A stretch of 64,000 nt of DNA from Telmatactis stephensoni (lineage: Eukaryota; Cnidaria; Anthozoa; Actiniaria; Isophelliidae). The notes under the pieces are model-generated. The model was given only the letters and a program-made list of their open reading frames with translations. It ran no database searches and was not told the origin of the DNA. The stretch is taken from assembly GCA_029948255.1 (NCBI GenBank), contig JALIZF010001688.1, forward strand, positions 489,501-553,500, written 5' to 3'. Positions 1 to 64,000 of the stretch are shown piece after piece; the stretch's first letter is position 1; every line of letters begins with the position of its first letter. The translations under genes were made by a program, and so were the position numbers.

Positions 1-205
1 CGTATCTCTTGAATTTCACATTGGAATTTCATAGGGTGAAATTTTGCATGCAAATTAACCTGGAATCTGATTTGCATAACAAAGTAGAGCTCGACGTCAA
101 GAAGTAAAACCTGATAGCAAGACGCGACGACGTATCATACTCGATATCTCAATATCTCACGGTATATATATTGGAGTTTTTGCGTATCCTTTAAATTTCA
201 CGAAA
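1..205 (+). repeat. Left TIR of the Harbinger element
   Basis: This is the reverse complement, with few mismatches, of 3826-4033. It contains a direct subterminal repeat: the motif around 174-199 (GGAGTTTTTGCGTATCC followed by a TTTCAC block) repeats the terminal motif (GTATCTCTTGAATTTCAC). The outermost bases lie outside the window. Confidence 0.9.
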
Positions 206-550
206 TTTTCATGAATTTAACATTCTAATAATGCTTAAGCCCTCATATTAGCAGAGATATCTTTCATCACACGAGACGTGCAACACTCAACTGAGGAGAA
301 AAGCTCACACTTTTAATCTTGCTGCCAAAAACGTTGTGCTGCAAAAAATCGTTCCAGCAGTCAGTTGTAGCCAGACATGAAACCCTCTGCAATTTTACTC
401 TAGCATCTCTAAAAGTGTAGTCCATTGCTATAGCGCGAGTCTGAATTAAATTACGTGTATCGTCTGCTTTATTAGACAATATGCTGGAGATATTAAAGAA
501 AAACAGAATGATCCATCTTGTTTGAAAACACTTTGTTTATTACTAATCAA

Positions 551-2070
551 TTAGCTGCTGTCATCAGAACTGCTGACATTAATTTCTTTATTGGCTGCAA
601 TCGCCTTAGCTTTTGCAGCCTTCGCAGCAACGCCCATCATCATAGATGCCTCCTTCATTAACTTGTCCATTCTGCCATCAGTTTTCTTTTTCTTTGACTT
701 TGCTCTAGAATTGAACGAGAGGCCATAAAAGATCTACAGAATATTGTACAAAAAATTACACAGGAACAAAAACCCACATCCTATTGCTATCCATGGACTA
801 AATTTTAATTACCTTTTCTTTGGTGACGTCTTTTTTTGGCGCTTAGTTGCGATCTGCAGAAGATAAAAAAGGTTAAACGAGTGCCCATTTAAATAATAAA
901 AAATCGACAGCAATTTTGAATAAGAGATTGAGTCATATGAACGTCAGTACCACCTGACTCATTATGACCAGAGCTAATGCTAATATATATTACCTCAGAT
1001 CCGCTGCTTTCGTCATGGTCTTCATCCTCGTCGCTTACTAAAGAGTCATCCGAGTCTTTGGCGGCTTTCATTGCAGTCATTGGGCCCTTTTCTTCTTGTT
1101 TCTTTGCGTGTTGCATTTTTACCCCAAGTTCTTGAACAGATGTACACACAGAAGTTTCTACCACATGGATTTTCTCTCTAGAAGAGACTTCAGGGCTATC
1201 CCTATATGCAAATTAGCCGGAACGTGCACGCGTTATTAGTAACATAAAACATCATTAAAGCTGGAAGATTACCAGAAAAATAAGTTCAGTATAAATCAAC
1301 TAACTTGGTAATACACCTGTAAATTTTTGCCCATCACTTGTAATTGCATTTTTTTACCTCAAAAAGGCGATGCGTCACGCAAACTGCAACACATTTTGAC
1401 TTGTAATTCACAGCCGTATCAGCCGGCTCTGAATTTCAATACGTTAGGGGCTACCCATTAATAAGCCTCTGAGATCCTGCTTCTTTTCGAAAAGAAGCAG
1501 GAGCAGCGGGATTTAACAATATTTGTCCTTCAAATGTACAAAGTAGACATATACACATAGACTGAGGTCCCTTTAGTTACTGATTTTAATACTGACTTAC
1601 TTTGTTTTCCTTCTTAAATTTCCTATTCTACTCTTAATGCTTTTCATCTTCCCTTCATTGCTACTAGCTTCTTGGTATTTTTGATATACCGCCTTTGGAA
1701 GCGATTGACCATTTTTCAACATGAACCTGGAAATTTCACGCCAGTCATTGCCATGTATTTTTGTGGCCTCCAGATACAATAACTTTTCGTGTTCGCTAAT
1801 GCCATCTTTTCTTAGTATTTTAGTTTCACTGGCAGATTCTGAAAAAGTAGAAATACAAACTAAACATTTATTTCTCCCCTTTACTACTAAAACTATACTT
1901 ACTATACCTATACACAGAACACACACAAGAGACACTTGATTTATCCTACCAAATCGTGTTCTAAGCATGCTGTTTTGTAATCTTTCTTTCTTTCTGTACT
2001 TTATCTTTAAAAAACACTTACGTTCTTTGTAGCTGTTCTCCTCTTCCTGTAACCATTCGTCTTTATCCAT
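551..2070 (-). CDS. Myb/SANT-like protein of the Harbinger element, five exons
   Basis: Proposed exons on the minus strand are 2022-2070, 1601-1838, 994-1201, 813-853 and 551-704. All introns have GT-AG ends and the total is 690 nt in one frame, giving 229 residues. The second exon carries a SANT/Myb-like helix set (LYLEATKIHGNDWREISRF). This is followed by an acidic serine-rich stretch (DSDDSLVSDEDEDHDESSG) and a lysine-rich tail, then a serine/aspartate end. Harbinger elements are known to encode such a DNA-binding partner of the transposase. Splice sites are inferred by eye, but phase closure over five exons is good support. No disabling change was seen. Confidence 0.82.
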
Positions 2071-2156
2071 TTTCTATCTTAATAAAATGCTATAAGCTAT
2101 CCGCGTACTACACAGCATGGAAGACACTGCAAAATGAATTTGAAAGCATTCTCTCT

Positions 2157-2173
2157 GTGTGTGTGTGTGTGAA
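2157..2173. repeat. (TG)n microsatellite
   Basis: About eight GT dinucleotides in a row, inside the Harbinger element between the two genes. Confidence 0.9.
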
Positions 2174-2535
2174 TATGTGATGCAATGCACGTGAATATAC
2201 AGCAGTGCTTTTGCACTACACCTTTTTGCTTTATCACTATTCGTGCACAAAAAACAATAGGTGACAATATAGTTCGCGCGGAATGAGAAGCTCTTTTGTT
2301 GAAGCTAAGCTAGCTCGTAACGATTTATTTTTGACTGGAAGACAAATGAAAATCAAAAATTACACGCACGAAACATATGTGATAAGATGTCACATGCACG
2401 CTCAAATTTTGAAAAATACTGAGCGTTGAAGGAAAAAGGCCTACTTTAATTTTGACTGAACAATTGATGAGAAGTGTTCAATGAAAAAGCTCCAGCTCAT
2501 ACGATAAAACTTCAAACATCTTCCAAGAAAAAAAA

Positions 2536-3693
2536 ATGAGCTGTTTATGTCCTTTCCCTGCATTTATTGGTGCAGTTAGCATGGCTGCCTCCACTCTCTT
2601 TTCAATAATCATAGAATCCCTGGAAGATGAAGAGGATGTCTGTCCTTTGTATCCAGCACACCACCTTTGCCTTTGTATAGTCATGTTAATACAAGTTTTC
2701 TCAGCTGTTCAGGGTATTTCTCTTCGAGCTGCTATTAGAATACTGTTTCCAACGTTACCAGGACAAAAAGATGAATTATGGCCTCGTCTGATCCGGAACC
2801 CAGTTCAGATGTGGGAGTTGACTGGTGAAACACCTGCAAGCCTTGCAAGGATTGTCCATAGAATATCAGTTGATGCTGAAAGATTTATCCGAAATTCCCG
2901 AAACCCAAGATACAGAGATATCCAAACAAGACCATTTGCTTTGACTACTCGTGACCGAATATTGATGCTATTTGTTTGGTTACGCACGTATCCGACTTTT
3001 TCACAACTTGGAAACCTGTTTGGAGTGGGTGCTACAACTGCAGCGGAAAATGTCCATATCCTTCTTCTAATAACACTTTTCCATTATGAACCCCTCTACA
3101 TAAGATGGCCTCGTTTACAGGTTTGGGACAGTTTACGAGGAACTATTGATGATTTTCCAGATGTAGTTGGCATTATTGACGCCACGCCAATCCGCATCAA
3201 CAGACCTCAAGGCAACCTACAAAGACTGTATTATCGCGGCGATCGTGGCTATCACTTCTTAAACTGGCAAGTCATAGTTGACTGTGATGGCTACTTCGTT
3301 TATGGCCAGGCAGGATATCTAGGTCACCTACCTGACGCAGCAAGCTATGCCATGATTCCAAGAATTGGGCATAACTGTGCTCTTCCGCTCCCAGTGAGCA
3401 CCTATTTGATGGCGGACAGTGGATATCCAACAGGATATCCACTACTGGTACCATTCTCACGTCGGGGCAGAAGACTAACAGCCAACATGCAATTGTTCAA
3501 TCGCTTGTTGTCTGTTCACCGAGTGAGAGTAGAACATCGCATTGGCGACCTAAAGATCTATAGGTGTGTCTCAAGTCGTTTTAGACACAGGCGCTGGAGG
3601 ATCAGTGGAGTGGCCAACTTAGTTATGGCCCTCGCTAATAGAAGGAGACGACTTTTCCAAACTATTAGAAGACAGGCAGCACATCGCCTGTAG
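2536..3693 (+). CDS. Harbinger transposase (HARBI1-like, DDE_4 nuclease)
   Basis: A single uninterrupted frame of 385 residues. The RNase H-fold catalytic residues are readable as Asp215 in GIIDATPIRI, Asp294 in LMADSGYP and Glu333 in VEHRIGDLK, a D-78-D-38-E spacing. An N-terminal helix-turn-helix-like region (around 130-175, TYPTFSQLGNLFGVGATTAA) precedes them, as in HARBI1 relatives. The protein would cut and paste the element in the nucleus, with the Myb-like partner encoded on the other strand. The first ATG of the frame was chosen; an upstream coding exon is possible because some relatives are longer. No stop or frameshift was seen, so it may be functional. Confidence 0.92.
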   Translation: MSCLCPFPAFIGAVSMAASTLFSIIIESLEDEEDVCPLYPAHHLCLCIVMLIQVFSAVQGISLRAAIRILFPTLPGQKDELWPRLIRNPVQMWELTGETPASLARIVHRISVDAERFIRNSRNPRYRDIQTRPFALTTRDRILMLFVWLRTYPTFSQLGNLFGVGATTAAENVHILLLITLFHYEPLYIRWPRLQVWDSLRGTIDDFPDVVGIIDATPIRINRPQGNLQRLYYRGDRGYHFLNWQVIVDCDGYFVYGQAGYLGHLPDAASYAMIPRIGHNCALPLPVSTYLMADSGYPTGYPLLVPFSRRGRRLTANMQLFNRLLSVHRVRVEHRIGDLKIYRCVSSRFRHRRWRISGVANLVMALANRRRRLFQTIRRQAAHRL

Positions 3694-3825
3694 CAATGTA
3701 TTTTTGAAGTGTGTTTTCGTGTATAGTCAATTCCAGTAGAATTCAACACTTGTAGAAATCAATAATGAATACAGTATACCACGTAGCTAATGTGCATAAA
3801 AACTTTTACTCCTTAAAATTCACGC

Positions 3826-4033
3826 ATAAATCACAAAGGATACGCAAAAACTCCAATAATATATATACCGTATTGAGATATCGAGTATGATACGTCGTCG
3901 CGTCTTGCTATCAGGTTTTAATTCTTGACGTTGAGCTCGATTTTGTTATGCAAATTAGATTCCAGGTTAATTTGCATGCAAAATTTCACCCTATGAAATT
4001 CCCATGTGAAATTCAAGAGATACGGAAAAACTC
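3826..4033 (-). repeat. Right TIR of the Harbinger element
   Basis: Mirror of 1-205. It includes the inner copy GGATACGCAAAAACTCC near 3838 and the outer copy AGAGATACGGAAAAACTC ending near 4033. The outer end is probably the true transposon end. Confidence 0.88.
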
Positions 4034-4329
4034 TATTTGATTTCAACTGAATTTTTCAATGTAATACTAAATCAAATCTGTTAAATGCAATATGTTCAGA
4101 CGTGGCACTTCTCATTTACAAAATGCAACTATTAAATTCGACACGGTAAAAGTTTGACGTCTAAACTTGGCCTTAGGCACTCACATTTTAGCATTATGTA
4201 TGATTCTTTATAAAATAATTTTGTGATAAAATGCGCACGCTGATTGGCTGGCCTCCACGTTTATATCAGAGGACAGAGACATGGCTCACTCAAAAAACGT
4301 GGAAAATGTTTTATAAAACCAATATAAAA

Positions 4330-4475
4330 CGATCCCTTATGTCTCTGTACTGTGATGTCTCTGTACTCGAAAAGCAAGAGAAACACTTGGCTACACCTCG
4401 TGTTCCTAAGCTTGCTTTTCTCTTGCTCTTGATCTTCCATCATGTTTATATCATGCAGTACAGAGACATGTGTAT
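4330..4475. repeat. Imperfect hairpin repeat (MITE-like)
   Basis: Two arms face each other. TGTCTCTGTACT is followed by AAAAGCAAGAG on the left, and CTTGCTTTTCTCTTGCTCT precedes GTACAGAGACATG on the right. The open frame across it is a by-product of the hairpin. The flanking CGCACGCTGATTGGCTG near 4233 looks like part of the same dispersed repeat. Confidence 0.55.
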
Positions 4476-4746
4476 GTGTTTTATATTCCTTAAAGAAAAT
4501 ATGCATACCATGCTAGTATATTATTATCAGTAATCTGAAAATGTTTACTTAGGTAAAGTTTGTCTTGAAATTTCCAAGTTCCCTCCATTGTCAGAGATAT
4601 GGATGGATATTTTCTTTTTTGTTCACTCGAAATACAGTTGTTAAGCCTTTATAAAAAAACTGCATGTAATCATGAGTTGTCTGTTTATATACTGTATGCA
4701 TGATTTTGTTAGACATGCAATAAGATGAATAACCTTATGCATGTTG

Positions 4747-4904
4747 CAGGGGCAGATTTAGGGGAGGGGTGCAGGGGGTGTGCACCCTTCCTGAGATGAC
4801 TTTGAGTCCCTTTTTCTCAATATTTCTCGAAAATATCGTCACTGCAGTTTCAATTTATATGATGGTGCACCCCCTCCTGAAGATAATCCTGGATCTGCCC
4901 CTGT
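4747..4904. mobile_element. hAT-type MITE with CAGGGGCAGATT ends
   Basis: The left end CAGGGGCAGATTTAGGGGAG is mirrored on the right by CCTGGATCTGCCCCTG. The element is short (about 158 bp) and non-coding. CAGGGGCGGAT-like ends are characteristic of hAT-derived MITEs in many animals (recalled, not searched). A partial relative lies near 23652. Confidence 0.6.
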
Positions 4905-5490
4905 GTTGTACAAAAGAATAGAATATATGAAAAAAACAAAATCATTCTGAATGTTCCCAGAATCATTATCGAGAAATACATTTTTAATGTTAAATTCCAA
5001 TACATACAATTTGAATATATTAAATAATATTTATTGAAAGCTGTAATATAAATAATATTTTGTTTTAAATTATTCAATATCATTTGTAAATAATAAATTG
5101 TGAAATATTTCTTAAAAATTCATTTTGAATGTAATTGATACTCAATAATTATGTCACATAAATAAATCAAATATAATTTTTGTGGTGATATAAATTAATC
5201 TACACGAGTAGTTATTTTCTTTCATTACACAATCAGTCAGCTCACCCAGCCAAAGTTTTTGGGGTTATTAGACAAACATGAAACACATAGAAAACAAAGT
5301 GCATTAATCAAAGTCTAATAGTTGAATGGCAGCAAAATAGGGTACACATATTACAGAGTGATGATTCACTTAAGTGTGTTTCATGGCTTAATGAAAACCA
5401 ACCTATTCCTCTTTAAAAGGATCATTAACCTCTGGCAATGATGCTATTATTCCTGGTTGAAAATTAATTAACAAGCAGCAGGATGGAAAG
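4905..5490. other. AT-rich stretch without recognised feature
   Basis: Low-complexity A/T sequence with many short stops in all frames. I see no gene or repeat boundary here. Confidence 0.6.
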
Positions 5491-5590
5491 AGTTGATTTT
5501 TTTGAAAATAAATTTTTGAAAATAAATTTTTTTGAAAAAAATTAAGTGAGCAGCACAGAAACAGGTAGATTGTAAACTTTAAAAGCTTTA

Positions 5591-5637
5591 ATTCCTACGC
5601 GTTTCGACTGTATAAGCAATCTTCATCAGGGAATGTT
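5591..5637 (-). ncRNA. Hammerhead-ribozyme-like motif, left arm
   Basis: Read on the minus strand: CTGATGA, an extra A, a five-base stem (GATTG/CAGTC, one G-U pair), a six-base loop, then GAAA and ACGCGT followed by A. Flanking ATTCC and GGAAT can pair as stem I. The self-complementary ACGCGT could give stem III in a dimer. The unpaired A after CTGATGA departs from the canonical core, so activity is uncertain. Confidence 0.35.
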
Positions 5638-5869
5638 TACAATGTGTAGAAAGTCACCATATATGTAATGTTTTACAATTATTTCTACCGAAAACAGATA
5701 TACGTAACTAATTAAACAACTACTGAGTAATAATAGAGGAACGTTTGTACTAGATAAGGTTTGGATTGGGGGTTAAAACTCACAACCCCCCAATCCAAAC
5801 CTTATCTAGTACAAACATTCCTCTATTACTACTCAGTAGTTGTACAGTGACTCTTCTACACATTGTAAA

Positions 5870-5916
5870 CATTCCCTGATGAAGACTGCATAGACAGTCG
5901 AAACGCGTAGGAAATT
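5870..5916 (+). ncRNA. Hammerhead-ribozyme-like motif, right arm
   Basis: Same layout as the left arm on the plus strand: CTGATGA, A, GACTG, loop CATAGA, CAGTC, GAAA, ACGCGT. Relative to the left arm the stem changes from a wobble (T opposite G) to a Watson-Crick pair, which preserves pairing. Confidence 0.35.
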
Positions 5917-6049
5917 AAAGTTATCTAAAGTTTACAACCATTCTGTTTCCGTGCTGCTCACTGGTTTTTATTTTCCAAAATTTATTTTCAAAAATTTTAT
6001 TTTCAAAATTTTTTCAAAAATTAATGTATTGTTCTAATTAATGTGTTGA

Positions 6050-6278
6050 TCAATAAAGTAATAAACAAAAACAAATCAAGTAATTGACACTATATCATTA
6101 GAATTCTTACTGATAAGGAAGTCCACTTTTTATATCACTGCCAAAGAAACTTAATATGGAGGCAGTCTTGGTCTTCTTAGCAGCAACTTGACTGGCTTGA
6201 TGGTGGGGGCCTCTTTGTTTGGGGGGGGGGGGGATCTGAGTGGTTGTCTCTTGGATAGGCAGGGGCTCGTACAAAGTT
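6050..6278 (-). pseudogene. C-terminal coding fragment of the gene split by the Gypsy element
   Basis: Read on the minus strand below the retrotransposon, a frame runs through a proline/glutamine-rich stretch to ASILSFFGSDIKSGLPYQ and a stop. ILSFF resembles the core of a PCNA-interacting (PIP) box, but the usual leading Gln is absent. Joining 12294 to 6283 (element and one target duplicate removed) gives a frame running CQQSGSGYNFVRAPAYPR across the junction. A run of 13 G at 6221-6233 must be 12 for the frame to reach the tail, so either slippage or decay has occurred. The upstream part of this gene is annotated at 12294-13071. Family not recognised. Confidence 0.45.
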
Positions 6279-6283
6279 GTAAC

Positions 6284-6417
6284 TGTGCTATATTCGTTTA
6301 AAATTATAAATTAATCAACACATACGACCACGTGCTCGTGTCGCCTGTTTACTTCACTTCACTGCGCATGCTTACAAATCTTATGGGGGTGGGGTGGGTA
6401 AATCCACCAACACTACA
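6284..6417 (-). repeat. 3' LTR of the Gypsy element
   Basis: 134 bp, beginning TGTGCTATATTCG and ending CCAACACTACA on the plus strand. It shares its GGGTGGGTAAATCCACC block and both ends with 12154-12288. The outer flank is GTAAC. Confidence 0.82.
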
Positions 6418-6681
6418 TCAGAACATAAGTCCATACACAGGTAGAGCAAAACACTAACAAACTAAGATGCCCAAAGTCTTAAATATCTCGTAACATTACC
6501 ACATCGTAAGCTTTTGCAAGCTTATAGTTAGACAAAAGTTATAGGGCCAACAGTAGCCTAGTACATAATCATCAAACCTTGCTAGGTAGCATCCTTGCAC
6601 GAGTAAGTTGAGTCGCTTGAAGGTTAGGACCTGCATGGGTGACCAGGGTGATCAACCTGGCTGGCTTGGGTAGGTGACACT

Positions 6682-9570
6682 TCATACTGCTGGGGTCGCC
6701 TTCATAGTTCCTCCAGGAGATTGATCATCAAAATAAGGGTCAACCTCATCAAGCTCTGAGGTTGCAGCTCTGGTCTCAGGCTGTGCCCTCTCTGCTGTCC
6801 CTAGAAGTTTTTTTAATTGGTGACATTTCCTAAGATACTGGGATCTCCCATCACCAATGGCAACACTGTTTCCTTGCTTCTGGATCACTGTGAATGGTGA
6901 TGGCTTGAATGGTGTAGATAGCTTTGTTCTGTCTCTCCATGTTTAACTAACACTTTATCACCCTCCTGGATCGGACTGCCTTGTGCTCTCCTCTTGGTGT
7001 CTGCATACTGTTTTCCCTTTTCTTTCCATTCATTATCTCTCACTTTGTGATCAAAACTGGCTTCACTCAGTTGGGGTAGTTTAGTGGAAATGTTCCACCC
7101 ATATAGAAGCTGTGAAGGGACTCATACCCCTTGTGCTGTGTGGAGTGCTTCGGTACATCATCAGAAACTTGTTCATCTCTCCCCCCTCCAGTCTCTCAGT
7201 TCAACTTGAGCAATGCGTAACCTTCAGGATACTGTGATTCTGACGCTCAACTTCTCCATTGGCCTGGGGCCAGGGAGGAGTTGGTCTCTTATGTTCAATG
7301 CCATTCTCATGCAAATACTACTGTTCAAACTGCTCACTCACAAATTGTGTTCCATTGTCTGTTCTTGATGAAAGTGGCAGGCCATGAGTAACAAACACTC
7401 TGTCCAGGATTGATATAATCTTCTCTGATGTTATGGTTTTGGTGAACTCTATCTCAAAGAATTTAATGTAATAATCCACCATGACAAACACGTAGTCACC
7501 TGAGGGTAATAGGCCCAACAGATCAGCGGCTAGGTGCTCCCATGGAACAGAGGGTAACCCAGTGCGCATCATGTATTTCGGTTTGTGAGGTTGGCTAACC
7601 AACTGACACCCATAACACTCTTGGCAGTGCTTCCTCAGCTTCTTTGTCTAGTCCTGGCCATAAGACTGTGGACCTAAGTCATCGCTTCAGGGCTACAATA
7701 CCTGGGCGACCCTCATGTGCTAGCTCTAGTACTTGACTCAGACTTGTTTGAGCATGGTAATCCTTGTTCTTCTCAAGAAAAGTTGACCGCCAGCACCTAA
7801 CTCATTCCTCACTGGCAAGTACAGTGTACTCTTAAAATTCGATGTCATCCCATCTTCCATTAATCAGACACTCCTTGATGCTCATCAACTCTGTATCATG
7901 TTGTGATGCTCTCTCCATCCCAGTGTGTGGTCAAGGCACATAGGGTCGCCTCCCAAGTTACAAATCTAACAATGTTCAGTGGTATCACTAACTAATGCCA
8001 GTACCTGATGATGTGGACAGTAGTCATGACAGTGAATCAGCGATGTTACTTGGGCCAGGGATGTACTTGAAAGTGTATGTATAGGGCTGTAGTCTCAGGA
8101 GTCATCTCTCAATCCTTGCACAGGTCTTTGACTTCGATGAAAAGATACACTTTAGTGGCTTGTGGTCTGTCCACAGTTCAAAATCAGCTCCAAATATGTA
8201 GACATGGAAACCTCTCACATGACCAGACTATGGCCAAGGCCTCTTTTTCCAGTCTGTGAATATCTCTTCTCAGTGTCACTTAAACTGCGGCTTGCATAGC
8301 TAATTACTCTGAGTTCTCCCGCTTTTTCCTACACTAGAACAGCTCCCAATCTGATTGGACTGGCATCTGCAATCACTTTGGTTAGTGCATTTTGTTCAAA
8401 GTATCCCAGAGTGTGCATTGGTGAGTCTCCTCTTCAACTCCCTGAATGCTCTTCTCTGCTCTGGACCCCACCAAAATGGCTCTTGTGCCTTTGTAAGCTC
8501 CCTTAAGGGTGTGGAAATGGTAGCTACATCTGGGGTGAACTGTGCAGTAAAGTTCAACAGTCCTGGGAAACTTCATACTTCCGCAGCATTCCTAGGCTTT
8601 CTAGCCTTAGCAACTGCTCTCACCTTTTCATCTGCTGATCTGATTGCTCTTTCTGACAATACATGACCCAGAAACTCTATTTTTGGCGTCTTGAATTGAC
8701 AATTAGCAAGGTTGAATGTTAATCCCCTTTTCTGCTAGAGCTTAAATTACTTCTGTAACTCTTTGGTCATGCTCCTCTTATGTTGAAGCGTGAACAATGA
8801 CATCATCAATATTCTGAGGATCATCACATTGTAGGACTTGCTGGAGAACTCTCTGATACATCTGAGGCACAGCTGATCCCAAACATTACATGTAGGTGTT
8901 TGTAGCAGTATAGACCCTGGTGAGTTGCGAATGTACTGTGATATCCCGTGATTCTGGAGCTAACTCGATTTGATGGTAGGCTGACTTCATCAATGGCAGG
9001 TATAGGGTACCACTCACGCTTCACAGCTGTGTTTGCCAGCTGCATATTGACACAGAGTCTAATATCCTCTGAGGATTTTGGAACAACTACTACTGGGAAT
9101 ACCCAGGAACTGGACCCTCAACCTTCTCTAATATCAATCTCCACTAGCTCATCAAGCTTTTGACTCAGTTTATCCTGCAGGTGGTAGGGTATTCAACACA
9201 TCTTTTGGGCCACTGGTATGACTTCTGGGTCTATGGGGATCTGTAATTAGAACTCCTTCAGCTCTTCAATACCATCACAACAATTTGGATACTTATCTAG
9301 AATACTAGACTGTCCCTGGGACCCATCAAGACATGTTAAGGGCATTGACGTCCAGTCCCAGCTTTAAGACTCCCAACATCATTGCCGTATTCTGTCCAAG
9401 AAGTGCTGGTCCCTCACCCTCAATCACAATGAAGTCAACGCTATCTGCAAATTTCTCTCCCACAGCCACTTGCGCCGTAAACTTCCCAGCCACTTGCAGG
9501 GGCTGTTTACTTCCATATGGATAGAGGTTATGTGAATAATGAGTGGACATACATTGAATCTTGCTTCTTT
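6682..9570 (-). pseudogene. Gypsy pol remnant: protease end, reverse transcriptase, RNase H, integrase
   Basis: Minus-strand reading in several frames recovers, in order: the protease end (YPYGSKQPLQVAGKF at about 9510), RT with SSWVFPVVVVPKSSEDIRL and the active-site variant IDDVIVHAS near 8800, RNase H (VIADASPIRLGAVLV near 8330; FELWTDHKPLKCIFSS near 8150), integrase core (WEHLAADLLGL and SSRTDNGTQFVSEQ within 7318-7602) and a basic tail near 6890. The sequence resembles K02A2.6-like Gypsy polyproteins. Stops and frameshifts are spread throughout, so no enzyme can be made. Confidence 0.85.
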
Positions 9571-9574
9571 TTTT

Positions 9575-11069
9575 GTGGTTACTGGCTTTATGCCAGTAAC
9601 ACACTATGTCATGGGCTTCAAGGGTGCGTGCGTGCGTAATTTGGAAATCCCCGAAGTAGAGCTGAATTGTCAAGCTGAAAGATATGCGAACTTCGTGCGC
9701 CCGTCCGAGGGTGTTGAAGTCGATTATTAACGACACGCACTCGTGCCCATGTAAAAGAAGCCCAAAATCGGCTTAAAAAGGACATTTAGATTAGCTGCCG
9801 CTAGAGTAAGAGCGATTGACATGTTGTCGTTAATAAACTTTTTAACAAGACGCACGTCGAACCGTACACTGGTTGCCTGTAGTTCAACAAGCCTCAGTAG
9901 TAAAGATCTTTAATTTGTCTTTCAACAGCTATTAGTGTTTGCCTTTTATTATCATGCATGGTATTAAATATCTCACATGCAAAAATATTCCCTGCGAATA
10001 TACCAGTTTATTCAACTTTTTATTTCACTATATATCTCAATTGTTTGCTGTAAAGACTTCTACAACGGCGTTTTTGACACAATAACAAATTGTGTATTTT
10101 TTCGTTCATGTTTCAGATGTTTTATCCATTACGTGACCAAACGCATCAGGTCAAATAGAACATAAAAAATATATTCTTGGTTTTCATGTGACGTCATCGG
10201 AAAAATTTATGCTTCATATTGATCACATTTAATTTAGTCTGAAGTGTGTTGCTTATATACCCTAAGAGAAGTTTTTCTTGAATATTTGAGAAATGTTCCT
10301 CGTTCGTTTTTCGAGTTATCAAAGGTAAAAACTTTGTCACGCAACACTGTCACGCGTTTTCCTCAGGACGTAAAACGATGAATTTGTTAGAAGTAAACAC
10401 ACATTTGGCTTGCTCTATGAATAAAACCATTGTTTATTGGGTATCTGTATCAGAATATATGATTAAGTTGATATTTTAAATGATTTTGCCAATCGTATTT
10501 ATTGTCCGCCATGTTGGTGCACTAAAGTTGTACACCAATATGGCGGCCCCATACATTTCTTTGTAATAACTGAGTTTGTAAAACCGTTGATATCTTTGCA
10601 TCGCAACATCTTTTGGACTCAAAATTTCCTGGAGTTATAAAGTTTTTCCTCCTCTTTAAGAGGATGTGCTCTGAATTTACTACGAGACATGAGATCCGCT
10701 GTTATTTTGATGACCTGTGGAGTGACACCAACTGCGATTAGTGCCATACATTTCTTACTAAAAATTGAGCACTTCAAAGGTCAATATCTTCGCAACAAAA
10801 GCTCATTTTAATTTGAAAATTCGTGAAGTTACAAAGTTTTACTTGCTCTTTAGAGTGATATTATTTTTATTTCACTCAGGGCTCTGGAAATTTTTCGATG
10901 ACGTAGGTGAAAACCAAGAATTGAATTTCAATAAACTTACCAAGGGCACTAGGACAAAGTCGGTGTGTGTGTATGCACTAGTCGAAGTAAACCCCTACCC
11001 CCACCCCCAACCAGGGGCAAGCCTTGAAATGTGTCTATATCTATATTTGGATTTGAGGCCAGTAACCAC
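9575..11069. mobile_element. Insertion inside the Gypsy protease, 1.5 kb, non-coding
   Basis: The protease reading is interrupted between EHLKIDLYEAM (minus strand, ending at about 11070) and KKRSKIQC (resuming at about 9574). The inserted block is bounded by the inverted motif GTGGTTACTGGC (9575-9586) and GCCAGTAACCAC (11058-11069). Each end can also fold locally: GTTACTGGC-TTTAT-GCCAGTAAC at the left, and GAGGCCA with TGGCCTC across the right junction. No protein was recognised, and I could not find a target duplication. Probably a non-autonomous DNA transposon; superfamily unknown. Confidence 0.6.
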
Positions 11070-11275
11070 ATGGCCTCATAGAGGTCTATTTTTAAATGTT
11101 CCCATAACTTCCGGTCCACCACATTACAACTAGCACCAGAGTCAATGATCATGTCTATTGGTATGCCTCCCACTTGAACCACGACTCGAGCATCAACTGC
11201 ACCATCAGAGCTACCATGAATACTAAATGCATATTTATCTTTATCTGGTAATAGGTCATCATCATCATCTTGCAC
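11070..11275 (-). pseudogene. Gypsy aspartic protease, N-terminal half
   Basis: Minus-strand frame with VQVGGIPIDMIIDSGAS followed by CNVVDRKLWEHLK. DSGAS is the retropepsin active-site loop. The reading enters the nested insertion after LYEAM. Confidence 0.85.
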
Positions 11276-11396
11276 TTGCCTTACGTTGTGTCTCCCACCT
11301 TTGTTTCGTTCACTTGGCTGGGCTCTACTATACTATGCTCTCTCAAAATGTCCAGTTCCTTTACACTTCCTACACTGCTTACCAATCGCTGGGCAC

Positions 11397-12091
11397 CTAG
11401 GGTCTTTGGACCTGTGTCGATGACGTCCACACGAGAGAAACAGATGATCTGACTCTTCCTTCCATCTTCCCTTTGGTCCGCTGTACAACGTTTGTCTCCA
11501 CAGTCACCTTATTGACTTTCTCAGTTTTCCCTTCTATATCACGGGCTTGCCTCTCTGACTGTTCCATAGCTCGGGCAATATCCTTTAACTGGGCGAGTGT
11601 CAACCCACGTCCCTTTTGAAGTAACTTTAAACGAAGATTGGGCGATGAATACTTGCTAATGACGTGATCCCTTATTTGCTCGTCTACTGCTGTATTTCCT
11701 CCAAATTCGCAGATCTGGACCTTCTGTCGCAGCCTCGTAATAAACTGATCCACAGTTTCATTGGGAAGTTGATGCATTTCGCGAAAACAAAGTCTCTCGT
11801 TCGCCACGTTTGCCTGAGGTTTGAAGTAATTAGTCAATGCTCTAGTCGCCAGAGCATAAACAATCGCTTCATTATCCGTACTCTTCCTGTCAAGGTGAAA
11901 TAAATATCCTGTACATTGATTTCAGCAGCGTGTAGAAAGTAACGCTTTCTTCTGTTCCGGGTCAGTGATTTCCTTGCCAGTAGCAAACAGCTCAAACGCA
12001 GCAGCCATCTTTGCCATCGGTCATCAAGACCAGCCGAGTCCGTACAATCAAATCGCTCCAAGCCATCTAATTCCGACAAAAATCTGGCCAT
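11397..12091 (-). pseudogene. Gypsy Gag remnant
   Basis: Two overlapping minus-strand frames cover a Gag capsid-like sequence. The first (12091-11880) has RWQRWLLRL and LHAAEINVQDIYFTLTG. The second (11837-11397) has REMHQLPNETVDQFITRLRQ and LTLAQLKDIARAMEQSE. A frameshift near 11840-11880 separates them. These motifs are typical of Gypsy Gag proteins, and the start codon at about 12091 lies about 60 bp inside the 5' LTR boundary. No intact zinc knuckle was confirmed. Confidence 0.78.
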
Positions 12092-12153
12092 GTCGTCTTT
12101 AAAACGATCAATCTACATCTAAGATTATCTTTGTAATTATCCTCGTCACCAAA

Positions 12154-12288
12154 TGTGATGAATTCTCTGAATTATAAACCACTACAACACAACCATGTGC
12201 TTTGGTGCTTGCTGTTTTATTACACACATGCGCACTCGTACGCTTGCCAAACTAACGGGGCTGGGGTGGGTAATCCACCAACACTACA
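12154..12288 (-). repeat. 5' LTR of the Gypsy element
   Basis: 135 bp, beginning TGTGATGAATTCTC and ending CCAACACTACA on the plus strand. The adjoining inner sequence read on the minus strand, TTTGGTGACGAGGAT, resembles the start of other Gypsy internal regions. The outer flank repeats GTAAC. Confidence 0.82.
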
Positions 12289-12293
12289 GTAAC

Positions 12294-13071
12294 CAGAGCC
12301 ACTTTGTTGGCATTCAAGATGCCCAATCACAGGCACAGGTCCCGTCGTAGTTCGACACCCAGTTGTGATATAGCCTGATTGCATCGGACTTGACTGAAAC
12401 CAGGTATTCCTTTGCACTCTTGACTGCTGGAGTGGAACAATTCACTGTTTCTTTCTGCACTTGTGCCATCTCCAGTCCTTTTCTTTTCAGCCACTCACTT
12501 TCAAAGATGTCTTTGACACGCTGTTCTTCGACCTCTGCCTCCTCAGCTTGAAGGAGTCTTCTTCTTTCTTGTATATTTTGGGCAAGTGGTGTTGGAGTTG
12601 CTGCTCCAGGGTTGGATGGTAGTGTTTCAAGGAGGTCTTCATCCACACCAAGTTCTTTAAGATGTTCAAAGCGTCGTGCATGCATTGTACTTTATTGTCT
12701 TTTCAGATTCAGATTTGCACTTTGCATTTCTCTTCTTTGGTCTTTTTGATGAGACTTTCCAGCATTCTTGCTTTGCCGAAGTTTCCACCAACAGAATTCT
12801 TTGCTTCTACAAGTGCTGTTACAGTTCCATCTTCATCACCACAGTCTTCTGATGAACTCTCTGGATCCGCGTGTTGGGTGTCATCTTCTGGACTCTCAAG
12901 GGCTTCTTCACTACTTTGACACTGTGATTTGTTATCCTCATCTAAGCTTAGAGAGAAAATTGCAGCTTTATCAGAATTGGACAAACCTCTGTTTAAGAAA
13001 CCATCTTCTTCATCTTCCGAGTCATCCTCTTCGGCATCTGCTTGATCGCCACATTTCTGAAGCCCACACAA
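12294..13071 (-). pseudogene. Unrecognised gene, upstream part, interrupted by the Gypsy element
   Basis: Minus-strand frames give a cysteine-containing start (MCGLQKCGDQ), a long acidic serine-rich stretch, then GKARMLESLIKKTKEEK. After a frameshift near 12690 comes a charged helical segment (RRFEHLKELGVDEDLLETL ... NIQERRRLLQAEEAEVEEQ). A second shift near 12345 leads into GHLECQQSGSGY, which reads into the fragment at 6278-6050 once the retrotransposon is removed. Family not recognised. The acidic and coiled character and the PIP-like tail suggest a nuclear protein, but this is inference. Confidence 0.45.
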
Positions 13072-13084
13072 TTCAGGACATTGG

Positions 13085-13300
13085 GGGAGGGGGGAGGGTG
13101 CTTACCATTTAGATGGAAAATCTGGAAATTTCAGATGGAAATGTAAATGGTAAGAGTTTTTCTCGTTTTTCTCATGGAAAAGTTCCATTTAAAACGGATC
13201 TTTGAAAAGCTTGTCCTAAATTTCCATTCCAAATGGAAAAACAGAATTTTCCGTTTGGATTTTGTTCCATTTAACATTCCGTTCCAGATCCAGGCACTCA
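13085..13300. repeat. ATGGAAA-rich dispersed repeat
   Basis: A local hairpin (CTTACCATTTA at 13101 and TAAATGGTAAG at 13144) is followed by repeated TGGAAA and TTCCATTT words. Non-coding. Probably a MITE remnant; boundaries unclear. Confidence 0.35.
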
Positions 13301-13710
13301 TCATTGATTTAGAAGGCCTGGCAGCCTAGCCACTCACGTTGTAACCAAGATAGCGTCTTCGCAGTACAAGTGTTCAAATTGCCACTTTATGGGTAAATCC
13401 ATGATGGAATCGCTAGATCACACGTGCTCAAATAGTAAGTTTATCTTTTGGATACCATTTTAATAGTGCTTTGAATAAAATTTAAGACTATTATCAGTAA
13501 ATTTAGGCATAATTCGGTCACATGGTTGATGGGTTGTGTTCAAGTTAAATTATAACATGGCCTTCTTCAACATTTGCGAGCCTGTTTTTTTTCTTGTCTA
13601 GATTACACTGAATTGAATGTTAAGGCTGAAAGTCTGTATTTTTTATCAAATTCAGTGGTAGCGAAATGGGAAGAGATTTGAAAAAAATATTTTATTGTTA
13701 TTCATTAAGG

Positions 13711-13935
13711 TCCATCACAAGCAGCTGGAAGCTCCATATTTTATTTTGTACTGGAACGGCTCCCAGAACAGCCTAGTATGCAGTCACAAGCTGCTGAAAC
13801 CTCCATGTTTTATTTTCCCCCAGAACAGCACCAGGAACAGCGCAGTACACCGTCGCAAGCAGCTTGAACCTCAACATTTTATTTTGTCCCAGAACAGCTT
13901 CAAGGACATCCTAGCACACCATCACTGGGCTCTCA
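13711..13935 (+). pseudogene. Exon with three tandem 23-residue repeats
   Basis: After a likely acceptor (TTATTCATTAAG) a plus-strand frame begins GPSQAAGSSIFYF. It repeats about every 69-72 bp the pattern SQAA, hydrophobic xFYF, PEQ, then Q-ST-P. Three copies are visible, the third opened by an in-frame TGA after SQAA. DNA identity between copies is obvious (AAGC, TTTTATTTT, CAGAACAGC blocks). A small possible upstream exon (ATGGGTAAATCCATGATGG at 13388) ends at GTAAGT. Family unknown. Confidence 0.45.
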
Positions 13936-13964
13936 TAGGTCAGAAGCTGTTTGCAGTAGTCCGT

Positions 13965-16170
13965 CTATAACCTTCTCGTCATTGATTTGTAGGAGGTAAT
14001 AATCTTGTGCACGCCATTTGGCATATTTGTAATTCGCCATCCGTAAACCAGATGAGATGGTGTTAGAGCATACGATATAGATTCTTCATCATCATAAACA
14101 TAAGTTATCGGTCGTGAATTGATTAGACCTTCAACTGAAATAGTGTTTAGTTCATCATACATAAGACAGGATTGTCCTAGAATATTTTATATTGGGCGTT
14201 AGACACTTTTATCATACATTCCCAATAGCCTCCCTATCCAAGGAGCTTTCTCGACAATAAGTTTTCTTGTTTTTTGTCACATTTACCAAACTTCTGGTGC
14301 TCGGGTTATTTGGCAGATTTGCTTACACGCAGACTTGAATGTTTTAGTGTTATCTGATGTTATAATTGCTGTTAGTTCTCTTCTACTTGAGAATATTCTG
14401 AAGCCTCTAATAAAGGATGAGTAAGTTCCAGATGTACTGCTCATGTTGACATGCACGTAAACAATACGATGTATGATTTATTGCTGTCTTCGTTTCCTTG
14501 ATTTGGTTTGATGTACAGTGCTCCAACAAATATATTCCTATATCAGTGAACGGGGGATCCTCATCTTTCAGCTGGTAGATCTGGAGGTGTAGGAGATTTG
14601 TACGCTCTTTCCTCAGCCTTACGGCACATGACACATTTCTTTATGATGCATTTAGTTACTTCCCTTCCTCGTAGTATCCAATAACGATCTCGAATTGTAG
14701 TTAACATGTTTCTGATTCCATTGTGTTTGAAAATCTCTGATCAACAGCTCAATCAGCTCGACCAATCGATGTTTGGATGTGAGTAAAATCGGATTTTTGT
14801 TCCCCAACTCCAGCAATTCATTGTGTAATCGACCTTTGAATTTCAGAATACATTGTTCGTCAAAGGATAATCCAAATTGTGTCACATAAACAGGAGCAGT
14901 CCCTGACCTTCTGATGAAGAGGAATTCGAATTCTCTTGTAAAAGATAATTTTTGAATATACTTGATCCAAAGTACTTTGGCTTTCCTTGTTCGACATGAT
15001 CTTGTATGATCTTTAAGATTATTGACATACCTCAGAACAAGGACTGTGACATGTAACAGCTTGCTAAGTGAACTTAATTTGGAAATGTCAACAAATTCAT
15101 AAAGATTCAAAGTGGTGTTTTTTACAGAGGTAACAAGAGAATGCACACAATTCTTTGGTTGTTTAGTGAGTTCTTGTTTTATTTCATCACTGTCTGTTTT
15201 ACTTATGTTGTAGTTGACAGGCCAAGACAATTCACCTTGAAGAAATTCTGGTCCAGACCACCAGGTGGTATTATCAACAAAGTCATTTCCTGACATTCCA
15301 TGTGATGGAATATCAGCGGGGTTAAGTAATCCAGGACAGAATCACCAAGATGTTGGTGGTGATAATCGACAGATTTCGTTGATGCGATTTTGTACGTATT
15401 GTGTCCACAATCTCTCGTTCTTTATCCAGTGTAGCATGACCACTGAATGGACCCAATAAATTTTCTCAGCCTCAAAGGGCAGAGTGTTTCTTATAGTGTC
15501 AACAAGTCGGGCAAGTATTAATGCCCCAAGTAATTCCAGTCTTGGGATGCTTATTTTCGTAGTAGGCGCAACTCTTGCTTTGGAAGCAATCCAAGTTTAC
15601 TCAGTAAACTTCACAGACAACTCTTAAATAGACAACTGCAGCGTAAGCTCTTCCTGAAGCGTCACTAAATCCATGAATTTGAATATTCTTGTGTCTTTTA
15701 CTCGAGTTGAAGTAACATCATTGTACTCGAACTCCATTTATTAGCTCCAACTCAAAAATATACAGGAATTCCATCACCTTTTTCCATCGCCTTGTAATTC
15801 ATCATCCCAGTTGACGTTGTTGATGCATAATTCTTGAAACCAGTTCTTTAACTTTATAGTGATTGGGGTAAGAAATCCGAGTGGATCAAATATCTTGGAC
15901 AACCACTTTAACAAAGAGTGTTTGGTGACCGGAAGTGACCTTGCATAGTTGATCACTTCTGCTAAGTTAAACATAAATTCATTGTTTTGAAAGTTCCAGA
16001 TCATGCCAAAAACCTTTACTTGCTTTCCTTCTATAACATTAGTCTCTTTGGCCACTGTCGATTTCGCATATGATAAATCTTCTTCCTCAATGACATTAGA
16101 TGGGCTTTTGTTGCCTTCTCAACGTTAGCCTTAGATGTACATGTAAGTTCAATGTTATTTATAGATTGTA
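13965..16170 (-). pseudogene. BEL/Pao retrotransposon pol remnant
   Basis: Minus-strand frames recover, in pol order: the post-RT Pao region (VTKHSLLKWLSKIFDPLGF ... VNWDDELQG, 16055-15774), RNase H (IHGFSDASGRAYAAVVYLR near 15650; NPADIPSHGMSG near 15300), the linker and integrase zinc region (15296-14652), a frameshifted integrase core (PPFTDIGIYL within 14407-14634) and the integrase end (INSRPITYVYDDEE within 13965-14162). RT palm, Gag and LTRs are absent, so this is a truncated fragment. Several stops and shifts make it non-functional. Confidence 0.85.
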
Positions 16171-16204
16171 CAACATTTAGAGAGTTTGAGGTCTAATTGA
16201 TAAT

Positions 16205-16880
16205 CTATTGTGGCCCCAAGAATGGCAGGAGAAGGCCGGAGTCAAACAACAACAACATTCATCACTCATGAATTTCCCATGCAACCTCTTCTCTAGGAAA
16301 TTTTCTCTCCTCTTCTTCTGCACCCTCTTATACTCCTTCGTCTCACCAACCTGCAACGACTCACCAACCACCTTTAACATCTTTGACATACCTAAGCAAA
16401 CCCATCTCTTCTTCCCTCACACAGTCAACAACACTGATCAGTCCCCTACCACCATGCTTCCTTTTCATGTACAACCTTGGAACACTCCCCTTCTTGTGAA
16501 ATGCCAAACATTGTCAACCTCTTTCTCATCTTTACATCCATCTCCTTCAACTCCCGATCACTCCAGTCCAAAATCCCAGCACTATACCTTACCACACAGC
16601 TGACAGCCCAAGCATTGATCGCCTTAATCAAATTACCACCATACAACTTTGACTTTGCCACAAGCTTCACCCCCCAAGTACTCATCTCTTACCTTCTGCT
16701 TCATTTCCTTCTACATGATATCTGCCCCCCAACACACCCAAGTATCTATACCCATTCTCGTCCATCTCACTCATTACTAGTCTCCTTCACAGCCATTTTC
16801 TGTTTCAGGATCCCTGTGCTCCCTCCCATCAAACGGCTGCTCTCGCGGGCGTGGAATTCCTTTCCCATTGTTTAAACTAA
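16205..16880 (-). pseudogene. Non-LTR retrotransposon (LINE) fragment
   Basis: The minus-strand frame 16685-16446 reads LYGGNLIKAINAWAVSC, SAGILDWSDRELKEMDVK and KRLTMFG. This is typical of the region after the reverse transcriptase domain in LINE ORF2 proteins. A frameshifted continuation (16389-16205) has KEYKRVQKKRRENFLEKRLHGKF. Upstream RT and the 3' tail are missing. Confidence 0.65.
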
Positions 16881-17068
16881 AATATGCTACGCCAATCAAA
16901 GCACACATATTGTTATCAATGCAGCCAATCATATCAACGGTACCATTTCACCGTGGAAACCATAACATAAATAAGAATCTGACATTTGTACACGTGAATT
17001 GTAAAGAATATCATAGAAGATGAAAAAAATCGAGGGATTTGAAGCTGTCAAATAGCAAAAAGTTCACC

Positions 17069-17606
17069 CTCACAGCCGTGTTTTGCCTCGTCGAGTAACG
17101 CTCCCTTGGAAAAACATGGCTGCTTCAGTTAGCGCTACATTCCATTCCAATTCGTTAACCAATCAGAGCTTGGCTCTCAAAATTAAGGAGCCATTCACGC
17201 CAAAAGGTCTACATTTAGCATTCTGTTGACTTGGAGAATAATTGGTTTAACCTCGGATCCCTAAACAACGGCTAGTTTACAAACACTTCACTTTGTTTCA
17301 TTCAAAGTATCTGGTATCAATTGAGAAATATACAAAGAAGAACGTTTTACTGATCTTCCATCTGTATATATCCCTTTGTATTGAAAAAATTCGAAACTTA
17401 TTTTTGGTAGTGCAATGTTTACTCTCTTTGTGGTGTTGACAGATATAAAACTCATTTCCGGAACGCGGAAAATGGACCGTTTGCTAATGTATCTTCTGAT
17501 TGGACAACTGATACAATTGGAATGGAATGTAGCGTTAACTGAAGCAGCCATGTTTTTCCGAGGGAGCGTTGCGTGACAAGGCTAAACACGGCTATGAGGG
17601 AGACTA
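17069..17606. mobile_element. MITE with TIRs of about 90 bp
   Basis: The left end has CAGCCGTGTTTTGCCTCGTC, then CGCTCCC and AAAAACATGGCTGCTTCAGT. The right end is the inverted copy with few mismatches (GAAGCAGCCATGTTTTTCCG ... AACACGGCTATGAGGGAG). The middle is non-coding. A short frame across its centre is incidental. Confidence 0.85.
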
Positions 17607-18657
17607 CATAAATAGTACACTGTAAACAACGTGTATGTGTCTTAAAATCTGGAAAAAAAAACCGATTAAGTGGTGTCGATCTTAAAGGACTGATTTATAA
17701 AACATTTGAAATCGATGTGACTACTTTTGCAAATTGTGATATTTCAATTTGTATCAAGTGTTAGAAGACAACTGAAATTTGAAAAGGCAGAACGACATGT
17801 TCAAGAGATTAAAAAAGAGCTCAAGTCAACTGATTGGCATCGTTTCAAAAGACACAAATCAACTTCTTCTCAACCAAAGAGTAAAATAAAAATCAAGATT
17901 GTTGTAGAATATCCCAGCAAAACTTTCAATAAAAACTTATCTGAAGACACAGAGCCAGTCGCTAAGGCTTTTGCTCGTGGTCCAGCTTCGAGAATCGCAA
18001 GATGAATCTTAAAATGCAAGTCCCTTCATACTGATTTTATTTCACAGGTTCTACGCATTGTTTCATTGGAGGTCAGCCGGTTATGTTCAACTAAAAATCC
18101 ATCCCTCCTTAGGAAGACATTCAAGGACGATTTATGATCCTTTGAATTGGTAAAATTAGGTGAAGAATGGAAGGAGCGAGCACCCTTGTTTTATTCGTTT
18201 TTGCTAAATTGTAGTTCATCTAAAAGCACAAGTAAATGGAGTTTATTCCCCAGCATTGCAGTCGCAGGTGCTATACTCTTGAAACAGCGCAACAGCCACA
18301 TGAGTGCAACAGGGAGTGTTTTAGGAATACTTATCAAAACTGGATCAATTGAGGTATTTGTAATTAACAATAATTTTGTAAGTTTATAACAAAATACTTC
18401 CTTCCAATCGATACTTTTAATTAGAAACTTGTTTATAGTTTGTTACTAGCTAGTTTTGATTGTCAAGAATATCTAGATGGACAATGAATATGGAATAGGA
18501 AAGATTACAAAGTTTGTCGAAAGTCAACCCAGGGGAAACTCAGCTTGTGGCCCATGAATGTTTTTGAATAATTTACTTATCATCAAATTATCCTTGATTG
18601 GTATGGTACTTTCAACAGACTATACAAGTTAAAAGTGACCTCATCAAATTATAGAAG
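17607..18657 (+). other. Sparse coding signal only
   Basis: A lysine-rich frame of 92 residues (17727-18005; AERHVQEIKKELKST, then HRFKRHKSTSSQPKSK) and an 80-residue frame (18147-18389) are open, but neither resembles a family I know. I see no repeat boundaries. They may be exons of the degraded DUF6589 gene that follows. Confidence 0.25.
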
Positions 18658-19182
18658 ATGGAGACACTAGGTGACTCACATGATGCATGCCTTCAAGATG
18701 CAAAGCAGAGGATTAGAAAGGAAGCAATGTCACTTAATAAGAAAAACAAGGAAGTTTGTTGTATAAATGAACAGTTACTGCTTGGTATAAACAGGAAGCA
18801 ACTTTCATCTGATTATATGAATGCCACGAGGGAACTTAAAGAGTTGCAGAACAGTTTTCACCCTGGCTTTGTTGTCCCCTTCTATAACATCGATTTTCAC
18901 CTGAACAGAAGAAACCTGACAACGACAAACCAAAACAAAGATGTGCATCACAGTATGGTAAAGAATAGAGTATCAGGAAATCACCTCTCATCTTCAGTTG
19001 ATAAAGATTCTTGATGTTCCAAATATCCAATTCTTCCCCAGCATAGAAGAAGACAAAGGATGAACTACATAATTCTTGTTTGAAGAATACTTTGAATCAT
19101 TTAGTGTATTTAAGGATGTATGCATTCAACATATTCCTCGCAAGTACAGTCAAGAGATGTCACTTAAATCTGTTAAGGAATG
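18658..19182 (+). pseudogene. DUF6589-type protein, N-terminal part
   Basis: The plus-strand frame has NEQLLLGINRKQLSSDY, NIDFHLNRRNLTT and MVKNRVSGNHLSSS. After a frameshift near 19014 it continues with LDVPNIQFFPSIEEDKG and, past two stops, FKDVCIQHIPRKYSQEMSL. This order matches the front half of DUF6589 proteins as I recall them from cnidarians and fungi. Function is unknown; these are probably transposon-encoded. At least one frameshift and two stops make this copy dead. The second half of the same family lies at 23062-24860 on the same strand, with other elements between. Confidence 0.55.
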
Positions 19183-19189
19183 AGAGCAC

Positions 19190-20340
19190 TAATATAAATT
19201 TTATAAGTACTTATGTTGTGCATGGGGGTAGATGTTTTATAAGGATTTAAAGATATAGCCAAGTGCAAGAATCTATATACCCAATAAAACCTGCACTTGA
19301 ATTGTATATTCAGCTTCAAGAACTCAATACTCAGAAAAAGTAATCACAATAGAAAAACATTTGAAAAATATGAAAACTATAAAAATGTACAAACTCCTAA
19401 CAAGACTAGTATGCACATGCATTGTGCTACAATTATAAACATGATGATTCCAAGGAAAAAAAGACTCATTTGTGGTACAACAGAAGTCTGCTATATGAAG
19501 TAACATATTCAAAACCTAGCAACAGATACAACATTGAAACTGAGAACTGTGTTTCAAATGTGATAAACCACATTTTCTATCTCATCTAACTGATGATTTA
19601 AAAATAATTTAAAAGATCCATCATGACCCAGTGGCCAAACCCTCATTGGACTATGAATTATTTATAAGTTCTAGAAATTTATAAAGAGGCAGAATTATAT
19701 TATGTTAATGGTTTACACTTCCTTTATTGAAAACATATAATTTGATAAATTAGAGAAGCTTCTCACAATCCTAATATGCAATATGTATATATCTTATTAG
19801 ATGGTTTGATGTGAAGTATGGCTGGATATTTTACGAGTCACGCAGTATTTTGACGAGCCCGTAGGGCGAGCGGTCTCTGATTGGCTGAAAAGTGACAAGT
19901 CAAACTGGTTTTCTTGCACACGGTTTGAGAAGCTTCAACAAAATTCTAACGAAAACTGACAATAATTTCTGGCTTTTATTGAATTTACATCTCAGTTGTT
20001 GTACATTTGTGGATATGAAACCAAACACAAGCATATTTGAACCTTATTGGAGATGTGAAGAATTCAAGAGTTCATTGTTTCTAAACTAAGTCAACTAAAG
20101 CACCTAACCATCAAGAAATCTCAGGAAAAACAATTTTAGTAGGTTTATTTTGAAAACATTCAAAATTTGTGTGAAATGAAATATCACAAGATTGACTTTG
20201 AGTGAAATTTCAAAAACAGCTGTTTAACAATCATAAAAGACAAGGAAATAGTCAACTGAACATGCTAAACTGTCTCTCAAAAGCAGTGGTGTAAAACTGA
20301 GCAAAGCCGTTCGAAATTCTGTGGATCACAAAAAGTGTTC
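19190..20340. other. Non-coding, AT-rich
   Basis: No frame of convincing length or composition. A block near 19845-19885 (GACGAGCCCGTAGGGCGAGC, TGATTGGCTG) looks like a dispersed repeat edge, but I could not find its partner. Confidence 0.5.
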
Positions 20341-20344
20341 ATGA

Positions 20345-21602
20345 TCAATCTTCAGCTTCGCTATCAGATTCAATGATTCTTCTTTTCTTTGGAAGAGCCG
20401 AAGAGGATTTCTGGCCCATGTATATGGTGCAGTTATGGAATACAGCGCCAGAGAACATCTGTTTTTCGTTGCCAGTAGTCCAGGCTGAAGCACCCATTTC
20501 ATTCATGGACATCTCGCTTAAAGGATGTCAAAGAGAACTTGTAACACAGTGACTGCTTATTTGTAACGACATTTTTTGCTGTTTCTCTGGTGCTGTAGAA
20601 TATCAATTGATGGACTTCAGGTTCTTATGTCCAGACAACTGGCTTATGTCAAGGGGACTAAATGTGTTGTGTCATAAAGCAGTAATCATCATGTGTCGAG
20701 CAGAATGATTGGTGTGCTTTCCACTGAGATGAACTGCATTTGCCATAGTTTTCATAAACTGGCCAAAGGAGTGGATGCCAAGGGGCTGTCTTTTGTACCA
20801 AATGTCACCATAAGGATTCTTCATGACAGCCAGGTACAGTGAGTCATCTGGTTTACACATATCTAGTGGTCATCGGGCAAGAAAGGTCTTGAATAATTTG
20901 ACAGAACGTCGTTCTCCACCTGTTGCGTACATATACGAGTATCGAAATAACGCACTGAACCAAATTCTTTTCCTCCATTTCTTGTTTTGGAACCTCATTC
21001 TGTGGCCCAAATAACATATTCTCGTTTGCCACTGCCTTCATCTTGCCTTATCTCAAGATCTTTCATGAGTACTTTGTGACGCTCTTCCCGTGTTCGCCAA
21101 CCAAAATGCATGGTGTTGTTCAGCCAAATTGTACGGGCAAGTGCTTCTGGAGAATCTTTCCAGCTCATCATGGTTAAGACCCAATGCTTTGTTTGGTCTG
21201 TTTCCTTTTCCTGTTAGCCGCAACTGTTTTCTTTTGGATTCAAGTGCTTCACGAGACTTTTCAAACGACTTATCATTTAAAATAGCTCTTTCCCACTTGC
21301 CTCAGATACCTGTCAAAACTTCTTTGGAAAGAAGTTAGAGTTGAGGGCTCAAATTCATCACCATTTATCTTTCTGACCTTGATGAAAAAGTGGGCAAAGC
21401 AGAGAGTTCAGTTCATGTGGTGAGGAATGTCCTGCATTGATCCAAACATTAAGGTCAGCTTTCGTTTTCTTTGTTGTGTTGACATTTCCGTTTTCCTGTA
21501 TAAATGTCAAACCTTCATTGTCATCTAGCAGTGGTTCTCGAAATTTGGCCAATCTATGACGCTTTCTTTATCTGAAAAATAGTCAAAATTATCGTCCGCC
21601 AT
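20345..21602 (-). pseudogene. Crypton-type tyrosine recombinase, copy A
   Basis: Reading from ATG at 21602, the minus strand gives MADDNFDYFSDKESVIDWP. After a frameshift comes LNVWINAGHSSPHELNSLLC (N-terminal SAM-like DNA-binding part), then MHFGWRTREERHKVLMKDLE (first catalytic Arg), LYLAVMKNPYGDIWYKRQPL, TNHSARHM (His-x-x-Arg), SGHKNLKSIN and YST (the tyrosine after one TGA). It ends with SGAVFHNCTIYMGQK and an acidic tail. This is the QRICH1/KIAA1958-like Crypton family of metazoans. Several frameshifts and stops are present. Confidence 0.72.
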
Positions 21603-21813
21603 TTTTTTGAATATTCTTAACAAGATAATATATAGTAAACTTAATTCAAGTGTAACAATTCAATAACATGGGGGCGTTGCTGCCATGAAACAGATCAATT
21701 TTAACTAGATAAATCATGGAGAAGATATACAAAAATTCATAAAAAACTCAATAAAATTGCACTTAGCACATTGCTAATAGAGGAATAACAAATAGATTCA
21801 CTAGGAATTTTAA

Positions 21814-22602
21814 AAGACGTTCGCGGGCATTGTTCACGTGCACTTTTACAGCGCAGGCTAGCGCGCACGCTCAACTAAATCCAAGATGGTGGCCGTAAAA
21901 CAATATTTTTTCGATAATTCCTTTTTTTCTTTTTTTGAAGAAAAAATTGTTCATGTTTGTAAGAAAAATTGAAATAATGGTAATTCAAGGTTGAAAAAAA
22001 ATTCTTTTGGTTGAAAAAGCGCAGAAAAAAGAAAAAAGGAACCCACGGAACCCCAGTCTCCGCTCGGTATTCAAGATGGCGATTTTGACGTGAAATATTT
22101 CGAAAACGAACACAGTGACCCCCAATTTTTTAAATCTTAAAGTAATGAAATTCTCAAAGACTAAAACATATTTAAATTTTAAAAAAATCCAAACACACAA
22201 TTTTTTGCTACAGCCGTTTTTCGTTAAAATTTCACCCTACATAGTAGCGAACGCCGCGCGATTTGGATAGCAACGCACGGAAGAAAACGACTCATAAAAA
22301 ATCTAGATTGCTTTTAATTGCCATAGTTTTTGATGATTTTTGTTTGAAATAGTCTAATCATGTTCTTAAAGAAGTTTTTTTCTGGTAAAATGCTTTTATC
22401 AATCTTAAACGGCCACTGCTTTGTCTGGTATACGCATTCAATTTTTCTTCAATTTATCGTCATTTTTGTTGACTTAATAGCTCAGAAACGAAAATGGTGA
22501 CCCCCCTTTTTTATTTGTTTTTTTAATTCAGCATACCATAAAGTGCTTTCATGCCAATTTTAAAGAAAATCTAAACACAGGATCATTTGCCCGCGAACGT
22601 CC
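21814..22602. mobile_element. MITE flanked by TTAA
   Basis: The left end AAGACGTTCGCGGGCA and right end TGCCCGCGAACGTCC are inverted. The four bases TTAA lie at 21810-21813 and again at 22603-22606. TTAA duplication is a hallmark of piggyBac and Kolobok elements. The 789-bp interior has no protein but contains repeated GTGACCCCC words. Confidence 0.82.
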
Positions 22603-22606
22603 TTAA

Positions 22607-23061
22607 TAAGCATAAATACTATGCCATATAGAAATGCATACAAACGAAACAGTTTAAACTTGAAACTTTGAATATACTTAAAGTTTTCTTAACTTGCGAG
22701 ACAAACTAACTAATAATAATAACGTACTTACATATCGTTCCCGCTTGCCTCTAAAAACCAAAGATTTTACCAAGACGAAATATAACAACGGTATAATAAC
22801 TATAATATAACAAGGTAAAATAACTTGCACACCATTAACGAACCACTACTAAAAACTAGCAAAAAGGGACGCTAAAGGCCTTTTATATGCGCATGGTGAC
22901 GCTAAAAGGTCCAATTACAGATTGCACAAACAGGAAAAAACAGAAAAAAATGTAACTAGGTATGGTTACAAGGGTAACTACTAATTAACTTACTAGTTAA
23001 ATCAATCAAACTAAACCGAATGAGCATCCTTTACAAAATTTGATAGCCAACTGTTTGCAGG
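22607..23061. other. Non-coding stretch, ends in a splice acceptor
   Basis: No coding signal. The sequence CTGTTTGCAG at 23052-23061 is a good 3' splice site for the exon that follows. Confidence 0.5.
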
Positions 23062-24860
23062 CGATCAGTTGACACTGGAGAGGGCAAGGAATGTAATAGC
23101 AAGTGTTAGCAATGGCTTCACTGCAAAGGACCGCCTGGAAGGCCTAAACCTAAAGTTGGATGACTGGCATGCAGCTGTTAAAATACTGGGTGTATGTTGA
23201 TTTTTTTTATCAGAGTGCAAATAATATACCTTTGAAATAGATTGCTAACCAAATATTGCTAAATTATGCTAATTTCTTTGTTTCCTATTGTCTAATCATC
23301 ACTTTTACTTTATGAGCAGTCACTTCTATTTATATCAGGGATATAGTGTTTGTACTCTATTATAATTTTTGTTTTATCAATATAAATCATCATCAACATT
23401 ATTATGTTGATACATGTTGCTGTTATTAAAATCATCATATTTTACAGAGGTAAATTGAAGGTCCCAAAATGAAAAGTGACTTTTAAATGAAAGTCACTTA
23501 GGTCATTTTTATTTTGGGCTCTTCACAAATGGTAATACAAATGTTTTGCATAAAACAAGAATGAATTAATTTCAAGAAAACCGGACCATACAGCTTATAT
23601 GTACCCGATAATACCAGGTATCAGTGAAAATTAGAATTTGAGTATTTCTTCAGGGGCAGATTTATGGGAAGGGTGCAGATACCATAAAAAAATCCCCTAG
23701 AACAAATAAGCAACTGAAAATATCTCAGCATATAATAAAACTGGCAATATTTTTATGCTGTAATTTAGCTATTTGATAATGTGACAAACTGAAGTACTAT
23801 TTTTCATTTCATTTGTATTTGTACATTCTTTCCTTTCAGTTGTTATTTCGACGTTACTACTCATTAAAGTCAGATGGAGACCATTGCACAATGTATTCGG
23901 ATCGAACCCTCATAAACAGACGTAATGTCACTAATGATCCTTATTCAAACTACAGAGCTGACAGAGATTTTTTCCTACTTATTTTAAGATAGATCAAGAG
24001 TTATTGCTGCAGCAATGGTTGTTTTAGGTTTGGAAAAGAAGAGTTAACCTACTAAATTTACGATTCCAGAAAACATTACAATGTCAAAACTTCAACAGCT
24101 AGAAGTATTACATGAAGCTTCAGGGATTATTGTTGATTCATTTGTATTTAGTGGGAATGATTTAACAAGTGTCATCAGCAGTGTGTTGCTAGAGGATGAA
24201 TTCCAGCAGATCAAGAACAACGAGCAACTCACTGCTGATGGTCGCTTTTTCATGCAGATTTCAAGGATGCAAAGTATCATTCAAATATGATTGGAAAAGC
24301 CGAAAGAAACATTTATCAACTCACAACTCTCCTCCTGTTATTCAAGAATCTTCAGCCACACCTGTCTCAAACCAAAAGTGAAAGAAGACATTGACGATGA
24401 TTCAAAACCTGGTGATATGTATAATTGTAATTGTTCAATAATAACAGATGGTATATTTTTTCTTAACTTCGTTGATGCCATTTCTGAAGGTGATGGATTA
24501 CGACTTATGAGGCAATATAAAGTACTACTGCTTTATTGCAAAGCCAATGGGGATCACAGCACGAAATATGTCTTGGAGTGCCTTTACCAGTTTTTCTTAA
24601 TTTATGCCCTGCTTTTTTATGCTGAGAGATTTATCTGGAACAGAACCGTAAATAATGGTGGAGGCAGAGGCAGGAACATAGCCCTTGACTTAGATACTGA
24701 ACACAGCAATAATTACTTGAAATGGGCAATCAAGAACTTAGGCCCAAATCTCACTGAGAAATCTGTAAGAAGAATATGCCATACTGAAAAAAGGTGTACG
24801 AGGTCTGTACCAGACAATTGACACAAGCATACAACAACATAGTAATTCAGGCAAGCATTT
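23062..24860 (+). pseudogene. DUF6589-type protein with C2H2 finger, C-terminal part
   Basis: Exon 23062-23189 reads DQLTLERARNVIASVSN and DRLEGLNLKLDDWHAAVK, the core of the DUF6589 signature. The intron runs to 23839 (TTTCAG). The next exon (23840 on) has LINRRNVTNDPY, PENITMSKLQQLEVLHEASG, a C2H2 finger (CRFQGCKVSFKYDWKSRKKH plus LSTH) and DGIFFLNFVDAISEGDGLRL. It ends with LDLDTEHSNNYLKWAIKNLG. A frameshift near 24370 and others near 23990-24060 disable it. It runs convergently towards Crypton copy B. Confidence 0.6.
23652..23705 (+). mobile_element. Fragment of a CAGGGGCAGATT-type MITE
   Basis: CAGGGGCAGATTTATGGGAA matches the left end of the MITE at 4747. It lies in the intron of the DUF6589 fragment and only one end is preserved. 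Confidence 0.4.
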
Positions 24861-25138
24861 TTATATTCCTTAATAAAAACATAAATGTGACCGGTTTTCG
24901 TGACAACATTTTGTGACAGATTACGTCAAAAAATATTCAAAAATTTTCTCAAATATGATTGGCTAACAATCTCAAAGCTATTTACAAAACTAATTTTGAT
25001 TGGCTGCTTGAAATAACCTAACATACAAATGAATTTTAAGTGAAATCAAAGCCCGCCAAAATAATGTTCACTTTGACAACTGTAAGTCATGAACTTCAAC
25101 GTTTTTCCGCCAACTTATGGCATTTTTCATCCAAGTCT

Positions 25139-26994
25139 ATGAGGTAAACTTGTCTGTTTGTCCACCAATTACAAAAACATTGGCATTAGTTATTGAACAA
25201 CCACTGAAAACGGCATTTGGCAAGCTGTTTAGCGTGTTGACGGTGGTCGAGGTTCTGGAAGACATGACGGTGGCGCTTGTTGTAGGGGCGACCAACGATG
25301 TCCTATCTCCATCGCTTGATGCCAAGGCATTTGAAAGAACATCGGAGCATCTCACCAGCTGTTGTACTGATGGTCTACGATTGTAGCTTGCGATGCTCTG
25401 TTCATTGGCGTGACCCGAGATGTTCATAATGTGTCGAGCAGAAATCTCAGCATCTGACCACATGGTGATACTGGTGGCCCTTACACAATGGTTTGTGTAT
25501 ACCTTCGACAGTCCTGCTCCAGTGCTGATATTTCTCATCAATGTGGATAGTGTGTTTACTCCTACTGGCTTGTTTTCGTACCACACTGACTCTTCTTCAA
25601 AGACATTTTTCTTCGGATTCTGGAAGAATGCGGTTTGCTTTGGATTAAGCTTTGATTGATATGTACTTTTGGAGGCACCAAAATGAATCACCAGCTTGAT
25701 CTGTTGAATATAGTCTGGTAAGCTTTTCGTTGCTGTTTTTGTCGCCAATTCCACCTTGATGGTTTTTCGATGCCTCTTCGTGTGTCATGGTTACGTATTC
25801 TCTTCCATTGCCGTCTCTTTCAAAGCAAAAACTCTCACGGGTCAGCTCTCTTTGGCCTTCCACACCTCTACGGCACCAGTAGAGGGTGACTATAAACCAC
25901 ACTTGGTGAAGCAGACCAACTGGATTTTGGTGAGAAAGAAATTGACTTTTTAGCATCTTTTGTACATCGGAAGGCTCAATAACGGGTTTGTGTTTAGGTT
26001 TTTCATTGCCTTCACGCCTGTTGACTTTTAGCGTACTATTAAGCATTCTGTTGGACGACTGGAAATACGGATTGTTTGCAAACTTGATGTTGATGTTATT
26101 TGCTGCAAAGTGGCGCTCGATGGAGTTTAAGGGAAGCAAGGGTGGCCGAGCGGTGAGAGCGCCGGTCTGTCACCGCTGTGGTCCCTCGTTCAATCCCCGG
26201 ACGGGGCATCACATGTGGCTTGAGTTTCTTGTTCGTTCTCTCCCTTGCTTCGAGGGTTTTTTCTCCGGGTTCTCCGGTTTTTCCTCCCTCAGTAAAAACG
26301 AACTAGTTTTGATCTAAGCTGTGCTCCGTGATCAGACATGAGTCGTATGGTGGCTGCTACGTGTATGTGTATGTAAATTTGTATGTAAATGTGTGATTGT
26401 TCAATTGTCTCGTAATGAAAGCGCCCTTGTAAACCTTCGACTAGATCACGTTGAGCTGTGCCCTTCGTAATTCCACACTTAGCTGCGAGGAAGGGTGATG
26501 AGCTACCCCAAATTTATTTATTTTATTTATTTAGTTTCTAAACCCAAGCAGGGATGATCTGCTATACTTTTCTCCGGCCTTGTTCCTGGCTTCTGCATAG
26601 AATCGCTTGAGAGTTTGGTCTAACTCATAAGTTGTCATCTCCAGTAATGGTTTCTTTATTTCCCGCTCACGGCACCAGTCTATCGATAGGACCATGTATT
26701 TGTAAGTAATTAAATTTAATTTTTTATCAAAAAACGATATTAATTAACATAGCTTCAATGTCTATACTTACCTTCAAGAGTTTTCATAACCCATTTTGTA
26801 TTTTTCTTAGTGCCTTTGGCCTCGGCATTGGCAACTATTTTTGTTAGATCACTGTCGCTTAGCTCTACAAATCGTGACTTCTTGTTGTCTTTCATTGATT
26901 TTTCTTCCACTTTATTTACTTCCACTATCAAATCTTCATCGCTTATCAATTCATCAAAATCAAAACCAAAATTTGGCACGTTTTGTGAGGCCAT
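25139..26994 (-). pseudogene. Crypton-type tyrosine recombinase, copy B
   Basis: Exon 1 (26772-26994) starts MASQNVPNFGFDFDELISDE and ends at a GTAAG donor. The intron is 26680-26771, and exon 2 opens DWCREREIKKPLLEM in phase. The core-binding part (FRN-SIERHFAANNINIKFANN) is cut by a SINE at 26129-26532. The catalytic part has LYWCRRGVEGQRELT (Arg), TNHCVRATSIT (His-x-x-Arg) and SGHANEQSIASYNRRPS (Tyr). A one-base frameshift near 25650 separates it from the front. Apart from the SINE and this shift the protein is well preserved, younger than copy A. The tail is Ser/Thr-rich with FSGCSITNANVFV. Confidence 0.8.
26129..26532 (+). mobile_element. tRNA-derived SINE inside the Crypton exon
   Basis: The head GGGTGGCCGAGCGGTGAGAG resembles the A box of Leu/Ser tRNA genes, and GGTCCCTCGTTCAATCCCC the B box. 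A conserved body (TTTTTCTCCGGGTTCTCCGG) and a tail of TTTATTTATTT repeats follow. The target duplication AGTTT is at 26124-26128 and 26533-26537. Removing the SINE and one copy rejoins the Crypton reading ...GFRN|SIERHF.... RNA polymerase III transcription is expected from the boxes. Confidence 0.9.
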
Positions 26995-27119
26995 TTTTGC
27001 TTGAAAAAAAAAGTTTGCAAAACTTTTCCTTCACTTTGCGTGACAGATGTCGTAAGCACAAGAATCGAACATGTTTTTCAACCAATCAGATTGCGAGAAA
27101 TTTACTAGTTGTGGTAAAA

Positions 27120-27330
27120 AAATGAGTAGATTGTTCCAATACTTGTCTGGAAAACCAATAAGCATTGGGAGTGTTGTCTGGGAGGGTAAAATACCACTTG
27201 CATGTCTACTGACAAGTTCTGCAACAAGTGACTTGTGATATTTAATTAGCCCATTATGAAGTTCTTGTCTTTGTTGCTCACGGGCCTGCAGTAATTGGCT
27301 TAACGCTGTTGTGGCAACCCAGCCATTTTC
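27120..27330 (-). other. Coding-like segment next to the helicase fragment
   Basis: One open minus-strand frame reads TALSQLLQAREQQRQELHNG and LIKYHKSLVAELVSRHASG. It is helical in character and could be an exon of the helicase gene upstream, but I do not recognise it. Confidence 0.3.
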
Positions 27331-27448
27331 TTTCTTTTTTATTATTTTATATATCAGATATATATATTATAATTTTTTCGATTGGCGAAGCTGTCAAAAT
27401 AAAATAAAATAAATAATATGAAACATATATTTCCCTACCACTCATGTA

Positions 27449-27997
27449 TTACTCACCAGCAGTCTGCTGGGATGGATAATTCTCCATCCTTTCCAGCTCT
27501 TCCTGACTCTTGAGCAAATGATGCAAATGCAATGTTTTTTGAGGGACCAAAGTGGATTTTCTTTGAACGTACTGACAGTCCACCCCCATACCAAAAGCGA
27601 TTGTGGCTATGAGTACACTGATGACTCCTTTTGGATCTTGGAAAGATCTCCAAACAGATTCTTTGTTGGATTGGGGGCTACAGGAGTGAAGCATTTCCAG
27701 CACTACTTTAGTTTTGTCAATATTGTCAATATTGTACATGGATTTTCCAATACTTGACTTCAGTGTCAAATACAAGTGACTACATTGCTGTATTGTTTTG
27801 CAATACATGATTGTTCTATCAGTGTTTACACCATTCTTAATCATTTCCTCAGCCAACCACTGAAAATGTTCGCTGATATTTTGAGATCTATCTATATACT
27901 TCACCACATAAGCTTTCATTTCCAAAACACCTACTATTGCCATCTTTGTTCCCTTTGTAGCAGTGGCAGTAGAATTTTCAAATTTACAGGCTTTGGC
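27449..27997 (-). pseudogene. RecQ-like helicase fragment
   Basis: Minus-strand reading has TATAT (RecQ ALTATA-type motif) at about 27965, then FQWLAEEMIKNGVNTDRTIM, YCKTIQQCSHLY and VLIATIAFGMGVDC (helicase motif V). After a frameshift comes IHFGPSKNI and QESGRAGKDGE (motif VI). The Walker A/B half is missing. A GTGAGT donor follows at the low end. Known role of the family: ATP-driven 3'-5' DNA unwinding. In this context it may have belonged to a transposon, but that is inference. Confidence 0.72.
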
Positions 27998-27999
27998 AC

Positions 28000-28690
28000 T
28001 AATAGTGCCACATACTAATTAGCATATGTAGTGTGTGCAATCAGTGCGTAACACTTACACTGTGCATCAGAAAACACACATGGCATTTTTAATCATTTTT
28101 CTTTTCCACACTGAAACAGCACTTTCTTATTTTAGACAAAAGAAATAGGCTGTTTTAGTGTGGACGGATAGCCATCAAAATCAGCTAACAAACGTATCTA
28201 GCCCTTAGCAAATAACTAGAAATAACAACTGTTCTGTGGGCAGACAGTCCATAACGGCAAAACGACACATTTGAGCCTGCAGTACGTATAAGAGATTGCT
28301 CGATACTCGGATAGCATAGTTTAGAGATGAGGTCTAGGAAAAGAATTCTGCTTTGCTTGTAATGTATGTATTGGCTGATTCAGATGAGTCATCAAGCTGC
28401 ATTAAACAATTCGGATATTAATCTTCACTTACGCAGGAAACGGCAGACGGCAGAGACGATCTTGCGGCCTCCTTTTTTTCGCAGCTGCTGATGTGCGTTT
28501 GGAACTCAAACGTGAGCTTGTCTTTCATGTTTGACGACAAATGCGAAATGACTTATCTTCGCGTTCAAATGCCAACGACAAATGTGAAAAATGTTGTCGG
28601 CAACTTTGTGACCCGCACCGGCACGATTCACGGGGGATTAAAACACGTCTCATACGATATTAGCATGGAAATGAGGCTACATCTTAAATC
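28000..28690. other. No supported feature
   Basis: No convincing frame. A short open frame at 28491-28742 overlaps the outer repeat of the next element and is probably chance. Confidence 0.45.
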
Positions 28691-28699
28691 GTCTTTATT

Positions 28700-28950
28700 C
28701 CCTCTTATATGTCGATATGTCATCACCAAATTGCAAGAATAATAGCTTTACTCCAGCATTACAGACACTTTTAGATGAAAGTTTGATCGCGTGACCTAGA
28801 GCATGAAAACGAGGCTAAATCCTAAATGTACCTTTTTTCCGTATATTGTTTTAAAATATCACTACAAAAGTAAGTTACATTGATTTCACACATCATGAGC
28901 TGAAACCTTCTACCACTTTATCATGTGATTAAAGACATGAAAACGAGGCT
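28700..28950 (+). repeat. Left TIR of the Academ-like element
   Basis: The stretch with TATATGTCGATATGTCATCA, then GCTTTACTCCAGCATTACAG, CACTACAAAAGTAAGTTACA and AAAGACATGAAAACGAGGCT appears inverted at 32463-32738 with few changes. Confidence 0.85.
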
Positions 28951-29123
28951 ATATCTTTAAATTACCTTTTTCTCCGAAATGCAAATTAATGTCATTCACA
29001 TGTATGATCACAGATCATTTCAAGAGACAAGAATAACAACCATCTAGACTTCTACACACTCTAAAATCTTAAAACTGTGATCAATCACCCCTTAAAAGTG
29101 TGATAAAGACATAATTCACAACA

Positions 29124-32100
29124 TTAATCGTCTTCATCATCATCACTTGCATTATCATAGCCATCGTCACTTTCATCACCATCATCTTCCTGCAAAGCAT
29201 TTTCACAGAGCTCGTCATCATCAGAGCATGTGCAAAGCTCAGTGCAGGTTAGACCAGCCTTTCGGCACTGGCATCGATTTGTTGAGCATCGCTGCTTCAC
29301 ACAGCCACATGTCACCATCTCAATAATTAATTGCCTCTGGAGCTGGTGGCATTGTCGTCATTACAGGCAGCCACTCGTCGTTGTCTTTCTTCCAACCATA
29401 GTTTTCTGGTGATGGGATATTCGGGTTTGCCACTTTGTCGTTGTTCCATACCATGGTCTGATAATGTGCTCGAAGAATGTGCCTGTTTCTTCTTAAATAA
29501 ACACCACCTTAGCTCATTCACCTGACAAATGCTTGTATTTGGCTGGTACAAATGACAAACAAACTTCTCAACTCTCTTTATAGTATCTTCATCTGGGTGT
29601 TCTGTTGTTCCAAGGTTAGCCAGAGCAGTGATGACTTCTTCATCAGCTCTACTGAAGACTTTCCAGCATGCCAATTTTCCTTTTCCTGAGAAGCTGCCGG
29701 TGTTATCAGCTCCACTCAATGCATGAAAAGCAGGGAGAGCAGCTGCTTTAGCCTCACCAAGAGACTGGAAAGTAAATTGGCATTAAGCGTATCTTTGGCC
29801 TGTACCAGTTATGAAGTAGGTGTTTTGGCAGAGCTCAGGATAGCGTCTTAGATATAAAACAAAGACATCTGTGTCTGACGAGTGAAGTTCTAGTGTAGCC
29901 ACACCATTGGCAGTGGCATCAAGAGCAAGCAAGCAACTTTGTATCGGCCTCTTCCTGATTACTTAGGAGATGCTCGGTTCTTCACACTGACACGCCCAGG
30001 ACACATCGAAGCGTCTTCCATTTTGCACTGCATATTCCATAGACTTTTGCACTAAGTACACTGTTAGTTCCATCTTTGTATTTGAGTGAGACAAGAGTTG
30101 TTTCATGTTGACTTTGGCAATCTGAAGAAGGTAAGTCATATCGGTCAAAAACTAATTGCACTTCATCACTCTCATGATACTTGTGAAAGAAATGGTCATT
30201 AAAGTGAACTGCTAACCCAAATTGGCTTGTCCAGAGACTGAAGTTCTGCCATTCCATCGATGATAGCAACTGTCATTGTTGATGGAGCTGTCATTGTTGA
30301 TGGAGCTATCATTGTTGATGGAGCTGTCATTGTTGATGGATCTATCACTGTTGATGGAGCTGTCATTGTTAATGGAGCTGAGGAGGCAACGCTGTCGACA
30401 GTTCTTGAAGTGTGAAGTGGCTCACCAGTCTTCCACAAAATACTCATGAGTGCGCTTTTCATTGAGCAATGTAACATTGTTCCATCATTTGCAAACAGAG
30501 ATCGTGGAACGACTGAAAACTCATGCTGTCCGATAGCCTCTTTGATGTCAACTTCAGGACGACTTTTGGCGACCATCATCAGTCGGGCAAACAATTTCCT
30601 GTCTTCCTGTAATTCCACAACTTTGTCTTTGACAGAGACCCTCAGTTCCTTTCCATTGCTTCTCCATGTAAGAAGTTTCCTCTTTTTCATTTTGGACCAG
30701 ACGTTCACTTTGTCTGACTTAGTCCGTTCATTCACAAAGGTCTCAAGCAGCTTTCTTCCAATCGCACTTTGATTACAAAGATCATCTTGAACTTTATCAG
30801 CGACGACTACTTTTGTCACAAGTTAAAAAGGACGTCACTTTCTTCGGTGAACGGGTTGGTGAATCTTTCAATTGTGGCTGACAGCTGCTTGATGTTTCTT
30901 TCTTCGTGTACCAATACAGCTGTGCTTAGATTATGATGTTCCCTTGTCTTCTTTTGCTTGGACAGTCCAGCCATGTTCTTGGCTTCTTCAGCTAGCCTTG
31001 CTAGTTCTGGAGCAATTAGAAAGAACTTGTTATGTGCACTCGGGTTAAGAGTAATACGAATGAGGCCTCAAGAAACTTTCATCGAACGATTTATGTGCTT
31101 GAGAGCATGATCAGCACCTAATGCACAAAATGATATGTCACTGTTCTCATTGACAACCCAATTTCCCTGTTGAAACTCCTTGACTATATCTGGATCAGAT
31201 GGGTTTAGTGACTCCATTTCAGCTAAATATATAGGAATCATGCATGCATAATTTATCATGTCATGGGCAAAAAAGTATCTTGAGAACTTGGCCAGCGTTT
31301 GGAGATGGAGCTCCGAGTCGCCCGTTCTAACAGCTCTGATAAATGTCAGCATCTCTGTTACCATGTGCATGTACTGACGTACCACTTTGAAAATGGGCCT
31401 CTTGTCACGGGCTTTGTCGAAGGCTGCCATCTTCTCCAGAATGTTCAAAGAGCTAATAGTGTCTATCATTCTAGTGTTCTTATTGACTATTTCTTCTTTC
31501 TTCCCTTGTGCACATGCTTCATCAAGGTCCCTTGCTGCTTGGGAAATTGCTTGATAACACTCTTCATCAAAATGGAAAAATGCTTTTGGATACATTGAGA
31601 AAAGAGCTTGAAGAGTAACTAGGTGCGCTGTTTGTCCCCTACTTACATGCTTGCCTTCTATTATCTGCTTCACTGTGAAGGGGCCATATAAGTCGGACTC
31701 ATTCCAGCACCTACCCACACCACTGTTGTCAATGAAACTTTCAGTTGCTCTAAACAGTAAAACTGTGCTATTACAATGTGTAGTTTGCCTGGAAATAATA
31801 AGTACAAAAAATATCAGTTTGAGTATAAAAGCTGTAAATCTAGTTATCGCACCTGGGCAAAGTATTAAATGATCCATATCATTTCTTGCCATCTGAAGTC
31901 TTTTTGCTGGTTGATAAAGACCTAAATCCAGTGTCACCACGGCCTTTCTATCAGCTCCAACCACTAAAGTGTTGATGTTTTGTGCCTGCTTTAGCACTGT
32001 TAGTAACATACTCCCTTCATGTGCTGGGAATGCAATCAGAGGTGGTGTTGCACTTCTTGTGGCAACTAGAGTGTCATATATAAGGGAATTATATGCAGAC

Positions 32101-32363
32101 CAAACAGGAACTTGCGTTGCACAACATAACTCTTCAGGTTCTTGTGTTTCTTGATGTGAGAGGCTCGATAAGCTGCGTCCTAGAATCCATGCAATTAACT
32201 CTTGTCGTCTAACAACAATAGGTAATTCATCTTTATCATACAGCATGAAGTTAGGGTAAACTTGATTCTTGGGTGTTTTGGGAGGTTCTTGGCATTCCAT
32301 AAGCTCGGGAGTTGGTTCAGGAAGGTTGCGTAAAGTGCGACCTTGACTTGTTTGACTATCCAA
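29124..32363 (-). pseudogene. PIN/XPG-like nuclease and CXC-finger protein of the Academ-like element
   Basis: Minus-strand order: PNFMLYDKDELPIVVRRQEL, GADRKAVVTLDLGLYQPAK and RNDMDHLILCPG. An intron (about 31796-31859, GT...CAG) leads to LHIVIAQF, then a frameshift. Next come CWNESDLYGPFTVKQI, RGQTAHLVTLQALF, FFAHDMINYACMIPIYLAEM and SFCALGADHALKHINRSMKV. After further breaks: SVVPRSLFANDGTMLHCSMK, a short repeat-expanded segment, QEEADTKLL, LHSSDTDVFVLYLRRYPEL (metal-binding Asp motif of PIN/FEN-like nucleases), ALSGADNTGSFSGKGKL and a CXC finger CGCVKQRCSTNRCQC...CTC with eight cysteines. At least five frameshifts or stops. The family is abundant in cnidarians as I recall. Confidence 0.72.
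30268..30382 (-). repeat. 18-bp minisatellite within the nuclease gene
   Basis: About six copies of GTTGATGGAGCTGTCATT (plus strand), in frame on the minus strand as repeated TMTAPS/TMIAPS. It lies just before the conserved VAIIDGMAELQSLDKP block, from whose codons it seems to have expanded. Confidence 0.85.
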
Positions 32364-32462
32364 TAGTGACTATCCAATATCCAGTAATGTTTTAGAACAC
32401 AACAAGAAAAACTGAGTTTACGAAAAAGTTTAGTTTGTTAGTTTGTAAATCATTGATGATAG

Positions 32463-32738
32463 GGTATATAGTCTCGTTTTCATGTCTTTAATCACATGAT
32501 AAAGTGGTAGAAGGTTTCAGCTTCATGATGTGTGAAATCTAGGAAATGCTTCTCCTTCAATGTAACTTACTTTTGTAGTGATATTTTAAAACAATATACG
32601 AAAAAAAGGTACATTTAGGATTTAGCCTTGCTTTCATGCTCTAGGTCACGCAATCAAACTTTTCATCTAAAAGTGTCTGTAATGCTGGAGTAAAGCTATT
32701 CTTGCAATTTGGTGATGAAATATCGACATATAAGGGGG
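32463..32738 (-). repeat. Right TIR of the Academ-like element
   Basis: Inverted copy of 28700-28950. It carries a short extra block near 32540 (CTAGGAAATGCTTCTCC). Confidence 0.85.
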
Positions 32739-33090
32739 CTTTCATTTATTAGCACATGGGGGGTCTGGCAAAATTGATAGCATTTTAGTAATGATATCAC
32801 AACCCCCCCTATGAGGATTCACAAAATTCCTCTAACCCCCCCCCCCCCCTTAATTTATATGGTATGTTACAGTGCATGAATTTTCACCAATATATTAATA
32901 GCAGACTTGGCAATTACATGTATGCTTTTATTTCAATTCAAACTGAAACTTGATGTTTATGAATGACTGTTTACACAGTATAAAATGTGTTGTACTTTAA
33001 CATTCAAAGTATCATATCACTAAAAACATTGGTTGAAATTTCAAACACATCAACTACCAAGGATTTTTAATTTTAACATTGTTATTAAAC
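32739..33090. repeat. Repeat with C homopolymer, otherwise non-coding
   Basis: Begins GGGGGCTTTCATTTATTAGC and contains a run of about 15 C near 32835. It looks like a dispersed repeat inserted at the outer edge of the preceding element. The rest is AT-rich without genes. Confidence 0.4.
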
Positions 33091-33093
33091 AGT

Positions 33094-34296
33094 TTATAAA
33101 ATTTCTTCAGAACTATCACTGCTGCTAGTGCTTGAAATTTCTCTATAAAGCCATTCATCAAGCTTTTTGTTTAACATCAGTTTGCATTTTGCATCCAAAA
33201 TGTCATTTTCTATCACAAATTTAAGACCATGGCAATGTTTTTTTTCTGAAGTTTATCGAAGGAGCCACAATTAATGTTGTCCTCCTTCCACTCTTCTTTG
33301 ATGTTTTTCTTTAGAAGTTGCCTTACACAGTGAGCACTATTCTCAGCTCTCTTTAATTTTTCAACTCTTGCTTTGTGTCTATTTTCCTTTTTCTTTCGAC
33401 TTTCATTTGATTTATCCCTATTTCTGCATTTGACTTTAAAAATACTTCTCGGTTCTTCAAGGGTGTTATTCAATTTATGTAAATTAAGCAAGAGTCCTTC
33501 TTTGAGCTTCCTCAGTTGATCCAGATGATTTCTGTAATGTTCAATTTGTCCATCCATATGTTTTTTTGGTTTAAGCGAAACAAAGCATTTACCTAGGATT
33601 ACTTGTGTTTTTTTCTTTTTCCTGGTCAATCTGCGAGATAAGGTCCTCTGTCTCTTTAATTCCACGTTGACAGTTATCTATATGGGTTTGCCTAGGTATT
33701 GGGGGTTTCTGAAGAAATTTATAAAATCCACCAGTGTAATTAGGGTTGAAAATCGTTTTGATTTTTTCGTCCACTTTCCTCAGAGTTTCTTGTCTCTCCC
33801 ACCTGACTTACCTCTCTTTTCTTATAAATACACCTTGCTCTTTTTTCGTTAAATGTCTACCGTACGTTTCATAGAGTGTTGGAGTAATTTCATTAAAATA
33901 TTTGGTTTTTGGCCATTTGGAATCTTTATACATATATTCATCATATGGCTGACATTCTTGTTCAGTTCGCAAAAACTTTGGCTGAGAAGCTCCACCAAAA
34001 GAAATAGTTGTTTGCTTCAGCTTCCTTTTTACTCCTACATGAGAACTTGCAGGGACATTGGCCGATTGACTAGCTCTATAATTTGCGATGCAATCCAGAA
34101 TTTGAAGCTGATCACCGAAGCTATTAATTCCAATACGAGAGAGATGCTCCTCGTTTTTTATCAGAACCAGTTGATCCAAGGTGTTTATTTTGTGGCATGT
34201 AAAGTTTTGTTCGAATTCAGAAAGTCCATTGTCTTCCAACCACACATGAAATGCCCGATGAAGCGGATCCTTGTTTGTTTCTTTGTCAGACGCCAT
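33094..34296 (-). pseudogene. SAM-domain, coiled-coil protein, decayed
   Basis: From ATG at 34296: a SAM domain over residues about 14-72 (HVWLEDNGLSEFEQNF, LVLIKNEEHLSRIGI, DQLQILDCIANY), then a basic linker. After RKER there is one TAA, beyond which the same frame continues VRWERQETLRKVDEKIKTIF. Alternatively a very short intron removes it. A frameshift near 33600 leads to a lysine-rich coiled coil (YRNHLDQLRKLKEGLLLNLH). A slip in an eight-A run near 33240 separates this from the plausible tail ending STSSDSSEEIL. SAM domains mediate protein-protein or RNA contacts. The full-length family is unknown to me. Confidence 0.55.
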
Positions 34297-34436
34297 GTTG
34301 GAACATGTGATGAGTGCATGTACAAGGAATTATGGGTATAATTTGAATTTACACAGGTATCCCGGTCATTTTCTTCTGACAGACTTTCATGTTAGTTATC
34401 TGAATGTAACCTCAGTTATTGGCTCTCTTTTTCTAG

Positions 34437-34690
34437 CGTTTTTCGTCTGATTTCAGCAAGTGGAATTTTCTTCCAGACACCTTGAATGTCTTCAGCTCAA
34501 ATTGTCCCTCATTTGTTACTACAGCCTTCTCACGTGTTGACTCGATGACTGGCACACCAAGGTCGTACATACCACTTTGAACTCTTTCTTGAATTTCTTT
34601 CTTGATTTCACTGTTAGGCTCTTGCTACTGGAACAGAAATTTCCCCTCCAGGCTGCTTGAGTAACCTCCTTATCCTCACTTGGTCTAAAT
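34437..34690 (-). pseudogene. Unrecognised coding exon
   Basis: Minus-strand reading VRIRRLLKQPGGEISVPVAR then, one frame over, NSEIKKEIQERVQSGMYDLG and FELKTFKVSGRKFHLLKSDE to a stop. Composition is protein-like and a single frameshift breaks it. No family recognised. Confidence 0.35.
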
Positions 34691-35065
34691 TCAGAAGAAA
34701 ACAGGTTATTAGAACATCACTTTTAGTGAGTAGCCTCCATCATTAAAGATTATTTAACTCATTGTTATTTATGATTGCCCTCAATCACAGTTTCGCTAAA
34801 ATGGTATGTGGGCCAATGGCGGAAAAATAGTGTTCTATTACCTAAGAGTGTGGTGGATGGGTTTGCTGACCTTGATGAACTTTGTACCACAGGTTGCAGA
34901 ATTCGTAGCATTTGTTCTTTTGGAGAAGATCATTGTCCCCCAAATAATCATTGGAATGGAGGGTTTATCTTTATTCTTTAATCTTTAATAAATATACTCC
35001 TATCGAGATTAACGAAGAATATGAAGAATAACTATATCTTTTAATAGAACTATCATTGAATTTCA

Positions 35066-35313
35066 GATTTTGCCCACTGACATGTTGAGTGGACTCTTTG
35101 TCAAGGTAAAATCTTCCAGAAACTGTGACAACTGTCCTGGTTCCAGAGATTGCAGGCTGTCGGTTGTTACAATGGCTGGTTCTGGTACAGAATGGAGTGC
35201 TTGAAATTCACAGTTGGTGGTTGCTGGCCACTTCGATTTTTGCACACTTTTTGCTTGTTTAGGACTGCTTGAATACATTTGTAATGTTTTTAGATGTCTG
35301 GGCCTTTTGCATG
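35066..35313 (-). pseudogene. Unrecognised coding exon with good splice acceptor
   Basis: After TTTTTGCAG on the minus strand the frame reads PCKRPRHLKTLQMYSSSPKQ and on to FLEDFTLTKSPLNMSVGKI, then a stop. It could belong with the exons at 34437 and 35815, but no domain is recognisable. Confidence 0.3.
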
Positions 35314-35814
35314 GCTGCAAAAATAAAGCGAAACATTGTTTCTAAGGAAGCATCCGAGCTGTATATCCAAATGTAACATAATCGTCAAGAGCATTCCTTG
35401 TTTAAGTATTGAATTCTAGTTTTGCCATTATGTTTATGGTTTAAAATGTTGTTTTATCTACCTTTGAAAATAAAATCTCTTTGTTTCTTTGTGATTTCTT
35501 CGAAATCCTTTCCATTAAAAGACTTTTCAGCCAAAACTCACGGCATCCTCGCAACAAGCACGTTGAAATGCGTTTCCTGGCTTGATTGACCTTGGGTCAA
35601 CCTCATGTTTTCTTTTCTTTCTCCTCAATACACATTTAGAGGTAAACCCGAGAAAACTAAGAGATCATTAATTTCTAGAAAAGCTTTGAATTATTATAAT
35701 TTGATTTGAATACCAGAAAAATGCCATCATTTATGCATGACTAATATTATTATACATGTAAATTTAACAAGTATAAGGAATATATATCATTTTATGCATA
35801 TATGCATGCCATGT

Positions 35815-36015
35815 TTATCTTCTAACTCTGAATATTCTGAGTAGAATATGTCCATCATTGTTTTCTGTGACATGCAAGTTGCTTAGAAATAAAGGATATG
35901 GCACTGCATCACTAGACAGAATAACTGGTATTAATTTCTTCAAGAGATCAGCTCTTGGGGGGGACTCATATATAAGAGGATGAGGATGCTCATCGGAAAT
36001 TCTAAGAATGACCCC
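35815..36015 (-). pseudogene. Unrecognised coding exon
   Basis: Minus-strand frame VILRISDEHPHPLIYESPPR ... LLKKLIPVILSSDAVPYPLF ... DGHILLRIFRVRR ending in a stop. Well-balanced residue use suggests a real former exon. Family unknown. Confidence 0.35.
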
Positions 36016-36468
36016 TAAAAGGTACAAAAGTCATATTCAGGTGGGCTTGGCAATACATGTTTTTTACCCCTAAAAGGTACCAACTCAAAAAAAGTCTTCA
36101 AATGCCTTCCACTTACAAAGTTTCTGAGGACATTGTCATAAATCTTTAACCTATTTCTAAGAAACTAACAAATCAAGCAAAAGCAGAAAAAGTAACAAAT
36201 CAATTAATATATGTTATTTACATACTAAGTCCGCAGGAGTGTTTGATCACCAACCACCTTGATTCTGTAATAAAAACATAATATATATATAAGTTCAGTT
36301 CAAATTAAAATAGGTAAGATACCCTTCTGCTCACTCTACCAGTTGCTGTTAAAATGTTGTCTACTTGTCTTTCATCATCTTCACTATATCACTATATCAG
36401 TCATCATGGTGTTGCACTAGCATCTTTTACTTGGCGCAAACGATCTGTTGATAAATGTGGATTGTTCC

Positions 36469-37089
36469 TCAATTCAGTGATAACAGTTGATTTGTGGCGT
36501 TCACTGAATCCTGGAATGTGCATAGTGTTTTTTTCTTTGCACTGCACTCTGTGCCTTCAGACTCTTTGTTAACTTGGTCCAGCAAGGGATTCACAATATG
36601 TCTAATATCACCACTTTCCATGATATTGTCTGTTTCTGGATGTTCATCATCGTTTTCTTGCAACATATCACATGAGCTATTATGTTCTTCATTCTTTCGA
36701 AGGTTCTCTAGTTCCTCCTCAGTTGCCATTCCCCCAAGGGAGTCTTTAAAACCAATATAAAATATTGGCCTGTTGAACCATTTTCTGTTATCATCAACAT
36801 CATCACTGCCACCACTACTAACATTATCATTATCAACATTGTCATCTCTATCACTATTATGGCTACCAGCATTGTCATCTACATCATCACCCCTAGCACT
36901 GTCACCACTACTCCCATTATCATCATCATTACGATTTCTGTCACCACTGCTACCATCATTGTCTTCATTGGTATCATTATCCCTATCATTGTCTGTACTA
37001 CTACCATCGTCATCATCACCATCATCCTTATCACTGTAATTACTACTACCATTGTCATCATCAGCGCCATTAAATCGAAAGATACCCAT
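36469..37089 (-). CDS. Acidic Asp/Asn/Ser repeat exon
   Basis: A 206-residue open minus-strand frame. The first half is a GAT/GAC/AGT triplet-rich array encoding runs of D, N, S and G. The second half is ordinary (YIGFKDSLGGMATEEELENL ... SGDIRHIVNPLLDQVNKE). The repeat half may have grown by slippage. Whether it is translated is unclear; no domain recognised. Confidence 0.35.
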   Translation of the reverse strand: MGIFRFNGADDDNGSSNYSDKDDGDDDDGSSTDNDRDNDTNEDNDGSSGDRNRNDDDNGSSGDSARGDDVDDNAGSHNSDRDDNVDNDNVSSGGSDDVDDNRKWFNRPIFYIGFKDSLGGMATEEELENLRKNEEHNSSCDMLQENDDEHPETDNIMESGDIRHIVNPLLDQVNKESEGTECSAKKKTLCTFQDSVNATNQLLSLN

Positions 37090-37545
37090 TTATTTGTGTT
37101 TAGCAGCATGTTAGGTATTCAAAGAGATTGATGATGTATTACAATGTTCAAAAATTTAAAATTTTTCTTTTTAAGAGTGCCCTAGTCATTATTTTGTTTA
37201 GGAATTGTTCCGCGAGTATCATTTTCAGTTTTCGTTCCCTTTCAGTAAAAAGGAAAGCAAAAAGGACCAGAATAATCGGAACAAAATTTGTATGAAAGGA
37301 ACGCAATATCCATTGATCAGAACAAATTTGTCAATTATCAGATCATTAGTTCCGAATCACTATAAAGATAGGAACAATTGTTCCTTTGTAATATTTACGA
37401 TCATTTTAATTTTATAATTAAACGAGACTTACCTGTAAGTTGAAGTTTGATGATAATTCTACTGAACCATGAAGTCAGAGGGAGATTACGTGAGATTGCA
37501 CAACTTGCTAGCTCAGCTCAATTTTCAAAATTCGGATGGACACAA

Positions 37546-39720
37546 TTACAAAGTTATTTTGGGCCGGGTTAGCCAAGATATTACCTCAAGAATGACAGGG
37601 TGGGCATGAAGTCTTTCAATCTCTGTATCAACAAATTGTTGTTCAGTTTTTGTAACTATAATTTCTTTAGGTTTCCTTATTTGGTATGGGCTTCTATTTA
37701 GCCATTCAATTTTACACCCTTCAACTATCTGCAACATACTTGTATCCGATGAAATAGCTTTCCATTCATTTATAATTTTTTTTATTCTGCCTGCTGCAAA
37801 TGAATTTGCTTGATCACCTGATTTAGGCATTATGGATTTCACACTAACCTTACAGACAGTATACCCACGATCTACTTCTCTCCTTTCCCCTCCTCTTTCT
37901 TTTTCTGGGAGTACGAGTGGTTTCTGTTGTTGTACCACTCTTTTGTTGTATCCGCCTCTCCAGACAATTTTCTGCCCTTTTTTTGAATACCCGACTTTCT
38001 TGTGTGAATCGTGACCATAGTATGAGGTCTTGCAGTGTTTTGGGTTGTCAAGTAAGCGATTTCCTACCCTGTTGGTAGTATTAATATCTTTAATTTTCTG
38101 TGGCAGATTATCACCAAACAGTAAGGCGGTTGCTTGCAGTTGTTCAGAACATCTTTGTTGATAAGACCTATTTAGGTCCGGCTTGATAAGGTCACGTCTC
38201 CTGTGATTTAGGTCACAATTTGCATGAGTAATCAAAGCAATACTGTTAAGAATGGTTTTTGTAGCATCCTTATCTGTCTGACACAATTTGTCAGCCACTT
38301 GTGTTAAGCCAGAAATGGCTTTTAGCAGCACCGCCTGTACTTTTTGGAATTTAACGTCACGACTACATGTAGTCGATGTAACTTTCCCCCATATTTCAGG
38401 GTTGACTTTTGTGGCTACTAATTTTTCACAATTTTTGGGGCGGTTGAACTTATTAAGCTTCTCTTTCAAAAGCTTGTCAGTAAGTTTAGTTCGCGCCATT
38501 TTGTTGACGATTCCCGTCAACTGCTTTTGCACCGACGGTCCACACTTTTCCTCAAGGTATTATTCCTCCTCGAGTTCACAGAAAATATTGACATTGTCAT
38601 CATCCTCAGGCTTATCCTTATCGTCTAAACCTGGAGTTGCTTTGAGTAACTCATCAATGTCGTCCTCTACATCGTGCGAGCTGACACTCGAGCCAGAGAC
38701 ACTTTTGTACCTGTTACGTTTAGGGGACGAAGCCCTCGATGGGCTTTTGCCTCTCTTGGAGGATGTTCCTTCTTTGATCATGACTGTGAGTTCACTGAAG
38801 CCAGCCTTCATGGCCTCTATGATTAGGGACTTTAAGATACACCGACTACGGACTACGTACTACGGTTGGACGTGTGCGTTTTTTGTCTGGAGAACTGGAC
38901 CGAGTACATAACAGGAGCTCGAAAATTTAGATCGAAGATAATACACTACAGAAAACAGACTACAGACAATGAAACTTAGGAAAGCAAATTTGTGTTTTAG
39001 CACGCTTTTTCTGTCAGTCGCTTAAGAATTCCTTCTCTTATGGACAATTTAGCAGATAAACTTCTGGACCTTCAGAGATACAGAAAGATGATTTTAGTTT
39101 GTATTTTATTGCAACATTTGTCTTTATTCTGATATACTGGTTATACAATGATTTTTTTCCTCAAATTCTTCGATTCAGAGGAATTCAAACTTACAAATAA
39201 ACAGTTTGTACAAATAAACACTAACCTGCTAGAAAAACGAAAGGGAAAGAGAGTGTTTGGCTTCATTTGTGAAAAGCAATTTGGCGGTATGAGAACGAGT
39301 AAATACGACCATGATCTTTCCATTGATTTGAGGTCATAATTCTCCTTAAATTCAGCTAAAACCTGGATTAACTTGTAGTTTGAGTGTAGAAAATTAAAAA
39401 TCGTTGATTTTTCTTCTTTGTTCTGCCAATTTTCATTGCCTATTTGTGGTTCCGTAGTCCGACTTCTCACCGTCGTGAGCTCGCGACAGTAGGTGAGATA
39501 ATGATATGCGTCTCGTTCCAGTCCCAAAGTGCCTCTCGTCCATAGTCCGTAGTCCGTAGTCGGCACATCTTAAAGTCCCTATTGTCTCAACTCCTGTACC
39601 TTTAATACCTGGCGGTCCTGCAGCCACACTTGCAAAATCGCTCGACACCAAGCCACCATCTTCGTGTACATTTGTATCCTCAAAATCTATGACATTGGCT
39701 TTTGAGGAGTCGTTTCCCTA
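37546..39720 (-). pseudogene. DIRS-type retroelement Gag region, interrupted by a MITE
   Basis: Minus-strand reading: VIDFEDTNVHEDGGLVSSDF, SVAAGPPGIKGTGVET, then (after a 756-bp MITE) IIEAMKAGFSELTVMIKEG, an acidic Ser-rich stretch and one in-frame TAA at about 38561. A long frame follows with MARTKLTDKLLKEKLNKFNR, ATKVNPEIWGKV, KVQAVLLKAISGLTQVADKL, FAAGRIKKIINEWKAI and VEGCKIEW. This is the Gag-to-RT lead-in of DIRS/Ngaro-like elements. The copy stops at 37546 before any RT, so it is 3'-truncated. Confidence 0.72.
38825..39580. mobile_element. MITE in the DIRS Gag, ATT duplication
   Basis: Ends AGGGACTTTAAGATACACCG and CGGCACATCTTAAAGTCCCT are inverted. The trinucleotide ATT occurs at 38822-38824 and 39581-39583. 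Removing 759 bp restores ...GVETIIEAMKAG... in the Gag frame. The 3-bp duplication would suit a Harbinger derivative. Confidence 0.85.
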
Positions 39721-39722
39721 GC

Positions 39723-40055
39723 TTACCCCAGCAGATTTCTGCTTGGGTTCCTGTGACCTTCTAATACTTTTTCCAGCGCTTGGAGTTTTGGCAGTTTTGC
39801 CCTTTGTCTTCTTGCCGCGTTTTCAGAACTGTTTTCTGAATTAGCGGTATTTGATTGGAACCCGTCTAAAGTTTGGAATTTCAACCCGCTTTGACTTCCT
39901 GTGTGCGGTTCCCCGCATGCATTGAGCAGAGCTAGCAAATTGTGCAATCTCACGTGATTGTCCAATGACGTAATGTTGAGGTAGAATTGTGTCTGAGCAT
40001 GCCTAACATCTTTAAACACGTCCATGTAGGCGCAGACGTGCTTAAGCGTGCCCAA
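39723..40055 (-). pseudogene. Putative start of the DIRS-like Gag
   Basis: Open minus-strand frame of 110 residues ending LQALEKVLEGHRNPSRNLLG. It lies directly upstream of the Gag segment, with a frameshift or short intron near 39715. Its first codons fall inside the decamer array, so the true start may be the second Met (MDVFKDVRHAQ). Confidence 0.4.
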
Positions 40056-40254
40056 GCATGTTTAAACACGTCCAAACGTGTTTAGACATGACCAAACGTG
40101 TTTAGACCTGCCCAAACATGTTTTAACATGCCCAGACATGTTTAAACAAGCCCAGACATGCCTAGACAAGCCCAAACATGCCTAGACATGTTTAAGCATA
40201 CTTAACATGCACGTTGGTTTCTCACTGAATCAGCAAAATAGGACAAACATGTTT
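39995..40254. promoter_or_regulatory. Phased array of p53-family half-sites
   Basis: From about 40034 to 40203 the sequence falls into consecutive 10-bp units without spacers. Units matching RRRCWWGYYY exactly start at 40054, 40114, 40134, 40144, 40154, 40164, 40174 and 40184; isolated exact copies start at 39995 and 40245. The other units differ mostly at one position. AGACATGCCT next to AGACAAGCCC (40154-40173) is a full p53-type site. It sits immediately 5' of the DIRS-like Gag on the minus strand. Whether any p53-family protein uses it is inference. Confidence 0.6.
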
Positions 40255-40354
40255 GATCATGCACTGTCTTGTACATTAGTGATTGGTCGAGATAGAGGTC
40301 CTAATCTTTGGAGATTAAGCATATATTATGTATTTCGTGCATTCACTGTTAAGT

Positions 40355-42130
40355 ATGAGTAACCAGGCAAAGAGTAACATTGACTGGTCCAAGCACGATG
40401 GTTTATTCCATTGTCCAGTCGAAAAATGCACATATGAAGGTTTTTCAAGCCAAAGAGGTTGTAGAAAGTACGTCAAAAACAACTTGGTTCTTGGGTCTAT
40501 TACTTTGATTCAAAGCCCGATATAAGTACTAAAACAAAGCAGCAAGATTTGGAGAGAAAAGACCAATGTTTGCAGCATTTGACATCAATTGTACAATTGG
40601 AAAATAATTTGAAGAATGGATAACTGGCAGTGGTGACGGCTGTAAAAGTCCAAAGCAGGACCATCAGATCTTACGAAGAAGTACCTCAAGTTTTGCTGCG
40701 AAGATGGTAACGAAGAAGAAGTTTTGGGATGGGATTTATTAGATTACAGTTTGAGTTCTCCAAATTTTCTTTTCATTTGTTGATGCCATGGAAACTGATT
40801 GGGGACTCGGTAATTCTGGTTGAATTGCCTATTTAGACTCGATTAGTGACTAATCGATTTTTGAAAAGTTGGAGTTGTTTCAGAAACTGTTCTATGAAAT
40901 ATATCGTCGACTGAAATTTATTTGAAATGTACCCACAAAACAGTTTCCAAAATGAGAAGATTGCAGTGGACTAGCGATTTAGACATTGAAACTTTAGAAA
41001 CCAAGGGACACTTAGCAATGCTAGATGAACTTTTGCACATCTTCCCAGATATGATGCTGTGACAAAAGTGTGCAAAGAAAATTGAAGCCCACTCAAGTAT
41101 ATTAAGGCTTGGGTTGTGATCTATTTGTATGAATTTTAGGTTTTATGAATCTCACGACTTATCCAATGTGGAAATCTCCATATTTTGGTAATTTTCAGTA
41201 AGTATCCATCGACTGAAATTTTTTCCATAAGTGTTGACTTTTTGTTGGGGTGTCACGTGACTTGCTGGACCATGTTTTTCACTGAAAAATTTCAATTAGA
41301 AATGGGGTACACAACAAACATTTCATTATTTATGAATTGCATGTTTTCATGTTTCTTTCGGAAAGGACTTTCCAAATCAGCCTTTTCCATTTGGAAAAAT
41401 AGCTCACATAAAGAGTTTTTTAAGAAAATAGGTCACGTGACCTAATTTGCATATATGTTTTTCTCAAATATCTCCTTTCTCAACATCGATAGACCACATG
41501 CAAAGGCTAATTCATATATGTGCTCTAAGTACCTTTAGAACAATGTGGATTTCAGCTTCATTTAATGAGGCTTTGTACTCCCCATTTTCAAAAACCCGTT
41601 TTTGCTGCCTTAAATACTTCGTCTCAATCTGTCACATTTTTTTTATCTACAGCTCCCATAAAAATATTGATGCAATATCTCTAAAAGCAAGAGAATTATT
41701 TAAGAAACAAAATTCTGGCTAATTGGCAGACCACCCAAGCCTTAATATACTTGAGCACCTGCGAGTATGTTCTCGTCACACGGAAAGGACAACAGTACAC
41801 GAGAATTGGCCAGCTGATGAGCAAATTTATTCCCCTGACCAGATATCACCAAATTGTCTTCAACAACTGACCAGTGGCAAACAAGAATCGATGACCGAAG
41901 ATCAAAAACACACCTCCGTTGTTGCAAAAGTCCATGATCAAAAATGACGATTGCGTGATGTGGCCACGAAAGCTCGCGAATGTTTGCACAAATTACATGG
42001 TGCAAAGGGATCCCAATTGGAAGGGGAAGTTTCCTCCAGACTTAGCTCTGATGCAAGTTCTACTTCTTCACCCTGTAACGCAGGAAACTTTCACATCTTT
42101 AGATTCAGTCACAATTTACTTTATTACTGA
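40355..42130 (+). pseudogene. C2H2-finger, recombinase-like gene, split by a MITE
   Basis: Start MSNQAKSNIDWSKHDGLF, then a C2H2-type finger (CPVEKCTYEGFSSQRGCRK, second ligand His changed or shifted). Fragments downstream in other frames include GCKSPKQDHQILRRS, AYLDSISDLIDFRK and ARRTFAHLPRYDAVTKVCKE. After the MITE (41092-41755) the reading resumes CEYVLVTRKGQQYTRIGQLM, LTRYHQIV, DQKHTSVVAKVHDQK and RDVATKARECLHKLHGAKGS. I recall this order from a cnidarian family with a recombinase-like C-terminus. Many shifts and stops. Confidence 0.5.
41092..41755. mobile_element. MITE with CTCAAGTATATTAAGGCTTG ends
   Basis: Left end CTCAAGTATATTAAGGCTTG (41092) is mirrored by CAAGCCTTAATATACTTGAG (ending 41755). 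The only shared flank I can see is CA. The interior is non-coding, and the host coding sequence resumes right after it. Confidence 0.85.
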
Positions 42131-42406
42131 CAACAAAGACCTAGTGTATCAATAATTGGCATTAGCTAAAGGTCTAATTACAACGGAGTATAATATTCAA
42201 TTCAAAATACATTCCACTGCAGTGTAGGCGACCAATAAATAGATCCTTCATAATGAATACTGATACATGATGAGCAAAATATATCTCTAGCTAGAAGGTA
42301 CAAGTAAATAAACGATTAATCTCACCCTGACAGCAGCCAGTTATTACCTAACAAAGTGAAAAAAACATGGTTTAATCATCTTGTTGTGACATATGATGGT
42401 CACTCC

Positions 42407-44226
42407 CTAATTCGTCTTCTTTAATTTGATGCTACATTGAAAGAGCTCAGACTGTTCTTCCTTACTTAACCCTTCGTCTTTGTCACCTTCAACAACTGCA
42501 TCACCAGGGATGGCATCAATGGGATAGGTTGAAGATCTTTTCAGGAAGTTTTTGGAAGAAGTATTTGTTTGAACGTGCATTGTCATGCGATTAACATGGG
42601 ACATCGATTTATAAATCCCCTCAGTGTGGCAAATTTCATGTTGTGCACTGTCCAGCCTATATTTAGGAGAATGATAAAGGATAGCAATTAAACAAGAGCT
42701 TGAGCAACCAATGGTGTAAAATATGTGAATATCTAACCTCCCTGGGTTAAGATCTTCCAGACGTCGATGTCCATGATTCGAACGTGCGCTTTGTCGATGA
42801 ACATAACCTCGGTTTCTTTTGTGATCGTTCCCTTTTTGAAACTACGTTGTTTGGTTACTCTGGCAATGTTGTTGGGTGAAATGATGCTTAGCAATGGCGC
42901 AAAGAAACTTGTCTTGCCGCTGTCTGCGGCACCTATAAGACATGGCACCTATCAGAAGGAAACAACCCAAATAAATAGTGATTTGCTAGAAATTGTTCAA
43001 GGACTAGTGAATGTTGGCACATTGACTTACCTTACGATCGTATGCCACTAACGCTCTAGGGCTGATCTTCCCCATTTTGTCTTTGGATACATGATTCTCC
43101 ACGAATTTCTTGGCACTCATACTCAAACACCAACCATGATTGACTTTGATTCAATCGTAGTTGATCTCCAACTGATGAATTAGGGAGCATTCATTTTTTA
43201 GGAGGGGGGGTGGTCCGGAGGAATTGCAGGAATCAAATACAAAAAAATGCAAGCCCCCAAGGTAAGGAATTGAACTATATTAATGACCCACCCCACTTCC
43301 AAATATGAAAATAGGGTCCCTTGACCTGGTTTAACTTTCAGAAAAACATGACCCACCCCCTTTCATAGAGTAAATTTCTTTTGGCCCACCCCTCAATTCC
43401 TCCAGCCCACCCCCCCCCCCCCCCCCTTGCTAAAAAATGATCCCTAATAGTTGAGATTCGGGTTGTTTTACCTTGTCTTTGATTTTGGATCCATGGTGAA
43501 CAAGACGACCCTTTAAATGCTCGTTCCTTTAGAGAGTGCCAATGAATTAGTTCACGCTTCATCTGGGAGAAATTGTGGACTTGGCATTGGGATTCTTTCT
43601 GTAGATGGACCCTTTGTAAATGGCATATTGTAAGCGTCTCATGATCCTTTCAATATTGTTGAGAAGCTTTAGTAATCTCATATGGCATATCGTTTTTTAC
43701 ATGCGAAAACATGTGGGACTTGATTTCCACGTCACATTCAATGAGTTTCCTTCTCAATGGAACGACCGTGACTGGTGCGCCATTCAGAGACTCGTAGGCC
43801 AGCCAGTAGGTGATGACGGGATAGCGTCCTTTTTCCAACTACTATGTTAATGGCCATTTCATTCAGTGATTCTTGGCTTGCCATTGGTTCATGTTTACCT
43901 TCATAACAATAATGATAAAAATAATTTATTACTCTTAATTATTTCAAGGAATTTGATCAAGAGCACTTACCTTGCAGTGCCTCACAAGAGGAAATGGCAG
44001 AGAAGAATAAAGCCACAATGGTTAATTCTTTTACAGCACTGTCGCATTCTTCTTGTTTTTCGCAAATTAATTTCCATGCTCTCATCAGTTCTTGTTCCAC
44101 ATGGCAAACAACTTTAGCGGATATAATTGAGTAATGATTGTACACTTCTGGGACAACATAACATGAGATGGTATCTCGATAAGACTTGCTATTATGTTGC
44201 CTTGCTGGGTGCCAGGCTGTCGACAT
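42407..44226 (-). pseudogene. SF3-helicase-like P-loop NTPase gene, multi-exon
   Basis: Likely exons on the minus strand: 43971-44226 (MSTAWHPARQHNSKSYRDT ... SCEALQ, GTAAG donor); about 43640-43850 (EKGRYPVITYWLAYESLNG); a frameshifted piece to about 43450; about 43031-43130 (VSKDKMGKISPRALVAYDRK); 42738-42948 with Walker A (LIGAADSGKTSFF) and a Walker B-like VMFIDKAH; and 42407-42645 (ICHTEGIYKSMSHVNRMT ... end). The P-loop exon resembles superfamily 3 helicases such as those of small DNA viruses and some transposons. Lys replaces the usual acidic residue after IDx in Walker B, and frames are broken elsewhere. A MITE lies in one intron. Confidence 0.5.
43180..43447. mobile_element. MITE with TTAGGGAGCATTCATTTTTT ends
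   Basis: Left TTAGGGAGCATTCATTTTTT and right AAAAAATGATCCCTAA are imperfect inverted copies with TA at both edges. It contains a run of 17 C at 43410-43426 and several CCACCCC words. Confidence 0.75.
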
Positions 44227-44229
44227 GTT

Positions 44230-46970
44230 TATCTAGAAACTATCAAATTATTTGATGGTTGGAAAACGAATGCTACTACTCTAGCAAAAATTATAAAAAA
44301 GAAAGAAAATCGAGAAACATACATGAATCGGTACTTACTCGTTGTAGGCACAAGAATCAGTCAAAGAATTGAAAACTTTGGCATTCAAGTTCAACATGTT
44401 CGAGCCAAGAGTGAATTAAAATCGTTATAGATGTTTTCAAAAGAGGCCCTCGGGACATCGAAAGCTTTGTTGTAATAATGCAAACAATATGAAACGGACC
44501 GCTAGAATGCTTCAATACTATCCAGAAAACACTGTCATCATATACATAGCAAGAAAATAGGAACAAAGAAAGTGACGTAAACAACTGTTTGCAAAGGGAG
44601 GAGGAATGCACACCTTCCCGAGATGCATTGCCAAATGAAGTATATTATCAATTGTTTCGCACATTCATCATTGTGTTGAAATCACTGAAACGAGAGCATC
44701 GATAGAGAAGCATTGTGAGGAAAGTTAGTTCTTAGTTAGTTCACCCACTCGTGGTGTAGCTTGAAGTATAAATAAAAATAATTAATGTTAAAATTAATAC
44801 GCTGGATGAAGTGACACTTTATGTTGAATCCTGTGATTGAACTGCATGGTCAAAGTTCGTGAGCAGTTAATTCTTGAAATATGTGATACAACATGTAAAA
44901 TAAAGTTAAACTCATAATACTAAATCTTTAATTAATTTTGGATTGCTAGCCATTCAAGAAACTTCAATGAAGAATGAAAGTGAGAATATAAATAACACCG
45001 AAGCAAGGATTGGATAACACCAAAGGTCACAGACTGAAATTAGTTTAGTTCCTGAGTGTTATAGTCGTTATGCTCTAAGAACATGTCGTATTGTTATCAT
45101 TACGCCTTTCATATGATGCCTGAATTACTCTGATGCATTTTGATGCGATTTTAAACCCAGACACTGAGCCAGTGGTTTATCAGCAACGGCTACACGCTGC
45201 TTGTGTTTGACTTCAAAACATCCTGCGTAAATTCTAAAATTTCGAATTGAAATCCTGGATCACTTTGGGTCACTTTGAGACCACAAAAAAGGGGAAGGAT
45301 TGCTCTATAATCAGGACCAGTTTCTGTTGATCCGTTTTTAAGAAAGCGATGTTTGAATATTGGGTATTTTCTTCAGGCTCCAATGTACTTCAAGTTCAAA
45401 TCTAAATTACAAACGTTTAGAAATGTCAAAATTAGCTAAATTTGCAATAATTTGAAAGCTCTTTTACCACTTCTTCTTACCACTTCTTCTTAATCATAAA
45501 GAAATTCATTTCTTCATCTCAATACAACAACCAAAAATTAGCTCCATTTCCAGCATAAATTCACGTCGGGGCCAGACCACCCCTCTTATTCTTATTTCAA
45601 GATGGTGGCCATCGAGCATAAACTGCGTTCAAAGCTTTTGAGTCTTAAACTTTCAATAATCAAACCGCCAATGGCGAAGTAACTCGTGGATTGACCGAAA
45701 TGACCACAGGAAGCCCAAACAATATATTTTAGTAAAATAACGAGTTTTCATTTGAAGACAAAAATCCAAATCAATAAATCAATAATTTCTTTAGCAAAGA
45801 AAGAGTCATTAGCTATAAAAGAAAAAAATCTGTTAAAGAGGAAAAAAAAAAGTGAAAAAAAGAATTCACCGCCGGGCAGGGATTTGAACCCGAACCTCTC
45901 GCTTATGAAGCCAAGGGCACATCCATTTCACCATCCAGAAGTTGTATGATTTCGTCTGGTGAATTTTGTATATTTATTGTCAGAGTGTGGTTACAAAACA
46001 AATGCAAAAATGCTTCTCTCTGTGCTCTGTACAGTTTCTGTAGCAAAATGTCGCTATAAATATAAAAGAAATTACTTTACAAAACACTAAGCCAATAAAC
46101 TAACTCAATACGCCTTTTTGTTGCTGTTTTCGGCTAGCGCGGACTCAAGGCCTTCAGTTCACGGCGCTCGGGACGGCGGCTTTCAAAATGTTTTCGTTTA
46201 TCTACTTTGACTCTTGTGATGATAGAGTACGAACACTAAAAGCTTGGATTACTTTGATGTTGCACTTGAAGAGATTTTTGTCGCTTGATAGTGATGTACA
46301 AAGTCTGGCTATCGACTGACTGCAGTGCGATCAGTTCGTAAGTCATCATGTCTAAACTTGCTTCGGTACTTCGATGGTTTTACTCCTGAAATAGCTTGTA
46401 CTTAACTGCTAGGAATTAATGATATAAAAAGCTTCTTCTTTAAACAACGTCTGTATATCAGTTTTTCGTGTGTATTGAACATGTCTGCCGGGAGTGTTTC
46501 TAGTCAACGCTAGTCAATAATGTTCAGTTTGTATTCTAGAGCTGATGTGTTCTCCGGCACTATTATTTGACTCGGCTATCAAACTATTTACGGCATATAT
46601 AACTGACACGTTTATCTGCCTTAATAGTAACGACAGTAAAACTCATTGATTTTCCTTCCTCTAGCTAGCGATTTTGAAACATATGTTCTGTATAGTTCTG
46701 TATATTTCTGTTCTTAACAAAATATAAATTTTCTCTAGTCTGATTTCTACATAAATCGTGAAAAGCAAATATCGTTGACCTGTGCGGGAGTCCTTCGGGA
46801 GTCCCGGAATAAAAAAACATATTTCCTTTAATCTCGTACCCAGAGCCCACATTACTTTCGGCCTGCGGTCAATTGCATCGAGCATGCGCAGTGCCATAGT
46901 GTTAACACATTTGCGAGTGAGTGACACATTTGCATATTCTGACCCCTCACTATAACTCGTGGATTTGCAA
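44230..46970. other. Long stretch without a supported gene
   Basis: AT-rich sequence with only short frames of poor composition. Apart from a tRNA-like segment near 45870-45945, I see no repeat ends or coding signal. A GC-richer block at 46130-46190 (GGACGGCGGC) lacks an open frame. Confidence 0.5.
45868..45945 (-). repeat. tRNA-like segment, probably SINE or tRNA pseudogene
   Basis: On the minus strand GGTTCGGGTTCAAATCCCTG is a good T-arm/B box, and TGGTGAAATGGATGTGCCC a weak A box. The acceptor ends do not pair, so it is not a functional tRNA gene. Confidence 0.4.
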
Positions 46971-46983
46971 TCCACGAGTTAAA

Positions 46984-47539
46984 AACTGAAACCCTGAAGG
47001 AAGAGTTATTCATCCAGGATGCTTTTAGGGAGCTAGACTCACTGATGGGTACTATAAGCAACGTCTACAATGTTGGCACAAGAAAACACTGCCATACGAT
47101 CGAGGACACTTGGCCGATGACAAAAAGCTGTTTATCTTTGCTCCACAGTGCAATTTCTTAAAGCACCGCCAACATTGTCATCGCCGTGGTTTTGTTCTTT
47201 TACAAGGGATGTACCCAAACAGATATTCAACATTATCTGGAAGAGGATTATTGAGCATAACAGTTTTGGTCACGAATTGCAAGAATCTGCAGCCTATATG
47301 TCAACATAACAATCACTGACAAGAGAAAAGCGATTTTTCTCTTCAAGCATATGAACGACGGTGGTATTGTTGTGGACAATAGCAAACTACTAATAAGAGA
47401 TTTTGTGAACAAAGGCCATGCGGAAGTTATAGTCTCACAAGAAAAACCAATGTGTTTCAAACACAGAAACAGTAGTGAGGTTCTGACTACATCATTTCAC
47501 TATGGCTACTGGAACAGGTATTTAATGCCTCAACACTAG
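46984..47539 (+). pseudogene. Unrecognised coding remnant
   Basis: Plus-strand pieces in shifting frames: EELFIQDAFRELDSLMGTIS, then FAPQCNFLKHRQHCHRRGFV, then LYVNITITDKRKAIFLFKHM to FHYGYWNRYLMPQH and a stop. The last piece (about 47290-47539) is continuous and protein-like. No family recognised. It lies just outside the left end of the large transposon. Confidence 0.3.
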
Positions 47540-47870
47540 TGTCAGGGATCATTTACTTAATGTTTAATAGAATTGGATTGTTAACAATATTTATAACACC
47601 GGCCAAGGACATTATGGAGTGTACAATCTTAATATGGAGAATCGAAAATTACCCCCGAGAGTAATCTTTACCCTCGGATTAGCCAATCATAGTCAAGTAT
47701 TTTTGAGATATGTCAACGAGAGTAAAATTTACTCGTTGACAGCCAATTACGTTCAAGTAGATAAGTAAATTTTACTCTGTTTGGTAAAATTTACCGCTAT
47801 GTTTTGCCATATGTTCGCGAGTTTTCTACAAAATCAAACTTAAGGTTAAAATAATCTAATATCCGAATGT

Positions 47871-49560
47871 TTTCTTTGTGATTTTGTGTAGATTTAAAGT
47901 TATATGAAGTGATTTCTTTGATATTCTTACGATGAAATCGGAAAACGCTTGTCACACAACTATGGTCTTGGCCCGCCATCGATTTAGCTGACCCGATCGC
48001 TATTCGATTATCCAGACTCAATAAACAACACGTTCATATAATTGCGTTTTTTTCTGCAGAATTATTGTATTCAAACATGTCTCACTTCTAGCGCTTTACA
48101 GAAGTACCAACGTTTTTAGTCATCTCAATGCTGTGGTTTGAGTAAAATACCAAAGTAAAATTTACTCGTTGACAGCCAATTACGTTTCAGTAGACAAGTA
48201 ATTTTTACTCGGTTGGGTAGACATTACCGCTATATCTTGCCATGTGCTTGGCTCGGCTCAAGCTTAAACTGATCCAGACTCATAAACTTCTGGGGGTTTT
48301 TTCGCTATAGAATATATTATCTTACTTCTAGCAATTTACGAAAGTGCAAGTTATCGTAGTATTATATTTAAGTCATCGTAAAATTTACTCGTCGAGAAAC
48401 CAATTACGTTTTAGCAGTTAAACGTAATTTTTACTCGGTTGGGTAAAAATTACCGCTATATATCGTTGTATGCTTGTTGAGCTCTGAAATCGCGCTCAAG
48501 GTCAAATTCTTGTGACTGTACAAAATGTCATGCTTTTCATCAATGCTTTTCATCACATGCATGTAGACTCATAAACTATATAGTTTCTGTAACCTGGTAA
48601 CTGCGTTTTTATCTTGGAATACAGAAATGCCAACTTATTTTAGTCGTCGCAATGTTGTTATGTTGAGTGGGTCTTGAGTAAATTTCCAGAGTAAAAGTTT
48701 CTCGTTGCAAAGCCGAATTATGTTTCTGATCAGTAGATACCAAGTAATTTTTACTCGGTTGGGTATGTTCGATTCAAGCTTACAGTACTTACAGACTAGC
48801 TCAGACTCATAAACAACACAGCGAAATTGCGTTGTTCCTCCATATAGAACACTTTTTTGGTTTTCTAATAGCACTCTACTAAAGTGTCAACGTGTTTACC
48901 GGCGTTTTAGTCATCGTAACATTATACCTCTTCCGACACGAGTAATTTTTACTCAAAGCAATTACTAGTACCTAAGCCAACGAGTCGTGATCCTCATATA
49001 AAGCCAGACGTTGTCTGCAATTGTCTTCATAAGAATTTATTTTAGACATTTCTTTGAGTAAAGAAACAAAAAATCGACAACCGACGAATAATTTCTTGAA
49101 ATCCACCTATGAACTGGGCTCTAATCTCGCGCCGACTGACCTGTCAGTCATGATGATCAGTTGTTTGGCATCACCGTAGGCTCAGATTTCAGCCGTCAGG
49201 GATTCGTGCGCCTAGCATCACCGTCGATCATCCCAGAGCATGTTTGGGGGAATAATTATTTGCCAATGTTTAATTTTGTTTTATTTAGATTATCATTATT
49301 ACACATCTTCTAAAAATATCACGTATATTTACAGTCACAGAAAGCAGTAAAGTTTACCATTTACCGTTCCCTGTCGATTACCTGTCGATCAGTGAAATTT
49401 TGTAAACTAATTATGAATTCCAAAGTACACTTAAACTTGTCACCCTCTGTACGCTTTATCAGCCATATTATAAAAAGGATATAAAAAAGTTCTAGGTTGT
49501 TACAATTGGCACTTGAAAGGTGACAAAAATTGTACTTCTTTAAATTGAACAATCTGAAGC
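47871..49560 (+). repeat. Left TIR of the large transposon
   Basis: About 1.69 kb matching 61895-63563 in inverted orientation with scattered small differences. One extra block of about 45 bp lies near 47980 (CGCCATCGATTTAGCTGACC). It is built of degenerate units each holding GTAAA(A)TTTACTCG, CGGTTGGGTA, ACCGCTATAT and AGACTCATAAAC, at about 48150, 48380 and 48690, with a related unit near 47725 outside the matched part. Confidence 0.92.
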
Positions 49561-49913
49561 TGCAAAAACGCTTGAGTAAATTTACTCACAAACTTGAGTA
49601 TTTTGATAATCATTTACTCAGTGTCTGATTAAAAATACTCTGATTTTGAGTAAATTTACTCACATAGCTGAGAAAAATTCTTACTCACATATCTGAGTAA
49701 TTTTACTCACAAACGTGAGTACGACTCGATTTTTACTCAGAAATTTGAATAAATGGCACTCAAAAATCTGAGTAAAAATTTACTCGCACATATGAGTAAA
49801 TGGTACTCGAGTTTTACTCAAATAACTGAGTAAATTTACTCACATTAATAAGTCACTGTGGATGCATCGAATTACTCAAGTTTGTGAGTAAATTTACTCG
49901 CGCGTTTTTGCAG
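49560..49913. mobile_element. MITE packed with GAGTAAATTTACTC palindromes
   Basis: TIRs of about 41 bp: CTGCAAAAACGC then GAGTAAATTTACTCACAAAC on the left, inverted on the right ending GCGTTTTTGCAG. At least four exact GAGTAAATTTACTC palindromes and several one-base variants lie inside. It is inserted at the inner edge of the left TIR; the right TIR has no counterpart. Confidence 0.85.
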
Positions 49914-49971
49914 AGTATCTAATAATGATGAACTTTGCTTTGATTGTCATGTCGCTGCTTAGGCTTGATGA

Positions 49972-52900
49972 TCACGTCTTTTTACGTGGTTGTCCTCTTT
50001 TCTTCTCGCTTTTTTTAGTTGGATTATTCTTCTTGGATTTCTTCTTCGCCTGCGTTTTTGCCTTCTTCCCCACCAAAATCTAACGCAGAATACAGAAAAA
50101 AAAAACGTTTTGTATGAGAATAAATGATTTTCAAAATCAGTTGCACACAAGTTTGTTTTTTAATCACGGGAGGAAAGCGTTCTTCTTTTTCGAGAAGTCG
50201 TTTCAATTCATTCCTCTGCCTCTTTTCTTCTTCACTCTCTGTAGGCGCTACTTCAGTATTCTTAAATTTCTTAATTGATGACATAGGCCATTTGGTCTTC
50301 CCAAGGTCTTTGACCTGTTTGGGGGTCATTTCGTCCCACATTGCCCTGTTCGACTTTTCATCTGCCGCAAAGTTGGACCACCAGGCAACATCTTCGTCTG
50401 TCATTCAGTGGGAACTTGCCTTGACTTTGTCTGCTAGTTCAAGCAGGTCAACAGGTGTTCTTCCCCCAAGTTTGGGCCGTATTAGTTGAGGTAGTCCATC
50501 TGGTGTTGACTTAAGCAGCTGAATTGGTGGCTTGTTTGTAGGCTTCCATATGTCATCCTGAGCCCAGTTCTTATACACCATTTTTCCTTGTTTATCCTCT
50601 CCGCGAAAGAACTTGAAAGCATGCGGGTAAACGTGGTTCTTGAGAGGTTCAATGTGCTTGTCCAGCCAACCAGAGATATTGAACATGTAGTTCAAATCAT
50701 GTGTCTCTGGCGCCGGACTGTATGATCTTTGCACTGTATCATGGAGCATGGGCACTGTCATGACTTTGTTTCTTTTTAATTTGTGGGAAATCCTGCTGAA
50801 AAGCTAGAAAAAAAAACACTTGCCATTTAGAACATTGCGATAAGGTACTAAACACGATTTAAAAAGTAAGAACCAAAAAGATATGTTCCTACATTTTATA
50901 TGGTCATATATCTTTTAAACTTTTTTTAATGTTTAGTATCTGTCGCAAGGTTTTATAATAAAATTGTACACAAATACTTTCAAAAATCGCTATTTAGCCG
51001 AAGACAAGCCTGAACATATTAAGGGGAAAACTTCTTCTGACAGAGGAAATCAGTATCTTAGAAGAGCGGACAAGATTGTAAGTTGTAATTATTTCGTGGA
51101 AAGCTCGATTACTCTTGCTCAAACTATACCTGATCAACGTCCTCATGAGTGTGTCTGACCATAAGAAACGACATGTAGATCTGTTGTGTAAAAGGTAAAA
51201 TAAATTAGATTGAGCTTCAATTAATTCCCCATTGGTAGCTTTGGCATGCTATTAATTTGTTCACCGATCGACGTTTCTTTATATAGTCGGGTCCAAAATG
51301 ATAGAACAACAAATGATAGAATATGAGACCAAATGGCATTCTGGGATATGAATAAATAAATAATTACTATTATATATAATAAAATTCTATACCTCTTTAA
51401 AGATACCTTGTTGTACAAGGTATGACATGAATGCCATGATAAATCTATTCTTGCATTCTCTATAACAATTGTCCATTTGCAAGAACAGTGTTGGTGGGAG
51501 ATTTTCATCCTTAAGGAACAACAACAAAAAAAGAAAAATTGAAAAGACAATAATTGCATAATAATTGCCCAATGTTCTATACAACCCACCTTTGATAGTT
51601 GTACAAATATTTGTAGAAGCACATTTAGAGTCAGATTTGAGTCGTGCTTCCATGACATCAAATCAACGAAAGAGAACACCTTTTTATGGCCATGGGAAAT
51701 TGCACCTGTAATGTGGGTCTTTAGATAATGGCAGGGCTCACTCTGTAATTGCATAAAAGTAATGAAAATTTTAAAGTTTAAATTAACCCAGCATGATTTG
51801 TACGTAAGTAGAGCGGTTTCCATATGAATGGGAAGCTGACTGTAACAATCACTGTACAGTTACGATGCTGTTTGTGCAAAATTTTCGACTTTTTTATTTT
51901 CCCACTCATACAAAATCGCTGTTCTATTCTATCTCCACAACATACTTTTGATATGGTTGTAACATGAGGCAAGTTAGTCTTTGCCTGGTCCATCCCATCA
52001 ATAATCAAAGACAAGTACTTTTTCGGTTCCATTTCCACCTTTAACCGGTTTCCGTAATATTGATTACGTTCACCACTGTAATACAAGAAAAATAGAAAAA
52101 AATCACAAACCATTCTTATATTTGCAACGTATTTGTTAATTAGTGACTGAAACATACGTTTGCTGGTTTAAATGGATTCTCCGTTTTTGATTTATGGACA
52201 TTTTTTCTTCATTGTCCTGAGTATTACGCAGATTGTGCTTAATGAGTGTACATACTCCACACTTGGTGAACTTGTTTTGCTAGGAAAAATAAAATAAAAT
52301 TATTAAAAGAAAGAAAGAAAAAGAAAACAAAACTTAAACTAAACTGAAGAATCTTAAATCTCTTACCTTTGGGATGATGACATTGCTGTAATATCGTTTC
52401 CACATTTTTTTGAAAGAAGAATTAGAAATTGGATTCGTTTTGGCCTTCAAGCACGCATGTCTGTATAATCCATAAATTTCCTTTTTGGACTCACACGAAG
52501 GAAGACAAATGCGGTGTTCGTGTGGCATTCTATCTCCTGAGCGTTCGATGTGGCCTGCAAATCAAAAGCAAAACCATTTAGTTATGAAAGGATTATTCTC
52601 GTGGCCGGGTTAATTTTCGTGGATAAAAAGATCGTACCTTTCAACCACAATATTGATTTACGCATTCGTGCTGTCATCCATGTTGTGCCCTTACGATTAC
52701 TGGCTCCACATACTCTTCCTCCTTCGAAGTCTTTAAGCAAGGAATAAAACCTTTAAAACAGACAAAGAGCTCAATACATTATAAAACTTAGCAATCATAT
52801 GGGATATAAAATTGTGTATTTTGTTATTAATTACCATCCATTTGATATTCCTAATGCTTTGTACCATCCATTCTGACAGACTTTCGTTCCATTTATTTGA

Positions 52901-54322
52901 AATGAATACCTCCTTTGCGAGCCATTGTGGTATGTATTTAGCTTGAAGGCATTGAGAAGGAACTGCCTCTTCTGTTCTTCCGTTTGCTTCCAGAACGGTT
53001 TTCGAAAGCTCTTTATTTCAGGCCCCCTGAATGATTTCAAACAATTTTCCTTTTTCCCACATCCTTTTGATAGTACTTGGATGATCGCCTCTTCATCCAA
53101 AGCCTTCGCAATTCGTACTTTCCCCTAAAAAATATAGTATATATAGCGCGCATTTAAACTTTGGTATGGATTTCTCGATCCATAATACACTCGATATAAT
53201 TCATACTACGCAGGTGTTACATAATTTTAGACAGTTTAAACCTAATTTTAAAAGATAATTTACACAAACTTAAAAAAAACAATAATTCATAAGGCAAACA
53301 CAATGAAAATCGCCACCGTGACGAATATGATTTTTTTGATTTTTTTATAGAACAACTCTAATTTGTGTTGGAGTTTTTTTAAGCCATATAAAGAACTCGA
53401 GATCTTTATATCTTTCTATCCGATAAACACTCTCTCTCGTTCTTTATACTATATTGCCGAACGACATGAACACAATGTCTCCTACCTACCAAGGTTTTTT
53501 GCTGGGATTGACTGGGTATAATGGCTGGCATTTCATTTTCATCTTGATATTGTTGGAGAGTTTGCTCTGCTTCGTGCTGTAAAAAAATGTGAATTTCAAA
53601 GTCAATTGACTTGTTCAGAGCAAAACAGTTTGATTTTAATGGGATTATACATTATAAGACAAAAAAAAACCCACTCAAGCTGAACGCCTTCTTTATGTAT
53701 TTTTGTATGCATTCCTAAAGTTCTAAAGAACTAAAGTTCTTTTTACTTTGGACGTTTTTGCAATTACAATAAATTGCAATTGTGTATATATTGTTTATCA
53801 GTGCTAAACATGACAGCGAAGGGAGACCACTGTTTGATAAGCTTGTTTAGCAAGCTAATTTTGAGTTTATTCCGGATGTAACGCCGGCTAGCTAGTGGAT
53901 GTGATTCCGTCACACCACTACATTTTAGCAAGTATTAAGTTCTCTCGAAGCAGATCTATGGCCGCGCGAATAAATTAAAAACATCGATACCAAGACCAAT
54001 TGGAAGTAGCCAAACAATTTGTAGCCAAAAAGAAAATAATAATGAAATAAAAATAATATACTGGCAAGCTAGTGAGCTGAAAAGGTTTACCACTATATAT
54101 ACTCTATAATGTATAGTTCTTACCTCCGTGAATTCCAATTCGTCTTCATCTTCGCTCGATTCTTCACTTGAGCTGCATTCTGTCCAGCGCGAGGGCATTT
54201 CCAAAGCGACCTTTGTACATGAGGACATGATTCCCATTTATTACATTTCCTATCGTTCAAGGTAAATATAGCAAATGGCTTACCCTATGATCTGGGTCTG
54301 GATCAATATCTGTGTCTGACAT
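49972..54322 (-). CDS. DDE transposase, DUF7869-like, 13 exons
   Basis: Exons (high to low): 54284-54322, 54124-54210, 53490-53576, 52835-53124, 52638-52750, 52367-52554, 52158-52279, 51946-52075, 51590-51742, 51393-51509, 51130-51180, 50147-50803, 49972-50079. All phases join, giving about 713 codons. An acidic N-terminus is followed by FRKPFWKQTEEQKRQFLLNA, and a Cys/His-containing region (PHEHRICLPSCESKKEIYGL; CGVCTLIKH). The catalytic core is LSLIIDGMDQAKTNLPH, VDLMSWKHDSNLT, LFLQMDNCYRECKNRF and MVRHTHEDVDQLFSR, spaced D-80-D-38-E. The tail is lysine-rich (KKKSKKNNPTKKSEKK). Odd: one TGA at 50405-50407 between ASSH and MTDEDV, and Arg where relatives have Gly before HTHED. The donor of exon 12 is weak. 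Confidence 0.85.
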
Positions 54323-56611
54323 GGTTTTCTACGCTGTATTAAATGCGGAAGTTCCAAACTTTGAATGTATCACTCGTCTTAGTTGCAGTGATTTATTAAT
54401 TTTTGCATTTTTGAGTCCGGGAGTTGAGGAATGAGAGATGATCTCGTCTTCTACTGCAGATGTCAAGATGGATTTTTGAATTTCGCGGGCTTGTTATGGA
54501 GTATTTATAGCTGTATACGCGATGCCATAAATGGTCTGACATGTGACTAGATTATGATATTATAGCTACAAAAAGCAGCGCCGAGTAAATTTTACTTCGT
54601 GCTGGGAAACGGCATCGCAAAATTAACAATCTCAAGTTTCCCATAAGTGCTACAAGTTTCAGTTCAACACTGCAGTGTTCTTAATTGTATTTTCATTCGA
54701 GGACAAAGTTATTTGGTTCCAAATTGCTTTCATGTCAAGTATTAACCAAACCTATAGCAGCATAAAGGAAAGGCGGGATTTTGGAAGTACTACAATGTCA
54801 TTGTGGATATTTTAAAGAAGTTCAAGCAAAGAAATGTCAGAATAAAATCACAAATTTTGTCAATTCATGTACAAGAAGAGTGCGTAGACATTTATCTAAG
54901 GACTTATCACCGGGACTTATCAAATATCACAGTTCATAGAATCGGTGAAGATATACAAGTTTACAAAGATTTTTATGGTAAAATTTACTTGAACATGATA
55001 CTTTCATCCGTTTGTGATAGGCATCACACCACACCCCACGGAATTGCGCGCAATCATTGTCAATCATAGTCCAAATCATAACAATGGAGACTTCCCATTC
55101 CAAATTTCTATAGAAATTCTAGTTGTAATTGGTCGATTTATGCATAAATAGGGCAAGAGGCTACTCTCCAAGTGTATCTTGATTTGAATTTTTTGTCTCT
55201 TAAATTGATATTGAATCTCGTACGGAATGGTAAACTTTACTGTCATGCAATACTGGTTTGTCATTGAAGATGGCGGATATTACCTCACCTAAGGAATGTA
55301 GATCCCAATGGTAATGGGTTATTATGTAAATCAAAACGCATTTACCATTTTCTGGTCAAAATGCAATCAATGGGTATTGATTTTTTCATACAAATGCAAC
55401 AAATTTCAGTGGATATATAACTTTGCATATTATAGAGGCCAATTTCCATCGATATATATTTCGTAAATTTTGGAGACCTAGAAAGTACTCATTTTATTCG
55501 CCGTTTTTATTTTTTGTTCACTTGAGTGCGTTGGCAATCATTTTTTAGCACAAAATTCCCGGGGCGTTTCTCCTTCGCTTAGTAAAAGGGCTAAAGGGCT
55601 AGGGGACGAGGTTTCAAAGTACAGAAAACTGGTACACAAATATCTAAGCGAAAACCATGTCCTGTGATGATAAATAGAAGTATCGTGATCTTCCCAGGTT
55701 ATATCCACAGGGCGAACATATTGAGATTTACGCTAAAGGAAATCCGACGGAAATCTGATGGAAACTAAGTATACGTCAAGCGTATACGTTTAATAGTTGC
55801 AAAAATCAGAATCTTTTTCCGTCACATTTCCGTTGACGTATTCTTGTCTTTACGCTAACAGGAATGAATGTTTACGAGGACGAAATAGTGTTTAATTCAC
55901 ATCAACAAATTTCGTATTCACTGGTAGGATCGATTTTTTTCATATTTTTCAAATATCTTTAATAAATTTCTATCTATAAATTTATGCCTTAGAAACTTGA
56001 AACTTGTTTTAAATCCGTTTATTCATGTTATAAATCAGTATACAGCCAAGAAATTGACAATTGATATTGACAATTTCTGTAAAAAGTGCAAGTGTAAGTA
56101 CAAGGTCACATGTCTATAAGGTGATGAATGTTACCCTCTTGCACAACACACCAATAACCTTTGAGGTCAAACAAGTCTTTCGTACGTTTACCCGGCCAGC
56201 ATGACTCCAAAAGACTCCAAGGGACGTTCCCGCTCACGTAAACTCAACGGAAACTTAGTATAGTCTTAGTCTGATTCCGACCGAATTTCCGATCTCGGAA
56301 ATCTTTCTTTTCGCCCCATTAAAAATTCTGAATCCAGAGGCTCCACTCTATCTTCTAAAGATCACGCGATATAGAATACAAGAAGTAAAACAAGTCATAC
56401 GGCTGTTGCTTTAAAATTACTTTTCATAGTTATCTGTCACCATACAAGTGGTCGCTATTTCTCCAATCTCGTTATCCTTTTTATCTTGATTGCCAACACC
56501 CTCGTCTTGGGCGTAAACTCACGTAAATAACTGCGTAGATTGTTTCACAATTATGTCGTCATAATGTTGTGAGGTATTCGGCTCTAAATAGCTCCAACTG
56601 ATTCACACACC
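54323..56611. other. Intergenic region between the divergent transposon genes
   Basis: 2.3 kb with the start of both genes pointing outwards. One frame of 88 residues (54803-55069) is open but compositionally weak. A GAGTAAATTTTACTTC word near 54594 echoes the TIR motif. The rest is AT-rich without further coding signal; promoters of both genes should lie here. Confidence 0.55.
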
Positions 56612-56648
56612 TATATAAATAAGTCTTTTCAAGCTTGTAAATCAGTTC
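56612..56648 (+). promoter_or_regulatory. TATA box and initiator of the Ulp1-protease gene
   Basis: TATATAAA at 56612-56619 and TCAGTTC at 56642-56648 are spaced so that the initiator A lies 32 bp after the first T of the TATA box, as in metazoan core promoters. The ATG follows at 56724. Confidence 0.6.
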
Positions 56649-56723
56649 AGATCAGACTTTCTATTCAACTGTAATAGAGACTAATAGAGATACACCGTTC
56701 ACCATTCGTTCTTTATTGTGACT

Positions 56724-59700
56724 ATGGAAGGGTTTTTTTCGGAACCATTCACTCCTGTCGCTCCTGTCTCCGCACCAGCAGCAACCACGGGATTCAGTGG
56801 TAGACGCCTTTTCGAACTTGAATCCTTTTCTTCCACAACTGCCTCCAGAGGATTTGTACCAATTCTGCCAGCGACATCAGTTCCGGGGGTAAATATTTCC
56901 ACTCACAATGTCGCTCTCACAAAGAAAACTTCAAAGTACAATCCGCCGGAGTTTGTTGATACAGTTAAGTATATGCGGCGCAAATTGTTTGAGGCCGCCA
57001 AAAGAATGGCTGGCAAAGAGCCCGACGAAACGCCGGAAGACAAAGCAACCCTTGCAGCGTGGAACGAAGGTCTCAAAACCGAGTCTTGGTATACAGATAC
57101 AACTGTAAGTAAACTTTTATAATCATTCATCTATGCATGGTTGATGGTACAAAACTAATACGAAAAAGTGTATTTGAAAAAGTGTATTCTGTATCGTTTG
57201 CAGCAGCTGAAATTTTACCTCAAAACAGCGCGGCTATCAAAAAGGTGTTTCGCCAAAGTCCTTGAAATTGGGGAGAAAATGAAAATGGGAGTCCTCAACA
57301 TTGGAAACTCTTCAAAATGCACACAATCAACATTTAAGGACATATTATACAATGTAACTGAGAGTGAGCAATTTGATATACTGGACGTGATGAGCAAAGG
57401 AGAATTGAGTTTGAAGGACTTAAGAAAGAAAAAGGTATGGGATACATGTAGATGCATCATCGGAATTTCTGACCCTTTAGTACCTCTAGCCGAAATTCGT
57501 CTGTTTCTCGCCTCACCACATTTGCATTACTTACTTACATGCATTTTGTTTTATAGACGCAGATGGTGCGGGAAGTTAAAACAGTAGCTCACGGTGAACA
57601 AGCTGAGGTGTGTATGGTTTGACCTGATGCAACTTTCACGAAGTAAGGGCGGAGATTGTGACGATGCATATTGTACACTAACTTTAGCTCCTTGGATCTG
57701 GACTGATAAAAATGTTTGACTTACGTAACAAATCAATGCTTCCTACGTCCTTTTTAAAACATACATATAGTTCGCTGTAGTACTAAATGACCAGAGAGAA
57801 TATGCAAGTGTCCTAGTTGGCCCTTTGGGAACTCACTGAGGATTTTTCTTGTACCCGCATCCGGTTGAGGCTAGCAGCCCCAGGGAATTCAGCTGATAGG
57901 TATAGTTGTAATTTTATTTCTCAAATGCTTAGATCCAAGACCTTGAAGAAGAGCTGAAAGACCTCAAGAGCAAACACATCGAGATGAGGATCCATTTAGA
58001 AGATGTAAGGTTATTAATTAGCATTCGTTCGTCAATGACTTCATTTTTATTCACTTCATTATGCAAAGAAAGGCAACTCAAATGACTATGTGTTTTATAC
58101 TCAGACATTAAAAGAATGCAACGAACTAAGGGCACAAAACAAGGAGTTGACAGAAAATTGTTCCCAACTTGAAGCAAAATTTAAGAAGGTATATAAATTT
58201 GTAATTTAATTAAATTTAAAAACTAGTTTCCTTTCCTAGTTTTCTTGTAGTTTGACGTACGTTGTTTGTTTGTGATATAGGAGGTGTCAAAACTGCAGTC
58301 CAAGGTAGATTTCCTTGAAAAGGACAGGAATACTTGGAAGAGTTTGTATGTTGATGCAACAGTGTTGACACAAGCTAATTGTATACAACTTAAGGTAAAG
58401 TCGTGACCAGCTGAGTAATTTCTTTACCTTTACCAGCTTACGTGTCTCAAATTGTGATGTTTTAACAGGATGAAAAAAAAATGCAAAGCAAATGCGGCTA
58501 AGAATGAAAAGTCCACAAAGGTTGACAAGGAAGAGGTACTGCAATTTCAGCAATTTATAAACAATCATGTCTGTTTGCCATTTGTATAAAGAAAATGGGT
58601 TACATTACCATTCCTTTAAGTTTCGGGAAGATGAAGCTGAAATACCCACTGAGGTAAAGGAGTCTGTTGTTGCAGAAGAGGCCAAGGTACAATTCGAAAT
58701 GAAATTTTGTCTTGATGCTTTTTGCTTTTTTAATCTTATGTCTTAACCTTAACAGCTGACCGACAATGCAGATATAATCGGCAGTACCAGTGATGAGGCT
58801 GAAGATGAGGATGGTTCTGAAGACTCAAAAAGCGATGTAATTACAAATTCCTTATTCTGTACTCCCTGTTATTTATTTGATGTCGCACTGACCTGTTTAA
58901 TGTGCATGATATTAACTTTCAGATTGTTGACCTCCAGTTGGAATTGACCGCTTTACGTGACCATTGGAAGAAAAAGCACGATCAAATTCAGAGTGTGAGT
59001 ATCATGATCACCTCTTATCTTTTTATAACACTACAACATAAAATACATATTGTCTGTTTCTATTAAATTTTTATATATTTGTAGATGGTAAAGTTCTCCG
59101 CAAAAATAGAAGATGCAGGCACAAGCGAACATAGACCCATTGAAAAGGTAAATGTTTGTCCTAATATTATATTTCTCCTATCTATACTGGAGCAATGTCT
59201 TTCAATCGACCTTTTACATTTTCACATTTCACTTTATGTCAGAGAAAAAGCGCAAGAGAATGTGATGCCGAAAGACAATATCGGTCGTCAAAGAGAATCA
59301 AGCAGGTATTATTTTTACGACTACTGACTAGCTTGCAGGGCTGTGAGCTGTTGACGGAACTGAGTACTGTCTGAGCATGATATCACAGTTAAATCAAACT
59401 ATCAAAATCTCGATTATTTTCCAGGAAAGCCGTACTGATGAATGGGTAGCGGTGTATTACACCGATGGCTTTTATATTGGGAGAATCCTTGACGCCAACG
59501 AAAACCAAATTAAAGTAATGTTTCTTGAGAGAAGACCTGGCTCGTGTTTTGAGTTTAAAACTCCCAAACCTGAAACGGATACCGTAGAGCCAGACCAAAT
59601 ATTTTTGAGAAAAATGAAAATGGCCATCAAAGGGAAGCACCAGTACACTGTTGAAGCTCCCCAACTTAACAGCATTAGACAAATGTATGGCAAAATTAAG

Positions 59701-61719
59701 AAGGTAAAATTAACTGTCCAACTGTTCTAACTGTTCTATTTAAATGCATGGTGTCCAGCATATATATGAATCCCACCGAATCCTTAAACCTGTCTGTCGA
59801 TACGTTTTTTTTTTTAGTTGTACAAAACGTGGAAAGTGTCTAAGCTTTCCGATCTCGATCGGATACTTATTCAAAAAAATGGAGTGGTATTGAACTTGGC
59901 GTCGTTCAAAATGCTTCAGTCGACGATCTTGGGAGAAGAACTGTCAATGATGAAGACATTCCATAAACCAAACAACTTTACAGTGGGATGGTTGAATGAC
60001 GAGGTTAGTTTGAATGTAGGCTACTTCGTGGTAACCCAATTCGACGAATGGAGTTTTTTCGTTGTGCGATTGTCGAGATTGTCTGATAAATGCGTTTATT
60101 GTTTTTTAGGTTGTCAATATCACTATAGAGATTATTGCAAAAGCTGCAAAAGAAAAGGTCAATAAACTGTTATTCTTAAATTGTTGTTAGTCATGTGAGC
60201 TGAGTTTGTTCTGGTGAATATTGATTTTGCGACATATTTCTCACAAATTTACATATTAACTAAAACAATGCAAGATAAGGCCAGTCTCTGTGTATCTAGC
60301 AACCTGAGTAGCTGCAGCCTCGTTGTGAGAAACGAAGTTGATGGAAAACTGAATTGCGGCACATTCCAACTAACTGATCTAAACTTCTTCATTTGTTTAT
60401 TTTCTTTGTATATTTCTAGGGGATGAGTGTGTTAGCATTTAGTTCATTTTTTGTCCCAAAATTGTTGACTGCTGAACACAAACACGGAGAAGCAAGCCAG
60501 AGAATCAAGTGGATGGATAAAGTAAGAACGAGCTTACGGGTTGTGATACTGCGGGCTGGTTGTTGTTGATCCCCTCCCTCGATTTAATATGTGATATCCC
60601 TTATCGAAGTGATCTAGATGGTGACTAATAACTGTACCCAGGTGTAAAGTGGAGCCCAGAAACGGGAGGCCACACATATGATACACATTTTAATTTTTCC
60701 CTTTCTAAATTTCAATTTTGAACCACACCCTTCCTGTTCATCTGCCTTTTCAATACAAGAAAAAAATACTGCCAAACGTTCCATTCATTTATAGATATCT
60801 CTTTTTACCTTCATCACTAATTGAAAGTAATTTTGAATGCCAATATGTATTGCAATTTTAATGAATTAGGCCATAATTTACATGATATTGTTAACTATAA
60901 ATATTATTATGTAACAGGTCGACTTAACAGCTTATGAGATGATCATTGTTCCAGTTAATATTTATTCACACTGGACTTTAGGGGTAAGATTTATTTGTAT
61001 TTTGATTCATATCAAAAAGTGTATTTTAAATCAGTTACAGAAAATTGTTTAAGACTGACACTGAGTGCTCGATGCAATATTAATATTCCGCACAGGTTAT
61101 CAAGCCGGGTGCAAGAGAAGTTCACCATTTTGACAGTTTGGGAGGAAGGGGAGAGACGTTCTTTCGCTGTGTAAGGTATCAGAAAGAATACAAAATGAAT
61201 TATCCACTGAATCTACTATTTAAATTCACTGTAGTTTCATGCTCTCTGGTAGCTGCTCGGATAAGTGTAAAATTCAATGGTTGACTTTTAATACAAGCTT
61301 ATTGACGGCTCGGTTATAAATTTTCCTTTGTAGGACATTTTTCAAAATGCGTGGACTAACTGAGGTAGAGGGTTGGTCGTTTGTCAATAAACCAATGCCA
61401 ATGCAAAATGACGATGTCAGCTGTGGAGTTTTCATGCTAAAGGTCAGAGTTTCTATTAAACAGTGTGACAATAGGGACAATGCAATTTAATATGTTTTTT
61501 CTTCATTTCTAAAGATGGTCGATTGCTTATGCAGAGGGTTGGAGGTAGATTTCAGCCAGGTACAAGCATTATATTTCAGTTACTTTTAGTTGTGGTTAAA
61601 AGTCACCCTTCAGCATTTATGTTTCTCTTCTTTCTTTCTCTGAGCAGGCTGATGTCGAAATCTTGCGCTATGAGTTTGCAGAAAAAATTCTCCACGAATC
61701 AGCCAAGTCCAACAAGTAG
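56724..61719 (+). CDS. Ulp1/SENP-type (C48) protease protein, 21 exons
   Basis: Exons: 56724-57104, 57204-57434, 57557-57607, 57933-58004, 58105-58188, 58281-58394, 58469-58535, 58621-58686, 58756-58836, 58923-58994, 59085-59147, 59243-59305, 59425-59703, 59818-60003, 60110-60157, 60420-60521, 60918-60983, 61096-61175, 61334-61442, 61515-61559, 61648-61719. About 776 residues. An N-terminal region (residues 1-205) is followed by a coiled coil (about 220-330), acidic and basic stretches, a Tudor-like segment (EWVAVYYTDGFYIGRILDAN) and the protease: GWLNDEVVN, SSFFVPKL, YSHWTLGV (His), HHFDSLGG (Asp), MQNDDVSCGVFML (Gln, Cys). All four key residues are present. Exon 7 has nine A where eight keep the frame. 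ATG 56724 was chosen over an upstream GTG. Confidence 0.87.
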
Positions 61720-61894
61720 GGTTAAGATGATCCCGGCGCAGTAAACATCATCACAATTGTTACTGTATCGTGTTTACACCTTGGTCTTCACTGTTATATC
61801 TATATCGCTTTAGTTCTTTTTAAAACAAGATAGAACAAATACAAAATTCGGTGACCCATTACGTAGAAGCAGAACGTTACTGTGAATTACTTCT

Positions 61895-63563
61895 GCTTGA
61901 GATTATTCAATTTAAGAAGTACAATTTTTGTCACCTTTTAAGTGCCAATTGTAACAACCTAGAACTTTTTATATTTTAAATATGGCTGATAAAGTGTACA
62001 GAGGGTGACAAGTTTAAGTGTACTTTGGAATTCATAATTATTAGTTTACAAAATTTCACTGATCGACAGGTAATCGACAGGGTACGGTAAATGGTAAACT
62101 TTACTGCTTTCTGTGACTGTAAATATACGTGATATTTTTAGAAGATGTGTAATAATGATAATCTAAATAAAACAAAATTAAACATTGGCAAATAATTATT
62201 CCCCCAAACATGCTCTGGGATGATCGACGGTGATGCTAGGCGTACGAATCCCTGACGGCTGAAATCTGAGCCTACGGTGATGCCAAACAACTGATCATCA
62301 TGACTGGCGGGTCAGTCGGTGCGAGATTAGAGCCCAGTTCATAGGTGGATTTCAAGAAATTATTCGTCGGTTGTCGATTTTTTGTTTCTTTACTCAAAGA
62401 AATGTCTAAAATAAATTCTTATGAAGACAATTGCAGACAACGTCTGGCTTTATATGAGGATCACGACTCGTTGGCTTAGGTACTAGTAATTGCTTTGAGT
62501 AAAAATTACTCGTGTCGGAAGAGGTATAATGTTACGATGACTAAAAAGCCGGTAAACACGTTGACACTTTAGTAGAGTGCTATTAGAAAACCAAAAAAGT
62601 GTTCTATATGGAGGAACAACGCAATTTCGCTGTGTTGTTTATGAGTCTAGCTAGAGCTAGTCTGTAAGTACTGTAAGCTTGAATCGAACATACCCAACCG
62701 AGTAAAAATTACTTGGTATCTACTGATCAGAAACATAATTCGGCTTTGCAACGAGAAACTTTTACTCTGGAATTTTACTCAAGACCCACTCAACATAACA
62801 ACATTGCGACGACTAAAATAAGTTGGCATTTCTGTATTCCAAGATAAAAACGCAGTTACCAGGTTACAGAAACTATATAGTTTATGAGTCTACATGCATG
62901 TGGCGGCGATCTTATCGTGACGGCCCATTGATGAAAAGCATGACATTTTGTCTACACAAAGTCACAAGAATTTGACCTTGAGCGCGATTTCAGAGCTCAA
63001 CAAGCATACAACAATATATAGCGGTAATTTTTACCCAACCGAGTAAAAATTACGTTTAACTGCTAAAACGTAATTGGTTTCTCGACGAGTAAATTTTACG
63101 ATGACTTAAATATAATACTACGATAACTTGCACTTTCGTAAATTGCTAGAAGTGAGATAATATATTCTATAGCGGAAAAAACCCCAGAAGTTTATGAGTC
63201 TGGATCAGTTTAAGCTTGAGCCGAGCCAAACACATGGCAAGATATAGCGGTAATGTCTACCCAACCGAGTAAAAATTACTTGTCTACTGAAACGTAATTG
63301 GCTGTCAGCGAGTAAATTTTACTTTGGTATTTTACTCAAACCATAGCATTGAGATGACTAAAAACGTTGGTACTTCTGTAAAGCGCTAGAAGTGAGACAT
63401 GTTTGAATACAATAATTCTGCAGAAAAAAAACGCAATTACATGAACGTGTTGTTTATTGAGTCCAAGACCGCATAGTTGCGTGACAAACGTTTTCCGATT
63501 TCATAGTAAGAATATCAAAGAAATCACTTCATATAACTTTAAATCTACACAAAATCACAAAAA
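61895..63563 (-). repeat. Right TIR of the large transposon
   Basis: Inverted counterpart of 47871-49560 over about 1.67 kb, from GCTTGAGATTATTCAA at the inner edge to CACAAAATCACAAAAAAG at the outer. It begins about 175 bp after the protease stop codon. Confidence 0.92.
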
Positions 63564-63824
63564 AGCATAATTTTGCTTTGCAACGATTTCTGTATTCCAA
63601 GATAAAAACGCAGTTACCAGGTTACAGAAACTATATAGTTTATGAGTCTACATGCATGTGGCGGCGATCTTATCGTGACGGCCCGCATTGATGAAAAGCA
63701 TGAAATTTTGTAGTCACAAGAATTTGACCTTGAGCGCGATTTCAGAGCTCAACAAGCATACAACGATATATAGCGGTAATTTTACGATAACTTGCACTTT
63801 CGTAAATTGCTAGAAGTGAGATAA
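63564..63824 (+). repeat. Rearranged duplicate of internal TIR sequence
   Basis: From 63589 the sequence repeats 62829-63020 almost exactly (TTTCTGTATTCCAAGATAAA through GGCGGCGATCTTATCGTGAC to TATAGCGGTAATTTT). It then jumps to the block at 63118-63157 (CGATAACTTGCACTTTCGTA). This replaces the expected outer end. Confidence 0.85.
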
Positions 63825-63825
63825 T

Positions 63826-64000
63826 TGCTGCGAGTGAAGCGAGCAGCGACACTAATCTTGCACATGCGCGGCATGTTTATGTACCAGCTCTGAACTCGAT
63901 TCTTGGTGGGTAGGCACGTACGTTTATGGATGTAGCGAACGATGATTTGTGACGTCATCAAAATATGCTTGGAATGATCGCTGACCACGCGATTGGAGTC
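63826..64000. other. Flank with a GCTGCGAGTGAAGCGAGCAG palindrome
   Basis: GCTGCGAGTGAAGCGAGCAGC is a near-palindrome at 63828-63848, probably the start of another dispersed repeat. Nothing coding was seen to the window end. Confidence 0.4.

Follow-up and report, generated by a model that had tools for sequence, protein, structure and literature searches.

What kind of genetic unit is formed by two divergent, finely spliced genes enclosed between long inverted repeats in the sea anemone Telmatactis stephensoni, and does the protease encoded by one of them belong to its machinery? These genes lie in a 64,000-nt stretch of DNA (the window; positions 489,501 to 553,500 of contig JALIZF010001688.1, hereafter C246), in which a preliminary description saw a 16-kb transposon pairing a DUF7869-like DDE transposase with a Ulp1-type protease. 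Here, we conclude that the element is very probably a two-gene cut-and-paste transposon, consisting of a DUF7869 transposase and a divergent, modular helper in which the protease is optional. The inverted repeats and protein domains in the window are far beyond chance. Their window positions are given below (A, B and C are families of the element in the same genome).

47591–47594, plus strand: TTAT, the left flank and candidate target-site duplication (TSD; length taken from other copies, right partner outside the window)
47595–64000, no strand: the part of the transposon inside the window (terminus pattern and alignment of the C25 copy)
47595–49543, plus strand: left terminal inverted repeat (TIR), about 1.95 kb, opening with AACACCGGCCAAGG
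49560–49913, no strand: array of short AT-rich palindromes of the GAGTAAATTTACTC type, adjoining the left repeat
49974–54322, minus strand: transposase gene, 12 exons and a probable 13th (exon models, Pfam)
Transposase exons 1–7, minus strand: 54322–54284, 54210–54124, 53576–53490, 53124–52835, 52750–52638, 52554–52367, 52279–52158
Transposase exons 8–12, minus strand: 52075–51946, 51742–51590, 51509–51393, 51180–51130, 50803–~50150; probable last exon ~50090–49974
50557–52075, minus strand, extent approximate: catalytic region (Pfam DUF7869 at protein positions 354–542, first Asp just upstream)
56724–61719, plus strand: partner gene, 21 exons (exon models), divergent from the transposase gene
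Partner exons 1–7, plus strand: 56724–57104, 57204–57434, 57557–57607, 57933–58004, 58105–58188, 58281–58394, 58469–58535
Partner exons 8–14, plus strand: 58621–58686, 58756–58836, 58923–58994, 59085–59147, 59243–59305, 59425–59703, 59818–60003
Partner exons 15–21, plus strand: 60110–60157, 60420–60521, 60918–60983, 61096–61175, 61334–61442, 61515–61559, 61648–61719
57557–58535, plus strand: coiled-coil exons of the partner (Pfam coiled-coil matches below cut-off, heptad-rich look)
59425–59703, plus strand: Tudor-like exon (WVAVYY...FYIGRI...), named by its look and conserved in families A, B and C
59818–61719, plus strand, extent approximate: C48 (Ulp1/SENP) protease domain (Pfam Peptidase_C48, E 2.8e-22)
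61911–64000, minus strand: right terminal inverted repeat, rearranged, with an internal 99-nt duplication, continuing outside the window

Both termini of this copy (AACACCGG on the left, CCGGTGTT on the right) were located by terminus-pattern matches, one per strand, at contig positions 537095 and 555275. The element thus spans 18,181 bp instead of 16 kb, and its right end (window position 65775) lies 1,775 bases past the window. The left terminus, formerly placed at 47640, is at 47595, where the alignment of the C25 copy also starts precisely (C246 position 537095). Position 63824, formerly taken as the right end, is only the point where the right repeat is interrupted by about 1.2 kb of unrelated sequence (approximately 63826 to 65051), after which the repeat resumes. 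Inverted repeats had been described at 1.7 kb; they are present, but the left one is longer and the right one is rearranged, with main blocks of 612, 471, 249 and 93 nt that are 96–100% complementary. Repeats of the element begin with AAC, its TIRs reach up to 2.5 kb, and motifs related to the palindromes occur in both inverted repeats.

The minus-strand gene encodes a DUF7869 protein (PF25273; E 7.9e-78, 260.9 bits versus a gathering score of 26), a Pfam entry that describes no function. Candidate catalytic motifs in the window protein are IIDGMDQ, QMDN and HTHEDVDQ (D335, D416 and D458). Across an alignment of 53 of the 60 protein matches (seven were left out), the DDD columns are invariant among the proteins with a letter there (D328 in 49/49, D409 in 53/53, D451 in 51/51). 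On this signature, DUF7869 appears to behave as a DDD transposase; the earlier assignment to DUF7869 stands, with a DDD motif triad in place of DDE. A PDB search with DUF7869 returned no transposase (best match RFX5, E 0.12), a literature search found no paper naming DUF7869, and a text search for the motif GHTHED gave, among the matches listed, only subjects unrelated by title. An RFX-like winged helix ahead of DUF7869 was seen in 2 of 53 proteins (best 3.6e-4, under the Pfam cut-off) and is not claimed. An in-frame TGA lies inside exon 12 of the window copy, which we rejected as the natural end of the transposase because the C25 copy reads on at that place.

The plus-strand gene joins a coiled coil and a Tudor-like module, the latter giving no match in Pfam or PDB searches, to a C48 domain that is nearest to SENP1/SENP2 among solved structures (PDB 6nnq, 2ckg; E about 8e-25). 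It resembles these desumoylases in C48 sequence and differs from them in being appended to a coiled-coil/Tudor-like transposon protein. The active-site residues are present in family A (H in SHWTLG, D in HFDSLGG, Q in MQNDD, C in SCGVF) and likewise in family B. The two divergent, finely spliced genes described earlier are confirmed, as are the 21 exons of the partner. Of the 13 exons formerly counted in the transposase gene the last is probable, and the exon phases do not close, given the TGA in transposase exon 12 and partner exon 7 (58469–58535), whose frame is off by one base. Exon 7 can be bridged from a weak alternative donor, which may explain why the phases had appeared closed. Leaving aside the transposase exon 12/13 intron, whose placement is unsure, all 31 introns of both genes are GT-AG.

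Does this pair recur elsewhere in the genome? Exact terminus-pattern matches numbered 17 for the A/C pattern and five for the B pattern, with none for the reversed controls, and terminal inverted repeats stand at the exact ends of several copies, as expected from the TIR transposon first proposed. Nine loci have two exact termini: eight carry both the DUF7869 gene and the coiled-coil/Tudor-like partner between them, one carries neither, and none carries a single gene. Copies with one gene only were what the preliminary description had named as speaking against its pairing, so the pairing withstands that test at those nine. More broadly, 22 of 94 DUF7869 loci have a detected divergent partner, versus 0.12 pairs expected by chance; none was detected at the other 72, and of 42 partner-like loci, 20 had no DUF7869 found nearby. 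In families B and C, exons homologous to those of both genes were recovered.

The flanks point to movement. Of the five two-ended copies that were read, three, each from a different family, have perfect 4-bp target duplications (TTGG at C295, ATAT at C293, TTTA at C60), while the remaining two lack matching 4-mers (AACT/ATAT at C1383, TGAT/GTCT at C268). The empty sites proposed as a check exist for two of the three insertions tested. For C293, related repeats at eight places (93–96%) show the site with only one copy of the TSD, and for C295 a related repeat does so, best at C645 (99% over 156/156 bases); for C60, an unoccupied site was sought and none was found. The fine exon structure has a host-like look, as a chance neighbourhood or domesticated host genes between unrelated repeats would have, yet the copies elsewhere with exact ends, duplications and unoccupied sites, together with the 22 divergent pairs, refute such an origin and leave it next to no probability.

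The protease itself is less constant than the pair. Family C (three copies read) has a partner without detectable C48, whose own stop was seen in two of the three, and DUF7869 genes in a metagenome bin face another divergent partner, which looks ParB-like; the C48 protease, put forward at first as the defining partner, is not supported in that role. One could then regard the protease gene as a chance-captured host SENP1-like passenger outside the transposition machinery, in line with its resemblance to host SENP1/2, its absence from family C and a partner dN/dS of 0.81 between the C246 and C25 copies (0.50 for the transposase), a sign that the partner has been only weakly constrained from one recent copy to another. 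We consider this unlikely: the partners of families A and B, about 25% identical overall, both have C48 in the same position and with its full set of four catalytic residues, and the coiled-coil and Tudor-like part is retained in A, B and C.

Several known transposon groups also carry Ulp1 proteases or share features of the element. MULEs have TSDs of 8–11 bp. Sola elements have a DDD transposase and a 4-bp TSD, and are present in bacteria. In Ginger1, as excerpts of PMC2836005 describe it, Ulp1 is fused C-terminally to a Gypsy-type integrase, TIRs are about 40–270 bp and the TSD is CCGG/CCGT; many such transposases come from Hydra, and Mutator-like elements with Ulp1 are named there as well. 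Excerpts of two further papers give an 8-bp TSD for Zisupton/KDZ (PMC12730594) and TTAA for Kolobok and piggyBac (PMC9587614). The present element shares with Ginger1 an animal host, a Ulp1 protease and a 4-bp TSD, and with the Mutator-like (MuDR) elements a transposon-borne Ulp1. Its protease sits on a separate divergent gene, however, its TIRs are far longer than those of Ginger1, and its variable 4-bp TSDs are neither CCGG/CCGT, nor 8 bp, nor TTAA. Moreover, a Pfam search of the window proteins gave no transposase family besides DUF7869 at E ≤ 1 (no Gypsy-type integrase, MULE or KDZ). A Ginger1-, MULE-, Zisupton- or Kolobok-type element is thus very improbable.

A place in a superfamily that Repbase already lists, with a Sola group as the likeliest and only the helper being new, deserves more weight, and we rate it as rather unlikely. 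The 4-bp, often AT-rich TSDs and the DDD triad match Sola by description, not by sequence comparison, and for Sola2, PMC3627910 reports AT-rich TSDs of 4 bp such as ATAT and AAAT. The same paper gives TIRs of 12–21 bp for the Sola2 elements that it describes, in contrast to the kilobase-long TIRs here; the TSDs here include TTGG, and DUF7869 was the only Pfam transposase family matched. Sola's presence in bacteria also contrasts with the outcome of scanning bacterial and archaeal genomes by pattern: DUF7869 relatives occurred only in 11 contigs, all titled as metagenome-assembled genomes (MAGs). A similar scan of IMG/VR yielded 46 stretches, with no relative among them. We regard the elements as a candidate superfamily among the cut-and-paste transposons, one in which the helper is exchangeable.

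The DUF7869 domain occurs in several animal phyla. When the partner's C-terminal half was used as a query against proteins, only 16 came back, every one with C48. A search with the three-family partner alignment found none among 8,000 scored candidates, a weak negative for other species because that list had probably filled up with repetitive words from the coiled coil. Tentatively, and with somewhat less than even confidence, we propose that DUF7869 elements form an unnamed DDD superfamily found across several phyla of animals and in one or more further lineages, with a divergent second gene swapped between hosts: coiled-coil/Tudor-like, the same with a captured SENP1-type desumoylase, or ParB-like. 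The helper would then be a plug-in for dealing with host chromatin.

In the two-gene transposon that we favour, the DUF7869 protein would bind the repeats, with the short palindromes as candidate binding sites, cut the ends and insert the element with a 4-base stagger. The partner may dimerise via its coiled coil and read chromatin via its Tudor-like module; the SENP1-type protease that it carries in families A and B could remove SUMO at the site, whether from the transposase, from silencing factors or from repair proteins. The helper would be modular, with an optional protease, and would differ entirely in other hosts.

The window copy is slightly decayed, with both genes damaged; the C25 copy has coding lesions by alignment, and stops occur in the gene models made for families B and C. 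The inverted repeats are 99.2–99.6% identical in the measured B and C copies, which suggests that these moved recently and that a working system may yet be found. The analysis ties DUF7869 to TIR elements with TSDs, thereby giving a Pfam domain without described function a likely role as a transposase, and describes a large two-gene transposon with several families within one animal genome. It also offers a testable case in which transposons may recruit SUMO-removing, chromatin-reading helpers as exchangeable parts.

The window element, on contig C246, is a transposon in which two divergent genes are enclosed by inverted repeats. Its termini read AACACCGGCCAAGG..., and from terminus to terminus it measures 18,181 bp. 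The window itself spans C246:489501-553500. The following features were located in or around the window:

47595 (C246:537095): left terminus of the element
54322, minus strand: start of the DUF7869 gene, with 12 exons and a probable 13th
56724-61719, plus strand: partner gene, with 21 exons, ending in Peptidase_C48 (E 2.8e-22)
65775 (C246:555275), outside the window: right terminus of the element
2485-3693, plus strand: Harbinger-like transposase ORF with DDE_Tnp_4 (1.5e-19) and HTH_Tnp_4
10949-11332, minus strand: retroelement-like aspartyl protease piece
25137-25784, minus strand: Crypton-like tyrosine-recombinase piece (DUF3504/Phage_integrase, both below cut-off)
27449-28018, minus strand: Helicase_C piece

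The preliminary description had the element run from 47640 to 63824. The left terminus lies slightly further out, and the supposed right end is only the start of ~1.2 kb of foreign sequence that breaks the right repeat (C246:553326-554551; window 63826 to beyond its end). Repeat positions matched on either side of this interruption overlap by 4 bases, the pattern expected from a nested insertion that duplicated 4 bp.

Target-site duplications (TSDs) are 4 bp long and perfect in three of the five copies readable at both ends (C295 TTGG, C293 ATAT and C60 TTTA, each copy being named by its contig), while the flanking 4-mers are unequal in C1383 (AACT/ATAT) and C268 (TGAT/GTCT). The left flank of another copy, at C582:256485, ends in GTCT, the right 4-mer of C268 (C268:401058-420251); our guess is that C268 may be a contig made chimeric through near-identical copies, or else reflects recombination. 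Empty sites, which the preliminary description had proposed to read for the duplication, were found for two copies: the joined flanks with a single TSD copy occur uninterrupted at 8 places for C293 (93-96% identity), and at C645 for C295 (99% over 156/156 bases), with many further uninterrupted matches at lower identity. As both targets sit in repeats, these unoccupied sites are related copies rather than proven alleles. For C60, the search returned only its own two flanks.

Exact-terminus searches of the genome (assembly G000; 483.5 Mb in 1,782 contigs) gave 17 matches to the pattern of families A and C and 5 to that of family B, with none for the reversed controls. Family A comprises C246, C25, C295 (4,857 bp, no genes found) and C605 (one end only), whose terminus is changed and which was left out of the terminus counts. 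Family B comprises C60 (17,302 bp; TIR ~2,450 bp, 99.2%), C268 and C582, and family C comprises C293 (17,386 bp; TIR ~2,456 bp, 99.6%), C1383, C685 and C126, the last assigned by its matches and termini. A single terminus was found at C177, C510, C695 and C582, and two termini at nine loci (C25, C246, C295, C126, C293, C685, C1383, C60 and C268). As anticipated, both genes are repeatedly found together within a single mobile unit: eight of these nine loci contain both and C295 matches neither, so that nowhere among them do the TIRs enclose one gene only.

Genome-wide, we counted 94 DUF7869 loci (150 of 182 matches, condensed by hand to 89, plus 5 from other searches) and 42 partner loci (matches of three protein queries, condensed by hand). 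A partner match lies within 30 kb at 22 of the 94, always divergent, against 0.12 divergent pairs expected by chance, although copies within one family are not independent and the pairs fall, by eye, into about eight lineages. The evidence for two of these lineages, C166 and C413, consists of weak matches confined to the Tudor-like part (34-36% identity), and that for another two of matches confined to the N-terminal part (41-43%). One further pair is not divergent. At 72 of the 94 loci the partner went undetected by the three protein queries, which would miss many of these diverged, short-exon genes. No DUF7869 was found near 20 of the 42 partner-like loci; these 20 include C595/C247, where a family-A-like partner is truncated, as well as many loci matched weakly and by the Tudor-like part only. 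A Tudor-like exon and a C48 exon 3.8 kb apart on the same strand (G000:C664:212213 and 216026) form a further partner-like gene, again with no DUF7869 found nearby. At G000:C83:768803-781318, C48 (minus) and DUF7869 (plus, one long open frame) are divergent and 12 kb apart, possibly an independent pairing; C1101 resembles this arrangement, with a spacing of 23 kb.

The partner had been defined by its protease, a definition that does not extend to all families. An HMM for C48, run over open frames of fetched copies, found C48 exons in families A (C246, C25) and B (C60, C268, C582), and no match up to E=1 in family C (C293, C685, C1383), where the partner terminates at a stop of its own beyond the Tudor-like exon (C293, C685). 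Among solved structures, SENP1/2 come closest to the family A domain, which has the catalytic His, Asp, Gln and Cys; family B keeps all four residues. Common to the partners of A, B and C are an N-terminal region, a coiled coil and a Tudor-like module. Judged from these sequences, the constant part of the pair is not the protease.

The minus-strand protein matches Pfam DUF7869 over residues 354-542 (E 7.9e-78), with the first Asp of its conserved motifs, D335, just upstream; its closest relatives are Exaiptasia sea anemone proteins (58-63% identity), which makes an anthozoan host probable. When trained on the exons of both genes, a gene finder returned the same main exons and some spurious small ones, which, given this training, is a consistency check only. 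Exon phases said to close over 13 and 21 exons are in fact interrupted by one in-frame stop in exon 12 of the DUF7869 gene and a one-base slip in exon 7 of the partner. Both lesions are absent from the related C25 copy, whose other exons carry indels by alignment, and gene-finder models of B and C copies contain stops. Comparison of C246 with C25 (dS ~0.03) gives a dN/dS of 0.50 in the transposase and 0.81 in the partner; the partner has values of 0.52 against C595 and 0.48 against C247.

By the names of the matching proteins, DUF7869 occurs in cnidarians, lancelets, echinoderms, molluscs, hemichordates, nemerteans and one ostracod. A pattern-based scan of bacterial and archaeal genomes found relatives on 11 contigs, all titled MAG: eight from one Trichormus bin, a cyanobacterial bin probably contaminated by eukaryotic sequence, two from Bacteroidetes bins and one from an Arcticimaribacter bin. 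The Trichormus-bin transposases are intronless and diverged (872 aa on contig L053), and their contigs showed no TIRs. L053 also encodes a divergent 549-aa protein, matched on five of the eight contigs (L051-L054, L057); on the remaining three, only 736-879 bases separate the start of the transposase match from the contig end, which leaves too little sequence to judge. This second protein looks ParB-like, a name to which Pfam gives no support. The third transposase motif is HDHID in this bin and HEDxD in animals, which suggests that the last Asp, rather than the Glu, is catalytic.

In the literature searched, most subscription papers being outside its scope, 'DUF7869' is absent, and such a gene pair is not among the matches listed for Ulp1/SENP/Tudor transposons, Sola or novel superfamilies. 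Ulp1 is already known from Ginger1 and Mutator transposons (PMC2836005), and we therefore count the element as a variant. A new superfamily would be the bolder reading.

The DUF7869 protein would act as the transposase, with palindromic GTAA-(A/T)n-TTAC motifs as candidate binding sites. In C246 these number 10 in the left repeat and 7 in the right, against 2 across 11.9 kb of interior and a single one in the remaining 47.6 kb; the family C repeat lacks this form and has six GTAACATTAC-type sites instead, and family B has none. The coiled coil of the partner may provide dimerisation and its Tudor-like module may engage chromatin, while the protease, where present, may remove SUMO.
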